From the NCBI RefSeq assembly GCF_018362995.1, contig NZ_CP074372.1, positions 3,782,001-3,846,000 of the forward strand: a stretch of 64,000 nt of DNA. Reading direction: 5' to 3'. Both the position numbers and the translations under genes were made by a program. The notes below the pieces were generated by a model. The model was not told where the DNA came from. It saw only the letters and a program-made list of their open reading frames with translations, and ran no database searches. The stretch is from Chryseobacterium indologenes (GTDB lineage: Bacteria; Bacteroidota; Bacteroidia; Flavobacteriales; Weeksellaceae). Of the stretch, positions 1 to 64,000 are shown piece after piece (within the stretch, counting starts at the first letter, position 1; the number at the start of each line of letters is the position of its first letter).

Positions 1-739
1 CTCCCACACCGATCCATGCATATTTAAAACATTCAAAAATACCTGTCAAAGGATTGTAGTAAGCTAATTTTTTAAAAAATCCCGGTAATGAAGAGACAGG
101 ATATATTACTGGAGTTGCATACATATATAAGCTTACCCCAAAACCGAGTAGCATTGCCAAATCTTTATATTTCGTAGTAAGGGCAGAAAATATCATTCCA
201 ACTCCTAATGCAAAAAGTGCCATCAGGAATATAAGAAATGGAGTTGCCAAAATCCAGATGTTAGGATGGGCTTCTCCTTTATTGTAATAATAAGCCCATG
301 CAAGGATGAATAGAACAAACTGTACTCCAAATCGCATAAGGTTAGAAATGACAATAGAAAGCGGGGTAACCAGTCTTGGAAAATACACTTTTCCGAAAAT
401 TCCGGCATTTCCTGTAAAAGTAGAGGATGTAGCCAGTAAAGAGGAAGAAAAATAATTCCAAAGAGTAACGCCAGCCAGATAAAAAAGAAGAGGTGGAGCC
501 CCATCTGTTGGGAGCTTGGCAATTCTTCCAAAAATAACCAGATATACTATAGTTGTTAGAATGGGATTAATAAAAAACCATATAGGTCCTAAAATAGTCT
601 GCTTAAAACTGGATATAAAATCTCTTTTTACAAACATGTAAACAAGATCTTTGTATTTCCAGACTTCTTTTAGCTTCAAGTCAAATAACGAATGATCTGC
701 ATCAATCGTCTCAGTCCACTTCTGTTGTGGTTCATTCAT
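1..739 (-). CDS. ABC-2 type polysaccharide export permease (Wzm-like), 3' end outside the window
   Basis: The frame is open from an ATG at 739 to the window edge, giving 246 residues and no stop. It begins MNEPQQKWTETID. A cytoplasmic lead follows, with the motif YMFVKRDFISSFKQTILGP at about residues 35-53, and then several hydrophobic segments. This is the pattern of the membrane subunit of ABC-2 exporters that carry O-antigen or other polysaccharides across the inner membrane. It lies upstream of nucleotide-sugar genes on the same strand, although the terminator at 860-888 separates it from rfbA. The ATPase partner (Wzt-like) is not in view and would be expected just beyond position 1. The family call rests on motif and topology; the exported polymer is unknown. 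Confidence 0.82.
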   Translation of the reverse strand, partial: MNEPQQKWTETIDADHSLFDLKLKEVWKYKDLVYMFVKRDFISSFKQTILGPIWFFINPILTTIVYLVIFGRIAKLPTDGAPPLLFYLAGVTLWNYFSSSLLATSSTFTGNAGIFGKVYFPRLVTPLSIVISNLMRFGVQFVLFILAWAYYYNKGEAHPNIWILATPFLIFLMALFALGVGMIFSALTTKYKDLAMLLGFGVSLYMYATPVIYPVSSLPGFFKKLAYYNPLTGIFECFKYAWIGVG

Positions 740-859
740 CTGTGTAAGTTTTTGCAAATTTATAATAATTAATTCTTACCGTATCTTTTCGTTTATAAAT
801 TTTCATAATAAATAAAACTAAAAATCAACAACTAATATATTGATAATTGGCGGTATGAA

Positions 860-888
860 CAAAAACTATTGGCCATAAAGCCAATAGT
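860..888 (-). terminator. Rho-independent terminator after rfbA
   Basis: Stem ACTATTGGC (865-873) pairs with GCCAATAGT (80-88 of the 800s, 880-888). Read on the minus strand, the hairpin is followed by a T run (complement of 860-864). It lies 26 nt beyond the rfbA stop, so it probably ends the ugd-rfbB-rfbA transcript and makes the permease at 739 a separate unit. Confidence 0.7.
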
Positions 889-913
889 CTATGATTTTTA
901 TAAATTGTTTTTG

Positions 914-1777
914 TTATTTGCTGATAAGTTGTTTCAGGTATTCGCCATAGCCGCTTTTTCCGTATTTTACCGCAGTTTCAAGCAGTTTTTCTTCATTAAT
1001 GAATTTGTTCCTGAACGCGATTTCTTCAATACAGCCGATTTTAAATCCTTGTCTTTTTTCTATAACACTTACAAATTCTGAAGCGTCATGAAGAGAGTCA
1101 AAAGTTCCGGTGTCCAGCCATGCAGTACCTCTGTCGAGAACAGCAACCTCAAGTTTCTCGTTTTTTAAATAGACGTTGTTGATATCGGTGATCTCCAGTT
1201 CGCCTCTTGCAGAAGGCTTGATGTTTTTAGCAATTTCTACCACATCGTTATCATAAAAGTAAAGGCCTGGTACCGCATAATTTGACTTAGGGTTTAGAGG
1301 TTTTTCTTCAATAGAAACTGCTTTTAAATCTTTATCAAATTCTACAACACCATATCTTTCCGGGTCAGCAACGTGATAGGCAAAAACAACGCCTCCATTC
1401 GGATTGGTTTTATTTTTTAGTAAAGTTCCCATTTCGGAGCCGTAGAAAATATTATCGCCCAGTACAAGGGCAGCAGAATCATTGCCGATAAACTGGTCTC
1501 CTAAAATAAATGCCTGTGCTAAACCATCAGGGCTTGGCTGTACAACGTATTCTATATTACAGCCAATTTGTGAGCCATCGCCCAGAAGCTTGATAAAACC
1601 TTCCTGGTCATGTGGCGTAGTGATGATAAGAATATCCTTTATTCCTGCTAAAAGTAGTGTGGAAAGCGGATAATAGATCATGGGTTTGTCGTAAACAGGC
1701 ATCAGCTGCTTGCTCACTGCTATCGTTAGAGGGTAAAGTCTTGTTCCGGATCCCCCGGCTAATATTATTCCTTTCAT
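914..1777 (-). CDS. rfbA: Glucose-1-phosphate thymidylyltransferase
   Basis: This 287-residue protein has the usual length of RfbA/RmlA. It makes dTDP-glucose from dTTP and glucose-1-phosphate, the first step toward dTDP-rhamnose and related deoxysugars. The nucleotide-binding signature [18 protein letters not shown] is at residues 1-18, followed by [28 protein letters not shown] (about 106-114) and the EEKP motif (about 157-160) are also present. It lies 123 bp downstream of rfbB on the same strand, with no gene in between. rfbC and rfbD are not in this window, so the final sugar cannot be assigned from what is visible. Confidence 0.97.
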
Positions 1778-1900
1778 TTGGTGGTGCGTATTACGCTTAT
1801 TTCTTTTGTGTTATGAATTGTTTTTTTTGCTATTCAGAGGCATGATAAAGAATGGAAATTTGCTATACTTCATTCTTTATTTTTCTCAATAGCCGGATTT

Positions 1901-2980
1901 TTAGCTGTATTGTTTGCTATAGTAATCCTGATAATTTCCTGAAGTTACATTTTCAAGCCATTCTTTATTTTCAAGATACCAGTCAATGGTTTTACCCAAT
2001 CCTTCTTCAAAGGTTACCGATGGTTTCCAGCCTAAATCTTTATTTAGCTTTGTTGCGTCAATAGCGTAACGCTTGTCATGGCCCGGTCTGTCTTTTACAA
2101 AAGTGATCAGTTTTTCAGAATAACCTTCAGGTCTTTCCAGCTTAGCATCCATCTGTTTGATCAGCTCTTTTACAAGATCAATATTCTGCCACTCATTGAA
2201 TCCTCCGATATTGTAAGTCTCGCCTGTTTTTGCTTCATTAAAGATCTGATGAATCGCTTTGGCGTGATCGATGACAAATAACCAGTCTCTGGTATATTTT
2301 CCGTCACCATAAATAGGAAGAGGTCGTTCGTTGATGATATTTGAGATACAAAGAGGGATCAGTTTTTCAGGAAAATGATTGGGTCCATAATTGTTTGAAC
2401 AGTTAGAAACAATAAATGGCATTCCGTAGGTATTTCCATAAGCTCTTACCAGGTGGTCAGATGCTGCTTTTGAAGCAGAATACGGAGATTGAGGATCATA
2501 TGATGTCGTCTCTAAAAAGAATCCTGTTTCCCCTAAACTTCCATATACTTCATCAGTCGAAATATGGTAGAAAAGGTTGGTTCTTTTTTCATTTGGGAAT
2601 CTGCCATGAGTGTGGTCAGGGTTTAATGTCCAAAACTCTTTACAAAGATTCAGAAGATTAGCTGTTCCGTTTACATTGGTGTTAATAAACGCCATGGGGT
2701 CAGTAATACTTCTGTCTACATGACTTTCAGCGGCTAAATGTACTACAGCATCCGGATTGTATTTTTCAAAAACCCTTCTAAGTTCTTCAGGATTTGTGAT
2801 GTCTGCTTTTTCGAAAACATAATTAGGTTCATTTTCAATGTCCTTTAAGTTTTCCAGATTTCCGGCATAGGTAAGGGCATCAAGGTTGATGATCGTAGTA
2901 TCCGGATTGTTTTTTACAAATTCTCTTACAACATGGGAGCCGATGAACCCGGCACCTCCTGTAATGATAATGTTTTTCAT
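1901..2980 (-). CDS. rfbB: dTDP-glucose 4,6-dehydratase
   Basis: This 359-residue short-chain dehydrogenase/reductase-type enzyme converts dTDP-glucose to dTDP-4-keto-6-deoxyglucose, using bound NAD. The Rossmann motif GGAGFIGSHV is near the N-terminus (about residues 8-17). The catalytic HISTDEVYGSLGE segment lies at about 140-152, and YSASKAASDHLVRAY carries the Tyr-x3-Lys pair at about 167-181. NNYGPNHFPEKLIPL is the family substrate-binding stretch. The stop of ugd (2985) is 4 nt before this ATG (2980), so the two are almost certainly co-transcribed and coupled. Confidence 0.97.
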   Translation of the reverse strand: MKNIIITGGAGFIGSHVVREFVKNNPDTTIINLDALTYAGNLENLKDIENEPNYVFEKADITNPEELRRVFEKYNPDAVVHLAAESHVDRSITDPMAFINTNVNGTANLLNLCKEFWTLNPDHTHGRFPNEKRTNLFYHISTDEVYGSLGETGFFLETTSYDPQSPYSASKAASDHLVRAYGNTYGMPFIVSNCSNNYGPNHFPEKLIPLCISNIINERPLPIYGDGKYTRDWLFVIDHAKAIHQIFNEAKTGETYNIGGFNEWQNIDLVKELIKQMDAKLERPEGYSEKLITFVKDRPGHDKRYAIDATKLNKDLGWKPSVTFEEGLGKTIDWYLENKEWLENVTSGNYQDYYSKQYS

Positions 2981-2984
2981 TTGT

Positions 2985-4298
2985 TTATTTTGAGATGGTC
3001 TTTCTTCCTATACTTTTATAATGAAATCCGTTTTGTTCAGGGATTTCCAGCGGATACATATTTCTGCCGTCAAAAATGACTTTGTTTTTCATTTTTTTAG
3101 CCATAAGCTCAAAATTTGGATTTTTAAACTCCGGCCATTCTGTAGCAATAAATAATGCATCAACATCTTCCAGTGCATCATACATTCCTTTGGCATATTG
3201 TATTTTGCTGCCAAGGAGTTTCTGAACATTGCTTTCGGCAACAGCGTCATATGCTATGATTTCTGCTCCTTTTTCTAATAAAAGAGCAATATTATCTAAA
3301 GATGAAGCTTCTCTGATATCATCTGTATTGGCTTTAAAGGCAAGTCCCCACATGGCAATTTTCTTTCCTTTTATATTGCCGCCGAAATACTTCTCGATTT
3401 CAGAGACTAAAATTACTTTTTGAGCGGTATTTACATTTTCAGTAGCTTCAAGAATCTGAAAGTTAAAATCTTCCTGCTTGCCTGATTTTATAAGAGCTTT
3501 TACATCTTTTGGAAAACAGCTTCCTCCATATCCGATTCCCGGGAATAAGAATCTATGCCCGATTCTGTCATCACTACCCATTCCCAGTCTTACTTTATCA
3601 ACATCTGCACCTACTTTTTCGCAGTAGTTTGCAATTTCGTTCATAAAAGTGATCTTTACCGCTAAAAATGAGTTCGCTGCATATTTTGTAAGCTCCGATG
3701 ATTTTTCATCCATAAAGATGATCGGAATTCCAGTATTGGTAAAAGGCTGGTAAATTTTAGACATGATGTCTTTTGCTCTTTCTGAGCTGGCGCCTACAAC
3801 TACTCTTGAGGGATTCATAGAGTCTTCAACGGCAAAGCCTTCTCTTAAAAATTCAGGATTTGAAACTACATCAAAAGGGAGATTTGTTTTGGAAGAGATG
3901 GTTTCTCTTACCCTGTCTGCAGTTCCCACAGGAACAGTACTTTTATTGACAACGACTTTATATTCCGTCATCATTTCGCCAATATTGTTGGCTACCTGAA
4001 GTACATAAGATAAGTCTGCAGAGCCGTCTTCTCCCGGGGGAGTTGGTAATGCCAGATATATAACTTCACTTTTATCTAAGGCTTCTTTAAGATCAGTAGT
4101 GAAAAATAATCTTTCAGACTGGATGTTTCTTAAAAACATTTCTTCAAGATTCGGCTCATAGATGGGAACAATGCCGTTTTTCAAACCTTCTACTTTTTTT
4201 TCATCAATATCAACACAGTATACTGAATTACCAAGTTCTGCCAGAGTAGTTCCTGTAACTAATCCTACATAACCTGTTCCTACAATCGTTATGTTCAA
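2985..4298 (-). CDS. ugd: UDP-glucose 6-dehydrogenase
   Basis: This 437-residue enzyme oxidises UDP-glucose to UDP-glucuronate for surface polysaccharide. The NAD site GTGYVGLVTG is at residues 7-16. NPEFLREGFAVEDS and the catalytic-cysteine motif GIGYGGSCFPKDVKAL (Cys near residue 260) are clear. The C-terminal UDP-binding domain is complete. The only plausible start is TTG at 4298: the frame meets a stop eight codons upstream, and the protein begins directly with the first beta strand (MNITIVG). It heads the ugd-rfbB-rfbA operon and is divergent from rimP. A homologue with a related UDP-sugar substrate, such as UDP-N-acetylmannosamine dehydrogenase, is less likely. Confidence 0.92.
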   Translation of the reverse strand: MNITIVGTGYVGLVTGTTLAELGNSVYCVDIDEKKVEGLKNGIVPIYEPNLEEMFLRNIQSERLFFTTDLKEALDKSEVIYLALPTPPGEDGSADLSYVLQVANNIGEMMTEYKVVVNKSTVPVGTADRVRETISSKTNLPFDVVSNPEFLREGFAVEDSMNPSRVVVGASSERAKDIMSKIYQPFTNTGIPIIFMDEKSSELTKYAANSFLAVKITFMNEIANYCEKVGADVDKVRLGMGSDDRIGHRFLFPGIGYGGSCFPKDVKALIKSGKQEDFNFQILEATENVNTAQKVILVSEIEKYFGGNIKGKKIAMWGLAFKANTDDIREASSLDNIALLLEKGAEIIAYDAVAESNVQKLLGSKIQYAKGMYDALEDVDALFIATEWPEFKNPNFELMAKKMKNKVIFDGRNMYPLEIPEQNGFHYKSIGRKTISK

Positions 4299-4323
4299 AA
4301 TGTTTGTTTTAAAATTCTAAAGA

Positions 4324-4331
4324 CAAAAGTA
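4324..4331 (-). promoter_or_regulatory. Candidate -7 box for the ugd-rfbB-rfbA operon
   Basis: Read on the minus strand this is TACTTTTG, an exact match to the Bacteroidota TAnnTTTG element, 25 nt upstream of the TTG start of ugd. No convincing TTTG -33 element sits 19-21 nt further upstream, so the call is tentative. Confidence 0.4.
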
Positions 4332-4406
4332 ATAAAAATCCTGTGACATATTCCTTTAATTTATTGTAAATGAATCTGGCGCTATTTGCTTGATACTTAA
4401 GATAAT

Positions 4407-4437
4407 TTTGTGTTTTTGGAAAAAATGCTTATATTTG
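4407..4437 (+). promoter_or_regulatory. Promoter of rimP-nusA-infB
   Basis: A TTTG -33 element (4407-4410) and a TATATTTG -7 element (4430-4437) are separated by 19 nt, the ideal Bacteroidota sigma factor spacing. Transcription should start near 4442-4444, which is exactly where the outer stem of the leader RNA begins. Confidence 0.8.
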
Positions 4438-4442
4438 CAATG

Positions 4443-4500
4443 GATTTACGGGAAAAAATGGGAAGGCTTCGGAAGAAAGCCTTTTTTCGTACTGTAAATC
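4443..4500 (+). ncRNA. Structured leader RNA of the rimP-nusA-infB operon (candidate attenuator)
   Basis: Three nested helices fill the leader. The outer one is GATTTAC (4443-4449) with GTAAATC (4494-4500). The middle one is GAAAAAA (4452-4458) with TTTTTTC (4482-4488). The inner one is GGCTT (4465-4469) with AAGCC (4477-4481). In another fold, AAGGCTT (4463-4469) pairs with AAGCCTT (4477-4483) and the T run becomes an intrinsic-terminator tail. The pairing is seen in the sequence; control of transcription into nusA is inference. I cannot match it to a named RNA family by eye. Confidence 0.65.
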
Positions 4501-4513
4501 AAGATAAAATTAT

Positions 4514-4981
4514 ATGGAGTTTAGAAAAAGAATTGACGAATTATTAAATGAATTCCTTGAGACCAGAAAAGATCTGTTTCTTATTGATCTTAAAATTTCT
4601 GCAGGGGATGATATTACAGTGATTTTAGATGGTGATAACGGAGTTTCGCTGCAGGACTGTCTTGATGCAAGCCGTGCAATAGAATTCAATATGGATCGTG
4701 AAGAGCATGACTTCAGCCTTCAGGTGATGTCTGCCGGATTGAGCGAGCCATTATCCACACCAAGACAGTTCGGTAAAAACATTGGAAGAGAGATTGAGGT
4801 GATGCTGGAAGATTCTTCTAAAATAGAAGGAGAATTGTCAAAAGTAGATGATGAAAAGATCACGCTTACTTTGCGTTACCGTAAGCCGAAAGATATCGGA
4901 AAAGGAAAAGTAGATGTAGAAGAGGAGAAAGAGATTTCTTACTCCGACATCAAGAAAGCATTAGTAGTAATTAAATTTTAA
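4514..4981 (+). CDS. rimP: Ribosome maturation factor RimP
   Basis: This 155-residue cytoplasmic protein is needed for 30S subunit maturation. It has the RimP N-terminal domain (residues ~1-80) with DITVILDGDNGVSLQDCLDASRAIE, followed by the conserved SAGLSEPLSTPRQFGKNIGREI stretch and a C-terminal SH3-like domain (about 85-155). Length and fold order are normal. It is the first gene of the conserved rimP-nusA-infB operon, 16 nt ahead of nusA, and is expressed from the promoter and structured leader at 4407-4500. The ATG at 4514 is the first start after the leader. Confidence 0.96.
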   Translation: MEFRKRIDELLNEFLETRKDLFLIDLKISAGDDITVILDGDNGVSLQDCLDASRAIEFNMDREEHDFSLQVMSAGLSEPLSTPRQFGKNIGREIEVMLEDSSKIEGELSKVDDEKITLTLRYRKPKDIGKGKVDVEEEKEISYSDIKKALVVIKF

Positions 4982-4997
4982 AAAGAAAAAAGAATAG

Positions 4998-6233
4998 ATG
5001 GATAATATAGCGTTGATTGAATCCTTTGGTGATTTTAAAGACGAAAAGGGGATCAGTAAAATTGATCTTATGGCAATTATTGAAGATTCTCTGAAGACTC
5101 TTTTGAGAAAAAGATTTGACTCAGATGATCATTTTGATGTGATTGTAAACCCGGATAAAGGAGATTTTCAGATATTTTTAAATAAAACAATTGTAGAGGA
5201 CGAAATGTCTGAAGATGATGATTTGGAAATTGAAATTTCTGAAGCAAAGAAGATTGACCCTACCTTCGAAGTAGGTGAGGACTTTACAATGGAAATTCCT
5301 GTTGCTCAATTGGGGAGAAGAAATATTCTTACCCTTAAGCAAATTCTGGCTACAAAACTTCAGGAGCACAATAATGCAATGCTGTACGAGCAGTTTAGAG
5401 ATAAAATTGGAGAAATAGTTGTAGGAGAAATCCACCATATCCGTCACAAGCACGTGATTCTGCTGGATGATGAAGGAAATGAATTTATTTTACCAAAAGA
5501 AAACCAGATCCCATCCGATTTCTTTAAAAAGGGTGAGAATATCAGAGCTATTGTTGAAACAGTAGACTTTAAAGGTTCTAAACCACAGATTATTATTTCC
5601 AGAACTGCGCCTAAATTCCTTGAGAAATTATTAGAGCTGGAAATTCCTGAAATCCAGGACGGAACAATTATGCTGAAAAAGGTAGTAAGAATTCCTGGTG
5701 AAAAGGCGAAGATTGCAGTAGATGCTTATGATGACAGAATTGATCCGGTAGGTGCCTGTGTAGGTGTTAAAGGATCCAGAATTCATGGGGTTGTAAGAGA
5801 GTTGAGAAATGAAAACATCGATGTTATTCAGTGGTCTAAAAACCCTGAGATTTTGGTGAAGAGAGCTTTAGGAAACGTTACTGTCAATAAGATTGACATC
5901 AATGAGGATCAAAACTATGCATTAGTATATACTCCTGTTGAAGAGATTTCTAAAGTAATTGGAAAACAAGGACAGAATATTAGACTGGCTTCTTGGTTGT
6001 CAGGATATGAAATTGATGTATACAGAGAGTCCAGCGAGGATGACGATGTTGAATTGAGAGAATTTAATGACGATATCGAGCAGTGGATTTTGGATGAGTT
6101 TAAGAAAGTAGGACTTACAACTGCAAAATCAGTATTGGATAAAGAAACTGAAAGTCTTTTAAATATGGTAGACCTTGAAGAAGAAACAATTGAAGAGGTA
6201 AAACGTATTTTGAGAGAAGAATTTGAAGATTAA
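4998..6233 (+). CDS. nusA: Transcription termination/antitermination factor NusA
   Basis: This 411-residue RNA polymerase-binding protein modulates pausing, termination and antitermination. In order it has an N-terminal polymerase-binding domain (about 1-125), an S1 domain (about 130-200, VGEIHHIRHKHVILLDDEGNEF), KH1 with GACVGVKGSRIHGVVRELRNENIDV (about 252-276), and KH2 with ISKVIGKQGQNIRLASWLSGYEI (about 315-337). It ends in a short acidic tail and lacks the two C-terminal acidic repeats of E. coli NusA, as is usual outside proteobacteria. It sits between rimP and infB. If the leader at 4443-4500 is an attenuator, NusA may regulate its own operon (inference). Confidence 0.97.
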   Translation: MDNIALIESFGDFKDEKGISKIDLMAIIEDSLKTLLRKRFDSDDHFDVIVNPDKGDFQIFLNKTIVEDEMSEDDDLEIEISEAKKIDPTFEVGEDFTMEIPVAQLGRRNILTLKQILATKLQEHNNAMLYEQFRDKIGEIVVGEIHHIRHKHVILLDDEGNEFILPKENQIPSDFFKKGENIRAIVETVDFKGSKPQIIISRTAPKFLEKLLELEIPEIQDGTIMLKKVVRIPGEKAKIAVDAYDDRIDPVGACVGVKGSRIHGVVRELRNENIDVIQWSKNPEILVKRALGNVTVNKIDINEDQNYALVYTPVEEISKVIGKQGQNIRLASWLSGYEIDVYRESSEDDDVELREFNDDIEQWILDEFKKVGLTTAKSVLDKETESLLNMVDLEEETIEEVKRILREEFED

Positions 6234-6309
6234 GATTTAAATAAATTTTAATAAACAGTAAAAAGGAAATACTTTAATTTTAAAAATTAAAAAACAGTAA
6301 ATAATATAG

Positions 6310-9285
6310 ATGCCAAAAATTAGATTAAATAAAGCGGTTAAGGAATTCAACATTTCGATGTCCAGATTAGTAGAGTTTTTACAGTCAAGGGGTTTCGAGG
6401 TTGAAGGCAATCCTAACGCTCAATTGGAAGAATCGGCATATTCTGCATTGGAGGCTGAGTTTGCTAAAGACGGCGAACAAAGAAAGGCTTCCCATGAGGT
6501 GGTGATCACTAAAGTTCCGGAAGAAAAACTGGAAATTGAAGAAAAGAAAACCCCTGAAGTGATAAGAGCTAAAGCAAATAAACCAGAAACTAGAATTTTA
6601 GGTAAAATTGATCTAGAACCTAAGAAGCCTGAAGTTGAGGAAGCTCCTGCAGCTCCTGTGGCTCCTGTTGCAACACCGGTTGAAGAAAAGAAAGAAGAAA
6701 TCGTGAAAGAAGAACAGCCGGAAGTAAAAGCAGCTCCTGAAAAGCAGGAATTCAAAGTTTTGGATAAAATTGATTTGTCTCAAATAGAATCTAGAAACAG
6801 ACCTGTGAAAAAAGACAAGCCAAAAATGGAGGAGAAAAAAGAAGAAGTAAAACCTGTGGAACCAGTAAAAGAAACTCCAAAACCAGCTGTTGTAGAGGAG
6901 AAAAAAGTGGAAACTCCAAAAGCAGAGGCTGAGCCTGAATCTCAGGAACCTCAGAAAATTGAGACAGTATATCAAAAACTTGACGGTCCTAAGATCGTTG
7001 GAGAAAAGATTGACTTGACTCAATTTGCACCAAAACCAGGTGCCGGGGCAAAAAAGAAAAGAAAGAGAATTGAAAAACCTGGTGGCCAGAATAACCAACA
7101 AGGTCAGGGGAATAATCAAAACTCAGGAAATAATAATAACCAAGGTGGACAAGGCCAAGGAAACCGTCCGCATAATAACGGTGGACAAGGTGGAAACCGT
7201 CAAGGGCAAGGAGGGCAAGGAAATCGTCCTCAAGGTCAGGGTGGCCAGGGTCAAGGTGGGAACCGTTTTGGAAACAACCAAGGTGGTGGAAACCGTCAGG
7301 GACAAGGTGGTGGTGGCTTCAAAAAAGGTGGCCAAAACAACAGACCTGGACAAAGAGTTATGCCAGTTGAATTAACTGACGAGCAAGTTAAAAATCAGAT
7401 TAAAGAAACATTAGAAAAGCTTACTAATAAAGGAGGTAAATCTAAATCTGCAAAACACAGAAAAGATAAAAGAACTTTCCGTAGAGAGCAGGATGAGCGT
7501 CAGCAGGAGCTTGAAGCACAGGACAGAACTCTTAAAGTAACAGAATTCATTACTGTAGGTGAATTGGCAAGTTTGATGAACGTTTCTCCAACTGAAGTAA
7601 TTTCTGCTTGTTTTTCACTAGGGGTAATGGTTACCATGAACCAAAGACTTGAAGCTGATACCCTATTATTGGTAGCAGATGAGTTTGGTTATAAAATTGA
7701 ATTCTCGGATGCTGACCTTGAAGAAGGCGATAGCGAAGATGAAATCGACAGCGAAGAAAGCTTAGTGTCAAGAGCACCGGTAGTTACTGTAATGGGACAC
7801 GTTGACCACGGTAAAACTTCATTATTGGATTATGTTAGAAAAACTAACGTAATTGCAGGTGAATCCGGAGGTATTACACAGCACATTGGTGCTTATAACG
7901 TGAAACTGGAAAACGGTCAGAGAATTACATTCTTAGATACTCCTGGTCACGAAGCCTTTACAGCAATGAGAGCGAGAGGTGCACAGATCACGGATATTGC
8001 GATTATTGTAATTGCTGCCGATGATGATGTAATGCCACAAACGAAAGAGGCAATTGCTCACGCGCAGGCTGCACAGGTGCCAATGATTATTGCAATCAAT
8101 AAAGTTGATAAACCAAATGCAAACCCTGATAATATTCGTCAACAGCTTTCAGGCTTAAACCCTCCGGTTTTAGTTGAAGAATGGGGAGGAAATGTTCAGG
8201 CGCAGGAGATTTCAGCGAAGTTTGGTAATAATGTAGATGTATTATTGGAGAAAGTTTTATTACAAGCTGAAATGCTTGAACTAAAAGCGAATCCTGATCG
8301 TTCTGCAAATGGTGTTGTTATTGAAGCATCTTTAGATAAAGGTAGAGGTTATGTTGCTACAATGCTAGTACAAACCGGAACCTTAAGAGTTGGAGACTAT
8401 GTAGTAGCTGGTAAAAATCACGGTAAAGTAAAAGCTTTACTAGATGAAAGAGGGAAAAACCTTGCGGAAGCAGGTCCTTCAATTCCTGCAACAATCTTAG
8501 GTTTGGACGGAGCGCCAACAGCTGGTGATAAATTCCGTGTATATGCTGACGAAAGTGAAGGTAAGGCTATTGCTAATAAGAGAGAGCAGCTTCAGAGAGA
8601 ACTTTCTATCAGAACGAAAAAACATACAACGCTTGAAGAACTAGGTAGACGTATTGCTTTAGGAGAATTCAAAGAATTGAATATTATTCTTAAAGGTGAC
8701 GTGGATGGTTCTGTGGAAGCACTTTCTGACCAGTTACAAAGATTATCAACAGAGGAAATCAGCGTGAAAATTCTTCACTCAGGTGTAGGACAGATCACTG
8801 AATCTGATATCAATTTAGCGGCAGCATCAGATGCAATTATCATTGGATTCAATGTGAGAGCAGGTGCTAATGCAAAAGAACTTGCAGACCGTGAGGAAAT
8901 TGAAATCAGAACATATTCTGTAATCTATAAAGCTATAGACGAGGTAAAAGAAGCAATGGAAGGAATGCTTTCTCCGGAAATTCAGGAGCAGGTAATTGGT
9001 AATGTTGAAATCCGTGAGGTATTCAAGATTTCTAAAGTTGGTTCAATTGCCGGATGTATGGTTCTTACCGGAAAAGTTACAAGACAATCGAAAGTGCGTC
9101 TATTAAGAGACGGTATTGTTAAATTCGACGGAGAACTTGAAAGCTTGAAGCGTTTCAAAGACGATGTTAAAGAAGTAACAAAAGGTTACGAATGTGGTCT
9201 GAACCTTAAAGGTTATAATGATATTGAAATCGGTGATATTCTTGAAGTTTACGAAGAAGTAGCAGTTAAGAAGAAACTAAAATAA
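6310..9285 (+). CDS. infB: Translation initiation factor IF-2 with a long Gly/Gln/Asn-rich linker
   Basis: This 991-residue GTPase brings initiator tRNA to the 30S subunit and promotes subunit joining. An IF2 N-terminal domain (1-52) is followed by a long Glu/Pro/Lys-rich segment (about 55-250). Next comes an extreme Gly/Gln/Asn/Arg low-complexity stretch (about 255-345), then a second IF2_N domain (about 412-465). The G domain contains [15 protein letters not shown] (about 491-505), DTPGHEAF and NKVDKP, and the IF2 domains II-IV run to the C-terminus. It lies 76 nt after nusA and ends at a strong terminator. The catalytic core is ordinary; only the linker is remarkable. Confidence 0.97.
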
Positions 9286-9303
9286 TAATTTCAGATAAAA
9301 TAT

Positions 9304-9335
9304 AAAGCAGGCATCTCAGATGCCTGCTTTTTTAT
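9304..9335 (+). terminator. Terminator of the rimP-nusA-infB operon
   Basis: A perfect 12-bp stem, AAAGCAGGCATC (9304-9315) with GATGCCTGCTTT (9319-9330), has a 3-nt loop and runs into a T tract. It lies 19 nt after the infB stop. The A-rich 5' side could also let it stop the converging gene at 9356-10036. Confidence 0.92.
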
Positions 9336-9355
9336 TATAATACTTCTAAATATTT

Positions 9356-10036
9356 TTAATTCTGATTCAAAAAAGTAACAAGCTTTATCAAATCTTCGTC
9401 TTTATCAAATTTTATTTTATTGGACTTAAAGAAACCACTTAAACTATCTTTTTTATCAGGGAATTGTTCAATGATTTCTTTTTGATTTTTAGGTTTCTTT
9501 ATAAAGCCTTTATCTGTTTTGATGTAATATACTGGCGCTTGTGTCTTAAAGTTGGCTGGTCTTTCACTTGCGTAAGAATTTGCAGCCGGAACAACATCAG
9601 TAAATTTAGTTTTGATTTTTTTGTATAAAGTGTTTTTTCCGTTCACCAATTCAAAGAAATATCCATTTAAATCATCTGAAGTATCGAGTAATACGATCAC
9701 CCGTTTAGGTGACAGAATTTCAATTCTTGAAAAATCAGTTGTTTTTGGAAGAACCTGAATATTTCCGTTTTTCTTAAATTCAATTTCATCAGTGTAGCTA
9801 TTATAGCGTATAGGAACCTGTTCATAATTAACAGCAATCTTTGCATCGGAAAATTCTTTGCCAATATATGGGGAATCTCCTGCAATTTCATCATATTTAA
9901 ATGTCTTACCTGTAGTTGAGTTAATGCCATCAAATACGGATTGTGCTCCTGTAGCACCATTTACTGAAAGTGTATTTTGTGCAAAGCTAAAACTGAAACT
10001 GGCTATGGCTAATGTTGTTAAAACAATTTTTTTCAT
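9356..10036 (-). CDS. Secreted protein of unknown function
   Basis: This 226-residue protein has a clear Sec signal peptide (MKKIVLTTLAIASFSFSFAQ, cleavage after about residue 19). The mature part mixes predicted beta-rich polar stretches with a Lys/Asp-rich C-terminus (KKPKNQKEIIEQFPDKKDSLSGFFKSNKIKFDKDEDLIKLVTFLNQN ends the protein, given here only as a compositional region over the last 47 residues). There is no lipobox and no T9SS sorting domain, so it is probably periplasmic. It is a single gene, convergent with infB and divergent from the SusC gene. I recognise no family, and the neighbours do not suggest a job. Confidence 0.75.
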   Translation of the reverse strand: MKKIVLTTLAIASFSFSFAQNTLSVNGATGAQSVFDGINSTTGKTFKYDEIAGDSPYIGKEFSDAKIAVNYEQVPIRYNSYTDEIEFKKNGNIQVLPKTTDFSRIEILSPKRVIVLLDTSDDLNGYFFELVNGKNTLYKKIKTKFTDVVPAANSYASERPANFKTQAPVYYIKTDKGFIKKPKNQKEIIEQFPDKKDSLSGFFKSNKIKFDKDEDLIKLVTFLNQN

Positions 10037-10377
10037 GTTTAATTTATTTTAGGATATAAATATATTACTTTTAAAAAGAAACCCGTGTTTATTTTTTAAG
10101 TTTAATGAAAGAAGATATTTGCATTGTTGAAGAATTAAATCAAAGATGATACTAAATTAAAAAAACACCTAGATGCTTGAAAATTAGCATCGTTGCAATT
10201 TAGAATAATTATAAATAATTATTTTTTGATTGTCTTGAAAGTGTTAAAAAGTGAGTATTTTGAGTTTTTGATTTAAATTATAATAATTTTTAACGGGCAA
10301 TATTATGAATTATGATGTGTGTGGTGGGTTTGAATTAGTTTATCATGAATATATCTAAGATTTGTGAATCTGAAAAA

Positions 10378-10409
10378 TTTGCTAGTGTTAATATTTATTA
10401 ACATATTTG
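10378..10409 (+). promoter_or_regulatory. Promoter of the first SusC/SusD operon
   Basis: A TTTG -33 element (10378-10381) lies 20 nt before CATATTTG (10402-10409), one mismatch from TAnnTTTG. The gap is filled by the palindrome at 10387-10402. The expected transcript start is near 10415, about 23 nt before the ATG. Confidence 0.68.
10387..10402. promoter_or_regulatory. Palindrome between the -33 and -7 boxes (candidate operator)
   Basis: GTTAATA-TT-TATTAAC is a perfect 7-bp inverted repeat placed between the two promoter elements. A second inverted repeat of similar composition, ATATTAA (10420-10426) and TTAATAT (10433-10439), overlaps the start codon. The sequence is AT-rich, so chance palindromes are possible. 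The position is what makes it a candidate repressor or activator site. Confidence 0.5.
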
Positions 10410-10437
10410 CTCCTAAAATATATTAAAATTTGTTAAT

Positions 10438-13302
10438 ATGAATGTTAAATTACGTGTATTAACGGCTGGTGTTTTGTTTTTTACAGGACAGGCTGTATTT
10501 GCTCAGGAAAAAGACTCCAAGGACAAAAAAGACAAGGAGACAAAAATTGAGGAAGTAGTTGTCTTAGGATATAGTAAGACCGCTACAAAAGCAAAATCTA
10601 CAACTTCTTCAGTGACAGTAGGTGCTGAAACATTAGAAAACAGACCTAACATTTCTGTTCTGAATTCAATTCAAGGAACAGCACCAGGTATTGTTATTAA
10701 CTCTGGATCTGGTTCTCCAGGTTCTGGTAAATTCAATATCTTGATTAGAGGTATGAGCTCTTTGAATGGTTCAAGAGATCCGTTGTATGTAGTAGATGGT
10801 GTTATCACTTCAGGTTCACAGTTTAGAAACTTAAACTCTTATGATATTGAGACATTCAGTATTCTGAAAGATGCACAAGCTACAGCGATTTATGGTAACA
10901 GAGCTGCAAATGGAGTTGTTGTAATTACAACAAAAGGAGGGAAATTTAATTCTGGACTAAGGATTTCTTATGATGCATTGACCTCTTTTTCAATGATACC
11001 AAAGCCTGACTATAATATGTCAAGCGCTAAACAACAATTACAAATACAAAAAATTTATGGAGGTGGGTTCGCTGCAGACCAGGGCTTATCTCAGGAAGAT
11101 ATTGATAACTGGGCAATAGATACTGACTGGAGAAAACAATTTACTCAAGTAGGTATTTCCCAGCAGCATAACCTAGCTATTACAGGAGGAGGAGAAAATA
11201 TAAACAACTTCTTGTCTTTAGGATATTTAGATAGTGAAGGTACTGTAAAGTCTACAGATTTCAAGAGATTTACCTTAAGAAATAACTTAAGTGGTAAGTC
11301 TAAAGATGGTAGATTAACTTTTGGGACAATTCTAGGTTTAGGATACTCTAAAAGAAACCAGTTAGATGATGAAGAAAATACAGGAATTAGTTCCAATGTA
11401 ATCCAAAATGCATTATTTGGAAGTGTGCTTTCACCTTCTTATGTAGCGCCTAATCCGTATTCTAATGGGGTACAGCTTTTCAATGCTATTGGACAAAATA
11501 GTGCAGGAAACAGAGCTTGGATTCTTCAGGATAACATTAATGGAGGAGTAAGAAACAGATTTACTGAATTAAGTATTTCTGCTAATGCGAATGTAAATTA
11601 TAAGCTTACTGATTACCTAAGTGTAGGTAACAGAACAGGCATAGAATATAAAGAATACGAAAGAATTTTTGCTAGAGGAGCTCAAGGTTATTTATCTACA
11701 GCTGTAGCTGCAGGAGCAGGGGCTAAATATGGAGGATCAGAAAGTTTTACTACAACTCAAGATCTGACATTTAACAGTATTACAAACATTACTTTCAACA
11801 AGACATTCGGTGATCATACTGTTTCGGTAGCTGCTTACATGGATTATATCAAAGCTCATGTAAATACAAATACACAAACTCAAAACGGATTAAACCCATT
11901 ACAGTGGCAGTTTGGTGCAGGAACAGGATACATTCCTTTTAATCCTGATACACCTAATATTTACAGACCTACTGTAGGTGCTTCAAAAGTAACTGCTGGA
12001 ACTTTAGCTTATTTCGGTACATTAGACTATGACTATAAAGATAAATATGGAGTAAGTGGGGTTATCAGAAGAGATGGATCATACCGTTTCTTACCTACTA
12101 ACAGATGGGAGACGTTCTGGTCAGCTGCTGTAAGATGGAATATTGATAAAGAAGATTTCATGTCTAACTCTGGATTCAGATTGCTTAAACTAAGAGCATC
12201 AATTGGTACTACAGGTAACCAGAATTTAGGAGTTGCAGCTAATAACCAAAACCCATTAGCTTTACTTCCAAATAACTTCCTTGATTTATATTCAGGAATC
12301 TCAGGATACCAAAACTTGTTAGGATATAACTTTGTGAACTTATCGAATCCATATTTAAAGTGGGAGCAGGTAAAACAAACGAATGTCGGTGTTGATTTTA
12401 ACTATAAAGGTCTTGTAGAAGGTAGCTTTGACTACTATCAAAAGAGAACTACAAGAATGTTCAATACTTTACAAAGATCAGCTGTTACAGGTACTTACGG
12501 TATTAGAGGAAATGATGGAATCCTTGATAACAAAGGAGTTGAAGGTTTAATCAGGTTTAATGCAATAAGAACAGAGAACACTAAGCTATCAATCTTTGTT
12601 AATGGTGCTTACAACTCTAACAAAATCGTTTCAATGAGTAACGAAGATTTGTCAGGAGATGTTGTTAATGCTATCGGAGGTCCTGCTAGTCAGTATCAAC
12701 TATATCCATACGTAGGAGTAAACGCTGCAAATGGAAATATGCAATTCCTTGATATCAATGGAAATATTACAGAAAACCCACAACCTTCAGATAGAAGATT
12801 GACAGGGAAATCTCCATATGCTAAATTTACAGGAGGTTTTGGATTTAACTTCCAATATAAAGGATGGTTCCTTGATACATTATTCTCATACCAACAAGGA
12901 GGATATATTTATGACAATTTATACTCTTGGGTAATGAATCCTGATTATGCGGCTGCTAATATTAATGTATCTGCTAATTTATTGAATGCTTGGACTCCGG
13001 AAAATACTGGATCTGACGTACCTAATTTATTTGCTGATAATGCTGGTACAGATGGTTCTTCAGATAGATTCTTATATAAATCAGATTTCATAAGACTTAA
13101 AAATGTTTCTTTAGGATATTCATTTACTAAAGATCAGTTAGGAAAATTACCTGTTAAAGGAATTAAAGTATTTGTTCAGGCTGAAAACCTATATACATGG
13201 AGCAGCTGGAAAGGATTTGACCCTGAGCCGGTTACTACGTACTCATTAAATGTATATCCTAACCCTAAAACAGTATCAGTTGGGTTAAATGTTGATTTTT
13301 AA
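10438..13302 (+). CDS. SusC/RagA-family TonB-dependent outer membrane receptor
   Basis: This 954-residue outer-membrane importer works with a SusD-type lipoprotein and TonB to take up bulky nutrients. A signal peptide (residues 1-22, ending AVFAQ) is followed by a short Lys-rich segment and a TonB-box-like IEEVVVLGY (about 37-45). The plug carries NRPNISVLNSIQGTAPGI, LIRGMSSLNGSRDPLYVVDG and YGNRAANGVVVITTKGG, the RagA hallmarks. The long beta-barrel ends in an aromatic residue (VGLNVDF). It lacks the N-terminal carboxypeptidase-regulatory-like domain common in glycan-related SusC proteins. The SusD gene follows 12 nt later. No glycosidase or peptidase lies nearby, so the substrate is unknown. 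Confidence 0.95.
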   Translation: MNVKLRVLTAGVLFFTGQAVFAQEKDSKDKKDKETKIEEVVVLGYSKTATKAKSTTSSVTVGAETLENRPNISVLNSIQGTAPGIVINSGSGSPGSGKFNILIRGMSSLNGSRDPLYVVDGVITSGSQFRNLNSYDIETFSILKDAQATAIYGNRAANGVVVITTKGGKFNSGLRISYDALTSFSMIPKPDYNMSSAKQQLQIQKIYGGGFAADQGLSQEDIDNWAIDTDWRKQFTQVGISQQHNLAITGGGENINNFLSLGYLDSEGTVKSTDFKRFTLRNNLSGKSKDGRLTFGTILGLGYSKRNQLDDEENTGISSNVIQNALFGSVLSPSYVAPNPYSNGVQLFNAIGQNSAGNRAWILQDNINGGVRNRFTELSISANANVNYKLTDYLSVGNRTGIEYKEYERIFARGAQGYLSTAVAAGAGAKYGGSESFTTTQDLTFNSITNITFNKTFGDHTVSVAAYMDYIKAHVNTNTQTQNGLNPLQWQFGAGTGYIPFNPDTPNIYRPTVGASKVTAGTLAYFGTLDYDYKDKYGVSGVIRRDGSYRFLPTNRWETFWSAAVRWNIDKEDFMSNSGFRLLKLRASIGTTGNQNLGVAANNQNPLALLPNNFLDLYSGISGYQNLLGYNFVNLSNPYLKWEQVKQTNVGVDFNYKGLVEGSFDYYQKRTTRMFNTLQRSAVTGTYGIRGNDGILDNKGVEGLIRFNAIRTENTKLSIFVNGAYNSNKIVSMSNEDLSGDVVNAIGGPASQYQLYPYVGVNAANGNMQFLDINGNITENPQPSDRRLTGKSPYAKFTGGFGFNFQYKGWFLDTLFSYQQGGYIYDNLYSWVMNPDYAAANINVSANLLNAWTPENTGSDVPNLFADNAGTDGSSDRFLYKSDFIRLKNVSLGYSFTKDQLGKLPVKGIKVFVQAENLYTWSSWKGFDPEPVTTYSLNVYPNPKTVSVGLNVDF

Positions 13303-13314
13303 TAAAAAAGAATT

Positions 13315-14991
13315 ATGAAAAGAATTATAAATACAGTTTTAATTTTAGCAACTTTATCAGCAACAGGATTTGCTTTAAACAGTTGCCAGGATGCACTAGA
13401 TATTAAACAGGCTGGAGAATTGAAGCCTGAAGAAGTATTTACTAATGTATCAAATTTAAACGAAGCTTTAAATGGATCTGTTTATGCTCTGTTTGATCCA
13501 ATTGATGAAATATATTTTACTGCAGTTTTTACAGATGAAGTTAAGCCTGGAAGCGGTAGTGGTGGTCAGGAGTACGAGCTACACAGATTTTTCCTAGATC
13601 CATCTACTCAAGTAGTTGGAGGAGGGGCTGTAAGTACTGGCTCAAGTGATGGAATCTGGCTTAACAATTACAAAGTAATTAATAGAGTTAACAGATTATT
13701 GGAAGGGGCTAAAAGTATCACTCCTAATGCTAATGAAGTTGCTCAGTATAACAGTATCCTTGCACAGGCAAGAGCGATCAGAGCATTTTGCTATGTTCAA
13801 TTGGAATCTTACTTTGCACCTAACATGAAGGACCCTAATGGATTAGGTGTTATTCTTATAAAAGATGTGCCGGCAACTGATGCGAAGTTACCAAGAGCCA
13901 AGAATCAGGACGTTTATGACTTTATTAATGCAGATTTGGATTATGCTAGAAGTATTTTAGCATATTCTACTACTGAACCTTCAAGATATACTGTAAGTAA
14001 AGCATTTGTTAATGCACTTTCTGCTCGTTTCAATTTGTATAGAGGAAATACTACATTAGCTAAACAATATGCTAAAGAAGTAATAGATAATTCAGGTATT
14101 TCACTTACTGTTGCTACTCCGATAACAGGGTTTAACCCTCTTATAAATAGTGGCGCTGGTGGCGATTCGGGTCCTCTTACCAATCCAGCTTCTGCTAATT
14201 GGAATAATGCATTCTATGGAGGTCACTTAACTTCAAATGGGAATGGTCAACTAGGGTCGTTTAATCCATATAGAAATTTATGGAATGACAGATCTAGAGG
14301 TGAGATTCTTTTCTCTCTTAACAGACTTCCTCTGGGTGCTGGTGCTACTATCGGATCAAGATGGAACACAAACGCATCAGCTGCAACTGGAGTTCCAATG
14401 TGGTTCTTAGGTAGAAACTTATTCAATTTAATTTATACTCCTGCGGGACAACCTGATAAAGGGGATGTTAGAAGATACACTTATATAGATCCAACATCAA
14501 TCATTTCTGCAAATTATCAAAATGTTGACTCTAGAAATGATAGATTGGTTATTGATAAGTATCCTGGTAAAACAAGTACAGCTACAAGAAATGACCTTAA
14601 AGTATTCAGATTGTCAGAAATGTACTTTATTTTAGCAGAAGCAGAAGTCGCTGCAGGTAACTTAGCTTCGGCTCAGGCACTTATTCAGCAGGTGAGAGTT
14701 GCTAGAAACTATTTAGGTACTGCAACAACTCCTGTATATGCTAATGCTCAATCTGCTTATGCTGATATCTTGAAAGAGCGTAGAATTGAACTTGCTCTAG
14801 AAGGTCACAGATATATTGACTTAAAAAGACTTGCTACAGTTGCAGGAGTAACAATGGATAGAAACATTAAAGATGATTTTATCACATTACCGACTCTTAA
14901 CTTACCAAATGATAGTTATAAGTATACACTACCTATACCTGTACAAGAAACTTCTGCCAATCCAAATTGTCAGCAAAACCCTGGTTATTAA
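13315..14991 (+). CDS. SusD/RagB-family nutrient-binding lipoprotein
   Basis: This 558-residue protein is the surface lid of the SusC importer encoded 12 nt upstream. The lipoprotein signal ends in LNSC (Cys near residue 24). Typical SusD features follow: repeated helices with QARAIRAFCYVQLESYFAP (about 152-170), FRLSEMYFILAEAEVAAGN (about 430-450), and KERRIELALEGHRYIDLKRL near the C-terminus. Length is normal for a non-glycan RagB-like member. A strong terminator follows at 15016, closing the two-gene operon. The ligand cannot be inferred. Confidence 0.94.
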   Translation: MKRIINTVLILATLSATGFALNSCQDALDIKQAGELKPEEVFTNVSNLNEALNGSVYALFDPIDEIYFTAVFTDEVKPGSGSGGQEYELHRFFLDPSTQVVGGGAVSTGSSDGIWLNNYKVINRVNRLLEGAKSITPNANEVAQYNSILAQARAIRAFCYVQLESYFAPNMKDPNGLGVILIKDVPATDAKLPRAKNQDVYDFINADLDYARSILAYSTTEPSRYTVSKAFVNALSARFNLYRGNTTLAKQYAKEVIDNSGISLTVATPITGFNPLINSGAGGDSGPLTNPASANWNNAFYGGHLTSNGNGQLGSFNPYRNLWNDRSRGEILFSLNRLPLGAGATIGSRWNTNASAATGVPMWFLGRNLFNLIYTPAGQPDKGDVRRYTYIDPTSIISANYQNVDSRNDRLVIDKYPGKTSTATRNDLKVFRLSEMYFILAEAEVAAGNLASAQALIQQVRVARNYLGTATTPVYANAQSAYADILKERRIELALEGHRYIDLKRLATVAGVTMDRNIKDDFITLPTLNLPNDSYKYTLPIPVQETSANPNCQQNPGY

Positions 14992-15015
14992 TCATACAAT
15001 AATCATATTATACAG

Positions 15016-15042
15016 AACCCCTGCTCAAAGCAGGGGTTTTTT
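15016..15042 (+). terminator. Terminator of the first SusC/SusD operon
   Basis: Stem AACCCCTGC (15016-15024) pairs with GCAGGGGTT (15030-15038) around a 5-nt loop and is followed by a T run to 15042. Confidence 0.9.
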
Positions 15043-15083
15043 ATGTCCTTTTATTTCTTATTTTTGCTGTACAATAATGAATA

Positions 15084-17021
15084 ATGAAGTACATCCTTTT
15101 CATACTCTTCTCTTTAAGTTTTGTAGCCAAGGCTCAGGTCGTTAATAAAGCTGATACAAAGCCTCAACCTAAAAAAGAAGATACTCTTGTGATAGATTCC
15201 GGGAAAAAAGATTCCCTGAAAATTTTCAAGCCTACTATTAATGATTATCTGTATCAGACTCAGTTTTCTGAAAAGAAAGTTTTTGATACCGTAATGACTT
15301 TTGATAAAACCTATATCTTTTCACAACAAAATAATAAAGATAATTTTGGGAGAGTACAGACTGCCAATATAGGATCGGGATTCAATCCTCTTGTATTTGA
15401 AGTGAATGATGAGCAGAACCTATCTTTGCTACCATCCAATAAATCTTATATGATCATTGGGGCCAATGACGTGAAATACTATGATGTAAAAACACCTACC
15501 GCTACATTTGTTTATCATAATGCAATGCGAAACGGGGCTGCTTTAACATCTACTTATACCCAGAATATTGGAAAAAGATTTAATTTTGCTCTTGAGTATA
15601 TGGGTCTTCGTTCTCAGGGACTTTACAGAAACTCATTAGCAGCGAATAACAATACTTTATTTTCAGGTCACTATATTTCAAAAAGTGGAAACTATGAAAT
15701 TTTCGCTCACTATCTTCACCAAAATGTAAACAATCAGGAAAGTGGGGGTATTACAGAAGATAATCTTTTTATGAATGGTGACAGTAATTATAGCAACAGA
15801 CAAAATGCCCAGGTGAATCTGGCATCGAGCAGCTCACAGTTTTCTTACAGAAGATACTACTTGAGCCACCAGTTCACTCCATTTAATTCCGGAAAATTTC
15901 CTTTCAGTATAAGACATATTATTTCGCATCAGGGGAATAAATATTATTATAACCAGTCAGCTTTAGAATCTTATTGGTATGATGCTCCTACTGAATTGGT
16001 TAATGGTTTCCCATTGACTACAAAAAAATATTCTGAAAACTTCAGCAATACGGTGAGCTTGATTTTTAATAATGAGAAATTCAAACTTGATGCTGGTGTA
16101 CGTTATCAGATGATCAAATTGGGAATAAGAGATATTGTTGCCCTTAATGGTGTTCCTTTTCCTGGTGAACTTAAAGAAAACAGAATCGGAGCGGTAGGAA
16201 ACTTACAGGTAAAACTTTGGGATAAAATCCAGCTGAATTCATTCCTTGAATTTTCAAACGGAAGCCAGTTCAAAAGCTACCTTAAAACAACCAATAATCT
16301 AAAGTTTGAGCCTATTAAAGATTATTTTGTTAATGCCAAAGTAAATTTCCAAAGTGCCTATCCTTCGTTTAATTACTTGTTGAATACTTCCGTTTACAAC
16401 AATTTCAATTATTATCTTGAAAATGCAAAGAACCAGTCTGTCATGGAAGTGGGTGGAAGTATCAATTTGAAATGGTTTAAAACAGAGATTTTTGCCAACT
16501 ATTTCAGAATAGATAACTTTACTTATTTTGACAGCAACGGAAATCCAAAACAAAGTGATAATTCTGTGAATATCTCTCAGATCGGAGGTGATGCTACATT
16601 CAGCTTCAACAAATTCCATCTGAATACAAGGGTACATTTCCAAAATACTTTAACAAATAAAGAATTGCTTCCTATGCCCGGCTTTATTGGTAGAGCCAAT
16701 TTCTTCTACCAGACACAGGCATTCAAAAAAGCAGCAGAAATTCAGGCAGGTATCAAAGTATATTACTTTTCTAAATTTGCCTCAAGAGATTATTTCCCTG
16801 TTCTTAACGAATATATCCTCCCAAGAGCAGATTCATTTTCAATTGGAGGACAGCCTATCGCCGATATCTATATCAATATGAAAGTTAAAAAGATGTTCTT
16901 TTTCATAGAAGGTCAGCAGATAGGAACTGTTATTTCCAATAACAAAGCATATGCATTTCCACATTATCCGGTATATGATTTCAGATTGAATATCGGGATC
17001 GTGTGGTATTTGTTCAACTAA
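15084..17021 (+). CDS. Putative porin, outer membrane beta-barrel protein (Porin_10-like)
   Basis: This 645-residue protein starts with a signal peptide (MKYILFILFSLSFVAKAQ). A Lys/Asp-rich linker follows (about 20-50), and the rest consists of alternating aromatic and polar strands typical of an outer-membrane barrel, ending VWYLFN. NDYLYQTQF and the strand pattern resemble the Bacteroidota 'putative porin' family, but this is pattern recognition by eye. The next gene, bshC, begins 12 nt later, so the two are probably co-transcribed. No promoter with both boxes was found in the 93 nt upstream of its ATG. The transported solute is unknown. Confidence 0.8.
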   Translation: MKYILFILFSLSFVAKAQVVNKADTKPQPKKEDTLVIDSGKKDSLKIFKPTINDYLYQTQFSEKKVFDTVMTFDKTYIFSQQNNKDNFGRVQTANIGSGFNPLVFEVNDEQNLSLLPSNKSYMIIGANDVKYYDVKTPTATFVYHNAMRNGAALTSTYTQNIGKRFNFALEYMGLRSQGLYRNSLAANNNTLFSGHYISKSGNYEIFAHYLHQNVNNQESGGITEDNLFMNGDSNYSNRQNAQVNLASSSSQFSYRRYYLSHQFTPFNSGKFPFSIRHIISHQGNKYYYNQSALESYWYDAPTELVNGFPLTTKKYSENFSNTVSLIFNNEKFKLDAGVRYQMIKLGIRDIVALNGVPFPGELKENRIGAVGNLQVKLWDKIQLNSFLEFSNGSQFKSYLKTTNNLKFEPIKDYFVNAKVNFQSAYPSFNYLLNTSVYNNFNYYLENAKNQSVMEVGGSINLKWFKTEIFANYFRIDNFTYFDSNGNPKQSDNSVNISQIGGDATFSFNKFHLNTRVHFQNTLTNKELLPMPGFIGRANFFYQTQAFKKAAEIQAGIKVYYFSKFASRDYFPVLNEYILPRADSFSIGGQPIADIYINMKVKKMFFFIEGQQIGTVISNNKAYAFPHYPVYDFRLNIGIVWYLFN

Positions 17022-17033
17022 AAACTGTACAGG

Positions 17034-18620
17034 TTGAAAACAATAAATAAAATATCATTCAACGATATAGAAAGTATTCCTCAATTGGTAAAAGATTTTT
17101 TGACTCAGAAAATTGAGGGTTTTGAAAATAATACATTTTCTTTAGATCATTTTAAACAACAGATTCATCTGAAAAAAGACTCTTTTTCATCGGGGAAGAG
17201 AGAAGTTTTATCAGAGGTGTTCGAAAACCAGCTCTCAAGCTTATCTCTTTCTTCAAAACAGAGAGAAAATCTTGAAAATCTTAGACAACCTAATACATTT
17301 ACTATTACGACGGGACATCAATTGAACCTGTTTTCGGGACCTGTTTTCTTTGTCTATAAAATTCTGCAGACTATAAAGACATGTACCTATCTGAAAGAAA
17401 ATTTCCCGGATTTTAATTTCGTACCGGTATATTGGATGGCCTCAGAAGATCATGATTTTGCAGAGATCAATCATTTTAAAACCGAAAATAATTATTATGA
17501 GACCAATGAGAAGTCAGGTGGTCCGGTAGGAAGAATTCAGATCAGCGATACTTATTTTATTTCTGAATTTGAAAAAGAATTCAAAGATTCTATTTTCGGA
17601 ACCGAGCTGATCTTAATGATGAAAGAAGCTTATAAAGCAGGAAACACTTTAACGGAGGCAATTAAGATTCTTGTCAACCGTCTTTTTTCAGAATTCGGGC
17701 TTTTGATTTTGGATGGAGATTCTAAAGAACTTAAAAATCAAATGAAGGAGATCTTTAAAGATGAACTTCTTCACTTTGGTTTACAGAAAACATCTAAGAA
17801 TAAAGTAGATTTTCTGACAGAAAAATATGGGAAAGTTCAGGTAAATCCCCGCGAGATTAACCTTTTCTATCTTTCTGAAACCAGAGACAGAATAGAATTT
17901 AACGGACAGAAATACATTATTGTAGATAAAACGATTCAGTTTACAGAAGAAGAAATACTGGCTGAATTAGAAAATCATCCGGAAAAATTTAGTCCTAATG
18001 CTTTAATGCGACCGGTGTATCAGGAAAATGTACTTCCGAATCTGGCTTATATTGGAGGAAATGCTGAAATTATGTACTGGCTGGAACTTAAAGATTATTT
18101 TTCAAAAATTAATATCCCATTCCCTATACTGATTCCAAGAAACTCAATGCTTTTCCTGAAAGAGAAAACATTACGGAAAATTGAGAAACTGGATCTTAAA
18201 ATAGAAGACTTTTTCCAGAATTTTACCGTACTTACCAATCATAAAATTTTAAAAGATAATCCGATTTTACAATTACTCGACGAGAAAGAGGAATTGTTGA
18301 TTAGCAATTTTTCTGCATTGAGAGCTTCAGCAGAAACAACCGAAAAGTCTTTCGGAAATATGGTAAAGGCAGAAGAAGTACGACAACTAAAGTCATTTAA
18401 GAGAATGAAAAAACGTCTGCTTAATGCTGAAAAAATAAAACAGAATGAATTGCTGGAAAGACTTGAAAATCTGTTTTTAGATGTTCATCCCGCAAAAACA
18501 TGGCAGGAAAGAGTGTATAACTTTAGTGTATTCTTTTCAGATTACGGCTATTCGTGGCTTGAAAATTGTTTGGAAGAAATGGTGGTTCAAGATTCAAAAT
18601 TAATAATTGTTGCCATTTAA
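17034..18620 (+). CDS. bshC: Bacillithiol biosynthesis cysteine-adding enzyme BshC
   Basis: This 528-residue protein is thought to add cysteine to glucosaminyl-malate in the last step of bacillithiol synthesis, the low-molecular-weight thiol of Firmicutes and many Bacteroidota. The family signature is very clear: TTGHQLNLFSGPVFFVYKI (about 96-114) followed by FVPVYWMASEDHDFAEINH (about 131-149). There is a Rossmann-like core and a C-terminal coiled coil (about 420-490). The start is TTG at 17034, just 12 nt after the porin gene stop; no ATG gives the conserved N-terminus. bshA and bshB are not in this window. Confidence 0.95.
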   Translation: MKTINKISFNDIESIPQLVKDFLTQKIEGFENNTFSLDHFKQQIHLKKDSFSSGKREVLSEVFENQLSSLSLSSKQRENLENLRQPNTFTITTGHQLNLFSGPVFFVYKILQTIKTCTYLKENFPDFNFVPVYWMASEDHDFAEINHFKTENNYYETNEKSGGPVGRIQISDTYFISEFEKEFKDSIFGTELILMMKEAYKAGNTLTEAIKILVNRLFSEFGLLILDGDSKELKNQMKEIFKDELLHFGLQKTSKNKVDFLTEKYGKVQVNPREINLFYLSETRDRIEFNGQKYIIVDKTIQFTEEEILAELENHPEKFSPNALMRPVYQENVLPNLAYIGGNAEIMYWLELKDYFSKINIPFPILIPRNSMLFLKEKTLRKIEKLDLKIEDFFQNFTVLTNHKILKDNPILQLLDEKEELLISNFSALRASAETTEKSFGNMVKAEEVRQLKSFKRMKKRLLNAEKIKQNELLERLENLFLDVHPAKTWQERVYNFSVFFSDYGYSWLENCLEEMVVQDSKLIIVAI

Positions 18621-18639
18621 TTTTAAAGAAGTATTTTTG
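18609..18639 (+). promoter_or_regulatory. Promoter of the LysM/PBP1 gene, inside the bshC 3' end
   Basis: GTTG (18609-18612) and TATTTTTG (18632-18639) are 19 nt apart. The -33 half overlaps the last codons of bshC. The ATG of the next gene is at 18659, giving a leader of about 15 nt. Confidence 0.65.
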
Positions 18640-18658
18640 TAAATTATAATTATCGACT

Positions 18659-20629
18659 ATGATAAAGAGGTTTTTTATTCTATCCAGTTTATGTATGGTT
18701 TTGGGAGTTTCAGCCCAGAAATCACATACGGTTGTGCAAGGTGACAATCCTTACAACATTGCAAAAAAGTATGGAATGACTGTAGATGAATTGCTGAAGC
18801 TAAACCCAAAACATAAAGATGGCAAACTGGCGATCGGAGATGTTTTAACTATAAAATCAGATAAAGCAGCCACTCCGGTTGTGACAAAAACGGCCCCAGC
18901 AGAAAAAGTAACTTCAACAGTAAGTACTTCTTCTCTAGGTAAAATTGTTTTGCAGCCAAAACAAACGATTTATGGCATCACAAAACAATACAGAATCTCT
19001 GAAACTGATTTAAGAAAGCTGAATCCTGAACTGGATTCTCATATGAAAATCGGAGACGAAATTACTTTGCCTCTTGCAAGCATCAAAAAATATGGTGGTA
19101 CTCAGCAGACTGTAACAACAGGAGAAAAACATGCTGAACCTCCTGTAGAAAAAACAATAACAACCATTACTCCTGCAGTTGTAACGGCTGCTGTAGAAGG
19201 AGAATCTTATGTAATCCAGGCTAAAGATAATTATTATAGAATTACAAAACAGTTTGGAATCAGTCAGCAGGATCTTTTTGCTTTAAATCCAGGATTGGAA
19301 GAAAAAGGCCTTAAACCTGGCGAAACCATTAAAGTAAAAACATCTCATACTAATACAAACACAGATAGCGTTGCTGAACCAGCAAATCCAAAAGCAAAAA
19401 TGGATTCAGGTAATGAGAAATCGACTGCCTCTTCCAATGTTGCTACAGGAGATGATTATGTAACGTATACCGTTCAACAAGGAGATACTGTATTTTCCAT
19501 CGTGAATAAATTCGGGGTTTCTATTGATGAACTTATTGCCCTTAACCCGGACCTTTCTCATGGTTTGAAAACCGGCATGGTTTTAAAGATCAAAAAGCAG
19601 GATGCAGCATACATTAAGAAAAACGGTGATGCTCTTAGTGTGATCCTAATGCTTCCATTTGGGTACAGTACAAACGAAACCCAGTACAGAACTATGGCAC
19701 TTGACTTTTTAACAGGAGCTAAACTTGCTATTGAAAGAAATGCCAGAGGTGGGCAAAAACTGGATATCAAAATCGTGGATTCAGGAAATGAAGCGTCATT
19801 CAAAAACTCTTTGACGCAGATCAATCCTGATAATACAGATCTTATTATCGGGCCTTTCTTTAAATCTAATGTAATTGATGTTCTTGATTTTACCAAAAAT
19901 CAGAAAATCCCGGTTGTTGCACCATTTGCCAACACTCCGGAATTATATAACTACAGTAATCTTATTATCGTTGAAACCAACAATCAGACGTATGCTGATA
20001 AGATTGTAGAAGAAGTAAAAGGAATTTATTCTGACCAGAAAATATATGTAGTGGCAGATGCAAAGAAAGAAAATGCCAATTACATCAAAGCAGGGCTTGA
20101 AAAAGCGGTAAAAAACCCTAATATTATTATTGTTAACTCTCCGGCAGATATTCAGCCTGATCAGAATATGATGACAGGTCAGTCTGCTCCGGTTATTGCC
20201 ATTCTGGCTAATGATGATAATGCAGCTGGAGATGCTTTTGCTAACAGGGTCATCACTATTTCTAAGGAAGTACAGGGTGTGAAAGCATTCAGTATGTTCT
20301 ATTCTCCAACTTTTGAGAAGAAAGTTGACGAGCTGAGCCAGGCAAGTCTGGTGTATCTTATGGACAGAAAGATCAATACAGAAGGTGGTTTTGAAAAAGA
20401 AATTCTTGCCGCCTATAAAAGCAAATACTGTAAAACTCCTCCAAAATACGCTATCGTAGGTTTTGATGTAGTAAACGACATGTTAACCAGAGAAAATAAA
20501 AAAGGTGAGATCTTTAAACAGATGAATAAAGTTCAGACTCAGCTTGCTACAAAATTTGAGTTTGTAAAATCTAAAGCTAATGGTGCTTATGTAAACACCG
20601 GTTACAGGGTAATCAGGCTGGTACCTTAA
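18659..20629 (+). CDS. Four-LysM protein with a periplasmic-binding-protein (PBP1-like) domain
   Basis: The 656 residues start with a signal peptide (MIKRFFILSSLCMVLGVSAQ). Four LysM repeats follow at about 21-64, 98-141, 180-222 and 264-308, each with the D/E-x-x-x-x-I...LNP pattern, for example VQQGDTVFSIVNKFGVSIDELIALNP. The C-terminal part (about 320-650) looks like an ABC-type substrate-binding or receptor-ligand fold (LPFGYS...ALDFLTGAKLAIERNARGG, then IVDSGNEASF and LIIGPFFKS). LysM modules bind peptidoglycan, so the ligand-binding domain is probably held at the cell wall in the periplasm. No permease is near. Its ligand and any signalling role are unknown. Confidence 0.85.
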   Translation: MIKRFFILSSLCMVLGVSAQKSHTVVQGDNPYNIAKKYGMTVDELLKLNPKHKDGKLAIGDVLTIKSDKAATPVVTKTAPAEKVTSTVSTSSLGKIVLQPKQTIYGITKQYRISETDLRKLNPELDSHMKIGDEITLPLASIKKYGGTQQTVTTGEKHAEPPVEKTITTITPAVVTAAVEGESYVIQAKDNYYRITKQFGISQQDLFALNPGLEEKGLKPGETIKVKTSHTNTNTDSVAEPANPKAKMDSGNEKSTASSNVATGDDYVTYTVQQGDTVFSIVNKFGVSIDELIALNPDLSHGLKTGMVLKIKKQDAAYIKKNGDALSVILMLPFGYSTNETQYRTMALDFLTGAKLAIERNARGGQKLDIKIVDSGNEASFKNSLTQINPDNTDLIIGPFFKSNVIDVLDFTKNQKIPVVAPFANTPELYNYSNLIIVETNNQTYADKIVEEVKGIYSDQKIYVVADAKKENANYIKAGLEKAVKNPNIIIVNSPADIQPDQNMMTGQSAPVIAILANDDNAAGDAFANRVITISKEVQGVKAFSMFYSPTFEKKVDELSQASLVYLMDRKINTEGGFEKEILAAYKSKYCKTPPKYAIVGFDVVNDMLTRENKKGEIFKQMNKVQTQLATKFEFVKSKANGAYVNTGYRVIRLVP

Positions 20630-20672
20630 CATGATTTATAGCTCATTAAAAGAATATTGTTAACATTATAGT

Positions 20673-20680
20673 TATATTTG
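20673..20680 (+). promoter_or_regulatory. Candidate -7 box of fabD
   Basis: TATATTTG matches the Bacteroidota -7 consensus exactly and lies 20 nt before the fabD ATG. The upstream TTG (20657-20659) is only 13 nt away, so a standard -33 box is missing or weak. Confidence 0.5.
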
Positions 20681-20700
20681 CATAATATTTAATTCAATAC

Positions 20701-21576
20701 ATGAAAGCACTTGTATTTCCAGGGCAGGGTTCTCAGTTCGTAGGAATGGGAAAAGAATTGTATGATTCTAGAAAAGATATTAAAGATCTGATGGAATCTG
20801 CCAATGAAATTTTAGGTTTCGACATTCTTTCCATTATGTTTAACGGAACGGATGCGGATCTTAAAAAAACAGAGGTTACCCAGCCTTCAATATTTATACA
20901 TTCAGTAGCAGCATTAAAAGCCGTAAACGGTCTTGGTGCTGAAATGGTTGCAGGACACTCTTTAGGAGAGTTTTCAGCCTTGGTTGCCAATGGAGTTTTA
21001 TCCTTTGATGACGGTTTGAAATTAGTTTCCGAAAGAGCAAAAGCTATGCAGGATGCTTGTGATGCCAATCCAAGTTCTATGGCTGCTATCTTAGGATTAG
21101 ATGATGCTAAGGTTGAAGAAATCTGTGCACAGATCAGCGGAATTGTGGTTCCTGCAAATTATAACTGCCCGGGGCAATTGGTGATCTCAGGAGAAACACC
21201 TTCAGTAGAAGAAGCTTGTGCAAAACTGAAAGAAGCAGGAGCTAAAAGAGCATTGTTACTACCGGTAAACGGAGCTTTCCATTCACCATTGATGCAGCCT
21301 GCACAGGAAAGACTGGCGGCAGCTATCGAAAAAACAAAATTCAGAAAAGCAACAATTCCTGTATATCAGAATATCACTACAACAGCGGTAACAAACCCTG
21401 ACGAGATCAAACAAAACCTGATCGCTCAGCTTACCGGTCCTGTAAAATGGACACAATCTGTTCAGAATATGATTAAAGATGGTGCCTCTAACTTCGTAGA
21501 AGTAGGACCAGGGAAAACCCTTCAGGGATTGATCAAAAAAATTGACGGATCAGTAGATGCTGCTTCTGCAATCTAA
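20701..21576 (+). CDS. fabD: Malonyl-CoA:ACP transacylase
   Basis: This 291-residue cytoplasmic enzyme moves malonyl groups from CoA to acyl carrier protein for fatty acid synthesis. VFPGQGSQFVGMG (5-17) gives the oxyanion-hole glutamine. GHSLGEFSA places the catalytic serine at residue 87, and GAFHSPLM gives the catalytic histidine near 196. NYNCPGQLVISG is the family signature before it. Length and start are normal. It has its own candidate promoter and is followed 10 nt later by a GHMP kinase, so the two are likely co-transcribed. Confidence 0.96.
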   Translation: MKALVFPGQGSQFVGMGKELYDSRKDIKDLMESANEILGFDILSIMFNGTDADLKKTEVTQPSIFIHSVAALKAVNGLGAEMVAGHSLGEFSALVANGVLSFDDGLKLVSERAKAMQDACDANPSSMAAILGLDDAKVEEICAQISGIVVPANYNCPGQLVISGETPSVEEACAKLKEAGAKRALLLPVNGAFHSPLMQPAQERLAAAIEKTKFRKATIPVYQNITTTAVTNPDEIKQNLIAQLTGPVKWTQSVQNMIKDGASNFVEVGPGKTLQGLIKKIDGSVDAASAI

Positions 21577-21586
21577 TTAAAAATAT

Positions 21587-22492
21587 ATGAACGCGATATT
21601 TTCACCGGGCAAGCTTATGCTTACTTCAGAATATTTCGCAATCGATGGAGCTCTTGTCTTAGCGGTACCTACCAAGCTGGGACAAGAGTTTTTTTTTGAA
21701 GAAAAAGAAGATGGCAAGTCACTTATTTTTTGGGAGGCTTATCATCAAAACAAATTCTGGTTGAAGGCTGTCATTGATTATAAAAACTGGCAGATCTTAG
21801 AAACCAATATTCCATCAAGCGCTGAATTTATTGTTAAAACATTAAAGAATGTTCAGCAGTTTTCTAATATTAAATTCAAGTCCACTCTTACTTACCATTT
21901 AAAGACCAACCTTCAGTTTCCTGCGAATTATGGTCTTGGGAGCAGTTCCACATTGATGAACAATCTTGCAGAATGGGCAGAGATTGATCCTTTTCACCTT
22001 AATACCATTAGTTTAGGCGGAAGTGGATATGATATCGCAGTTGCAAAAGAAAAATCTGCAGTTCTTTTCCAAAGCAAACCTGAGATTAAATATGAGAAAG
22101 TAGATTTCAATCCTTCATTTAAAAATGAACTGATTTTTATTCATTTAAATCAGAAGCAGGATAGTAGAGAAGGAATCAACTTTTACAAATCAAAAAAGAA
22201 GTCTCCGGAATTGGTGAATGAATTTTCAGATATCACAAAAAAAATAATGTTATGCAGTGAATTGGAAATATTTTCTGAATTAATGATGATTCATGAGCGT
22301 AAAATTGCTGATTTTCTTGAAATATCCACAGTTAAAGAAAAATTCTTCTCAGATTGCCCTTCTTTTGTCAAAAGTTTAGGCGCATGGGGGGGAGATTTTG
22401 TAATGAGTGCCAAATTTGGGGGCTTTAAAGACTATTTTTGGGAGAAAGGTTTTTCAACTGTTTTTGAATGGGAAAATATAATTGATTTATAA
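21587..22492 (+). CDS. GYDIA-family GHMP kinase, substrate uncertain
   Basis: This 301-residue member of the GHMP (galacto-, homoserine, mevalonate, phosphomevalonate) kinase superfamily has the N-terminal FSPGKLMLTSEYFAIDG segment, which resembles mevalonate-type kinases. The ATP-binding loop is NYGLGSSSTL (about 114-123), and GGSGYDIAVA (about 144-153) gives the family its name. The C-terminal GGDFVMS replaces the usual GHMP motif 3. Bacteroidota proteins of this kind are often suspected of working in the mevalonate pathway, but no other isoprenoid gene is nearby to support this. It is probably co-transcribed with fabD. Confidence 0.85.
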   Translation: MNAIFSPGKLMLTSEYFAIDGALVLAVPTKLGQEFFFEEKEDGKSLIFWEAYHQNKFWLKAVIDYKNWQILETNIPSSAEFIVKTLKNVQQFSNIKFKSTLTYHLKTNLQFPANYGLGSSSTLMNNLAEWAEIDPFHLNTISLGGSGYDIAVAKEKSAVLFQSKPEIKYEKVDFNPSFKNELIFIHLNQKQDSREGINFYKSKKKSPELVNEFSDITKKIMLCSELEIFSELMMIHERKIADFLEISTVKEKFFSDCPSFVKSLGAWGGDFVMSAKFGGFKDYFWEKGFSTVFEWENIIDL

Positions 22493-22576
22493 TCAAATAA
22501 TTACGCTCCTGTTTTTTTATTTGTCATTCTGACTTATATCAGTATATTTAAACCACCTTTAACAAATAATTAATAT

Positions 22577-22584
22577 TATTTTTG
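22577..22584 (+). promoter_or_regulatory. Candidate -7 box of pckA
   Basis: TATTTTTG fits TAnnTTTG and lies 35 nt before the pckA ATG. No TTTG stands at the right distance upstream (only CCTTTAA near 22556-22562), so confidence is limited. Confidence 0.42.
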
Positions 22585-22619
22585 TTGAAGTCAATAAAGA
22601 AATAGAAAATATAAGTAAA

Positions 22620-24236
22620 ATGAAAAACACTAAAATCATCCAGGATTTAGAGAAATTAGGGATTAAAGGAAACTATGAAGTAGTGTACAATCCTTCTTAC
22701 GAAGAATTATACCAGGCTGAAGTTTCTCCTGAAAATCAGGGATTTGAGAAAGCTGAACTTACAGAATCTGGCGCAGTATCAGTAAAAACAGGAATTTTCA
22801 CAGGTCGTTCACCTAAAGACAGATATATTGTTCAGGATGATGTTACAAGAGATACAATTTTCTGGGATGGTAAAGTAAATTTACCTACTACTGCAGAAAT
22901 TTTCGGGTCTTGTAAAGAACTAGTGCTGAACCAGCTTGCTGAATCTAAAAAGATCTATGTAGTAGATACATTCTGCGGAACGAATGCGGATACGAGACTT
23001 AAAGTAAGGTTTATCGTTGAAGTAGCATGGCAGGCGCATTTTGTTACTAATATGTTTATTCGTCCTTCTCACTATGAGCTTGAAAACTTTGGAGAACCTG
23101 ATTTCACAGTAATCAACGGTTCTAAAACAATCAACCCTAACTGGGAAGCTCAAGGATTGAATTCTGAAAACTTCATCATGTTCAACCTTACTGAAAAACT
23201 ACAGATCATCGGAGGTACATGGTACGGAGGTGAGATGAAAAAAGGGATGTTCGCGATGATGAACTATTACCTTCCATTAAAAGGAATGGCTTCAATGCAC
23301 TGCTCTGCTAACGTAGGAGAAAAAGGTGATGTAGCTTTATTCTTTGGTCTTTCAGGAACAGGAAAAACTACTTTGTCTGCAGATCCGAAAAGATACCTTA
23401 TCGGTGATGACGAACATGGTTGGGATAACAACGGAGTATTCAACTATGAAGGTGGATGTTATGCTAAAGTTATCGACTTATCAGAAGAAAAAGAACCGGA
23501 TATCTTCGCTGCCATCAAGAGAGATGCACTTCTTGAAAACGTTGTTGTGAACAATGGACTAGCAGATTATACAGACGGATCAATCACAGAAAATACAAGA
23601 GTTTCTTATCCAATTTATCATATCAACAAAATTGTATTGCCATCTAAGGCTGGTCATGCGAAGAAGATCGTTTATCTTTCTGCAGATGCATTTGGAGTAC
23701 TTCCTCCGGTTTCAATCTTGAATGAAGATCAGGCTCAATACCACTTCCTTTGCGGTTATACATCAAAATTAGCAGGAACGGAAAGAGGAATTACTGAACC
23801 TCAGCCATCTTTCTCTCCGGCATTTGGTGAAGCATTCCTTACATTACACCCAACAATGTATTCTAAAACATTGATCGGTAAAATGCAGGAGCACGGAGCT
23901 AAAGCTTATTTAGTAAATACAGGCTGGAATGGTACTGGAAAGAGAATTTCTCTGAAAGATACAAGAGCAATTATTGATGCAATCATTGACGGTTCTATCG
24001 ATAATGCTCCTAAAACTCAGGTTCCAATCATGAACCTTGAGATTCCAACTGAGTTACCAAACGTTTCTACAGGTATTTTAGATCCTAGAGATACCTATGA
24101 GAGTGCTTCAGAATGGGAAGAAAAAGCAAAAGATCTTGCATCAAGATATATCAAAAATTTTGAGCAGTACTGTGATACTGAAGAAGGTAAGAAATTAGTT
24201 GCTTCAGGACCTCAATTGCAGGAACAAACTATCTAA
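22620..24236 (+). CDS. pckA: Phosphoenolpyruvate carboxykinase (ATP)
   Basis: This 538-residue enzyme turns oxaloacetate and ATP into phosphoenolpyruvate, CO2 and ADP at the entry to gluconeogenesis. [11 protein letters not shown] (about 60-70) is the substrate site. The P-loop-like kinase-1a motif [15 protein letters not shown] is at about 242-256, and [23 protein letters not shown] follows with the metal-binding aspartates. The C-terminal [22 protein letters not shown] segment is typical of the ATP-dependent family. Length is normal. The gene is monocistronic: it has its own candidate promoter and ends in the shared terminator at 24255. Confidence 0.97.
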
Positions 24237-24254
24237 TAGTTATTAATAGCATAC

Positions 24255-24286
24255 AAAAAAGCCTCATCATTGATGAGGCTTTTTTA
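24255..24286. terminator. Bidirectional terminator between pckA and aroQ
   Basis: AAAAAAGCCTCATCA (24255-24269) pairs with TGATGAGGCTTTTTT (24271-24285). There is an A run on the left and a T run on the right, so it works for the plus-strand pckA transcript and can also serve the minus-strand aroQ transcript. Confidence 0.9.
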
Positions 24287-24334
24287 TTTTTTATATCTGC
24301 TGTGCAATCTATAGGAAGAATATAAGCCGAAAAA

Positions 24335-24742
24335 TTACTTCAAGCTTAATAAAGCCAACCTATACCCATCCATCCCAAAACCAGATAAAACTGCATCCGT
24401 ATTTGCTGCCGTTACAGACTTCTGCCTGAATTCCTCTCTTTTGTAGATATTGCTGATGTGAACTTCAAGCTTTGGTTTTCTAATGTTTTTCAAGCAGTCA
24501 GCTATTGCATAAGAATAATGGGTAAAAGCTCCCGGATTAATTATTACAGCATCAAAATCGTCTTCCTGAAGTCTGTTAATAAGTTCCCCTTCAATATTTG
24601 ACTGGTAATATTTTAATTCATGAGATTGAAACTCGGATTTTAAAATTTCCAAATAGCTTTCCATAGAAACATTTCCATAGATTTCAGGTTCTCTAGTGCC
24701 TAACAGGTTGAGATTAGGTCCGTTTATAATCAAAACTTTCAT
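24335..24742 (-). CDS. aroQ: Type II 3-dehydroquinate dehydratase
   Basis: This 135-residue dodecamer-forming enzyme dehydrates 3-dehydroquinate in the shikimate pathway. INGPNLNLLGTREPEIYG (6-23) carries the catalytic Arg17 and Tyr22. INPGAFTHYSYAI gives Asn69 and the region of His75, and EVHISNIYKREEFR carries His95. Length is at the short end of the normal range but all key residues are present. It is a single minus-strand gene, convergent with pckA and divergent from the SAM-riboswitch operon. No other shikimate gene is nearby. Confidence 0.96.
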   Translation of the reverse strand: MKVLIINGPNLNLLGTREPEIYGNVSMESYLEILKSEFQSHELKYYQSNIEGELINRLQEDDFDAVIINPGAFTHYSYAIADCLKNIRKPKLEVHISNIYKREEFRQKSVTAANTDAVLSGFGMDGYRLALLSLK

Positions 24743-24932
24743 ACTATAAATTTAGAAACTTTTTTTAATTAATGATCAGAAATTTCAGCATAGATTGACT
24801 TTTATTGAATTGAATTATTAATAATGATATTTGTCATGTTTGATAAAATGATAATAACTACAACTCCTTGCAGTAATGGGTTTTATTAAAATCTTATGTT
24901 AATTTTTGAAAAATTATCATGAAAAAATAATA

Positions 24933-24953
24933 AGTCTACTTGTTTTGTAGACT
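24933..24953. promoter_or_regulatory. Inverted repeat overlapping the -33 box (candidate operator)
   Basis: AGTCTAC (24933-24939) and GTAGACT (24947-24953) form a perfect 7-bp inverted repeat with a 7-nt spacer. It covers the TTG of the promoter upstream of the SAM riboswitch. No regulator gene is adjacent. Confidence 0.5.
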
Positions 24954-24970
24954 AAAAGTTTTTAGCTTTG
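24939..24970 (+). promoter_or_regulatory. Promoter of the SAM-riboswitch SusC/SusD operon
   Basis: CTTG (24939-24942) lies 20 nt before TAGCTTTG (24963-24970), an exact TAnnTTTG match. The expected start near 24976 is about 12 nt before the riboswitch P1 helix. Confidence 0.7.
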
Positions 24971-24985
24971 CAACCATATTTCGAT

Positions 24986-25086
24986 CGGCTTATAAAGAAA
25001 GATGGAGGGAACTGACCCTATGAAATCTTGACAACCTACCCATTGGGCAAGGTGTTACGTTCAGCCTTTTAAGGAAAAATAAGCAA
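24986..25086 (+). ncRNA. SAM-I (S-box) riboswitch aptamer
   Basis: The order of conserved parts fits SAM-I. P1 is GCTTAT (24988-24993) with ATAAGC (25079-25084). Then come AAAGA and GATGGAGGGA (25001-25010), CTGACCCTATGAAA (25012-25025) with the kink-turn region, GACAACC (25030-25036), and AAGGTGTTACGTTCAGCC (25049-25066). It binds S-adenosylmethionine and normally lowers expression of methionine and sulfur genes. One extra A in the first arm and a changed GG pair depart from the common consensus but do not break the fold. It lies directly upstream of a SusC/SusD pair. Confidence 0.87.
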
Positions 25087-25107
25087 TTGGTTAATCGTAT
25101 TTATCGA

Positions 25108-25142
25108 TGCCCTTTGCTGACTTTTCTGCAAAGGGCAAAATT
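25108..25142 (+). terminator. Hairpin after the SAM riboswitch (likely expression platform)
   Basis: A perfect 10-bp stem, TGCCCTTTGC (25108-25117) with GCAAAGGGCA (25128-25137), has a 10-nt loop and ends 31 nt before the SusC ATG. The tail is AAATTTTAAT rather than a clean T run, so it may be a weak terminator or may act on translation. No competing anti-hairpin was worked out. Confidence 0.6.
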
Positions 25143-25168
25143 TTAATATATGATAAATAAAATTGATT

Positions 25169-28102
25169 ATGATTAGCAAAAACCTATTCTCTGCTAAAGC
25201 CTGGATTCCTCCGGTTGCTGCATTTTTTCTTGGAGTTACCGGTGTACATGCACAGAATTCCAAGCCGAAAAAGGATAGCCTTCATGAAAAAGAAATTGAT
25301 GAAGTTGTAGTCGTAGCCTATGGAAAAGCTAAAAGAAACAGCTATACCGGTTCCGTTGCTACAATTTCAAGTGATAAGATCAATAACAGACCTGTAACCA
25401 ATATAACCAAGGCATTGGAAGGGCAGGTTGCCGGGATTCAGACAACGAGTGCATCGGGACAGCCTGGTGCGGTTTCTACCATCCGGATCAGGGGGATTGG
25501 TTCAATAAGTGCTTCCAGCGATCCGTTATATGTGGTAGACGGAATTCCTTTTGACGGAAATATTAACTCTATAAGCCCAAGTGATATTGAATCCATCAGT
25601 GTTTTGAAAGATGCTACAGCGAGTGCGTTGTATGGGTCAAGAGGAGCAAACGGGATTATCATCATTACCACAAAATCAGGTAAAAAAGGAGAAGCAAAAG
25701 TTAATTTTAATATCAGTCAGGGATTTTCCGGAAGAGCTGTAAAAGATTACGAACAGGTAAGTACAGACCAATACTTTCAATTATACTGGGAAGCCTTGAG
25801 AAACGGATACCAGTCTGGAAAAGTATCTTCTCAGCAGGCTGCGCAAATGGCAACAGACAACCTTGTCTCTACTCTTGGGATCAATCCATATGGAACAGCA
25901 TATCCGAAACCTGTAGGAACAGATGGGAAATTATTACCCGGTGCATCACCACTTTGGAATGATGACTGGAGAGATATTCTGCAGAGAGTGGCTTCAAGAA
26001 ATCAGGTAGATCTTGATATCAGCGGAGGAAGTGAAAAAAGTAATTATTTCTTTTCATTGGGATATCTGGATGATAAAGGGATGGCGATTGAATCAGGATT
26101 TAAAAGATACAATACCAGATTAAAGATCAATTCTGAAGTAAAAAAATGGCTGAATGTTGGGGTAAACTTAAGTTACACAAACAGCATTCAACAAGCGCCG
26201 ACTTCTTCAGATTCTAAGGCCAGCAATATCATCAATGCTGCTAGATTTATTCCTTCATTTTATCCTTATTATGAAAGAAATGAAGACGGAAGCTATATTT
26301 TAGGGGCAGACGGTAACCCGATTTATGATTTTGGAAAGTACAGACCTACCAATGCACTTCAGAATCAGAATGCAGCTGCAACATTGCCATTAGATAAAAA
26401 CGAAAATAAAGAAGATAACTTCTCAGGAAAAGGATTCATGGAATTCACTTTCTTACCGGAGTTGAAATTCAAAACGAGTTTTTCTGTTGATTTGGTGAAT
26501 TATAACGGACATTATTATTCAAATCCGTTGCTGGGACAAGGCGCTGAGATTGGAGGTTCAGTAACGAAAACCAATACCAGAACACTTTCTTATACAACCA
26601 GCAATATTCTGACATACGATAAGAAATTTGGGAAGCACCACGTAAATGCTCTGGCAGGACATGAATTCTATAAATACGATTATCAAACTATTTCAGGAAC
26701 AAGAAGTCAGTTCTCACTGCCTTATTACTATGAGCCGGATGCAGCTTCTCTACTGGGAAGTTTCAGTGGAAACAGTAATAAATTAAGCTTATTGAGTTTC
26801 CTTGGAAAGGTAGAGTATGATTATAACAATACTTACTTTTTATCAGCATCAGGAAGAGCAGACAGTTCTTCAAGATTTGCGAAGGATAACAGATGGGGGA
26901 GATTCTGGTCAGTGGGAGGTTCATGGAAAATATCCAATGAAGAATTTGTAAAAAGCCTGAATGTTTTTAATCAATTAACATTGCGTGCCAGCTACGGAGG
27001 TCAGGGGAATGATAAATTACTTAGACCCAACGGACAGCCGCTTTATTATGCATATCAGGAGTTATACAGGTTTATCAGCCTTGGTGGAGAACCGGGAACA
27101 ACCCTTGAAAAAACGTCTACCAATAATGTAAAGTGGGAAACCAACCTTAATTTGAATGTAGGATTGGAATTCGCGATTCTGAATAACAGGGTTAAAGGAA
27201 ATATCGAATACTTCAAAAGAAAAAGCCAGGATCTTCTGTTTAATATGCCGGTTGCGCCGTCGTTGGGAATCAGTGATTATCCGGCGAATATCGGAACGAT
27301 TCAGAATACAGGATTTGAATTTTCATTATTTACAACACCTGTTAAAACTGAGGATTTCCAATGGAATGTAGATGTAAACCTGAGTACTTTAAACAACAAA
27401 GTAACCAAATTACCAGGAGGTTCTCTTGTGGTGGGTAGCAAGTTATTAACGGTAGGAGGTTCTGTATATGATTTCTTTATTCCGGAATGGGTGGGTGTAG
27501 ATCCAAGCAATGGAAAGCCATTGTGGAAAACGGTCTCTACAGATGCCAGCGGAAATTCAGTTGAAGGAACTACTTCGGAATATTCAAAAGCTACAAAACT
27601 TTTACAAGGTTCCGCATTACCTAAACTGACCGGAGGTTTAAGTACAAGTATTACCTATAAGAATTTTGATTTTTCAGGATTACTGACATTCAAGATCGGA
27701 GGGAAGATTCTGGATACCGATTATACTTCCATTATGCACAACGGAAGTGCCGGCGGACGTGCATGGAGCGCAGAAATGTTGAATAGATGGACCCCAGAAA
27801 ATCCTTATACGGATGTTCCGGGATTGAGTACAACAACGAATAACTGGACCTCAACATCTTCAAGATTCCTATACTCCGGAACGTATGCAAGACTTAAAAA
27901 TGTAAGCTTAGGATATACCCTTCCGGAAGATTATTTTGAGAAAATAGGATTGAAAAAGTTTAGAATTTATATCCAGGCAGAAAACCTTCTGACCTTCTAC
28001 AAACATAAGGGAATGGATCCTGAGCAGGCATTGGACGGAACAACGTATTACAGATATCCTGCAATGAGAACGATCACTTTTGGTCTTCAGGCAACACTTT
28101 AA
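25169..28102 (+). CDS. SusC/RagA-family TonB-dependent receptor under SAM riboswitch control
   Basis: This outer-membrane importer of 977 residues starts at ATG 25169; a TTG two codons earlier is less likely. A signal peptide ends at GVHAQ (about residue 29). A TonB-box-like EIDEVVVVAYGKAKR (about 41-55) follows, and the plug has VTNITKALEGQVAGIQTTSASGQPG, RIRGIGSISASSDPLYVVDG and LYGSRGANGIIIITTKSGKKG. A full barrel ends in LQATL. Together with the SusD gene 17 nt downstream it forms a two-gene operon behind the riboswitch. Regulation by SAM suggests it imports methionine, methionine-containing peptides or another sulfur source (inference); the sequence itself does not name the substrate. 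Confidence 0.93.
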   Translation: MISKNLFSAKAWIPPVAAFFLGVTGVHAQNSKPKKDSLHEKEIDEVVVVAYGKAKRNSYTGSVATISSDKINNRPVTNITKALEGQVAGIQTTSASGQPGAVSTIRIRGIGSISASSDPLYVVDGIPFDGNINSISPSDIESISVLKDATASALYGSRGANGIIIITTKSGKKGEAKVNFNISQGFSGRAVKDYEQVSTDQYFQLYWEALRNGYQSGKVSSQQAAQMATDNLVSTLGINPYGTAYPKPVGTDGKLLPGASPLWNDDWRDILQRVASRNQVDLDISGGSEKSNYFFSLGYLDDKGMAIESGFKRYNTRLKINSEVKKWLNVGVNLSYTNSIQQAPTSSDSKASNIINAARFIPSFYPYYERNEDGSYILGADGNPIYDFGKYRPTNALQNQNAAATLPLDKNENKEDNFSGKGFMEFTFLPELKFKTSFSVDLVNYNGHYYSNPLLGQGAEIGGSVTKTNTRTLSYTTSNILTYDKKFGKHHVNALAGHEFYKYDYQTISGTRSQFSLPYYYEPDAASLLGSFSGNSNKLSLLSFLGKVEYDYNNTYFLSASGRADSSSRFAKDNRWGRFWSVGGSWKISNEEFVKSLNVFNQLTLRASYGGQGNDKLLRPNGQPLYYAYQELYRFISLGGEPGTTLEKTSTNNVKWETNLNLNVGLEFAILNNRVKGNIEYFKRKSQDLLFNMPVAPSLGISDYPANIGTIQNTGFEFSLFTTPVKTEDFQWNVDVNLSTLNNKVTKLPGGSLVVGSKLLTVGGSVYDFFIPEWVGVDPSNGKPLWKTVSTDASGNSVEGTTSEYSKATKLLQGSALPKLTGGLSTSITYKNFDFSGLLTFKIGGKILDTDYTSIMHNGSAGGRAWSAEMLNRWTPENPYTDVPGLSTTTNNWTSTSSRFLYSGTYARLKNVSLGYTLPEDYFEKIGLKKFRIYIQAENLLTFYKHKGMDPEQALDGTTYYRYPAMRTITFGLQATL

Positions 28103-28119
28103 CCTTTAAAATTGAAACA

Positions 28120-29613
28120 ATGAAAAAATTAAAATATCTATCGTTTGCTCTTATCGGATTTTTGTCGCTGGCAAGTTGTGAAAGTGAGCTGGATACTGCT
28201 CCGACTGATCAGGCCAGCAGCGTAGAAGTTTTCAAAACAGCCGAAAGTGCCGAAACTGTGGTGAATGGTACCTGGGCAAAATTTAATAATGATGGAACAA
28301 CCTATGCCAATATCGGGTATTCCACTGTTTTAAGAGCTAGTGATGCCATGGGAAGTGATTTAGCGGTACTGACCAATAAATATGGCTTTGCTTCTACCTA
28401 TGCTTTTACAGAAATGGTGAACAGTACGGCAAGCAGACCTTTGTTCATCTGGACGATGTTGTATTCAACCATCAATAATATGAATAATGTGATTACAAGA
28501 ATTGATGGAACAGAAGGAAGTCAGGAGAAAAAAGATCAGGTGAAAGGACAGGCAAAAGCATTGCGTGCTTTCTGTTATCTGAATCTGGCGAGCTTTTATC
28601 AGTTCAGTTATCTGAAAGATAAGTCAGCATTAACAGCTCCCATTTATACTGAACCTTCTACAACAAGTACTGTAGGGAAGAAAAGAGCAAGTCTTGAAGA
28701 AATTTATACTTTAATTAAAAGTGATCTTACTGATGCAGACAATCTGTTGAAAACTTATACAAGAAATAATAAAGATAAGATTAACCGAGCTGTTGTCAAC
28801 GGACTTCTTGCCAGAACTTATCTGAATACAGGTGAATGGAGCAAAGCTTCAGCATCTGCAAAAATTGCAAGAGAAGGTTTCCCACTGATGGCACCAGAAA
28901 AATATAAAGACGGCTTCAATGATATCAACAATGCTGAATGGATCTGGGGACATGCACAGACCCAGGAACAGTCCGATGAAAGTTATGCCTTCCATTATCT
29001 GGATGTTTCTTCATCAGGAAGTTATTATTACAGTTTTATGGCGGATCCTTATTTTAAAGATCTTTTTGATACCAATGATATCAGGTCTCAGTTATTTTCA
29101 TGGGATGGGCAGAAAGGTAGAGAAGGATTGCTGAGGTATGCTAAGTTTAAATTTAAGCCAACCCTTATTGCAGACATTGTTTACATGAGAGCGGCTGAAA
29201 TGTATCTGATTGAAGCTGAAGCCGAAGCCAGAAACGGAAATGTATCTCAGGCAGTAACAGTCTTGAACCAGTTAAAATCAGCGAGAAATGCCAATATTTA
29301 CAATGGTTCCTTATCACAAAATGACGTTGTAGCAGCAGTTTTGATTGAAAGAAGAAAAGAATTATTTGGAGAAGGGTTTTCCCTTTCAGATATTATCAGA
29401 ACGCAGGGGACTGTGGTAAGAAAACCGTTTGTAGATGCTGATGGCAAACCTATAAAAGTTCAGATCACTACACCAGAAGGAACAGTGAAAACAGTAGACG
29501 GTAAAGGGCATTCTGTTCTTGATTTCCCGGATAAATCTGCTTTTACACCCAACAGTAACTATTATTTATTCAGTATTCCTCAGAGAGAGTTTGAGAATAA
29601 CCCGAATTTATAA
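28120..29613 (+). CDS. SusD/RagB-family lipoprotein, partner of the SAM-regulated SusC
   Basis: This 497-residue surface lipoprotein has the signal MKKLKYLSFALIGFLSLASC, with the lipidated Cys at residue 20. Typical SusD helices follow: KGQAKALRAFCYLNLASFYQ (about 143-162), ADIVYMRAAEMYLIEAEAEARNGN (about 351-374) and VLIERRKELFGEGFSLSDIIR (about 407-427). It should cap the SusC barrel encoded 17 nt upstream. The operon ends in two tandem terminators. As with its partner, the ligand is inferred only from the SAM riboswitch. Confidence 0.92.
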   Translation: MKKLKYLSFALIGFLSLASCESELDTAPTDQASSVEVFKTAESAETVVNGTWAKFNNDGTTYANIGYSTVLRASDAMGSDLAVLTNKYGFASTYAFTEMVNSTASRPLFIWTMLYSTINNMNNVITRIDGTEGSQEKKDQVKGQAKALRAFCYLNLASFYQFSYLKDKSALTAPIYTEPSTTSTVGKKRASLEEIYTLIKSDLTDADNLLKTYTRNNKDKINRAVVNGLLARTYLNTGEWSKASASAKIAREGFPLMAPEKYKDGFNDINNAEWIWGHAQTQEQSDESYAFHYLDVSSSGSYYYSFMADPYFKDLFDTNDIRSQLFSWDGQKGREGLLRYAKFKFKPTLIADIVYMRAAEMYLIEAEAEARNGNVSQAVTVLNQLKSARNANIYNGSLSQNDVVAAVLIERRKELFGEGFSLSDIIRTQGTVVRKPFVDADGKPIKVQITTPEGTVKTVDGKGHSVLDFPDKSAFTPNSNYYLFSIPQREFENNPNL

Positions 29614-29643
29614 GATATAGTCCATAATTAGATTGATTTTTTT

Positions 29644-29672
29644 AAGCCATCGCGTTTTGCGATGGCTTTTTT
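29644..29672 (+). terminator. Terminator of the SAM-regulated SusC/SusD operon
   Basis: AAGCCATCGC (29644-29653) pairs with GCGATGGCTT (29659-29668) around a 5-nt loop, followed by T6. Confidence 0.9.
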
Positions 29673-29675
29673 ATT

Positions 29676-29718
29676 AAAAAACCGTTGCTTTTTTAGCAAC
29701 GGTTTTGTTTTTTTAAAT
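29676..29718. terminator. Second, bidirectional terminator between SusD and the toxin operon
   Basis: AACCGTTGCT (29680-29689) pairs with AGCAACGGTT (29695-29704). An A run on the left and T-rich sequence on the right let it stop the plus-strand SusD transcript and the minus-strand toxin/immunity transcript, whose last gene ends at 29732. Confidence 0.85.
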
Positions 29719-29731
29719 TATTTTTTACTAT

Positions 29732-30064
29732 TTAAGGATTACTTATATTTTGAGCTTTTGTAATAATCATACTTTTTCCTAGAAATCTTAGAAGAGATGC
29801 AATTTTATATAAATCATAATCTATTATCTCTCGTTTTCCATCTAAAACATTCTGCAAAAATTCCCAATCCTCAATTAAGCTTCCCATTGTTAATTCTTTG
29901 GGCTCCTTATATGGGTCATATAATTCTTCATCAGTAATATTCCAATACAAGTCATTATTAAAAGTAAAAAAAGTTGAATCATTTAATTTTTCTAACTCAT
30001 TAATTAAAGCATCAATAAGTTTTTTAATGTCTGCTTTTTTTAATTCGGGTTTACTATTTTCCAT
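29732..30064 (-). CDS. Putative immunity protein for the RHS toxin
   Basis: This 110-residue protein has no signal peptide and is rich in Asp/Glu (for example ITDEELYDPYKEPKEL), as expected of a cytoplasmic antitoxin that binds a basic toxin domain. Its ATG (30064) lies upstream of the RHS gene's TAG stop (30054-30056), an 11-nt overlap that implies coupled translation. The DNA is very AT-rich (12 G/C in the 60 bases at 29761-29820), matching the toxin tip and unlike the RHS core. I recognise no immunity family. The role rests on position, overlap, size and charge; it could be an unrelated small protein. Confidence 0.7.
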   Translation of the reverse strand: MENSKPELKKADIKKLIDALINELEKLNDSTFFTFNNDLYWNITDEELYDPYKEPKELTMGSLIEDWEFLQNVLDGKREIIDYDLYKIASLLRFLGKSMIITKAQNISNP

Positions 30065-33000
30065 TGAGTATATTATTTATATTTTTATGAAATGTCTTTA
30101 TCTCATGTTGCAAGTGCTTAATTCGACTTTGGATAATTTTATTTCTAACAATTTCATTAGGCGCTTTTTTGAGAATGCCAACATTGTCATATTTGTCAGG
30201 ATTCAGTATGTATTTTGTTAATTTTGATTGGTGCTCAATTATTAAGTTTTTAAAAGACTTTATTGATTTTATTGATTCTTTAGACAGTAATATTTTTAAT
30301 CCTTTTCCTGCACCAGCTGGTCCAATAGGAACATCACCTGTTATATATTTAATTTCATGCCATTTGCCATATGAATAAAAATAAGTCTTGCTTCCATTAA
30401 TAATAGGCGATTTCTCCCAAGTCCAGAATTCTTCATCAAATGCATTATAATTATTTGTTGTATGAGTTTGCCATTGTTTTGCATTTTTTGGACAGGTAGG
30501 GCAATCTCCATCATCACTATCTTCTACAACGGTAGTTTCTTTATGTGCTAAGAAATTAAAAGCAGTAACCATTAATCCCTGTCCTGCACCCATCCAGAAA
30601 TTTCCACCTCCGAGTACGGAACCTACACCACCACTGACAGCTCCATTGAACAGAGCAAAACCATCACTTCTTAGTATATTATTTTCTCCTACATGTTTTA
30701 CAGCCAGATCTAACAAATCATTAGACGCGCTTGCAAAGGTTCCGCTTAAAGCTCCGCTCCAGAAGTTTCCTCCCTGCATGTAAGATAATGTTCCTTGGGC
30801 AATTGCATGAGCTCCGGCCTTAGCAATAATAGTTCCAGCCTTTTCTAAGCTTTCTGCAACTTTAGTTCCTGCAAGGAAAACATCTCCAATGGCACTGCTG
30901 ATACCTGCTGAGGTCAGTGACATCACTACAGATTGGAACATATTCCCTATGTTTATAGGCCTGTTCAGGTAATAATCTGTTGCAGTAGATGTAAATATAG
31001 CAATTCCAATCGCAATTAATGCGTCATCCCATCCCATGATCTCTCCTGTAGGGTCGTTAAACATCAGAGGGTTGTTCATTACATAGCTATACTTATTATA
31101 ATTTTGAGTATTATAAGGATCCTGAATAAATTCATCGGCATTTAAGAATCTTCTTAATAATGGATCATATAATCTTCCATTCATATGGATGATACCTATT
31201 TCTGCAAAATGCTCATGGCTGGTATAGCCGCGATCTATAACGAGATCCTTCGACAAGTTCAGAATGATATTTTGGTCACTAATGATGGCTCCGTTTCCTA
31301 TTTGAAGATGGGTGAAACTACCCCATGCATCAAAGTGTCTCTGTTCCAATTTGTTTCCGGTTTCATCACTGATCGCCAGAATACTTCCAATATAATCTTT
31401 ATGCAGAAATTTATATGAACCGGTATTCTCTGTAAAGTTCTTTAAATATACAATATTAGATTCATACGGGTTCCCACCAATATAAACAAGATGTTTTTCC
31501 TTTCCGGTTGTATTGTCTTTTACCACCTCAAAGCTCCCATCCTCACTATAAAACTTAGTGAACTTACCATCTCCATCAATGCTGAAATTATCACCATAGG
31601 TTACTCTTTGTCTCATTGAAGTTAAGCCATACTGGAAGGCTGCGTCTCCCTTCATTCCATCAATAAATACAGGGTCATTGTTTTCATTATAAGTAATGGT
31701 TTGTATTAAATCATTATTATAATTTTGTTCTCCGGCTGCATTAAGGGTCATTCCGGTAGGCTGGTAGATCTTAGCAGGATTTTCAAACTTGATCGTTCCT
31801 ACCTGATCGTTTTGGGTAATTCTTCCTTTGATGTCATAGACATTTCTGTTCGTCGTTGGCTTGATTCCTGTTACAGGATTTGTCCAGTTTACCAAACGGT
31901 TATTATTATCATAATCAAAAGATTCATTAATGTTAAAATCTCCTCCCGTTGTTCTGCTCTTCAATTCATTTTTGATCGCATCGAATGAGTAGGAGAGTTG
32001 CAGAATGCCTGGTTTTACCTGTGAGGAATGATTAACATTTGTTAGGAAACCATTGTCATCATAGATATTGTTAATATCTGCTGCTCCTAGTTTAGATTTC
32101 AGGACCTGTCCTTTGGCATTGGTTTCTTTAAGTTCCCACAATATCTTACCTGATAACTTATCTTTAACCTGATACAACTCACCGCTCCAAGCGCTGTAAA
32201 CATTCTCAATCTGAACTTTAGTAAGGACGCCGGAAGAATAGAGTTGCTTTTCATATGAGGTTACTCTGGCTTTATCATCATAAATAATCCCTTTTTGGAT
32301 AAAATATTTTCCATTACTGCTTTCGGATGAAGATAATAGTCTACCCTGAGGGTCATACGAAACCTTTGAGCTATAAGCTTTTCCCTTAGATGTTCCGAAT
32401 TTTGAAATTATTCTTCCTTTGTCATCATAAGCAAAAGAAATTAGTTTATTAGTGGCTTGGCCTCCATCAGTTGCAGAGATTTCCTTTTGAGAAATCAACT
32501 GCCCTAAGTTATTATAAGTGTACTCCTTAGTCCCCTTTGGGCTTATGGTCTTTTTAAGTTGTCCAAAGCCATCGTACTCATACTGATAGGTTCCGTTGGA
32601 TGGATCATTAAATTCTGATTTCCTTCCCCAAGAATCATATTTAGTAGTAACTGCATTTTCTGCATATTGAGCTTTAATCTGCTCTCCTGCAGCGTTATAA
32701 AAAAAGTTGATCGTTCCTCCCATATCAATGCTGGATATAATATTTCCTAAAGCATCTGTTGTTTTGGATGTGGTTCTTTCATAACCATTCAATTCTTTTT
32801 CTGTAATAGTGTTTCCCGAGATGAATGTTTCTGTTTGTTTTCCATTAAATGCCTTACTTGTCACTTTAGCAGGGAAGAATATATCATTATAATAAATCGT
32901 GTTCCACTGGGTTGGATTTTGCCCTTCGAAATAAGGCTCGGATTCATTAAGTTTTCTTCCAATACCGTCATATTGAGTCTGTTTGGAAATATATTTCCCC

Positions 33001-36000
33001 TGTCCAAAAGATTTTGTAGATGTTTTATAATCCTGTCCCCATTTGTTTGTATATTTTTTAGAAATATTGCCATCGGGATCATACTGAATCACTGTAGAAT
33101 TATATTCTTTGTCTTTTATATATTCATAACTGGTAATTCCTGTAAGGTTAGTTTTGGATTTTACTAATTTCCCCCAACTGTCATACTCATTGTTAAGTAC
33201 ATTTCCAAGTGCATCAGTTTGCTTTTCAACCAATCCCCAGTCATTATAAATAATGTTGGTTTTTAGCCCCAGATTATCAGTTTTCTCAACCACAAATCTT
33301 CCCAGATTATCATATTTTGATTCAGTTTTTTGTTCCTGAGAGTCAGTACTGTTGCTTATCGTTTTCTTTGTGATGTTTCCAAACCCATCATGATTATAAC
33401 TTTCTAATACATATTCTGTATTTTCTCTGTTCCATATTTTCAGAGATTTCAACAGATTACTATCATAAGTATATTCTTCCTTAGCAGATTTGATATCTCC
33501 ATATGCTTGAATAATATCCGTTTTTACACTTGGTTTTCCAATACTATAATTATTTCCGGGTGTTGTATTAGGAGGGTAATATTCCAGTTTGGATGTTAAA
33601 ATAGAAAACCCATCATTGATATTTGTTACAGATTTTTTAGGTAAATATAAGTTATCATATTCTTCTACACTATGTACTGTTTTTATGTTTTTTAGAAAGT
33701 CCTTTGAAATCGTAATGGTTGGGTTTATTGCTGTTACAACTTTATTCTTATCTACATTAGAAACGTTTGTGACGACTGTTCCGTTTAAAAGTTTATCAAT
33801 TTTGTAGCTATATTGCTTGAAGGATAATAGCTGATTGTTGTTTAATGAAATATCTGAAGGAAAAGCCTCTGATTCATATGAAGTTCTTATACTCCATTCC
33901 TTGCTAGGTAAACCTTCGTTTATTGGATCTATCTCAGAGCCATTCCAGATTTTCTTATCATTCATAAGCCATTCTGTAAAAAATACAGATCTGGCAGTTT
34001 GTCTGAAACCGATCATTCCTTTTCCATGAAGATTTCCGATGAGATCTCTATAGCGGAATATTTGTTTCCTCCCAAGTTGTGTAAGTTTAGAAACGACATA
34101 ATAATTGAGGTTTTCTATAATATTTACAAATGGATAAGTTACTGGATTTGTACTGTAAAGAGATTTATAAATAATTCCATCATTCACTAGTTTCGAATAT
34201 TCTATATCAGTTTTTATTCCTGCCTGGGTTATGGATTTTATTCGGGAAACTACATTCAGTTTATTGCCCAAATCCCAAGTGATTAGTTTTGTCTTGTGAA
34301 TAATTGCAAATTCAGTATTAATCTGTGATAGACGGAAAGAACCAAACAAAGGAATGTAATGCTCACCATAACCGGAAAAATTAAGATCTTCACATTCTTT
34401 ACAGTCAATTTCTTTAGGTAAAATAGTGTAGGCTCTGGTAAAAATAGGTTTTCCATGATTGTCTATTGCGTCATTTTTGAAATATTCAAATCCATAACTT
34501 GAGCTCCAGTCATTCCAATTTGCCTCGCTACGGGCAAATACCTGTGATTCAAAAACAATAAAATCACTTTTCCCATCTTTATTCAAATCTGATGTAGAAT
34601 AAGTTCTGGTAATATTTCTATTTTTTCTTGGAGCTCCCTGCCAGCTTGGTTCATATAAGTATAAATTAGAATAATAATGTTTTATAAATCCTTTACCTGT
34701 AGATATATATAGTCTCCACTCCCGGGAGCCTTTGGCAATAGGAGCAATAATATCTGTTTTTCCATCTCCATTAAAGTCACCAAAATACAACCTGTTTAGA
34801 GATTCCAAATTTGAATCAAAGAGCTTATTAAAAGCATTATTACTTAATGTATAAACAGAAATTTTATTTTCATCAGGTATATACAGATCAGATTTACCAT
34901 CATTATCAACATCGGCAATAACTATTCTGTCATAAGAATTGACGATAATTAATTTGCCGTTATCATCATAGTCGGTGAACGTTGTAAATAAAGATGTTAT
35001 ATTCCTATTTAATCCTGTTTTCAGATCAATGTAAAAGTACTCATTTTTTGTTTTTGTATCAGTATTGCCACTACATTTAGAAGTTGTAGTTTGATTTAAA
35101 GAATATAATATTTCTGATATACCATCTCCATTAAAATCACCTTCTTTAACTTTTTGAAAGTATTCTAATTTATTGATGGAACAATTACTTGTACTATATT
35201 CATAAGGAGCTGAGGTAACAAGATTGGGGTAGCTAGACACATCTAATTCGTTCGTTGAAATAAGACTAAGTGTATTATTTTCTTCCAAAGCATATGTTCT
35301 GAATTGTACCTTTTTATTCTGATAATCTATTTCTGACGTTACTATAGCTTGTCTAGAGGTGATTTTATTTTCTTTGGGTATATTTACTGCTCCAACTATT
35401 TCTCCTGCAAAATTAATATTTACAAAATTTCCTGTCCCATCTAGCCTTCCAAGCATTATGGTATTTCCTCTTACGAAATCCACTTTTCCATCTCCATTAA
35501 AATCTCCCGAGATAATATTATCCCCAAAAATTTCATCATATCTGTCATTTTGTTGGAAAATATTGGTTACTTCAGGATCGACTTCATTTTTAAAAACGAT
35601 AGGGTTAGCAGCTTCATCCTTAGAGTTATATTCTGTTATTTTATCAATAAACTGATAATTACTTGCATCTTTCGAATAATCAATACCATATCTTTTAAAT
35701 TGATTTCCGTTTACATTGACATTAACTCCCGACAAAAGCTTATTTTGGACAAAATATTGACCTTGTAAGTATGATTGTTCTCTAAAAGCCCTGTCAATAT
35801 GATTAAATTCTATGTTATTAAAATGAGGTTTGCCCAGTATTTCATTACCTCCCCAGGATATTTTTTTTAAAAGACTGGTATTGGCATCTGTTGCAATTGT
35901 ACAGTCCAGTTGTCCAGTCATTATATCAATGGTGCATCCACCTCCGAAATATTGCTTATCATATTCATAAGTAAGATAGTTTCCTTGAGTATCTTTCCAT

Positions 36001-36755
36001 TTGGTAATATTATATTCAGTGAGTGTTCTGCCGGTATCAATTCCATACCAAGCTTGGGAGCCATCTTCAAAAGTTACTTCAAAATAAAGCGGTCCATTTT
36101 GCTCCGGATTATTTCCTGCCGATTTAATTTTAATGTTAGAGTATTTCTCAGTGACATATTCTGCTCCATCTTTTCCATATTCACCAGATTTCAAAATTAA
36201 TCTCTGACCATTGAAGCTGTAATAGTCGGAATAGTCTAATTGAACTCCCTTAACTTGTCCATCTTTCTCAATCGTTTTTCCTGTTCTGGAAATAGAAGTA
36301 ATTCCGGTTAGGGTCCATCCGTATCCTGCAATTCCGTTTCCTGCCCCGCTGGTGTAGACAAGATTAATCTGAGGTGCTACACTTTTCACTCCCGGAGGTA
36401 AAGCAATCGGTAAAGTAAACTGTAGCTGACCGCTACCATTTACTTCGATATTTCCTTTTGTATCGTGAAATTTGATACTATCCTCTTTTGTTCCCGATGG
36501 ATTAGTTGCGCCCGCATTTGAATCTGCAGGACCTCCTCCCGGATTCTCTGTCGCCGGACCTATCTTGGCTACAAAAGGATTAGAAATAGAGGCTTTAGCT
36601 TGAAATCCTGGTGCTAACACCACTGTTTGAGGATCCTGAACCGTTCTTGAGGTGTTTTCTGCCTGATATAGGATGGTCTGTGAAAAGCCCATTACTGACC
36701 ATAATGACAGTATGAATGATGAAAATAATTGTATTTTCTTATCGTAAAGCTTCAT
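30054..36755 (-). CDS. Giant SpvB/FG-GAP/RHS-repeat protein with variable C-terminal toxin-like module
   Basis: A 2233-residue exported protein. A signal peptide (ending MGFSQ, about residue 26) is followed by an SpvB/TcaC-type domain (about 90-330; VNLVYTSGAGNGIAGYGW-type motif near 130-145). FG-GAP/VCBS repeats lie at about 415-730 (GDFNGDGKVDFV, DVDNDGKSDLYI, GDFNGDGKTDII, DLNKDGKSDFIV). YD repeats run at about 1180-1700, and the RHS core lies at about 1800-1905 (GRLYDPLLRRFLNADEF, then NNPLMFNDPTGE). After the core come a Gly/Ala-rich hydrophobic region with two GGNFWxGA motifs (about 1905-2070), a DGDCPTCPKN link, a GPAGAGKGLK junction near 2145, and a Lys-rich tip of about 90 residues of no family known to me. 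The architecture is that of polymorphic toxins. Confidence 0.9.
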   Translation of the reverse strand: MKLYDKKIQLFSSFILSLWSVMGFSQTILYQAENTSRTVQDPQTVVLAPGFQAKASISNPFVAKIGPATENPGGGPADSNAGATNPSGTKEDSIKFHDTKGNIEVNGSGQLQFTLPIALPPGVKSVAPQINLVYTSGAGNGIAGYGWTLTGITSISRTGKTIEKDGQVKGVQLDYSDYYSFNGQRLILKSGEYGKDGAEYVTEKYSNIKIKSAGNNPEQNGPLYFEVTFEDGSQAWYGIDTGRTLTEYNITKWKDTQGNYLTYEYDKQYFGGGCTIDIMTGQLDCTIATDANTSLLKKISWGGNEILGKPHFNNIEFNHIDRAFREQSYLQGQYFVQNKLLSGVNVNVNGNQFKRYGIDYSKDASNYQFIDKITEYNSKDEAANPIVFKNEVDPEVTNIFQQNDRYDEIFGDNIISGDFNGDGKVDFVRGNTIMLGRLDGTGNFVNINFAGEIVGAVNIPKENKITSRQAIVTSEIDYQNKKVQFRTYALEENNTLSLISTNELDVSSYPNLVTSAPYEYSTSNCSINKLEYFQKVKEGDFNGDGISEILYSLNQTTTSKCSGNTDTKTKNEYFYIDLKTGLNRNITSLFTTFTDYDDNGKLIIVNSYDRIVIADVDNDGKSDLYIPDENKISVYTLSNNAFNKLFDSNLESLNRLYFGDFNGDGKTDIIAPIAKGSREWRLYISTGKGFIKHYYSNLYLYEPSWQGAPRKNRNITRTYSTSDLNKDGKSDFIVFESQVFARSEANWNDWSSSYGFEYFKNDAIDNHGKPIFTRAYTILPKEIDCKECEDLNFSGYGEHYIPLFGSFRLSQINTEFAIIHKTKLITWDLGNKLNVVSRIKSITQAGIKTDIEYSKLVNDGIIYKSLYSTNPVTYPFVNIIENLNYYVVSKLTQLGRKQIFRYRDLIGNLHGKGMIGFRQTARSVFFTEWLMNDKKIWNGSEIDPINEGLPSKEWSIRTSYESEAFPSDISLNNNQLLSFKQYSYKIDKLLNGTVVTNVSNVDKNKVVTAINPTITISKDFLKNIKTVHSVEEYDNLYLPKKSVTNINDGFSILTSKLEYYPPNTTPGNNYSIGKPSVKTDIIQAYGDIKSAKEEYTYDSNLLKSLKIWNRENTEYVLESYNHDGFGNITKKTISNSTDSQEQKTESKYDNLGRFVVEKTDNLGLKTNIIYNDWGLVEKQTDALGNVLNNEYDSWGKLVKSKTNLTGITSYEYIKDKEYNSTVIQYDPDGNISKKYTNKWGQDYKTSTKSFGQGKYISKQTQYDGIGRKLNESEPYFEGQNPTQWNTIYYNDIFFPAKVTSKAFNGKQTETFISGNTITEKELNGYERTTSKTTDALGNIISSIDMGGTINFFYNAAGEQIKAQYAENAVTTKYDSWGRKSEFNDPSNGTYQYEYDGFGQLKKTISPKGTKEYTYNNLGQLISQKEISATDGGQATNKLISFAYDDKGRIISKFGTSKGKAYSSKVSYDPQGRLLSSSESSNGKYFIQKGIIYDDKARVTSYEKQLYSSGVLTKVQIENVYSAWSGELYQVKDKLSGKILWELKETNAKGQVLKSKLGAADINNIYDDNGFLTNVNHSSQVKPGILQLSYSFDAIKNELKSRTTGGDFNINESFDYDNNNRLVNWTNPVTGIKPTTNRNVYDIKGRITQNDQVGTIKFENPAKIYQPTGMTLNAAGEQNYNNDLIQTITYNENNDPVFIDGMKGDAAFQYGLTSMRQRVTYGDNFSIDGDGKFTKFYSEDGSFEVVKDNTTGKEKHLVYIGGNPYESNIVYLKNFTENTGSYKFLHKDYIGSILAISDETGNKLEQRHFDAWGSFTHLQIGNGAIISDQNIILNLSKDLVIDRGYTSHEHFAEIGIIHMNGRLYDPLLRRFLNADEFIQDPYNTQNYNKYSYVMNNPLMFNDPTGEIMGWDDALIAIGIAIFTSTATDYYLNRPINIGNMFQSVVMSLTSAGISSAIGDVFLAGTKVAESLEKAGTIIAKAGAHAIAQGTLSYMQGGNFWSGALSGTFASASNDLLDLAVKHVGENNILRSDGFALFNGAVSGGVGSVLGGGNFWMGAGQGLMVTAFNFLAHKETTVVEDSDDGDCPTCPKNAKQWQTHTTNNYNAFDEEFWTWEKSPIINGSKTYFYSYGKWHEIKYITGDVPIGPAGAGKGLKILLSKESIKSIKSFKNLIIEHQSKLTKYILNPDKYDNVGILKKAPNEIVRNKIIQSRIKHLQHEIKTFHKNINNILNGK

Positions 36756-36760
36756 TATTC

Positions 36761-37228
36761 TTATCGTTTGGTGATGTTTTTACTGAAAATTCTGCCGTCT
36801 TTTAGCGTGAAGCGCACAACATATACTCCCCAGTCATAACTTGTCATATTAATTTTAACCTGGCGGTTTAAGTCTGGGATATTCTGTTGCTGGAATTTCC
36901 AATGAACTGTACTGTGCTGATACAATGAAACGGATTCTATGAGTCCATCTATTTCCTCTGTCCAGTCTATCGTAAGATAGTCATTAACAGGAACAGGGTA
37001 GAGGCGTATTTGTTTCAGGAATGTTTTTTCATCAATAGTGGGAGCTTGTCTGGTAACGGCTGCTACTTTTGAATCTTTTGAAACGATTTCTTCAGCCTTT
37101 TTACCAGCTGCGTCGATTCCTCTATATCTCTGGTTTCCTGCTTCATCATATTTAAAGTAAACTTCGGTTTGGGAAAAGCCGAAGAATCCTATCATCAATG
37201 ATGATAGTGAGAGTAATTTTCTTTTCAT
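36761..37228 (-). CDS. Small T9SS-sorted protein with an N-terminal YD-like motif
   Basis: This 155-residue protein has a signal peptide (MKRKLLSLSSLMIGFFGFSQ), then VYFKYDEAGNQRYRGIDAAG (about 23-42), which resembles a single RHS/YD repeat. The last 85 residues form a type IX secretion sorting domain: IRLYPVPVNDYLTIDW, a middle strand region, and VYVVRFTLKDGRIFSKNITKR at the end. Proteins with this domain cross the outer membrane and are often anchored on the surface. Its gene stops 5 nt before the start of the RHS gene, so the products are co-expressed. A role in presenting or carrying the RHS protein is a guess from these two facts. Confidence 0.82.
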   Translation of the reverse strand: MKRKLLSLSSLMIGFFGFSQTEVYFKYDEAGNQRYRGIDAAGKKAEEIVSKDSKVAAVTRQAPTIDEKTFLKQIRLYPVPVNDYLTIDWTEEIDGLIESVSLYQHSTVHWKFQQQNIPDLNRQVKINMTSYDWGVYVVRFTLKDGRIFSKNITKR

Positions 37229-37234
37229 TTGTGG

Positions 37235-38083
37235 TTATTTTTGTGTTGATAATAATTTCTGAACCTGCTGCTCAAGCTTTTCAATTTTAGCAGATTGGGC
37301 TTTTAGAGCTTCATTTTCATTTTTGAGCTGTTTAATCTGGTTATTCTGCTCAATTGAATAAAGAGTAAGCTCTTCAATTTTCTGCAATAATTTTATTTGG
37401 AATTCACCCACATTTACACCTTCTTTTTCCATTACTTTAGCAGAAGCAATTTCAGGAAGGTGCTTTTTTTCTTTAATGTGTTTTTCAACTTCTTCTAATT
37501 TTGGAAGATCATATTTTTCATCAAATACAAAATCAGCAGTAGGAGTTAGGGTTACTTTTACTTCTTTGGCTTCAAGTTTACCTTGTAACGAAGCATTTCC
37601 ATTGGGCTTAATGGCAAGTTGTACTTTCTTGTTTGTAATAAAATTAATCGCTCCAAAATCCGGGGTTGTAATCTCATTTTCAATATTAAAGTCACCATAA
37701 GTTCCATATCTGAAGTTACTGCCTGAATATGTAGAATTTACTTCCAGATTAGCGGTAGTACTATTATATGTTAAATTGACTATGGCACTACCTCCGGTTG
37801 GCCCGAAAGATGTAAACTTTCCTAAAACTAAATTTTGGTTATTAGTATTATCCTGAGCTACATGCAATTTAGCATCGGGACTTGTAGTACCTATTCCAAT
37901 ATTCCCATTAGGCTTAATTCGAAGACTCTCAATATTATTAGACTTCAGAACCAAAGGTTGATTATCTGTAGTTCCAATAAAATTATTGGATGAGTTTGTC
38001 CCTGAATTTCCTGTGATATTCCAACTTTGAGCAAATGTAAATGATGACACTAGCAGTGCAATCGAAAATAATTGTGTTTTCAT
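37235..38083 (-). CDS. Secreted tail-fibre-like protein with C-terminal coiled coil
   Basis: This 282-residue first gene of the RHS operon has a signal peptide (MKTQLFSIALLVSSFTFAQ). A beta-rich part with IGTTDNQPLVLKSNNIESL and IKPNGNIGIGTTSPDAKLHV (about 35-72) resembles the repeats of phage tail fibres and bacterial adhesins. A conserved region (KHLPEIASAKVMEKEGVNVGEFQIKLLQKIEELTL is at about 208-242, quoted only by position and its key GVNVGEF motif) leads into a coiled coil (about 235-280). Such proteins are common in Flavobacteriia and may trimerise. The gene stops 6 nt before the small T9SS gene. It has no sorting domain of its own. Confidence 0.78.
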   Translation of the reverse strand: MKTQLFSIALLVSSFTFAQSWNITGNSGTNSSNNFIGTTDNQPLVLKSNNIESLRIKPNGNIGIGTTSPDAKLHVAQDNTNNQNLVLGKFTSFGPTGGSAIVNLTYNSTTANLEVNSTYSGSNFRYGTYGDFNIENEITTPDFGAINFITNKKVQLAIKPNGNASLQGKLEAKEVKVTLTPTADFVFDEKYDLPKLEEVEKHIKEKKHLPEIASAKVMEKEGVNVGEFQIKLLQKIEELTLYSIEQNNQIKQLKNENEALKAQSAKIEKLEQQVQKLLSTQK

Positions 38084-38449
38084 AATTGTTAATTAATTTT
38101 TTTTGTAAAACTATAATCAGAAGACGACAAATAATGTCGTGTATAATAAAAATTCTATTAATGAGAAATTATTTATTTTTTTTCACTTGCGAATTTAAGA
38201 AAAAATATAGCTTCGTGTTGGTAATATTGTGTTGTTTTAGTTGTTTTTAATAAAAATCATTTAGATTTATGATTTGTTTAATGATTATTTGGTTTTTCTA
38301 TTCTTTTTGTTGGAATAATTGTCTATATGATGAATTTTTTTAGTTGAATACTTTCCGTTAAAATAAATTGGAGCAAAAAACTATGCTTTTATGAACTAGT
38401 CCCATGACAAGAGTTCTCAATTTTAGAAAAAATCTCTACCTTTGTAACA
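38084..38449. other. 366-bp AT-rich divergent intergenic region
   Basis: It separates the minus-strand RHS operon from the plus-strand metal island. It contains an inverted repeat ACGACA (38124-38129) / TGTCGT (38135-38140), about 45 bp upstream of the RHS operon start, and the -7 box at 38437. I found no complete promoter for the RHS operon and no coding frame in the remainder. Confidence 0.55.
38437..38444 (+). promoter_or_regulatory. -7 box of the DUF6660-like gene; transcript almost leaderless
   Basis: TACCTTTG matches TAnnTTTG. The ATG of the following frame begins at 38450, only 5 nt after the box, so transcription would begin at or next to the start codon. The -33 region (GTTC near 38413) is poor. 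Confidence 0.55.
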
Positions 38450-38773
38450 ATGAACCTCTTAAGATGGATACTGGCAATTTACTTTATGGCGTTATCACTG
38501 ATGCCATGTGAAGACACGTCTCATCCATTGAATACAGGTGATAATAAGGTTTCATTAAGTATTAATAGTGCTCATTCTACAGAAAAAGGAGATATATGTT
38601 CTCCATTGTGTGCTTGTAGCTGTTGCCAGATGACTGTCTCAGCATTTAAGATGGATCCACTATTGGAAATTCCAAATCAGATTCCTGCTTATTTTTCAAA
38701 GAAGATTCTATTCCACAAAAACGATTTTGCTTACCAGATTTACGATCCTATCTGGCAGCCTCCTAAAATTTAA
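38450..38773 (+). CDS. Small exported Cys-rich protein (DUF6660-like)
   Basis: This 107-residue protein has a hydrophobic N-terminus (MNLLRWILAIYFMALSLMPC), a His/Ser-rich middle and a cysteine cluster SPLCACSCCQM (about 51-61). It ends IWQPPKI. It resembles small Bacteroidota proteins (DUF6660) that sit in front of heavy-metal efflux genes; that comparison is from memory. The cysteine cluster could bind metal in the periplasm. It lies 148 nt upstream of the RND pump, with a second operator/promoter between them. Its C-terminal I-x-x-PP ending is shared with the two small proteins at 49544 and 51917. Confidence 0.75.
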   Translation: MNLLRWILAIYFMALSLMPCEDTSHPLNTGDNKVSLSINSAHSTEKGDICSPLCACSCCQMTVSAFKMDPLLEIPNQIPAYFSKKILFHKNDFAYQIYDPIWQPPKI

Positions 38774-38828
38774 TTTTTATTGACTTTTAGAAAGCCTATG
38801 CTTTCTGATACTTAACTGTGCTTGAAAC

Positions 38829-38866
38829 TTTGCAATACCATTGCAGAGGTTTTCAGGATATTTTTG
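38829..38866 (+). promoter_or_regulatory. Metal operator and -7 box in front of the RND pump
   Basis: The palindrome TGCAATA-C-CATTGCA (38831-38845; half sites TGCAAT and ATTGCA, 3-nt centre) is followed after exactly 13 nt by TATTTTTG (38859-38866). The same palindrome with the same 13-nt spacing occurs before the P-type ATPase (46917-46952). No separate -33 element is placed at 19-21 nt, so the palindrome may bind an activator or a repressor that covers the -33 region. Confidence 0.75.
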
Positions 38867-38921
38867 CTGCAGTATTTTATACTGCGTGCATTCACTTTTC
38901 AATAAAAATTAAATACAAATC

Positions 38922-41900
38922 GTGTTAGATAAAATCATAAAATTCAGTATCAAAAATAAAGTGATCATTGGTTTAATGACGTTGGTGCTGATCATCTGGG
39001 GTACGTGGAGTGCTACCAGATTACCGATAGATGCTGTACCGGATATCACCAATAACCAGGTACAGATTATTACCGTATGTCCTACATTAGCAGGACAGGA
39101 AGTGGAACAGTTGGTAACCTTTCCCATTGAGCAGAGTATTGCCAATGTTCCCGATATTCAGGAAACAAGAAGTATTTCAAGATTCGGACTTTCTGTAATT
39201 ACAGTAGTGTTCAAGGAAAATGTAGATGTGTATTTTGCCAGACAGCTCATTAATGAACAGCTGAAAAACGCAGTAGAAGAAATTCCAAAAGGAGTAGGAA
39301 CTCCGGAGTTGGCTCCCGTAAGTACAGGTCTTGGAGAAGTGTATCAGTATATTCTTCACCCTAAAAAGGGAAGCGAAAAGAAATACAATGCCAAAGAACT
39401 CCGCACCATGCAGGACTGGATCGTTCGCAGACAGCTGAACGGAACTCCGGGAGTGGCAGAGATTAATAGTTTCGGTGGCGAATTAAAACAGTATGAAGTA
39501 GCTATCGATCCCAATCGGTTAAAAGCAATGGGAACAAGCATTACGGAAATATTTACAGCCCTTGAAAAAAATAACCAGAATACAGGAGGAGCTTATATTG
39601 ATAAAAAGCCCAACGCCTATTTCATCCGTGGAATCGGATTGGTAACCTCTCTTGAAGACATTAAAAACATTGCGGTTAAAAACGAAACAGGAAGCGTTCC
39701 GATTTTTATAAAAGATGTAGCCGATGTCCGTTTAGGAAGTGCTGTTCGTTACGGAGCATTGACGTATGACGGGAAAGTAGATGCCGTGGGTGGAGTAGTG
39801 ATGATGCTAAAAGGAGCCAACAGTAATGAAGTGGTCAGCAACATCAAAGCAAAAATTCCCACAATTCAGAAGTCTCTTCCGGATGATGTCATTATAGAGC
39901 CATTTCTAGATAGAACCGATCTTGTAGACAGAGCCATCAATACCGTACAGAAAAACCTCATCGAAGGAGCGCTAATTGTAATTTTCGTTCTTGTTGTTTT
40001 CCTTGGAAATCTGAGAGCCGGACTTATCGTAGCTTCAGCCATTCCGCTTTCATTACTGTTTGCTCTTGGAATGATGAATGTTTTCGGGGTAAGTGCCAAC
40101 CTGATGAGCCTTGGTGCTATAGATTTCGGATTGATTGTCGATGGAGCCGTTATTATTGTAGAAGCTACTTTACATCATTTGGGAGTAAGGAAATCTGTCC
40201 GTGCATTAACGCAGTCTGAAATGGATGAAGAAGTATTCCTTTCTGCATCCAAAATAAGAAGCAGTGCAGCTTTCGGGGAAATCATCATCCTTATCGTATA
40301 TATCCCGATTCTTACATTAGCTGGCGTAGAAGGAAAAATGTTTACCCCAATGGCGAAAACAGTAGGATTTGCTATTCTTGGAGCTTTAATTTTATCCCTG
40401 ACCTACATTCCTATGATGAGCGCACTGTTTTTATCTAAGAAAATATCCCACAAAGAAACCTTCTCCGATAAAATGATGAATCGCTTGCAAAAGGTTTATC
40501 AGCCATTATTACAGAAAGCGATCAAAGTAAAATATATCATTGTTTCGGCAACCGCTGTAGTCTTCCTTATCTCTGCTTTTATCTTTAAAAATTTGGGAGG
40601 GGAATTTATCCCGCAGCTGCAGGAAGGAGATTTTGCTTTTCACTGTATTTTACCACAGGGGAGCTCATTGAGCCAGAGTATAGAAACTTCCATGCAGGCG
40701 TCAAGAATTATCAAACAGTTTGATGAGGTGAAAATGGTGGTCGGAAAAACGGGTTCCGCTGAGGTTCCTACAGATCCGATGCCACCTGAAGCAACCGATA
40801 TGATTGTTGTATTAAAACCGCAAAGTGAATGGAAAACTAAGAAGTCCTATAATGAGCTTGCAGATGAGATCAGTGAGAAACTGGAAACGATTCCCGGGGT
40901 ATTCTTTGAAAAAAACCAGCCTATTCAGATGCGTTTCAATGAACTGATGACCGGTATCAGACAGGATGTTGCTGTGAAAATTTTCGGAGAAAACCTTGAT
41001 TCCTTAGCTGTGTATGCAGATAAAGTTGGGAAAATCATTCAGACAGTGGACGGAGCTACAGCCCCTCAGATTGAAAGAGTTAGTGGCCTTCCACAAATCA
41101 ATGTTCAGTATGACAGAACAAGAATTGCCAATTACGGATTGAATATTGAGGATGTCAACAATGCAGTAAGTACAGCGTTTGCAGGAAAAGCTGCCGGACA
41201 GGTTTTTGAAAATGAAAGACGTTTTGATCTGGTAGTCCGTCTGGATAGTCTTCACAGAACGGATATCTCAGATGTGAACAACCTGATGATTACTTCCGGT
41301 ACAGGAGCACAGATTCCATTATCGCAGGTCGCGAATATCAGTTATAAACTTGGACCTGCACAGATCAGCCGTGAACAGGGAAAACGTAGAATTGTCATCG
41401 GATTCAATGTAAAAGACCGTGATGTGGAAAGTGTGGTGAAAGATATTCAGGCAAAACTGAATAAAGTGAAACTTCCTTCCGGATATTACTTTACCTACGG
41501 AGGACAGTTTGAAAACCTTCAGGAAGCCAGCAAACGTCTGATGATCGCTGTTCCAGTATCATTGCTTCTTATTTTTATGCTGTTGTATTTTACTTTCCGT
41601 TCATTCAAACAGGCTGCATTGATCTTTACAGCCATTCCTATGAGTGCAATCGGTGGTGTATTTGCGCTTTTAGTGAGAGATATGCCGTTCAGTATCAGTG
41701 CCGGGATCGGATTTATTGCACTTTTTGGAGTTGCAGTACTGAACGGAATTGTTTTGATCGGAACATTCAACCAATTAGAAAAAGAAGGGGAAAGCGATAT
41801 TCTGAAAAGAGTATTTGATGGAACAAAAACCAGATTGAGACCGGTATTAATGACTGCAACAGTAGCTTCTTTAGGATTTTTACCGATGGCTATTTCTACA

Positions 41901-43283
41901 GGTGCGGGTGCTGAAGTACAAAAACCATTGGCAACAGTGGTGATTGGTGGTCTGGTGACAGCTACTTTCCTTACGTTATTCGTTTTGCCGATGCTGTATA
42001 TCATTTTTAACACAAAGATTTTGAAAAGAAGAAATAACAATACGGGAATGTTTACAGCAGTTCTTGTTGTAGGATTCATGATGCTGGGACAGACTTTTAA
42101 AGCACAGTCCAGACCTATCTCTGTGGAACAGGCGGTAGAGCAGGCGGTGAGCAATAACTTAACCCTGCAGTCAAAAGATCTGAGCATTAAATCTGCTGAA
42201 GCATTAAGACCCACAGCAAAAGAACTTCCCAAATTAAGCTTTGAAGCTCAGCTTGGACAATACAACAGTCCGAAGTTTGACCAATCGTTTGCTATTTCAC
42301 AGAGTATTCCTTTTCCCACTTTGTTTAAAGCAAGAAAAGACTTAATCAATGAAAATATTAAAAGCAAACAGATTGATAAAGAAATCACAGCCAATGAGCT
42401 GATAAAGCAGGTACGAACCTATTATTATCAGATTGAATATCTCCAGTATAATAAAGCTCAGCTAACCAGTCTGGATAAATATTATGAGGAATTTATCAGA
42501 ATCGCGACCGTAAGATTCAAAGCAGGTGATATCAAAAAGATTGAAATCAGTACCGCAGAAACCCAGAAAGGAGAAATTGATCTGCTACTCAGACAGAATG
42601 AAGTATATCTGAATAACGCTTATAAGAATTTAAAAACTCTGATGAACACTTCAGAAGATATTGAAGTTCCTTTTAATAAAGATTATGCCCCTTTAAAAGC
42701 AGAAAATGTACTCGACAGTGCTGTAGTTGTCAACAATCCTACAGTAAAAGCTTTTTATCAGGAAATGGAAATTGCAGAAAAAAATAAGAAAGTTGAAAAA
42801 TCACTTGGGCTTCCTGATTTCAGCTTAGGATATACCAATCAGTCTTTGATAGGCTTCCATACTGTTAACGGACAGGAAAATTTTTATAATTCAGGAAAAC
42901 GTTTTCAGTCGGCAACAGTAGGAGTAGCAATTCCTTTGACGTTTGGCGCAACCAAAGCAAGAATTCAGGCTCTGGAATATGACAGACAGGTTGCAGAAAC
43001 CAATGCAAAAATGCAGCAGAAACAACTTTCAGCACAGTTGGACAATGCTTTTAGCCAGTACCAGCAGGATATTCAGCAGTATGATTATTATACAAGTCAG
43101 GCATTGCCTAATGCTGATAAAATTGTAAAAGCAGCCCAGTTGGGATATAAAACAGGAGAAATTTCCTATGTGGAATATCTTTTTGCCCTCCAGACTGCTA
43201 CCAATATTCAGTTGAAATACCTTGAATCTATCCAGCAGGTAAACCAATCTGTAGTGACCATTAATTCAATCATTAATAAATAA
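38922..43283 (+). CDS. CzcA/CusA-type heavy-metal RND pump fused to a TolC-like outer membrane factor
   Basis: The 1453 residues begin at GTG 38922. Residues 1 to about 1035 are a heavy-metal RND transporter: RLPIDAVPDITNNQVQI (about 31-47), the metal/proton-relay motif DFGLIVDGAVIIVEA (about 401-415), and a second transmembrane block with GVAVLNGIVLIG. From about 1045 a hydrophobic segment (MFTAVLVVGFMMLGQTFKAQ) leads into about 390 residues of outer-membrane-factor helices (SVEQAVEQAVSNNLTLQSKD onward). It exports divalent or monovalent metal ions from periplasm or cytoplasm to the outside. The adaptor gene starts within a few bases of the stop. Which metal is moved (Co/Zn/Cd or Cu/Ag) is not decided. 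Confidence 0.93.
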   Translation: MLDKIIKFSIKNKVIIGLMTLVLIIWGTWSATRLPIDAVPDITNNQVQIITVCPTLAGQEVEQLVTFPIEQSIANVPDIQETRSISRFGLSVITVVFKENVDVYFARQLINEQLKNAVEEIPKGVGTPELAPVSTGLGEVYQYILHPKKGSEKKYNAKELRTMQDWIVRRQLNGTPGVAEINSFGGELKQYEVAIDPNRLKAMGTSITEIFTALEKNNQNTGGAYIDKKPNAYFIRGIGLVTSLEDIKNIAVKNETGSVPIFIKDVADVRLGSAVRYGALTYDGKVDAVGGVVMMLKGANSNEVVSNIKAKIPTIQKSLPDDVIIEPFLDRTDLVDRAINTVQKNLIEGALIVIFVLVVFLGNLRAGLIVASAIPLSLLFALGMMNVFGVSANLMSLGAIDFGLIVDGAVIIVEATLHHLGVRKSVRALTQSEMDEEVFLSASKIRSSAAFGEIIILIVYIPILTLAGVEGKMFTPMAKTVGFAILGALILSLTYIPMMSALFLSKKISHKETFSDKMMNRLQKVYQPLLQKAIKVKYIIVSATAVVFLISAFIFKNLGGEFIPQLQEGDFAFHCILPQGSSLSQSIETSMQASRIIKQFDEVKMVVGKTGSAEVPTDPMPPEATDMIVVLKPQSEWKTKKSYNELADEISEKLETIPGVFFEKNQPIQMRFNELMTGIRQDVAVKIFGENLDSLAVYADKVGKIIQTVDGATAPQIERVSGLPQINVQYDRTRIANYGLNIEDVNNAVSTAFAGKAAGQVFENERRFDLVVRLDSLHRTDISDVNNLMITSGTGAQIPLSQVANISYKLGPAQISREQGKRRIVIGFNVKDRDVESVVKDIQAKLNKVKLPSGYYFTYGGQFENLQEASKRLMIAVPVSLLLIFMLLYFTFRSFKQAALIFTAIPMSAIGGVFALLVRDMPFSISAGIGFIALFGVAVLNGIVLIGTFNQLEKEGESDILKRVFDGTKTRLRPVLMTATVASLGFLPMAISTGAGAEVQKPLATVVIGGLVTATFLTLFVLPMLYIIFNTKILKRRNNNTGMFTAVLVVGFMMLGQTFKAQSRPISVEQAVEQAVSNNLTLQSKDLSIKSAEALRPTAKELPKLSFEAQLGQYNSPKFDQSFAISQSIPFPTLFKARKDLINENIKSKQIDKEITANELIKQVRTYYYQIEYLQYNKAQLTSLDKYYEEFIRIATVRFKAGDIKKIEISTAETQKGEIDLLLRQNEVYLNNAYKNLKTLMNTSEDIEVPFNKDYAPLKAENVLDSAVVVNNPTVKAFYQEMEIAEKNKKVEKSLGLPDFSLGYTNQSLIGFHTVNGQENFYNSGKRFQSATVGVAIPLTFGATKARIQALEYDRQVAETNAKMQQKQLSAQLDNAFSQYQQDIQQYDYYTSQALPNADKIVKAAQLGYKTGEISYVEYLFALQTATNIQLKYLESIQQVNQSVVTINSIINK

Positions 43284-43329
43284 TATGAAAGCGCTGAAAT
43301 ACAATATCAGACAAAATACATTCTTAGAT

Positions 43330-44559
43330 ATGAAACTCAAATATAATATCATACCTCTTATCCTGATTTCACTATTACTGACAAGTTGTGGAAAAAAAGA
43401 AGCCGCAGAAGAAAAGGCTCCTGAAAAAACAGAGCAGAAAGAATCTGCCCACGAAGAAGGTCCACAAACTATAGCCTCGCTTACAGAAGATCAGATGAAG
43501 TCTGTAGGAGTTGCTTTGGGAACAGTAGAAATGAAAGAACTGACCTCTACCATAAAAGCGAATGGTCTTCTCAGTGTTCCGAATAGTAATAAAGCAACCA
43601 TTACTTCCCTGTACGGAGGAATTATCAAAACCATCAATATTCAGGTTGGAAGTATCGTGAAGAAAGGACAAGTTATCGCAACCATTGCCAATCCGGAATA
43701 CATCCAGCTTCAGGAAGATTATCTGACCACAAATAGCAGAATTACTTATGCGGAACAGGAATACAGAAGACAAAGAGAACTTTTTGATAATGATGCAGGA
43801 GCGAAGAAAAACCTTCAGAGTGCCGATGCTGAGCTGAAAACATTAAGAACAAAAAGAGCTTCCCTGCTGAAACAGCTTCAGATGATGGGAATAAGTCCCG
43901 GGAAGGTAAACAATGGAAATATGAAATCAGGTTTGGTGATCACTGCCCCTATCAGCGGAACGATCAGCAGTATTACAGCACAAATTGGAAGTTATGTAGA
44001 TATTTCTTCTCCCGTTGCCACAGTGATTGATAACGGTTCTATCCATCTCGATCTTCAGGTGTTTGAAAAAGATCTTCCTAAAATGAGAGTAGGGCAGATT
44101 GTTCATTTTAAACTGACCAACAATCCGGAAATCGAATACGACGCGAGAATTTACAGCATAGGTTCCTCTTTTGAGAACGAAAGTAAAACTATTTCTATGC
44201 ATTGCGAAGTGATCGGAAACAAATCCGGACTGATTGACGGGATGAATATCACCGGAATCGTAAGCCTTGATAAAAGTACAACCCCTGCAGTTCCTACAGA
44301 AGCAATTGTAGAAGCAGACGGAAAATACTACGTGTTTATTCAGACGGATAAAAAAGCGGAAGAAGAACACGAAGAAAAAGGAAAACCCCATTCGAAAACC
44401 TTAAACTTTGAAAAAATTGAAGTGGTAAAAGGAACTTCCGATATGGGATATACCGCGATAACTCCGGTAGGAAGTATTCCGGACAATGCAAAAATAGTAG
44501 TGAAAGGAGCATTCTTTGTCAATGCGAAACTGGTGAATTCAGGTGAGCACGAACATTAA
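43330..44559 (+). CDS. RND efflux periplasmic adaptor lipoprotein (CzcB/CusB-type)
   Basis: The frame is open from ATG 43285, but ATG 43330 gives a proper lipoprotein signal (MKLKYNIIPLILISLLLTSC), so I place the start there, giving 409 residues. After a Glu/Lys-rich linker come the membrane-proximal, lipoyl (GGIIKTINIQVGSIVKKGQVIATI) and coiled-coil hairpin parts, then the second lipoyl half (GLVITAPISGTISSITAQIGSYVD) and beta-barrel. A short Glu/His-rich stretch (about 336-352; EEEHEEKGKPH) near the C-terminus and the final GEHEH could bind metal. It links the RND pump to the outer-membrane channel, here fused to the pump. Confidence 0.92.
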   Translation: MKLKYNIIPLILISLLLTSCGKKEAAEEKAPEKTEQKESAHEEGPQTIASLTEDQMKSVGVALGTVEMKELTSTIKANGLLSVPNSNKATITSLYGGIIKTINIQVGSIVKKGQVIATIANPEYIQLQEDYLTTNSRITYAEQEYRRQRELFDNDAGAKKNLQSADAELKTLRTKRASLLKQLQMMGISPGKVNNGNMKSGLVITAPISGTISSITAQIGSYVDISSPVATVIDNGSIHLDLQVFEKDLPKMRVGQIVHFKLTNNPEIEYDARIYSIGSSFENESKTISMHCEVIGNKSGLIDGMNITGIVSLDKSTTPAVPTEAIVEADGKYYVFIQTDKKAEEEHEEKGKPHSKTLNFEKIEVVKGTSDMGYTAITPVGSIPDNAKIVVKGAFFVNAKLVNSGEHEH

Positions 44560-44690
44560 TGAAACCAGCCGGAACCAGTAAAATGTCGATTTTTATCCTT
44601 AAATTAGAGCTGTTTACAGAATTTTTTATTGAATAAAAACGGCAGGAAAAAGCAAAGATTATCTCACCGAATTTAATAAATGACCTGATT

Positions 44691-45572
44691 ATGTTACTGA
44701 ACAAAAAAATATCAGTCTGGTATTTCATCCGTGAAATAAAAACCCAAATTCTGTTCATCGGAATATTTGCCATTGCCATTGGCCTTCTGGACGAATTGCC
44801 GTGGTTTCGCAAAATATCACTGCCGTTGAATATTCCTGCATTGCTGGGAACAGCAGTATCATTGCTGCTGGCATTCCGAACCTCCCAATCTTACGAAAGA
44901 TGGTGGGAAGCCAGAACAGTCTGGGGAGCCGTTGTCAACGATTCCAGAACTTTTGTGAGACTGGTTATTCAGTTTATGCCTGCCGGAGATGATAAAACCA
45001 TAAAAGATTTTGCCGAAAGACAGATCATCTGGACCTATGCCCTTGGAGAATCGCTGAGAAAACTTCCATTTTCTGAAAAAGTTCAGCAATATCTGGATCA
45101 ACATCAGATCAAAGGAACCAATATTCCCAATGCTATTCTGGATGAACATTCAAAACAGTTGAAAGAAATTACAGCTTCCAAAGGACTGACGGATTTCCAG
45201 CAGATGCAGCTGAACGATATTATCACAAGGCTCTGCGACAGTATGGGAAAATGTGAAAGACTGAAGAATACGGTTTTTCCACGCTCATACAGTGTTTTAG
45301 TTCATATTCTGATCTATGTTTTTGCCGCCATCCTTCCGTTTGGACTTGATGATTCACAGCTGTTGGTAGAAATTGCAATCACTTTCCTGGTTCCGGTGAC
45401 ATTCATTGCTATTGAAAAAACATCCATCATTATGCAGGATCCTTTTGAAAATGGCCCTGTAGATACTCCGATGACTTCTCTTGCGCAAACCATAGAGATC
45501 AATATCAGACAAATGATCGGTGAACAGAATGTTCCGCCTAAAAAAGAAAATACATCTTATTACGAAATGTAA
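44691..45572 (+). CDS. Bestrophin-family ion channel protein
   Basis: This 293-residue inner-membrane protein has hydrophobic segments near 25-45, 48-65, 205-225 and 228-250 and the bestrophin pattern RTSQSYERWWEARTVWGAVVNDSRTF (about 66-91, quoted by its SYERWWEAR core). Bacterial bestrophins form pentameric channels for small ions. The gene lies 131 nt after the adaptor and 18 nt before the CDF gene in the metal island. The neighbours suggest a link to cation stress, but the conducted ion is not known from sequence. Confidence 0.88.
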   Translation: MLLNKKISVWYFIREIKTQILFIGIFAIAIGLLDELPWFRKISLPLNIPALLGTAVSLLLAFRTSQSYERWWEARTVWGAVVNDSRTFVRLVIQFMPAGDDKTIKDFAERQIIWTYALGESLRKLPFSEKVQQYLDQHQIKGTNIPNAILDEHSKQLKEITASKGLTDFQQMQLNDIITRLCDSMGKCERLKNTVFPRSYSVLVHILIYVFAAILPFGLDDSQLLVEIAITFLVPVTFIAIEKTSIIMQDPFENGPVDTPMTSLAQTIEINIRQMIGEQNVPPKKENTSYYEM

Positions 45573-45590
45573 TTAAACCATACATACAAT

Positions 45591-46487
45591 ATGGAAAATA
45601 CACCAAAACAAACCGTTTCTGCAGGAAGCAGACATAAAAAAAGCTTACTGATTGTTCTGTGTCTCAGTGGGACTTATCTTATTGCTGAGGTTATTGGCGG
45701 AATCATGACCAATAGTCTTGCATTATTAGCCGATGCCGCTCATATGCTCACCGATGTGGTAGGATTATTGTTGGCATTTATAGCCATTAAAATTGGAGAA
45801 AGAAAAGCTGATCCTTCCAGAACATACGGATACTACCGTACTGAAATATTGGCAGCAGTAGTGAATGCTGTTGTTTTACTTGGAATTTCAATCTATGTTT
45901 TGTTTGAAGCATACCAGAGATTTCAGAATCCGCCGGAAGTACAAAGCAAATCAATGCTGATTGTAGCCGGAATCGGGTTGATCGTTAATATTGTCGGAAT
46001 GATGATTTTGAGAAAAGACTCAGAAGGCAGCCTGAATATGAAAGGCGCTTATTTTGAAGTACTTTCAGATATGCTTACTTCAGTAGGCGTAATGATTGCC
46101 GGGGTGATTATGCTGACAACCGGATGGTATTATGCCGACCCGTTGATTTCGGCAGCAATTGGACTGCTGATCTTTCCAAGAACATGGAGACTGTTGAAAG
46201 AAGCAATCAATGTTTTACTCGAAGGAACTCCAAAAGATGTTGATATCCATGAACTTCGTACATCTCTGGAAAAAACTCCCGGGGTAAAAAATGTTCATGA
46301 TCTGCATGTATGGTCGCTGACATCCAGTGTCAATGCAATGAGTGCCCATGTTGTAAAGGAAACGGGATATTCTCAGAATCAATTATTAAAAACATTAACG
46401 GATATCACTGTTAATAACTTTAAGATCAGTCATACCACTTTTCAGATAGAGGAGGAAGGCTATGAAGAAAATGAAGTACATCTGTAA
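45591..46487 (+). CDS. Cation diffusion facilitator metal exporter (CzcD/ZitB-like)
   Basis: This 298-residue inner-membrane antiporter moves Zn(II) or similar ions out of the cytoplasm. Six membrane segments are visible. The TM2 metal site is HMLTD (ALLADAAHMLTDVVGLL, about 42-58). In TM5 the partner motif reads EVLSD, with Glu where many Zn exporters have His. The C-terminal cytoplasmic domain (about 205-290) contains the KNVHDLHVWSLTSSVNAMSAHV segment with its metal-binding His residues. It lies between bestrophin and the Fur-family regulator, 17 nt before the latter. Confidence 0.94.
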   Translation: MENTPKQTVSAGSRHKKSLLIVLCLSGTYLIAEVIGGIMTNSLALLADAAHMLTDVVGLLLAFIAIKIGERKADPSRTYGYYRTEILAAVVNAVVLLGISIYVLFEAYQRFQNPPEVQSKSMLIVAGIGLIVNIVGMMILRKDSEGSLNMKGAYFEVLSDMLTSVGVMIAGVIMLTTGWYYADPLISAAIGLLIFPRTWRLLKEAINVLLEGTPKDVDIHELRTSLEKTPGVKNVHDLHVWSLTSSVNAMSAHVVKETGYSQNQLLKTLTDITVNNFKISHTTFQIEEEGYEENEVHL

Positions 46488-46504
46488 AAATTTAAAAGCG
46501 TACA

Positions 46505-46924
46505 ATGAAAAAAGATATAGAACACAAGCTCATTGATAAAAATACCAAACCTACCAGTATGAGGATTCTGGTATATGATTTCTTAAGCTCTCAGGAAGCG
46601 GCTTTATCTCTTTCTGAAATAGAAAATCATTTTGACAATGCTGACAGAATTACCATCTACAGAACATTGAAAACCTTTGAAGAAAAAGGAATTGTTCACA
46701 GCATTCAGGAGAACACAACCACAAAATACAAACTTTGTGAAGATGATTGTGATGAAAAAACACATAAAGACTGGCATCTGCATTTCTACTGTAAAATATG
46801 CAAACAAACTACCTGTAAAGAAGATATTTCCTTCCCGGAAAATATACAGACCAATTTCAGGATTGATGAAATAAGATTGTTTGCTAAAGGAATCTGCGAA
46901 AATTGTCTCGAAAGTTTGCAATAG
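46505..46924 (+). CDS. Fur-family metal-responsive transcriptional regulator
   Basis: This 139-residue regulator has the winged-helix DNA-binding domain (about 15-80, RITIYRTLKTFEEKGIVHSI) and a metal-binding/dimer domain with HLHFYCKICKQTTCKE and the second Cys pair CENC near the end, the structural zinc site. A His-rich HKDWHLHFYC segment supplies regulatory ligands. It may be Zur-like or a Fur-family repressor for other divalent ions. The palindromic operator at 46917 overlaps its stop codon, and an identical site precedes the RND pump. It is therefore the obvious candidate to bind both (inference). Confidence 0.92.
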   Translation: MKKDIEHKLIDKNTKPTSMRILVYDFLSSQEAALSLSEIENHFDNADRITIYRTLKTFEEKGIVHSIQENTTTKYKLCEDDCDEKTHKDWHLHFYCKICKQTTCKEDISFPENIQTNFRIDEIRLFAKGICENCLESLQ

Positions 46925-46952
46925 CATTGCATCAGTCTCATCATTACATTTG
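46915..46952 (+). promoter_or_regulatory. Metal operator and -7 box in front of the P-type ATPase
   Basis: The palindrome TGCAATA-G-CATTGCA (46917-46931) overlaps the regulator's stop codon. It is followed after 13 nt by TACATTTG (46945-46952), 17 nt before the ATPase ATG. Sequence and geometry match the site at 38829-38866 almost exactly. Confidence 0.77.
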
Positions 46953-46969
46953 TATAAAAATATTCAGTT

Positions 46970-48952
46970 ATGGAAAAATGCTGTAGTACAACCCCGGAAA
47001 AACCAGATACAAAAGGACACAAACATAATCACACGGAGGGAGACGGACATGACCACGATGGCCATGATCACTCTCACGACTCCGGAGATCAGACGGTCTT
47101 TCAGATGTTTCTTCCTGCCATTATATCTTTCGTCATTTTATTATTGGGAATTGCCTTTGATAACTATATAAAACCCGCATGGTTTACGGGCTGGGTTCGT
47201 CTGGTATGGTTCCTGGCAGCTTACATTCCTGTAGGATTTCCTGTATTAAAGGATGCTTATAAAAGTATCATCAAGGGAGATGTGTTCTCAGAATTCTTTT
47301 TGATGAGTATCGCCACTATCGGAGCTTTTGCTATCGGAGAATATCCGGAAGGCGTAGCAGTAATGCTTTTTTATGCCGTAGGAGAAGTGTTTCAGTCTAT
47401 GGCGGTCACCAGAGCCAAAGGAAACATAAAAGCTTTATTGGATCAGCGTCCCGATGAGGTAACGGTGGTGGAAAATAATCAGCCTAAAACAATAAAAGCG
47501 AAAGAAGCTAAAATAGGAGATATTATTCAGTTGAAACCCGGTGAAAAACTGGCGCTGGATGGAGAATTGCTTTCAGATTCAGCATCATTCAACACGGCTG
47601 CTTTAACCGGGGAAAGTAAACCTGACACCAAAAATAAAGGCGAAGCCGTTCTTGCCGGAATGATCAATATGAACAGTATTGCTTTAGTTAAAGTAAATAC
47701 AGCCTATGAAGACAGCAAACTAAGTAAAATATTAGAACTGGTGCAGAATGCCACGGCTCAGAAAGCGCCTACAGAATTGTTCATCAGAAAATTTGCGAAA
47801 GTATATACCCCTATCGTAGTATTTCTTGCCATTGGAATCTGTTTGCTGCCTTATTTCTTTGTGAGCGATTATCAGTTCAGAGACTGGCTGTACAGAGCAT
47901 TGATATTCCTGGTAATTTCATGTCCTTGTGCCTTGGTAATCTCCATTCCGTTAGGATATTTCGGGGGAATTGGTGCCGCAAGCCGAAACGGGATCTTATT
48001 CAAAGGAAGTAATTTCCTGGACAGCATTGCAGAAATCCAGAATGTAGTGATGGATAAAACAGGAACAATGACTGAAGGTGTATTCAAAGTTCAGGAAGTA
48101 AGTATGAGCCCTGAATTTAATAAAGAGGAAATCCTGCAGATGGTGAATGTTCTCGAAAGTAAAAGTACCCATCCTGTCGCAACAGCTATTCACAATTATG
48201 TAGGAGATATTAATCACGCCATTCCTTTAGAAAATGTAGAAGAAATTGCCGGCCACGGATTGAAAGCAACAATTAATGGTAAAGAACTTCTGGTAGGAAA
48301 CTTTAAGCTGATGGATAAATTCAACATCAGCTATGATATCAACCATGCCAACATTGTGTACACGGTGATCGCAGTAGCTTACGACAAAAAGTTCGCAGGA
48401 TATATCACGATTGCAGACAGCATAAAAGAAGATGCCAAAGAAACCGTAGACAATTTGCACAAAATGAATGTAAAAGCCACCATGCTGAGCGGAGATAAAG
48501 GAACTGTAGTGAAATACGTAGCAGATCAGCTGGGAATTGACAATGCATTCGGAGACCTGCTGCCTGAAGATAAAGTAAACAAGGTTAAAGAAATCAAAGC
48601 TAAAAACCAAACTGTAGCTTTCGTAGGAGACGGAGTGAATGATGCGCCTGTAGTTGCTTTAAGTGACGTAGGAATTGCAATGGGAGGTTTAGGAAGTGAT
48701 GCCACCATTGAAACAGCAGATGTAGTCATCCAGGATGATAAACCAAGCAAAATCCCAATGGCGATCAAGATCGGGAAACAAACGAAAAAGATAGTTTGGC
48801 AAAATATTATTCTTGCCTTTGCTGTAAAAGCTGTTGTTCTGGTCTTGGGAGCAGGAGGTTTGGCAACGATGTGGGAGGCCGTGTTTGCCGATGTAGGAGT
48901 GGCATTGCTGGCTATTTTAAATGCTGTAAGAATACAAAGGATGAAATTTTAA
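46970..48952 (+). CDS. Heavy-metal P1B-type ATPase (ZntA/CadA-like) with His-rich N-terminus
   Basis: This 660-residue metal-exporting ATPase lacks the usual CxxC heavy-metal-associated domain. Instead it starts MEKCCSTTPEK and a His/Asp-rich stretch (about 13-44) that could bind Zn(II) or similar ions. The membrane metal motif ISCPCALVISIPLGYFGG is at about 318-335, and the phosphorylation site DKTGTMTEG at about 364-372. The HP motif (SKSTHPVATAI) and GDGVNDAPVVALSDVGIAMG hinge are also present. The CPC motif with an N-terminal His-rich stretch points to Zn/Cd/Co/Pb rather than Cu, but this is not conclusive. It has its own operator and promoter. Confidence 0.95.
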   Translation: MEKCCSTTPEKPDTKGHKHNHTEGDGHDHDGHDHSHDSGDQTVFQMFLPAIISFVILLLGIAFDNYIKPAWFTGWVRLVWFLAAYIPVGFPVLKDAYKSIIKGDVFSEFFLMSIATIGAFAIGEYPEGVAVMLFYAVGEVFQSMAVTRAKGNIKALLDQRPDEVTVVENNQPKTIKAKEAKIGDIIQLKPGEKLALDGELLSDSASFNTAALTGESKPDTKNKGEAVLAGMINMNSIALVKVNTAYEDSKLSKILELVQNATAQKAPTELFIRKFAKVYTPIVVFLAIGICLLPYFFVSDYQFRDWLYRALIFLVISCPCALVISIPLGYFGGIGAASRNGILFKGSNFLDSIAEIQNVVMDKTGTMTEGVFKVQEVSMSPEFNKEEILQMVNVLESKSTHPVATAIHNYVGDINHAIPLENVEEIAGHGLKATINGKELLVGNFKLMDKFNISYDINHANIVYTVIAVAYDKKFAGYITIADSIKEDAKETVDNLHKMNVKATMLSGDKGTVVKYVADQLGIDNAFGDLLPEDKVNKVKEIKAKNQTVAFVGDGVNDAPVVALSDVGIAMGGLGSDATIETADVVIQDDKPSKIPMAIKIGKQTKKIVWQNIILAFAVKAVVLVLGAGGLATMWEAVFADVGVALLAILNAVRIQRMKF

Positions 48953-48988
48953 GAAGCAAATAATAAACACAACTCAATTATATTCAAT

Positions 48989-49024
48989 AAAAGCTCTGCT
49001 GAATTTCAGTGGGGCTTTTGTTTT
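48989..49024 (+). terminator. Terminator after the P-type ATPase
   Basis: A 13-bp stem with two or three G-T pairs (48989-49001 with 49007-49019) and a 5-nt loop ends in TTTTGTTTT, 36 nt after the ATPase stop. Confidence 0.75.
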
Positions 49025-49517
49025 ACATTATACATCATGCCACCATTCCATTGAAATCCATATTATGCTATTGAGACTCCTACTGAGTGATAAATAGACT
49101 GCCTTTACTTTTCGTATAACTATGATTTAGAATTATAATTAGTATAAAAATGATACACTCAGTTTGTCATTCCGCAGGAATCTAATGACCAGTCTCATTA
49201 TTATTAGTTTTAAATTTTATCGCAGATAAAATCTTCGTACCTTAAAACAGGAAGCATTTAAAAAAAGCTTGCGTCTTTGCGGTTTCCAACAAAACAAAAA
49301 ATATAAAAAAAGCTCTGCCAAAAACATCAGCAAAGCTTTTATCAACAAGATTAAATTGTATATAAAGAACTAAATTTTTATTTAGGTCTAAAGTCTTACT
49401 CAAAGTTCGGGATAAAATTATTCCGGTGACAGGCACAGTTTTGTGATTTTTATAGGTAACAGTAGATATGCATAATGACATTCATCATAAATCTGTTATA
49501 AAACAGTTTTGAAGTAG

Positions 49518-49525
49518 TATATTTG
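49518..49525 (+). promoter_or_regulatory. -7 box of the small Cys-protein gene
   Basis: TATATTTG, followed by TAACA, lies 18 nt before the TTG start at 49544. No good -33 box is spaced correctly. Confidence 0.5.
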
Positions 49526-49543
49526 TAACAGAGAACAAAATCG

Positions 49544-49906
49544 TTGAGGTTATTCATTTCCATATTCATCATTTTTACCGTTGCAATACGTCCCGTTTTG
49601 CCATTGGTGAATTATGCTGTGAACTACGATTATATTGTGAAAAACCTTTGTGAGAACAGAAATGTACCACAATCAACCTGTAAAGGAAAATGCTATGTGG
49701 AAAAAGAACTGGCAAAAACAGAAAAACAGTCCAATAGCTCTCAAACGATAAAGATTGCAGGATTAGATGTTTTTATTTCTCATGATATTCTTTCCTTCTC
49801 TTCTCAACTGAACTCGGAGCTGCTTACTGAAGTTCCGGATTCAAGCTATTTCAATTCTCACTCTTCAGAATACTTTTCTAGGATATTTCATCCTCCTTTA
49901 GCTTAA
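49544..49906 (+). CDS. Small exported protein with C-x-GKCY motif, paralogue of 51917-52285
   Basis: This 120-residue protein starts at TTG 49544 (no in-frame ATG precedes the hydrophobic N-terminus MRLFISIFIIFTVAIRP). It contains PLVNYAVNYDYIVKNLCENRN, then CKGKCYVEKELAKTEKQ (about 46-62), and ends IFHPPLA. The three cysteines with a conserved GKCY core could bind copper or form a disulfide. The paralogue at 51917 shares YAVNYDYIVK, GKCY and KELAKT. The genes that follow are a YHS lipoprotein and SCO1, which points to copper handling. I recognise no named family. Confidence 0.72.
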   Translation: MRLFISIFIIFTVAIRPVLPLVNYAVNYDYIVKNLCENRNVPQSTCKGKCYVEKELAKTEKQSNSSQTIKIAGLDVFISHDILSFSSQLNSELLTEVPDSSYFNSHSSEYFSRIFHPPLA

Positions 49907-50117
49907 TTATTCCTTTAAACTATGTTTTTAGTTTATAGTAACGGAAGTTTTAAAACTATTACAATTAAGTTGTTATAGACATCCCAAACAATTAAATGAA
50001 TAATAACATCTGAATTCTTATCAAAAATTCTGTATGTTAGAATGGTGGTTCATTAATTGGAACTCTGGGCTTGTTTCTAACTTTATTTAACATTATTAAT
50101 TTCAATTTAACATCAAA

Positions 50118-50393
50118 ATGAAACCTCCTATTATTTTGACTGCTTTGCTGTCAATCTCATTACTGTCGTGTGCCAAAGAAACCCCTCAGGTAAAGCATGC
50201 AAGCCATATGGACTCTTCCGGGAAAAACCTGGAAAACATACAGGTTGTGAATGAAGAAGATCCCATCTGCCATATGAAAACCGCCGGATCTATAAAAGAT
50301 ACTGCTGTATATAAAAATAAAACGTACGGTTTTTGCAGTGTCTCCTGCAAAGGTGAATTCCAAAAAAGTCCTGAAAGATATGCCCAAAAATAA
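50118..50393 (+). CDS. YHS-domain lipoprotein
   Basis: This 91-residue lipoprotein has the signal MKPPIILTALLSISLLSC (Cys18). The C-terminal half is a YHS-like module: DPICHMKTAG (about 49-58), YKNKTYGFCSVSCKGEFQKSPERYAQ (quoted by its YGFCS and SCK cores, about 65-90). YHS modules often bind metal and occur beside copper and heavy-metal transporters. Its 3' end overlaps the SCO1 start by 14 nt, so translation is coupled. A periplasmic metal-chaperone role is likely but not shown. Confidence 0.85.
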   Translation: MKPPIILTALLSISLLSCAKETPQVKHASHMDSSGKNLENIQVVNEEDPICHMKTAGSIKDTAVYKNKTYGFCSVSCKGEFQKSPERYAQK

Positions 50394-51057
50394 GAAGACC
50401 ACAAATAAAAGTAAAGTGATCATACCCATTGCGGTATTTGCATTGCTTTTCCTGGGAATCGGGGTAGGAATGGGATATTTTAAAAAGAACCTTTATACCG
50501 TGATGAAAGTTCCTGATTTTGAACTGACGGATCAGAACAGTAAAAAGATTACCAATAAAGACATGCTGGGAAAAGTATATCTCGTAGAATTTTTCTTCAG
50601 CAAATGTCCTACAATATGTCCTGTAATGAATACCAATATGAAGGCGATTCAGAATCAGATCAATGATCCCAATTTCGGTATTATCTCCATCAGTATTGAT
50701 CCGGAAAATGATACCCCTGAAGCATTGAAAGAACATGCGAAAAGAATAGGGGCAAAATATCCCAATTGGCATTTCCTGACAGGAGACCGTACGTATATTG
50801 GTAATCTTGCTGATCAATTTAATATCTATGTAGGTGACAAGGAAGATGAAGGAGAAAGTCTGAACCATAGCGGTATGATTGCGCTGGTAGATCAGGACGG
50901 AAATATCCGATGCAGATACAACAAAGAAAATATGCCGATTCTGTATTATTCAGGATTGAATTATGATGATCCGGAAGGTAAAACACCAATGCTGACAGGG
51001 AAATATCACCCTGACAGAGAAATCCTGATTGAGGATATTAAAAAATTATTGAAATAG
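50380..51057 (+). CDS. SCO1/SenC-type copper chaperone
   Basis: The frame is open from GTG 50338, but ATG 50380 gives a better N-terminus: basic MPKNKKTTNKSK followed by one membrane anchor (about 13-35). The 225-residue protein then has a thioredoxin-like domain with the copper site FSKCPTICPVM (Cys76 and Cys80) and the third ligand His near residue 163 in LNHSGM. SCO proteins deliver copper to cytochrome oxidase or act as thiol redox proteins in the periplasm. Overlap with the YHS lipoprotein gene supports a joint copper function. Confidence 0.92.
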   Translation: MPKNKKTTNKSKVIIPIAVFALLFLGIGVGMGYFKKNLYTVMKVPDFELTDQNSKKITNKDMLGKVYLVEFFFSKCPTICPVMNTNMKAIQNQINDPNFGIISISIDPENDTPEALKEHAKRIGAKYPNWHFLTGDRTYIGNLADQFNIYVGDKEDEGESLNHSGMIALVDQDGNIRCRYNKENMPILYYSGLNYDDPEGKTPMLTGKYHPDREILIEDIKKLLK

Positions 51058-51207
51058 AGAAGATGGGAGAGTGAAGCAGGAAGATGGAAGTACTTCCTGC
51101 CAATGAAGCTATGATGATTTTTGATGTAAAAGTAAATAGAAGTTGAAGGGATTAAATTACCACATTCATTACTTCCAGCCTCCATCTCCCATCTTCCAGC
51201 TAATAGG
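51058..51207. repeat. Imperfect inverted-repeat element after SCO1 (MITE/REP-like)
   Basis: The left arm, around GAAGATGGGAGAG (51059-51071) and on to GAAGATGGAAGTA (51080-51092), is the imperfect reverse complement of the right arm, TACTTCCAGCCTCCATC and CCCATCTTCCAGC (about 51170-51200). An internal hairpin GCAGGAAG (51076-51083) / CTTCCTGC (51093-51100) may also terminate the SCO1 transcript. There is no coding capacity. Sequences of this kind recur in Chryseobacterium genomes as far as I remember; only one copy is in this window. Confidence 0.6.
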
Positions 51208-51237
51208 AAACATTGTTCAACCATAAACAAAAAAGTT

Positions 51238-51912
51238 ATGAAGATTATGAAAATAGCTGCCTTAAGCGCAGTTTTCGCAGCTCAGTTTGCACTGGCTCAG
51301 TTTAAGCAGACTCCTCTGCCGTATGCTTATAATGCTCTGGAAGGGAATATTGATGCCCAGACTATGGAAATTCACTATTCAAAGCATGGTGCAGCTTATG
51401 CAGCCAATTTGAATAAAGCAATTGCAGGAACTCCACAGGAAAAAGAGACGTTGTTTCAGATTCTTTCCAATGCTTCAAAACTGCCTGCTGCAGTAAGAAA
51501 TAATGCAGGAGGGCATTATAACCACGAATTATTCTGGACGGTTCTTACCCCTCAGAAAAATACACAGCCTTCTGCAAAATTGGCAAAAGCCATCACTGAA
51601 ACTTTCGGAAGTATGGATGCTTTTAAAGAAAAAATGTCTAAAGCAGGAGCTGACCGTTTCGGTTCAGGATGGGCGTGGCTTGCTGTAGGAAAAGACGGGA
51701 AATTGTTTGTTTCTTCAACTCCCAACCAGGATAATCCTTTGATGGATGTTGTGGAAGAGAAAGGAACTCCTATTTTCGGAATTGATGTTTGGGAGCATGC
51801 TTATTATTTAAAATATCAGAACAAAAGAGCAGATTATCTTACCGCTATCTGGAACGTTACGAACTGGAAGGAGATCAGCAGAAGATATGACGAAGCGATA
51901 AGCAAGAAATAA
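51238..51912 (+). CDS. Exported Fe/Mn superoxide dismutase
   Basis: This 224-residue enzyme breaks down superoxide. Unusually for the family it starts with a signal peptide ([21 protein letters not shown]), so it acts in the periplasm or outside. The metal ligands are seen in [17 protein letters not shown] (first His, about residue 47), [10 protein letters not shown] (second His, about 95), and [23 protein letters not shown] (Asp and His near 183-187). GSGWAWLAV is the family segment. Whether Fe or Mn is used cannot be decided by eye. It lies between copper genes and is followed 4 nt later by the small Cys-protein paralogue. Confidence 0.95.
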
Positions 51913-51916
51913 TCTG

Positions 51917-52285
51917 ATGAAATTATTTTACAGCATACTTTTTACTTTTTATATGGTGCTAAGACCTTTGGTGCCATTGGTAGAGTATGCTGTAAATTAT
52001 GATTATATCGTTAAAGTGCTCTGTATTAATAAATCCAGGCCGGAGATTCACTGTAACGGAAAATGTTATCTGAGTAAAGAATTGGCTAAAACCAATGATT
52101 CAGAATCTTCCCCTTTCCAGAAACTCAAAAACTCAGGACAGAAAATTCTTGATATCTATATCCTGCCTGAAACTACAAAGATCAATACCACTGAAAAACG
52201 ACCGTTTTTCAATTTCAACTTCACTTACGAAACAGCCTATTCTTTTCTGTTTCTGACCCATATTTTCAAACCACCGGTTTTTTAA
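51917..52285 (+). CDS. Small exported protein with C-x-GKCY motif, paralogue of 49544-49906
   Basis: This 122-residue protein has a hydrophobic N-terminus (MKLFYSILFTFYMVLRPLVP) and then YAVNYDYIVKVLCINKSRP, CNGKCYLSKELAKTND and the ending IFKPPVF. It shares about half of its first 60 residues with the protein at 49544. The three cysteines fall at the same places. It follows the superoxide dismutase by 4 nt. The MbnP gene begins 217 nt downstream, beyond a repeat element. A copper-linked role is inferred from the neighbours only. Confidence 0.74.
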   Translation: MKLFYSILFTFYMVLRPLVPLVEYAVNYDYIVKVLCINKSRPEIHCNGKCYLSKELAKTNDSESSPFQKLKNSGQKILDIYILPETTKINTTEKRPFFNFNFTYETAYSFLFLTHIFKPPVF

Positions 52286-52304
52286 GGTATACCATCACTA
52301 TTCA

Positions 52305-52437
52305 ACCACAAAAGTCACAAAAAGCTTATATCAATTAAGAATCAAAGATTTTTAAAAAGCTTAAGTGTTCTTATTCTGCATAAAATTGATCACTTAATAA
52401 ATTATTTAAGTGTAAAAACTTTTGTGCCTTTTGTGGT
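52305..52437. repeat. Palindromic repeat element with 22-bp imperfect arms
   Basis: The left arm ACCACAAAAGTCACAAAAAG (from 52305) matches the reverse complement of the right arm ending CCTTTTGTGGT (52427-52437) with two or three mismatches. An inner palindrome CACTTAA-(8 nt)-TTAAGTG lies at about 52391-52412. There is no gene inside. It looks like a short, non-autonomous repeat or REP-like element. Confidence 0.62.
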
Positions 52438-52502
52438 AAAAAAGAATGTTTTCACATTCAAAATAACACATTCAAAATTGTATTCAACTTAAAAAATCAA
52501 CA

Positions 52503-53330
52503 ATGAAAATTTCTCAATTTTTATCATTATTCTTTATTGCCTTTACTTTATTCTCTTTTGTATCCTGTGAAAGCAGCAGGGATGATGATCCGCAGGATAC
52601 CACTCCCGGAAAACTTCAGATCAAATTTGAAAACGGATTTAATAATGTAGGAGATATTGTCTTAAATCAGACGGTTCAGACTTCTTCCCAAGGACAAAAG
52701 CATAATTTTTCTGCTTTAAAATATATCATCAGCAATATCACTTTGATTGATGAGAACGGAAATGAATTTAAATACAATGAAAACAATCCTGATAAAGGGG
52801 CTTTTATCGTAGATCAGGCCGATGCGGTAGCCGGAATCATCTACCTTAACCTTGATGGTGTTCCGAAAAACAATTATAAAAAAATAAAATTCGGATTGGG
52901 AATCAGCCAGAAAGCCTATTTATTAGGACAGGACGGGCAAGCTGAATTCTGGACAAAAGCCAAGCAGAAAGGATTGACATGGTCATGGGCTGCCGGTTAT
53001 GTTTTTGTAAAACTGGAAGGGAAGTATGGAAATGATGCCCCTTCAAAAGAATTTATGAACCATACCGGAAATATGGGGGATGTTGTGGCTAATGAGCAGG
53101 CTGACCTATACCGTGAAATCACATTGAACCTTCCAACAACAGCAAGAGTGACAGGACAAATTCGTCCTTCTGTTCATATTCTGGCAGATCTGAACCAGTT
53201 TTTAAGCGGAGATAAGGCATTGACACTTACAACAGCCAATGATATGCTGATGGGTTCAAACCAGCATCTGGTAGACGTTACCAATAATCTTACAAAAATG
53301 TTTAAAGTAGACCACGTTCACAATGATTAA
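52503..53330 (+). CDS. MbnP-family copper-binding lipoprotein
   Basis: This 275-residue protein has a lipoprotein signal (FTLFSFVSC, Cys near residue 22). The mature part matches the MbnP family: KLQIKFENGFNNVGDIVLN (about 37-55), FSALKYIISNITLID, and the region GLTWSWAAGYVFVKLEG with Trp160 and Trp162. In methanotrophs the MbnH enzyme oxidises a Trp of MbnP to kynurenine, allowing copper binding. Here the MbnH gene overlaps the 3' end by 8 nt. No methanobactin precursor gene is visible. The family call is from memory of these motifs. Confidence 0.88.
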   Translation: MKISQFLSLFFIAFTLFSFVSCESSRDDDPQDTTPGKLQIKFENGFNNVGDIVLNQTVQTSSQGQKHNFSALKYIISNITLIDENGNEFKYNENNPDKGAFIVDQADAVAGIIYLNLDGVPKNNYKKIKFGLGISQKAYLLGQDGQAEFWTKAKQKGLTWSWAAGYVFVKLEGKYGNDAPSKEFMNHTGNMGDVVANEQADLYREITLNLPTTARVTGQIRPSVHILADLNQFLSGDKALTLTTANDMLMGSNQHLVDVTNNLTKMFKVDHVHND

Positions 53331-54372
53331 TGTTTTTGTTAAGACGATATTGGTTCTGCTTGTATTGTTCCTTAGCTGTATATCCTGTTCCGATGAGGTG
53401 ATACAGCCGTTGGAAAAAGATGAAGCCTATAATCTGCAGTTTCCTTCGTATTTCCCGGAAATGACTTTTGATCAATCCGTCAATCCGGTAACTAAAAATG
53501 GAGTAGAGCTGGGAAGAAAATTATTCTATGAAGGCAGGCTTTCCCGAAATAATACCATTTCATGCGGTTTCTGTCATATTCAGGAAAATGCATTCACCCA
53601 TCACGGGCATACAGTAAGTCATGGGGTAGATGATAGAATAGGGATTCGCAATGCACCGCCCATTCAGAATATGGCTTTTCTGAAAAGATATATGTGGGAC
53701 GGAGTTATTCATAACCTTAATGAGCAGCCGATCAGTCCTATTACGGATGTTAATGAAATGGACAGTTCCATACCGGAAGCAATTTCAAAGATTAAAGATG
53801 ATCAGAAATACAAAAAGCTGTTCAGAGAAGCATATGGAGACGAAACCATTACCGGCGAAAGAATTTTAAAAGCATTATCACAGTTTATGGCTTCTTTAAT
53901 TTCTGCAGATTCAAAATACGACAGATTCAGGCAGGGAAAGGAACAATTGACTTCAGCGGAATCTCAGGGAATGGCATTGTTTAATCAGAAATGTGCTTCT
54001 TGCCATAGTGGAGAATTATTTACCGATGAAAGCTTCAGAAATACAGGAATGTATTACAATACGGAATTCAAAGACGCCGGACGGTACAGAGTTTCTCTCA
54101 ATCAGGTTGACTGGATGAAATTTCGTGTTCCAAGCTTGCGAAATGTAGAATATACAGCACCTTATATGCATGACGGAAGGTTTTACACCTTAGAGGCTGT
54201 GCTCAATTTCTATTCAGATCAGGTAGAAGATAATCCCAATCTCGATCCTCAGCTGAAACAGAATGGGCATACGGGAATTGCTATGAACAGCCAGGAAAAA
54301 CAATCAATTATTGCCTTCCTGAAAACATTATCAGATAAAAGTTTTATCTCCAATCCAAAATTTGCAGAATAA
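53323..54372 (+). CDS. MbnH-family di-haem enzyme (cytochrome c peroxidase-like)
   Basis: This 349-residue protein starts inside the MbnP gene (ATGATTAA overlap). The lipoprotein signal ends LSCISC. Two CxxCH haem sites are present: CGFCH at 81-85 and CASCH at 224-228. Between and after them are the peroxidase-family segments GIRNAPPIQNMAFLKRYMWDG and VPSLRNVEYTAPYMHDGRF. MbnH-type enzymes use the two haems to oxidise Trp in MbnP. A plain di-haem cytochrome c peroxidase is the alternative, but the overlap with MbnP argues for the pair. Confidence 0.9.
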   Translation: MINVFVKTILVLLVLFLSCISCSDEVIQPLEKDEAYNLQFPSYFPEMTFDQSVNPVTKNGVELGRKLFYEGRLSRNNTISCGFCHIQENAFTHHGHTVSHGVDDRIGIRNAPPIQNMAFLKRYMWDGVIHNLNEQPISPITDVNEMDSSIPEAISKIKDDQKYKKLFREAYGDETITGERILKALSQFMASLISADSKYDRFRQGKEQLTSAESQGMALFNQKCASCHSGELFTDESFRNTGMYYNTEFKDAGRYRVSLNQVDWMKFRVPSLRNVEYTAPYMHDGRFYTLEAVLNFYSDQVEDNPNLDPQLKQNGHTGIAMNSQEKQSIIAFLKTLSDKSFISNPKFAE

Positions 54373-54384
54373 ATTATAGAAAAC

Positions 54385-55332
54385 ATGAAGAAGATTATAG
54401 CAGTACTAAGTTTTATGGTATTTAGCCTGAACCAGGCCAATGTGGTTAGAGACAGCATGTATATTACACCGGAAACCTTTAGCAGATTTGATTTTGATGA
54501 TGATTGTGATGCGTGCGGCTGTGCAGCAGGAAACGGATCTTCCGGTTTTGAATCTTTACTGAATCCACAGTTTATCGGAATCAAATACTTTGCACAACAT
54601 TACAAAGCAAAGGAAAACTTATTTGTAAAAGACCTTACCCAGGATCAGTATTTCAATACTTTGCAGCTTTGGGGGAAAATTCCATTGACTAAAAAACTGA
54701 GTGTTTATGCAAGTCTGCCCTTCCATTTCCATGAAAAGCAAACCATGCAGGGAGATATTAAAATCAATGGAATCGGAGATCTGAACCTGATGGGAATTTA
54801 CCAGCTGATGAATTCTAAAGATAATTTCCATCACATAAGTGGAGGCTTGGGAGTGAAAATTCCTTTGGGGAAATTTGATGAGAAAGGTGCATCCGGAGTC
54901 AATCCAAGTTTTCAATTGGGAACCGGAAGCTGGGATTATCAGGCGGCTTTGAATTATAAGTTTCAGAAGAATAAAGTAGCAGTCTTGGTCAATACAGACT
55001 ATACGATCAAAACGGAAAATAAGAAAAATTACCGTTTCGGAAACCAGTGGAACTACGCTGCGACGGGATTTTATCAGGTTGCCGGAAACGAAAAGTCGAT
55101 CTTTTCGGTAAAAACGGGAGTGCAGGGAGAAGTGTATGCACAGAATAAACAGTTTGATGAAGCCCTGCCCAATACTGCAGGAAGTGCTTTGTACGGGAAA
55201 CTGGGATTTGAAGCTTCTTATAAAAAACTGAGCCTGGGAAGTGAAGTAATGCTTCCGATGTATACTCAATTGGCGGGTGGAGATATTGAAGCAAAATCCA
55301 GATTCAGTATTTTTCTGAATATTGGAATTTAA
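54385..55332 (+). CDS. Outer-membrane beta-barrel protein with Cys-rich N-terminus
   Basis: This 315-residue protein has a short signal peptide (MKKIIAVLSFMVFSLNQA) and then an acidic and Cys-rich stretch FDDDCDACGCAAGNGSSG (about 35-52) that could bind metal. The rest alternates polar and aromatic strands of a barrel and ends FLNIGI. It follows MbnH by 12 nt, so the three genes form an operon. The barrel may let copper or a ligand cross the outer membrane (inference); the family is often called only 'transporter'. Confidence 0.8.
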   Translation: MKKIIAVLSFMVFSLNQANVVRDSMYITPETFSRFDFDDDCDACGCAAGNGSSGFESLLNPQFIGIKYFAQHYKAKENLFVKDLTQDQYFNTLQLWGKIPLTKKLSVYASLPFHFHEKQTMQGDIKINGIGDLNLMGIYQLMNSKDNFHHISGGLGVKIPLGKFDEKGASGVNPSFQLGTGSWDYQAALNYKFQKNKVAVLVNTDYTIKTENKKNYRFGNQWNYAATGFYQVAGNEKSIFSVKTGVQGEVYAQNKQFDEALPNTAGSALYGKLGFEASYKKLSLGSEVMLPMYTQLAGGDIEAKSRFSIFLNIGI

Positions 55333-55356
55333 AAATAAAACCCCTTTTTAATAATG

Positions 55357-55384
55357 TTAAAGCTCCTTCGGGAGCTTTAATTGT
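55357..55384 (+). terminator. Terminator of the MbnP/MbnH operon
   Basis: A perfect 10-bp stem, TTAAAGCTCC (55357-55366) with GGAGCTTTAA (55371-55380), has a TTCG loop and is followed by TTGTTT. The T tract is short but the hairpin is very stable. Confidence 0.78.
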
Positions 55385-55402
55385 TTATGAATCATGAATT
55401 TA

Positions 55403-55433
55403 ATTGGGGGTTAGGAATAATTTTTTATCTTTG
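55403..55433 (+). promoter_or_regulatory. Promoter of the cobalamin-uptake operon
   Basis: ATTG (55403-55406) and TATCTTTG (55426-55433) are 19 nt apart. Transcription should start near 55439, at the beginning of the cobalamin riboswitch. Confidence 0.75.
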
Positions 55434-55439
55434 CCGGAA

Positions 55440-55600
55440 TTTGGTGAGCCATAAAAAGCTCTTAAAAGGGAATTCGGTGAAAATCCGGAACAGACCCGCT
55501 GCTGTAAGCTCCGCACCAAAGTTTTTGAAGAATATATCCACTGTTTTTAGGAATGGGAAGGATTTCAAAAATGGAGTAAGTCAGAAGACCTGCCAGAAAA
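55440..55600 (+). ncRNA. Cobalamin riboswitch
   Basis: The conserved core reads AAAGGGAATTCGGTGAAAAT (55465-55484), then CCGGAACAGACCCGCTGCTG and TAAGCT (55485-55510). The B12 box AGTCAGAAGACCTGCC lies at about 55578-55594. It binds adenosyl- or other cobalamins and represses B12 uptake genes. The BtuB-like gene lies downstream, beyond the start-codon hairpin at 55690. Confidence 0.93.
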
Positions 55601-55689
55601 TAATCGTTTGACGCTTTCGTGGAATAAAGCTTAGGACATCAATGATTCTGTGCAGTGACAGCTGTGCTTTGTCGTTGTATTCTTATACC

Positions 55690-55723
55690 CATTAGCGTCA
55701 TCATTATCCTAAATGAGCTAATG
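55690..55723 (+). promoter_or_regulatory. Hairpin that buries the BtuB start codon (expression platform)
   Basis: CATTAGC (55690-55696) pairs perfectly with GCTAATG (55717-55723), whose last three bases are the ATG start codon. After a single bulged G, TCAT (55698-55701) pairs with ATGA (55713-55716). The hairpin would block translation when formed, consistent with control by the riboswitch about 90 nt upstream. Confidence 0.72.
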
Positions 55724-57754
55724 ACGGCAAAACTAATTACTTCTACAATTTATAAAGCTGTTTTCACAATACTGGTGATCACATCTCAGCTTTTATATTC
55801 CCAAAAAAAGAAAAATGACACGCTGAAGGAAGAATCCATCAAGGCGATCAGTCTCTACAAAAAGAATTTTAAAGAGATCATTCCGGCACAAACCATCCAA
55901 GGGGAAGCACTTGAAAGACTGAACAGTCATTCTGTAGCAGATGCGCTGCGGTATTTCTCCGGAGTTCAGATTAAAGACTATGGAGGTATCGGCGGATTGA
56001 AAACCATTAATGTCCGAAGTCTAGGAAGCCAGCATGTAGGAGTTTTCTATGACGGAATTCAATTGGGAAATGCACAAAACGGCCTTGTTGACCTCGGAAG
56101 ATATTCTTTGGATGATCTTGAAGAAATATCATTATACAACGGGCAGAAAAGTGAGATTTTCCAGCCGGCAAAAGATTTCGGTTCTTCCGGATCTATCTAT
56201 TTACAGCCTAAAACTCCTGTGTTTAAAGGAACAAGAAAAACCAATCTTGTGATAAGAGCCAAAAGTGCTTCTATTGATCTCTTCAATCCTTCATTCCGAT
56301 TGGAGCAGAAAATTTCAGACAGAGTTTCTGCCAGTTTCAGTGCAGAATTTATGCAAAGCGACGGAATTTACAGATTTCGATATGCCAAGAAATATCCTGA
56401 TGGACAGCAGGCTTATGATACCATTGCAAAAAGACAGGATTCAGATATCAAAGCAAAACGTTTTGAAACTTCTTTAAATGGAACTTTGAATAACGGAAGC
56501 TGGAATGTTCGTGGCTATGGCTATATTTCAGACCGCGGAATGCCGGCACCTATTGTGAACGGTCGTTTTGAAGGAAGAGGAGCGAGACTTTCCGATGAAA
56601 ATTATTTTGTACAAGCCAATCTGCGGAAAAAACTGTTCCCAAAATTTGAAACACAGCTGAAAGCAAAATTTGCCTACGATTATACTCATTTTATGGATAC
56701 CGTTCGTTCGCAATCTATTATGTATACGGATAATGTCTATATTCAAAGAGAAGTTTATCTTTCTTCATCCAATATATATTCTATCACGCCCAATTGGGAT
56801 GTGAGTCTGAGTGGAGATTTTCAGTACAATAATCTTGACGCCAATCTTGATAACTTTTCCTATCCTACACGTTATACAACATTAGTCGCTTTGGCAACAA
56901 CCTACCAGTGGAACAGGTTTAAAATTCTGGGAAGCCTTTTGGGAACATTTACTTTCGAAGAAGTAAAAAAAAATAAAAGACCCGGAGACAGCAGAGAATG
57001 GACCCCCGCTGTATTTATGAGCTACCAGCCTGAAATAATTCCTGAGCTTACCCTCAGAGCTTTCTATAAAAGAATTTTCCGACTGCCTACTTTCAATGAC
57101 CTTTATTATACCAATATCGGAAACACTTACCTGAAACCGGAATTTACCAATCAGTATGATGTAGGATTTACGTACCAGAAAAATTACAACAATCATTTCT
57201 TTAAATCTTTTTATGCTAAAGTAGATGGTTATTACAACAAAGTACAGGATAAAATTGTCGCAGCTCCTAACGGAAGTATGTTCCGCTGGTTGATGATGAA
57301 CCTTGGTCTGGTTGAGATTATTGGTGCTGACGTGAATGTTCAGGCAGAAATGCAGTTGGGAAAAGTAAAACTTAGGCCATTACTTTCTTACACCTATCAA
57401 AGTGCAAGAGATATGACGGATCCTGAAGATACATTCTACAAAAATCAGATTCCATACACACCATGGCATAGCGGATCATTTGCACTGATGGCCGATTATA
57501 AAGACTGGAGCTTCAATTACAGTGCAATGTATGTAGGAAAGCGCTATGATGTGAACCAGGATAATATTCAATACAATTATGTACAGCCTTGGTATACTCA
57601 TGATCTGTCTGTTCAGAAAAAATTCAACTGGGCGGATCATCAGTTTAAAGTAAGCCTTGAGATGAATAATATCTTCAATCAATATTATGATGTAGTGATC
57701 AACTATCCGATGCCGGGAAGAAATTTTAAACTTATTCTAAACTTCACCTTATGA
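55721..57754 (+). CDS. btuB: BtuB-like TonB-dependent cobalamin receptor
   Basis: This 677-residue receptor starts at ATG 55721, which gives the signal peptide MTAKLITSTIYKAVFTILVITSQ; an upstream GTG at 55655 lies between riboswitch and hairpin and is unlikely. The plug has SVADALRYFSGVQIKDYGGIGG, TINVRSLGSQHVGVFYDG and LGRYSLDDLEEISLYNG. A 22-strand-type barrel ends GRNFKLILNFTL. Control by a cobalamin riboswitch and the BtuG-like gene that overlaps its stop by ATGA make corrinoid uptake the best reading. Confidence 0.92.
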   Translation: MTAKLITSTIYKAVFTILVITSQLLYSQKKKNDTLKEESIKAISLYKKNFKEIIPAQTIQGEALERLNSHSVADALRYFSGVQIKDYGGIGGLKTINVRSLGSQHVGVFYDGIQLGNAQNGLVDLGRYSLDDLEEISLYNGQKSEIFQPAKDFGSSGSIYLQPKTPVFKGTRKTNLVIRAKSASIDLFNPSFRLEQKISDRVSASFSAEFMQSDGIYRFRYAKKYPDGQQAYDTIAKRQDSDIKAKRFETSLNGTLNNGSWNVRGYGYISDRGMPAPIVNGRFEGRGARLSDENYFVQANLRKKLFPKFETQLKAKFAYDYTHFMDTVRSQSIMYTDNVYIQREVYLSSSNIYSITPNWDVSLSGDFQYNNLDANLDNFSYPTRYTTLVALATTYQWNRFKILGSLLGTFTFEEVKKNKRPGDSREWTPAVFMSYQPEIIPELTLRAFYKRIFRLPTFNDLYYTNIGNTYLKPEFTNQYDVGFTYQKNYNNHFFKSFYAKVDGYYNKVQDKIVAAPNGSMFRWLMMNLGLVEIIGADVNVQAEMQLGKVKLRPLLSYTYQSARDMTDPEDTFYKNQIPYTPWHSGSFALMADYKDWSFNYSAMYVGKRYDVNQDNIQYNYVQPWYTHDLSVQKKFNWADHQFKVSLEMNNIFNQYYDVVINYPMPGRNFKLILNFTL

Positions 57755-58884
57755 GAAAACTAAACTTTTATTTTCTGTTTCTTGCTTTAGCTTTTCTTAC
57801 TTCATGCCGTACAGATGATATCATCGTCCGTCAGGAAGTAGTGGAAGGACTTCCTTCAGAAAATACAGCAATAAAAGGATTCTATATGCTGAACGAAGGG
57901 AATATGGGAAGCAATAAATGTACACTGGACTTTTTTGATTATACCAAAGGAACCTATTACAGGAACATTTACGCAGAAATTAATCCCAATGTAGTAAAAG
58001 AACTTGGAGATGTAGGAAATGATATCAAAGTTTACGGAAGCAAACTGTATATCGTAGTCAATGTTTCCAATAAAATTGAAGTATTGGATGCCAAAACAGC
58101 TAAACGTATTACTTCTATTCCGTTACAGAACTGCCGTTATTTAACCTTCAAAGACGGGAAAGCATATGCCAGCAGCTATGCAGGTCCGGTAGCAATTAAT
58201 CCAAAAGCACCCAAGGGAAAAGTGGTAGAAATTGACACTATTTCTCTTTCCATTCAACGGGAAGTGGTAGTGGGATATCAGCCGGAAGAAATGGAAATTG
58301 TAGGGAATAAACTGTTTGTTGCTAATTCCGGAGGATACAAGGCTCCAGATTATGATAATACTGTTTCAGTAATTGATCTGAACACTTTTACTGAAATCCA
58401 GAAGTTAAATGTTGCCATCAATCTTCATCACATCAAAAAAGACAATTACGGTGATCTGTATGTAAGCTCAAGAGGAGATTACTATAACATTCCTTCCAGC
58501 TTATACCTTATAGATGCTGCAACCGGGATTGTCAAGAAAGATTTCCATCTCGCTGTGAGCGAAATGACAATCGTTAATGATAAGCTTTATTTCTACGGAA
58601 ACGAATTCAATTACAATACCCACAGCTATAAAAAGAGCTTTGGAATCATCGATGTAAAAACAGAACAGATCATTGCCAACAGAATTTTTGACAAAGAATA
58701 TGAAACTGCCATTAAAACACCTTACGGAATTGCGGTAAATCCAATCACAGAAGATATCTACATCACAGATGCCAGGAATTATGTTTCTCTTGGATTTGTG
58801 TATTGCTTTGATAAAAACGGACATTTTAAATGGAAAACAGAGGGCGGAAATATTCCGGCTCACTTCGCCTTTTTATACAAATAA
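57751..58884 (+). CDS. BtuG-like beta-propeller surface lipoprotein (YncE/DUF5074-type)
   Basis: This 377-residue lipoprotein has the signal MRKLNFYFLFLALAFLTSC. The mature part shows seven or so propeller-type repeats, for example GNDIKVYGSKLYIVVNVSNKIEVLD, YQPEEMEIVGNKLFVANSGG and TPYGIAVNPITEDIYITDA. In Bacteroides the propeller lipoprotein BtuG sits on BtuB and catches cobalamin with very high affinity. The ATGA overlap with the receptor gene and the riboswitch support the same job here. Sequence identity to BtuG was not measured. Confidence 0.85.
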   Translation: MRKLNFYFLFLALAFLTSCRTDDIIVRQEVVEGLPSENTAIKGFYMLNEGNMGSNKCTLDFFDYTKGTYYRNIYAEINPNVVKELGDVGNDIKVYGSKLYIVVNVSNKIEVLDAKTAKRITSIPLQNCRYLTFKDGKAYASSYAGPVAINPKAPKGKVVEIDTISLSIQREVVVGYQPEEMEIVGNKLFVANSGGYKAPDYDNTVSVIDLNTFTEIQKLNVAINLHHIKKDNYGDLYVSSRGDYYNIPSSLYLIDAATGIVKKDFHLAVSEMTIVNDKLYFYGNEFNYNTHSYKKSFGIIDVKTEQIIANRIFDKEYETAIKTPYGIAVNPITEDIYITDARNYVSLGFVYCFDKNGHFKWKTEGGNIPAHFAFLYK

Positions 58885-58898
58885 CCAAACTTTAAGAA

Positions 58899-60092
58899 AT
58901 GAACAGAAATACCTTTACTTATTTAAAAATTGGAGTTTTATCAGTCTTCCTTGTAGGAATGATCGCCTGTAAACATGATGATCAGGATGAATTTACCTTT
59001 AATGGTCTTGATGATTCCTATACCATTGAGCGTTTGAGAGTGTTGAGTATTCCTACCAATGCTTCAGGATCTGTGACATGGAGTATCAATGACTCCATTA
59101 TCTCTCAGAATTCAGAACTTGAATTTATCAGTCCAACGGCAGATGCTTATCCTTTGACTTTAAAAATTAATAATAAAGGAAATGAACAGGTTTATCACTC
59201 CAAAATCATCGTTACCAAAGAAAAAACACCTTACAGTAAATATATCGCTAAAGTATTGGAGTTCCGTCCTGCTGTAGGACAGTTCATGAATGAAATCCCG
59301 GAATATTTACCTGGAAATACGGCTGCAAATATGCTTCAGAAAGCAAACGAATCATTGGTGGGAGGTAATTCTACCATGATCAGCCTTGGTGGATACGGCG
59401 GATATGTGGTTTTCGGTTTTGATCATACTATTCCGAACCTGAATGGGAGAGATTTTAAAGTGCTGGGAAATGCATTCTTTGGAAATGATGCCAGCGACCA
59501 GCGTTCCGGTTCATGTGAGCCGGGAATTATCATGGTAGCCTACGACAGAAACAAAAACGGAAAACCGGATAATGATGAATGGTACGAAATTGCAGGCAGC
59601 GAATATTTTAAAAATGCAACCGTAAGAGATTACAGTATCACATATCATAAGCCTGATGAAAATAAAACTCCCGTACCCGGAACCGAATTCTGGCAGACCG
59701 ATGTAGAATATATAAAATGGAGTGACAATCTAGGGAATCAGGGTTTTAAAACAAAAAATACCTTCCATGCACAAAGCTATTATCCTTTATGGTTTACCGA
59801 TAGTTCTTACGGATTTTCCGGAACAAGACTAGCGAATAACTTTTACGATCAGAACGGGGACGGATCCTATTGGGTAGGGAAGTCATATGATTTCGGATAT
59901 GCTGATAATGCTCCGAATAATGATGAAGCTTCCAATATTGATATTTCCTGGGCCGTAGACAGAAGCGGGAAATATGTAAAACTTCCCGGCGTAGATTTTA
60001 TGAAAATATATACAGGAGTCAATCAGGAAGCTGGCTGGCTGGGTGAAGTTTCCACAGAAGTGGCAGGAGCTTACGATTTACATTTCAAATAA
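58899..60092 (+). CDS. Surface lipoprotein with Ig/PKD-like N-terminus, cobalamin operon
   Basis: This 397-residue protein has a lipoprotein signal (FLVGMIAC, Cys near residue 24). A PKD/Ig-like domain follows (about 30-110, ASGSVTWSINDSIISQNSELEF). The larger C-terminal domain contains GGYGGYVVFGFDHTIPN, GNAFFGNDASDQRSGSCEPG and DRNKNGKPDNDEWYEIAG, which resembles a Ca-binding type segment. It lies 14 nt after the BtuG-like gene. Related proteins appear beside B12 receptors in other Bacteroidota as far as I recall. A role in corrinoid binding or in holding the surface complex is inferred from the operon. Confidence 0.8.
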   Translation: MNRNTFTYLKIGVLSVFLVGMIACKHDDQDEFTFNGLDDSYTIERLRVLSIPTNASGSVTWSINDSIISQNSELEFISPTADAYPLTLKINNKGNEQVYHSKIIVTKEKTPYSKYIAKVLEFRPAVGQFMNEIPEYLPGNTAANMLQKANESLVGGNSTMISLGGYGGYVVFGFDHTIPNLNGRDFKVLGNAFFGNDASDQRSGSCEPGIIMVAYDRNKNGKPDNDEWYEIAGSEYFKNATVRDYSITYHKPDENKTPVPGTEFWQTDVEYIKWSDNLGNQGFKTKNTFHAQSYYPLWFTDSSYGFSGTRLANNFYDQNGDGSYWVGKSYDFGYADNAPNNDEASNIDISWAVDRSGKYVKLPGVDFMKIYTGVNQEAGWLGEVSTEVAGAYDLHFK

Positions 60093-60120
60093 TAATTCAA
60101 TCTATTTAAATTAATAAAAA

Positions 60121-62379
60121 ATGAAAAAGTTTTATCTTTTTATGATGCTTTTTCTGTTTGCATGCCTATCAAATGCACAGATAAAAGTTCAGGGTGTTCC
60201 CAGAAATGATATTTCAGGGATCAGCAATCTTAATACCACTACAATCAGTTTTTCTGATATTCAGTATTGGGTAGGATCGGGAGCCAACCAGGCTGCTTTT
60301 GTAGTACAGTGGAACGACAGTAAAAATCCTGATGCGATGGTGTGGGGATTCAAATGGGATGGAAATGCTACAGGTGAAGATATGCTTAAAGCGATTGCTA
60401 AAGCAGACCACAGACTATACACATTGCTGTATCAGGGAACGCAATTTGGATCGGCTGTTGGAGGAATTGGTTTTGACCTGAACGGTCAAGGGACCAATGC
60501 TTTGATCAAAAGTGGAAATACCACTTATCCGTTATATCCGGTGAATGGTTTTGTCAACACTACAGCGTATGATTTCGACAGCTATACCATCGTAGATGCC
60601 GCTAACGATCATTGGCAGTCCGGATGGACGGTTAACGGATATTGGTCTTATTGGGTAAAGAATCCTGCTGATGCTGATTTCGGATATTCTAGCGTAGGTG
60701 CTTCTTCACGTGTATTGGAAAATGGTTCATGGGATGTCTGGAACTTTAATGTAGGCTTTAGTCAAACACCTGTATCCTCTACCATTACTCCCGTTTCTCC
60801 GTATGTAGCTTCCAATAACTTTACTAACGGATACTTCATGGTGAACGAAGAATGGTTTGGACATACTAACGGTTCTGTAAACTTCATTGAGAATAATGGT
60901 CAGATCAATTACCGTGTGTACAGTAACGCAAATAACAATCAGGCTTTTGGTGCAACTACACAATACGGAACAATCTATGGTGATAAATTCTATTTTGTAT
61001 CAAAACAGGCTGCCGATGGAGGAGATACTCAATATACTCCAGGTGGAAGACTTGTGGTTGCCAATGCGCAGACTATGCAGAAAATTGCCGGCTTTAATAC
61101 AATTGGTGGCGGAGACGGAAGATCATTTGTGGGAGTGAACGAACATAAAGGATATATTGGTACTTCTACCGGAATTGTTCTTTTCAATATTGACAATCTG
61201 CAGGTAGGTTCCCTGATTGCGGGAACAAGTGGTAACGGACAGATTGGAAATATGATCCGTACTTCGCAATATGTATTTGCGGTGAAACAAGGAGTTGGGA
61301 TTTTAGTAATTAACCCTAATACAGATACCGTGATCAGTACAATTGCAGGAGGTTTCTACTCAGTGGTTCAGGCTAAAGACGGAAGTGTATGGGGAATTCA
61401 GGATCAGAAGCTGATCAGCATCAATCCTACTACTTTTGCAACGCAGGCTTATAATATTCCTACGACCAAATATATCGGAGACTGGGGAGCATGGCATGCA
61501 GGAAGATTTACAGCAAGTAATAAAGAAAATGCTTTATACTGGATTAATTCAATCAGCAGCTGGAGTTCAGGAACACAGATTGTAAGATTTGATGTTACAA
61601 CGAAAACATTTAACGAAAACTTTGCTGCCATTCCTGGGCAGACAGGACAGTTTAAGCAGATTCCTTATGGTGCGGCACTTCGTGTAAACCCTGTTACCGG
61701 AGAACTTGTTCTGAATACAACAGAAAGCGGATACGGTGCGCACTATCAGAAAAACTGGATTCATACTTATAATATGAGCGGAACTCTTATCAATACAAAA
61801 ACGTTGAATGATTACTACTGGTTCCCTTCACTGACAGTATTTACCAATAATTCAGTTCCTGTGGTAAGCAATACTTTGCCTTCACAGCTTACAGCAGCAA
61901 GTACTACTGCAATTGATCTGAAAACAATAATTTCCGATGCTGATAATATGGCGGTATCCGTAGTGAAATCTATCAAATCAAACAGTAATCCTACAGCAGT
62001 TTCCGCAGCGATTAATGAAAATGATGAATTGGTTTTGACACCTCTTGTTTCAGGAACTTCTGAGATTGTGATCAGCTTTAACTCAAACGGTAAGTTGGTT
62101 GAAAAAACGTTGAGTGTAAACAGTTTAGGAACTACTTTGGCAATTTCTGAAGTGAAAAAACTTGAATTCGGTATTTATCCGAATCCGGTTACCGATATCC
62201 TTACTCTTAAAACTCAGGAGAAAATCCAGAATGTTTCTATGTATGATGCTTCAGGAAGAATGATTAATGTACAGCTGAACAACGGACAAATCAATGTAAG
62301 TGCACTTCCAAAAGGTATTTATATTTTGAAAGCAGTTACAGATAAAGCAGTATATCAACAAAAAGTAATCAAAAACTAA
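60121..62379 (+). CDS. Secreted T9SS protein with propeller-like repeats, cobalamin operon
   Basis: The 752 residues start with a signal peptide (MKKFYLFMMLFLFACLSNAQ). An N-terminal domain (about 20-230) has AFVVQWNDSKNPDAMVWGFKW and ADHRLYTLLYQG. The middle (about 235-580) carries propeller-like DUF5074-type repeats such as GYFMVNEEWFGHTNGSVNFI and GVGILVINPNTDTVISTI. A short Ig-like part follows (about 580-670), and the T9SS sorting domain closes the protein (LEFGIYPNPVTDILTLKT to the final YQQKVIKN). It lies 28 nt after the previous gene and ends at a terminator. It looks like a second surface corrinoid-capture protein, anchored by a different route. Confidence 0.85.
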   Translation: MKKFYLFMMLFLFACLSNAQIKVQGVPRNDISGISNLNTTTISFSDIQYWVGSGANQAAFVVQWNDSKNPDAMVWGFKWDGNATGEDMLKAIAKADHRLYTLLYQGTQFGSAVGGIGFDLNGQGTNALIKSGNTTYPLYPVNGFVNTTAYDFDSYTIVDAANDHWQSGWTVNGYWSYWVKNPADADFGYSSVGASSRVLENGSWDVWNFNVGFSQTPVSSTITPVSPYVASNNFTNGYFMVNEEWFGHTNGSVNFIENNGQINYRVYSNANNNQAFGATTQYGTIYGDKFYFVSKQAADGGDTQYTPGGRLVVANAQTMQKIAGFNTIGGGDGRSFVGVNEHKGYIGTSTGIVLFNIDNLQVGSLIAGTSGNGQIGNMIRTSQYVFAVKQGVGILVINPNTDTVISTIAGGFYSVVQAKDGSVWGIQDQKLISINPTTFATQAYNIPTTKYIGDWGAWHAGRFTASNKENALYWINSISSWSSGTQIVRFDVTTKTFNENFAAIPGQTGQFKQIPYGAALRVNPVTGELVLNTTESGYGAHYQKNWIHTYNMSGTLINTKTLNDYYWFPSLTVFTNNSVPVVSNTLPSQLTAASTTAIDLKTIISDADNMAVSVVKSIKSNSNPTAVSAAINENDELVLTPLVSGTSEIVISFNSNGKLVEKTLSVNSLGTTLAISEVKKLEFGIYPNPVTDILTLKTQEKIQNVSMYDASGRMINVQLNNGQINVSALPKGIYILKAVTDKAVYQQKVIKN

Positions 62380-62407
62380 TACTATTTTAGATAAATCTTG
62401 TTAATAT

Positions 62408-62437
62408 AACCCTGGCCAGTTTTGGTCAGGGTTTTTT
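62408..62437 (+). terminator. Terminator of the cobalamin operon
   Basis: AACCCTGGCCA (62408-62418) pairs with TGGTCAGGGTT (62423-62433), with one G-T pair and a 4-nt loop, followed by T6. Confidence 0.88.
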
Positions 62438-62477
62438 AATGAAGTGAATATCATGCAGAATAATACATTACCCCTAT

Positions 62478-62512
62478 AAAAAACCCGGCAAGCTTGAAAA
62501 GCTTGCCGGGTT
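62478..62512 (-). terminator. Terminator of the minus-strand T9SS protein gene
   Basis: A perfect 14-bp stem, AACCCGGCAAGCTT (62482-62495) with AAGCTTGCCGGGTT (62499-62512), has a 3-nt loop. On the minus strand the A run at 62478-62483 becomes the T tail, 20 nt after the stop of the gene at 62532. Confidence 0.9.
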
Positions 62513-62531
62513 GATCTGTTATGGATCTTCC

Positions 62532-63320
62532 TTATTTGATGATCACCTTTTTAGAGTATGTTTTTCCTTCTTTTGTAGTAAGGTTCATAATATATACTCC
62601 TTGTGGCTGCTTGGTTTCAAATGTATTGGATGTCAGCTTGGAACGGAATACCTCTTTTCCTGAAGTATTGGTCAGACTAACCTCCGAACCTTGTGCAGAA
62701 ATATTTTTGTCAAGTGTAAACTGTCCATTCTGGCTGTGAGCCATGAAATTGATGAACGGATCTTTGTACTGATATCCGTAGTATACTCTAAGCTCACCAC
62801 CAATATTCAGTAATCCTGAATTCACATTGATTTTGATACGGTCAAAAGGAATGTTCATTGTAAGCTCAATCTCACCTTTGCTTGGGTCTCCTGCTCCAAG
62901 GTTGATCAGATTGTTATTCAGGCTTTGGCGGTCGTTATTGGAAACCTCTCCATTGAATGTCTCAATTGACACACCTCCCAATACCTGAGCAGATAGTGGA
63001 GTACCATTTGAACCAATTCCAATAACAAGCTTATTGGTGTTGTTGGCGATATTGGTCGTTGGGAAGATCAATGTCTGTTCCGTTCTCGCCAGAAGACCTA
63101 CTGAAACCTGGATCGTTGAGTAGTCATTTTCGTTACTTCCTACTGCATTTTGAGGATTCAATACTCCACAGCCTAAGCATACTCCCAATACCTGATTGGT
63201 TTGGCTGCTTGCATAGGTTTTCACAATCTGTGCAAAAGACATTGTGCTTGTTAAAAATAGGAATGATGCCAAAGCTGCAGCTTTCATAGTGCGTTGGCCA
63301 AGTAATAAATAAGTTTTCAT
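62532..63320 (-). CDS. Secreted T9SS-sorted protein, paralogue of the next gene
   Basis: This 262-residue protein starts with MKTYLLLGQRTMKAAALASFLFLTSTMSFAQ (signal peptide; a second ATG at residue 12 is an alternative start, quoted here only by position). The mature N-terminal region (about 32-190) has VLGVCLGCGVLNPQNAVG and RVYYGYQYKDPFINF. The last 75 residues form a sorting-domain-like end: VSLTNTSGKEVFRSKL, GVYIMNLTTKEGKTYSKKVIIK. No enzymatic motif is seen, so an adhesin or structural role is likely but unproven. The gene at 63540-64000 is a tandem paralogue. Confidence 0.83.
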   Translation of the reverse strand: MKTYLLLGQRTMKAAALASFLFLTSTMSFAQIVKTYASSQTNQVLGVCLGCGVLNPQNAVGSNENDYSTIQVSVGLLARTEQTLIFPTTNIANNTNKLVIGIGSNGTPLSAQVLGGVSIETFNGEVSNNDRQSLNNNLINLGAGDPSKGEIELTMNIPFDRIKINVNSGLLNIGGELRVYYGYQYKDPFINFMAHSQNGQFTLDKNISAQGSEVSLTNTSGKEVFRSKLTSNTFETKQPQGVYIMNLTTKEGKTYSKKVIIK

Positions 63321-63489
63321 ATGTAGAAAAATTTTGGGTTTTAGCTTTATGTAAATTTATAAATAAAATGATTATGTTGCTTATTTTATTTCATATTTAT
63401 GTGAAATGTTAATAATTTGTTGATATTTATAATTATGAATTTATTTTATTTAATGAAATTGTTTTTCGTATTTCTCTGAAAATGAATAC

Positions 63490-63518
63490 AAAAAAGCGAC
63501 AGCTCAAAAGTCTGCCGC
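63490..63518 (-). terminator. Terminator of the partial T9SS paralogue
   Basis: GCGACAG (63496-63502) pairs with CTGCCGC (63512-63518), one G-T pair in the RNA. On the minus strand the A run 63490-63495 is the T tail. It lies 22 nt after the stop at 63540. Confidence 0.75.
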
Positions 63519-63539
63519 ATTGTTGTATCGTTTATTTAA

Positions 63540-64000
63540 TTATTTAATTAAAATTTTTCTCGAATATGTTTTCCCTTCCTTAGTTTGCACATTGATAATA
63601 TAAACACCTTCAGATTGTCTGGGTTCAAAAGTGTTTGATTTTAATGTAGAGCGGAATACTTCTTTTCCGGATGTATTGTATAATGTGACTTCTGAACCTT
63701 CTACCGGAACATTTCCTCCAAGAGTAATCTGACCGTTTTGGCTGTGAGCCATAATGCTGATCAATGGATCCTGATAAGCGTAATAAATTCTGAATCCTCC
63801 GCCCAGGCTTAGTACGCCTCCTGTCAGACCTATTCTGATCCCGTCATAAGGTTTTGACGGCTTGAATTCTACTGTTCCTCTGTTGGGTATTGCTCCCAGT
63901 TTAAGAAGACTTACATCTATTGTTCTGCGGTCGTCATTAGAAGTGCCTCCATTCATGGTTTCAAGAGTTACTCCGCTTAATAACTGTACAGATAACGGGA
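63540..64000 (-). CDS. T9SS-sorted protein, 5' end outside the window
   Basis: The frame is open from the window edge to the stop at 63540 (about 153 residues visible). An internal ATG at 63956 is not the start, because the codons before it read PLSVQLLSGVTLET, matching PLSAQVLGGVSIET of the neighbouring paralogue. The visible part runs through RRTIDVSLLKLGA, FRIYYAYQDPLISIMAHSQNGQ and the sorting-like end VTLYNTSGKEVFRSTL to KTYSRKILIK. It shares the last 130 residues closely with the protein at 62532-63320, showing a tandem duplication. Function unknown. Confidence 0.85.
   Translation of the reverse strand, partial: PLSVQLLSGVTLETMNGGTSNDDRRTIDVSLLKLGAIPNRGTVEFKPSKPYDGIRIGLTGGVLSLGGGFRIYYAYQDPLISIMAHSQNGQITLGGNVPVEGSEVTLYNTSGKEVFRSTLKSNTFEPRQSEGVYIINVQTKEGKTYSRKILIK

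Follow-up and report, generated by a model that had tools for sequence, protein, structure and literature searches.

A candidate Fur-family regulator of zinc and cadmium export genes in Chryseobacterium indologenes and its predicted operator at the -33 promoter region

Export gene cluster and its two operators

The window analyzed here, a 64,000-nucleotide stretch of Chryseobacterium indologenes DNA (contig NZ_CP074372.1), carries a heavy-metal export gene cluster on the forward strand. A small DUF6660 protein (38450..38773) is co-conserved with CzcA. The next gene (38922..43283) encodes a fusion of CzcA, a heavy-metal RND pump, with an outer-membrane channel of CzcC type (TIGR00914; PF00873 and PF02321), and is followed by genes of a CzcB-like RND periplasmic adaptor (43285..44559), a bestrophin-family membrane protein (44691..45572; PF25539) and a CzcD/ZitB-like CDF family efflux transporter (45591..46487). 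FurW (46505..46924), assigned to the Fur family by its PF01475 match, fold matches and invariant Cys/His set, is the probable regulator of both operators described below. Downstream of it lies zntA (46970..48952), encoding a ZntA/CadA-type P1B ATPase with a His-rich N-terminus (TIGR01512, TIGR01525).

Operator 1, TTTGCAATA-C-CATTGCA (TTTGCAATACCATTGCA, 38829..38845, forward strand), is located 5' of czcA-czcC. Operator 2, TTTGCAATA-G-CATTGCA (TTTGCAATAGCATTGCA, 46915..46931, forward strand), is located 5' of zntA and holds the stop codon of furW. A sequence-only reading of this DNA had described two copies of a palindrome differing at one position, the second overlapping the stop codon of the Fur-family open reading frame 46505-46924, and both statements proved exact to the base. 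Each operator is followed after 13 nt by a TAnnTTTG -7 box (TATTTTTG, 38859..38866, and TACATTTG, 46945..46952, both on the forward strand), and the centre of the dyad precedes the start of this box by about 21 nt. Both copies are preceded by GAAA plus one base (GAAA at 38824..38827 and 46910..46913, forward strand), a flank that is conserved according to position counts. At zntA the bases of this region also encode the FurW C-terminus (E-S-L-Q-stop), so the conservation of GAAA may be partly that of coding sequence.

The same reading had proposed that the palindrome covers or replaces the -33 region. A base listing of both promoters bears this out: TTTG is absent at spacings of 17-23 from the -7 box, the usual place of the -33 element. 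The nearest candidates are TTTG at a spacing of 26 and ATTG at 15. The operator core occurs exactly twice in the window; with up to three mismatches allowed, 22 core matches were found there (shuffle mean 11.5, largest shuffle value 20).

FurW protein

FurW matches PF01475 over residues 13-103 (29.9 bits, cut-off 23.1), and Chryseobacterium rhizoplanae and C. culicis encode proteins 100% identical to it. Two CxxC pairs, C96xxC99 and C131xxC134, are invariant in 19 sequences and correspond to a Cys4 structural zinc site. Residues C78, C82, H91, H93 and C104, invariant in the same set, suggest a thiol-rich site for Zn or Cd. The AlphaFold model is of medium confidence (pLDDT 74), and its PDB fold matches are PerR, Zur and Fur (E down to 1e-6, TM 0.4-0.6). 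The sensing site cannot be placed with this model, since residues 106-125 are of low confidence.

The NCBIfam Zur equivalog NF008646 scored 32.4 bits on FurW, below its cut-off of 167. This result is not decisive here, because the Zur-type paralogue of the same genome, FurP, also fell below the cut-off (26.2 bits). In a 41-row tree built without rows of Fur proper, FurW and its relative FurW2 (19 rows) were split from the Zur-type and FurX proteins (22 rows) with a support of 99/100.

Occurrence of the box within the genome

The exact 16-mer TTGCAATANNATTGCA is present in three copies in the whole 5.0-Mb genome. The third copy is followed after 13 nt by a poorer -7 box, GTAATTTG, and then by a gene of a PEMT/ICMT-like membrane methyltransferase and by dapD. 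Mismatched places in the same genome (L004-L008), when read individually, revealed no clear combination of box and promoter. Among family genomes, TTGCAATRNYATTGCA was found in 50 of 148, with 71 places listed (some counted on both strands and some within coding genes) vs. 3 for the reversed pattern. Some exact boxes are intragenic, for example in the SDR-like genes of L106, L119 and L121, and were not counted as operators.

Conservation and phase in relatives

Named loci were retrieved solely via the FurW protein, the best 80 of 587 candidates being used; they come mostly from close relatives (FurW 65-100% identical), their genera including Chryseobacterium, Epilithonimonas, Kaistella, Apibacter and Sphingobacterium. 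The pattern TTGCAAYnnnRTTGCA is present in 76 of these 80 loci (115 sites in 1.26 Mb) and absent from L289, L316, L327 and L334; the reversed pattern gave 0 sites, and ten simulations gave 0-2. Conservation of the palindrome upstream of orthologous genes had been set beforehand as the test by which the operator could be refuted; the box is conserved there, and the proposal stands.

Dereplication by spacer sequence left 47 sites. TAnnTTTG lies exactly 13 nt away in 33 and 12 nt away in 3 of them, at a background rate of 0.00055 per position; two further TAnnTTTG occur at other offsets. Eleven sites are without an exact TAnnTTTG at 12 or 13 nt, and all of them were retained in the 47. Seven of the eleven have, at that distance, a near box such as TAATTTTA or CATCTTTG (L276, L277, L295, L311, L319, L328, L329), and four represent a near-perfect palindrome read on the opposite strand (L281, L311, L324, L341). 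Spacer sequences differ freely, which argues that the distance, and not the sequence, is kept. Flank counts in the same 47 sites are G36 A37 A39 A42, with T41 immediately 5' of the 16-mer; the consensus is GAAAst-TTGCAATAG-y-ATTGCA-N13-TAnnTTTG.

In many genera the promoters of czcA, zntA and CDF genes, and some of those of furW, carry the box with a nearly fixed geometry. Its position between the DUF6660 gene and czcA, as in operator 1, is kept in Chryseobacterium and Epilithonimonas; in several relatives it stands before the DUF6660 gene instead. In more distant relatives, upstream of zntA or of DUF6660-czcA, the core reads TTGCAACCnGATTGCA or TTGCAACACAGTTGCA and the spacing is 12 nt, and two g10/g21 loci together with several f3 loci combine 12 nt with C-type cores (C instead of T at half-site position 7). 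The box overlaps the furW stop codon in 66 of 79 loci, so a coding constraint adds to its conservation there.

A chance origin of the box was ruled out by shuffles, reversed-pattern controls and simulations. A merely local repeat was ruled out as well, the box recurring in other genera, families and Sphingobacteriales loci. The strict palindrome as the sole reading was weakened: TTGCA...TTGCA is self-complementary and also reads as an 11-bp direct repeat, presumably analogous to a PhoB box, and the distant copies TTGCAACCCGATTGCA and TTGCAACACAGTTGCA favour neither kind of repeat.

Co-occurrence of the box-promoter and FurW

In a family set of 320 genomes, FurW was scored as positive at E <= 1e-18, and the box-promoter was searched as a pattern with up to 1 mismatch and 13-nt spacing. 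It was found in 210/236 FurW-positive vs. 16/84 FurW-negative genomes; the reversed-pattern control gave 8 places across all 320. Within the window genus the box-promoter is present in 163/163 FurW-positive vs. 4/10 FurW-negative genomes (Fisher test, 6e-9, kinship ignored). The four FurW-negative genomes with a box are not alike: the czcA box-promoter is intact in G518 (a 73% complete genome), a half-site of the czcA box is broken in G350, G130 has an intact core and a changed -7 box, and G492 has a C-type core and a changed -7 box.

All 17 FurW-positive genomes of Epilithonimonas (g9) carry the box-promoter, three of these positives (G101, G087, G068) resting on FurW2-type matches. Among the six FurW-negative genomes of this genus, the czcA box-promoter is intact in G119, G115 (both with a Fur-proper match only) and G141 and decayed in G106 and G123; no box was found in G550. 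With G518, four FurW-less genomes of the two genera sampled best retain an intact box-promoter. The zntA box is intact in G118 (Kaistella, g26), which has only a weak FurW match (E 1.8e-11). Beyond the window genus, the 13-nt pattern is missing in 26 of 73 genomes with FurW (genus g21: 12/14). Decay of the czcA box in the FurW-less genomes G350, G106 and G123 was counted in favour of the link between box and FurW, which is strong but not absolute in these genome comparisons.

The FurW2 subclade (38-41% identical to FurW) has the same box 12-14 nt behind its own gene (L217, L221, L246, L247). In L241-L243, loci selected for having two listed boxes, the box stands in front of furW itself; no box was found immediately before furW in the distant loci examined. 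In L162, L164 and L256 the zntA box is retained even though other open reading frames intervene and furW is 0.7-3.4 kb away on the upstream side. The view first taken from the sequence, that the box belongs to a metal regulon and that the Fur-family gene next to it encodes its regulator, is supported by the conservation and by the co-occurrence with FurW; by these comparisons FurW is a well-supported candidate for the regulator of the box.

Zur-type paralogue FurP and its operator

The genome encodes two further Fur-family proteins beside FurW. The gene of one of them, FurP (G000:C1:1101874-1102254), is transcribed divergently from genes of a MerC-domain protein and a ZigA-like GTPase. Zur regulons include COG0523/yciC genes (PMC6103462). 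Judging from these neighbours and this regulon content, FurP is probably the Zur of the organism. It also shows the combination expected of Zur, linkage to zinc uptake or sparing with an operator across the core promoter; FurW does not, having exporters beside it and its operator 13 nt upstream of the -7 box.

In 12 of 13 rows with more than 50% identity to FurP, the region upstream of the gene has TTGTAACTTTGTTGCAA, exactly or nearly, with TAnnTTTG inside it at offset 3; the operator on the merC-zigA side of the own genome likewise overlaps TAnnTTTG. The Zur operator (C-type) has C instead of T at position 7 of the half-site as compared with the FurW operator (T-type). The C-type pattern occurs at five places in the own genome. 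A clearly regulatory position is confined to two of them, both in the zur-merC region; the places L257 and L261 are in coding sequence, and L258 is the fifth. Across the -7 box, the Zur-type operator is in a position to block RNA polymerase, as a repressor would; the FurW sites, at about -33, are where a protein bound upstream could touch the polymerase, as an activator would.

In Chryseobacterium the zur operators seen were C-type and the FurW sites T-type. This distinction is not universal, as distant FurW loci may have C-type cores, and in genus g23 a T-type box, TTGCAATACTATTGCA, stands immediately before the Zur-type gene (L104, L105). The latter case indicates that Zur-type proteins may read a T-type box.

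Proposed mechanism and alternatives

FurW is probably a Zur-like paralogue serving Zn/Cd export that activates both operators in place of the -33 element. It would be dedicated to the export of Zn and Cd (perhaps also Co) and belong to a clade apart from the likely Zur. As a dimer, and probably charged with Zn or Cd present in excess, FurW could bind TTGCAATA-n-nATTGCA; centred at about -33, it would replace the missing -33 element and aid RNA polymerase where the promoter otherwise has the TAnnTTTG -7 box alone. From operator 1, FurW could activate the czcA-czcC, czcB, bestrophin, CDF and furW genes and thereby raise its own level; from operator 2, it could activate zntA. The sequence comparisons show that the operator is conserved, that its spacing is nearly fixed, that the -33 element is missing and that the box is linked to FurW; direct binding by FurW, the identity of the metal, a single czc transcript and the direction of regulation are what we infer in this scheme. 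Activation is favoured, though not proven, on account of the exact phase and the absent -33 element.

FurW could instead be a repressor bound over the -33 region when metal is not in excess, the metal releasing it or altering its binding. The operator does cover the whole -33 region, and furW follows the czc genes in the same orientation, an arrangement often found with autoregulated repressors. In Corynebacterium glutamicum, efflux genes are repressed by apo-Zur through a site that covers -35, and apo-repression of this kind could also yield fixed phasing (PMC6103462). A repressor, however, has no need of the exact 13-nt phase observed in 33/47 dereplicated sites, and after its release RNA polymerase would meet no -33 element of normal spacing at the two window promoters; repression by FurW is the main, though unlikely, alternative.

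It is quite improbable that another protein reads the box, be it Zur itself, an OmpR/PhoB response regulator using TTGCA-N6-TTGCA as a -35 substitute, or a MerR-type ZntR. The TGCA cores, 11 bp apart and self-complementary, admit an inverted or a direct repeat reading, and several FurW-less genomes retain the box; yet box and FurW occur together in 163/163 FurW-positive genomes of the window genus, FurW2 adjoins the same box, and three furW genes have the box in front. For Zur, the T-type box before the g23 Zur-type gene (L104, L105) has to be set against the C-type zur operators and T-type FurW sites of Chryseobacterium. Near zntA in L116, L161, L162, L164 and L256 there are open reading frames that resemble response regulators, judged by eye from the initial residues, but they are confined to g23 and G118 among the loci with open reading frame starts read. 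In the related Riemerella, a protein of the MerR family was given the name ZntR in connection with zinc homeostasis (PMC11960050). Finally, the box could be inert, preserved by its overlap with furW coding sequence and by recent common descent, as the furW stop codon overlapped in 66/79 loci might suggest. This is extremely improbable given that the czcA-side and Epilithonimonas boxes lie outside furW coding sequence in the same phase and that a third, unrelated promoter of the own genome carries the box.

Significance

Activation of efflux genes by Fur-family proteins and the Nur-like operator layout (PMC3919588) are already known. Among the matches listed in the open-licence PMC literature searched, neither an export-dedicated Fur-family branch with an operator replacing -33 nor a Fur-family zinc regulon of Bacteroidota was found, and the sole zinc-regulator study for the phylum was that of the MerR-family ZntR of Riemerella (PMC11960050). 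The sensing of excess zinc or cadmium in Bacteroidota thus seems to be little described.

We suggest tentatively that FurW represents a separate, widespread Bacteroidota branch of the Fur family, which senses metal excess and activates exporters by substituting for -33, and which split from a Zur-type ancestor when one base changed in each half-site and the operator shifted from -7 to -33. If so, one paralogue pair, differing in operator place and in one base pair per half-site, would illustrate the origin of a dedicated activator from a Fur-type repressor. The Zur-type operator at -7 and the FurW operator at -33 make the question of repression or activation by Fur-family proteins directly testable. 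FurW and its box are a candidate pair of regulator and operator, whose consensus can be applied to hundreds of genomes, and the box-promoter could serve as a simple metal-responsive promoter for Bacteroidota.

Comparison with known systems

FurP and FurW are alike in their Cys/His pattern (compared by eye) and in the half-site TTGCAAY; FurP differs in its merC and ZigA-like GTPase neighbours, the C at position 7, the operator across -7 and its separate clade. ZntR regulates zntA on zinc, as proposed for FurW, but is a member of the MerR family, whose proteins bind in the interval from -35 to -10. The FurW box stops 13 nt short of the -7 box; with the dyad centre about 21 nt before the start of that box and no TTTG at spacings of 17-23, the two window promoters lack the MerR layout of a dyad between these elements with a long spacer.

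The sequence-only reading could match the box to no known Fur or Zur box; a match does exist in the layout of the Nur operator, tTGCaa-N5-ttGCAA (PMC3919588). The FurW box follows it as TTGCAA-N5-TTGCA, and 9 of the 47 dereplicated sites also share its final A. Streptomyces Nur is a nickel-specific regulator of SOD genes, whereas FurW orthologues adjoin Zn/Cd exporters. The apo-Zur of C. glutamicum resembles the FurW case in having a Fur-family site over the -35 of efflux genes and differs in its 10-1-10 direct repeat and apo-repression (PMC6103462).

Activation by Zur has been described for czrCBA-zntA in Caulobacter (PMC4176598), for zitB in Streptomyces (PMC5472717) and, in a Synechococcus, for the gene of a metallothionein (PMC9337993). 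The Zur proteins of Caulobacter crescentus and Streptomyces coelicolor are among the closest parallels, being Fur-family regulators of the same export genes (an RND pump and ZntA, or a CDF transporter) with an operator upstream of the promoter. In both organisms (PMC4176598, PMC5472717) one Zur performs import repression and export activation, acting upstream of an existing -35 element. FurW, in contrast, would be a separate paralogue tied to export, with its operator over the -33 region itself.

Genes in and near the export cluster

The Cys-rich small DUF6660 protein (window 38450–38773), which contains CxCCQ, is conserved together with czcA. Since the palindromic box is found upstream of the DUF6660 gene in several relatives, this protein may belong to the export system.

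The cluster is adjoined by a YD/RHS-repeat-like protein of 2233 aa (window 30054–36755, minus strand; named by eye). Two ORFs of ~120 aa each (49544–49906 and 51917–52285), judged by eye to be paralogous and to share a NYDYIVK...CKGKCYL.KELAKT-like stretch, stand around a SCO-like protein and a superoxide dismutase. The family search for ORF 49544–49906 gave no match.

Boxes and operator variants at other loci

The third box-promoter of the own genome (G000:C1:897211-897248; L253:4212) is followed by the gene of a PEMT/ICMT-like membrane methyltransferase and then by dapD. The same methyltransferase–dapD box-promoter is present in other genomes of the genus (L097–L100, L248, L249, L254, L255).

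L244 (G413:C1:304000-320000) contains a second set of czcA-czcB-furW-zntA that bears two boxes. The set adjoins ORFs resembling, by eye, conjugative-element genes, so that furW, the Fur-family regulator gene, and its boxes could be carried together on a mobile element.

FurX represents an additional Fur-family clade (L346, L347, L352, L353, L359–L361), and in four of these seven loci an ORF that was judged by eye to be GGSYAG-type oxidoreductase-like is situated nearby. The site upstream of FurX, e.g., TTGCAACAGAATCGCAT, is one more variant of the same operator.

In genus g23 (L104, L105, L155), the Zur-type gene is immediately preceded by a box, TTGCAATACTATTGCA, with T at position 7 of the half-site, which blurs the distinction between FurW (T-type) and Zur (C-type) operators.
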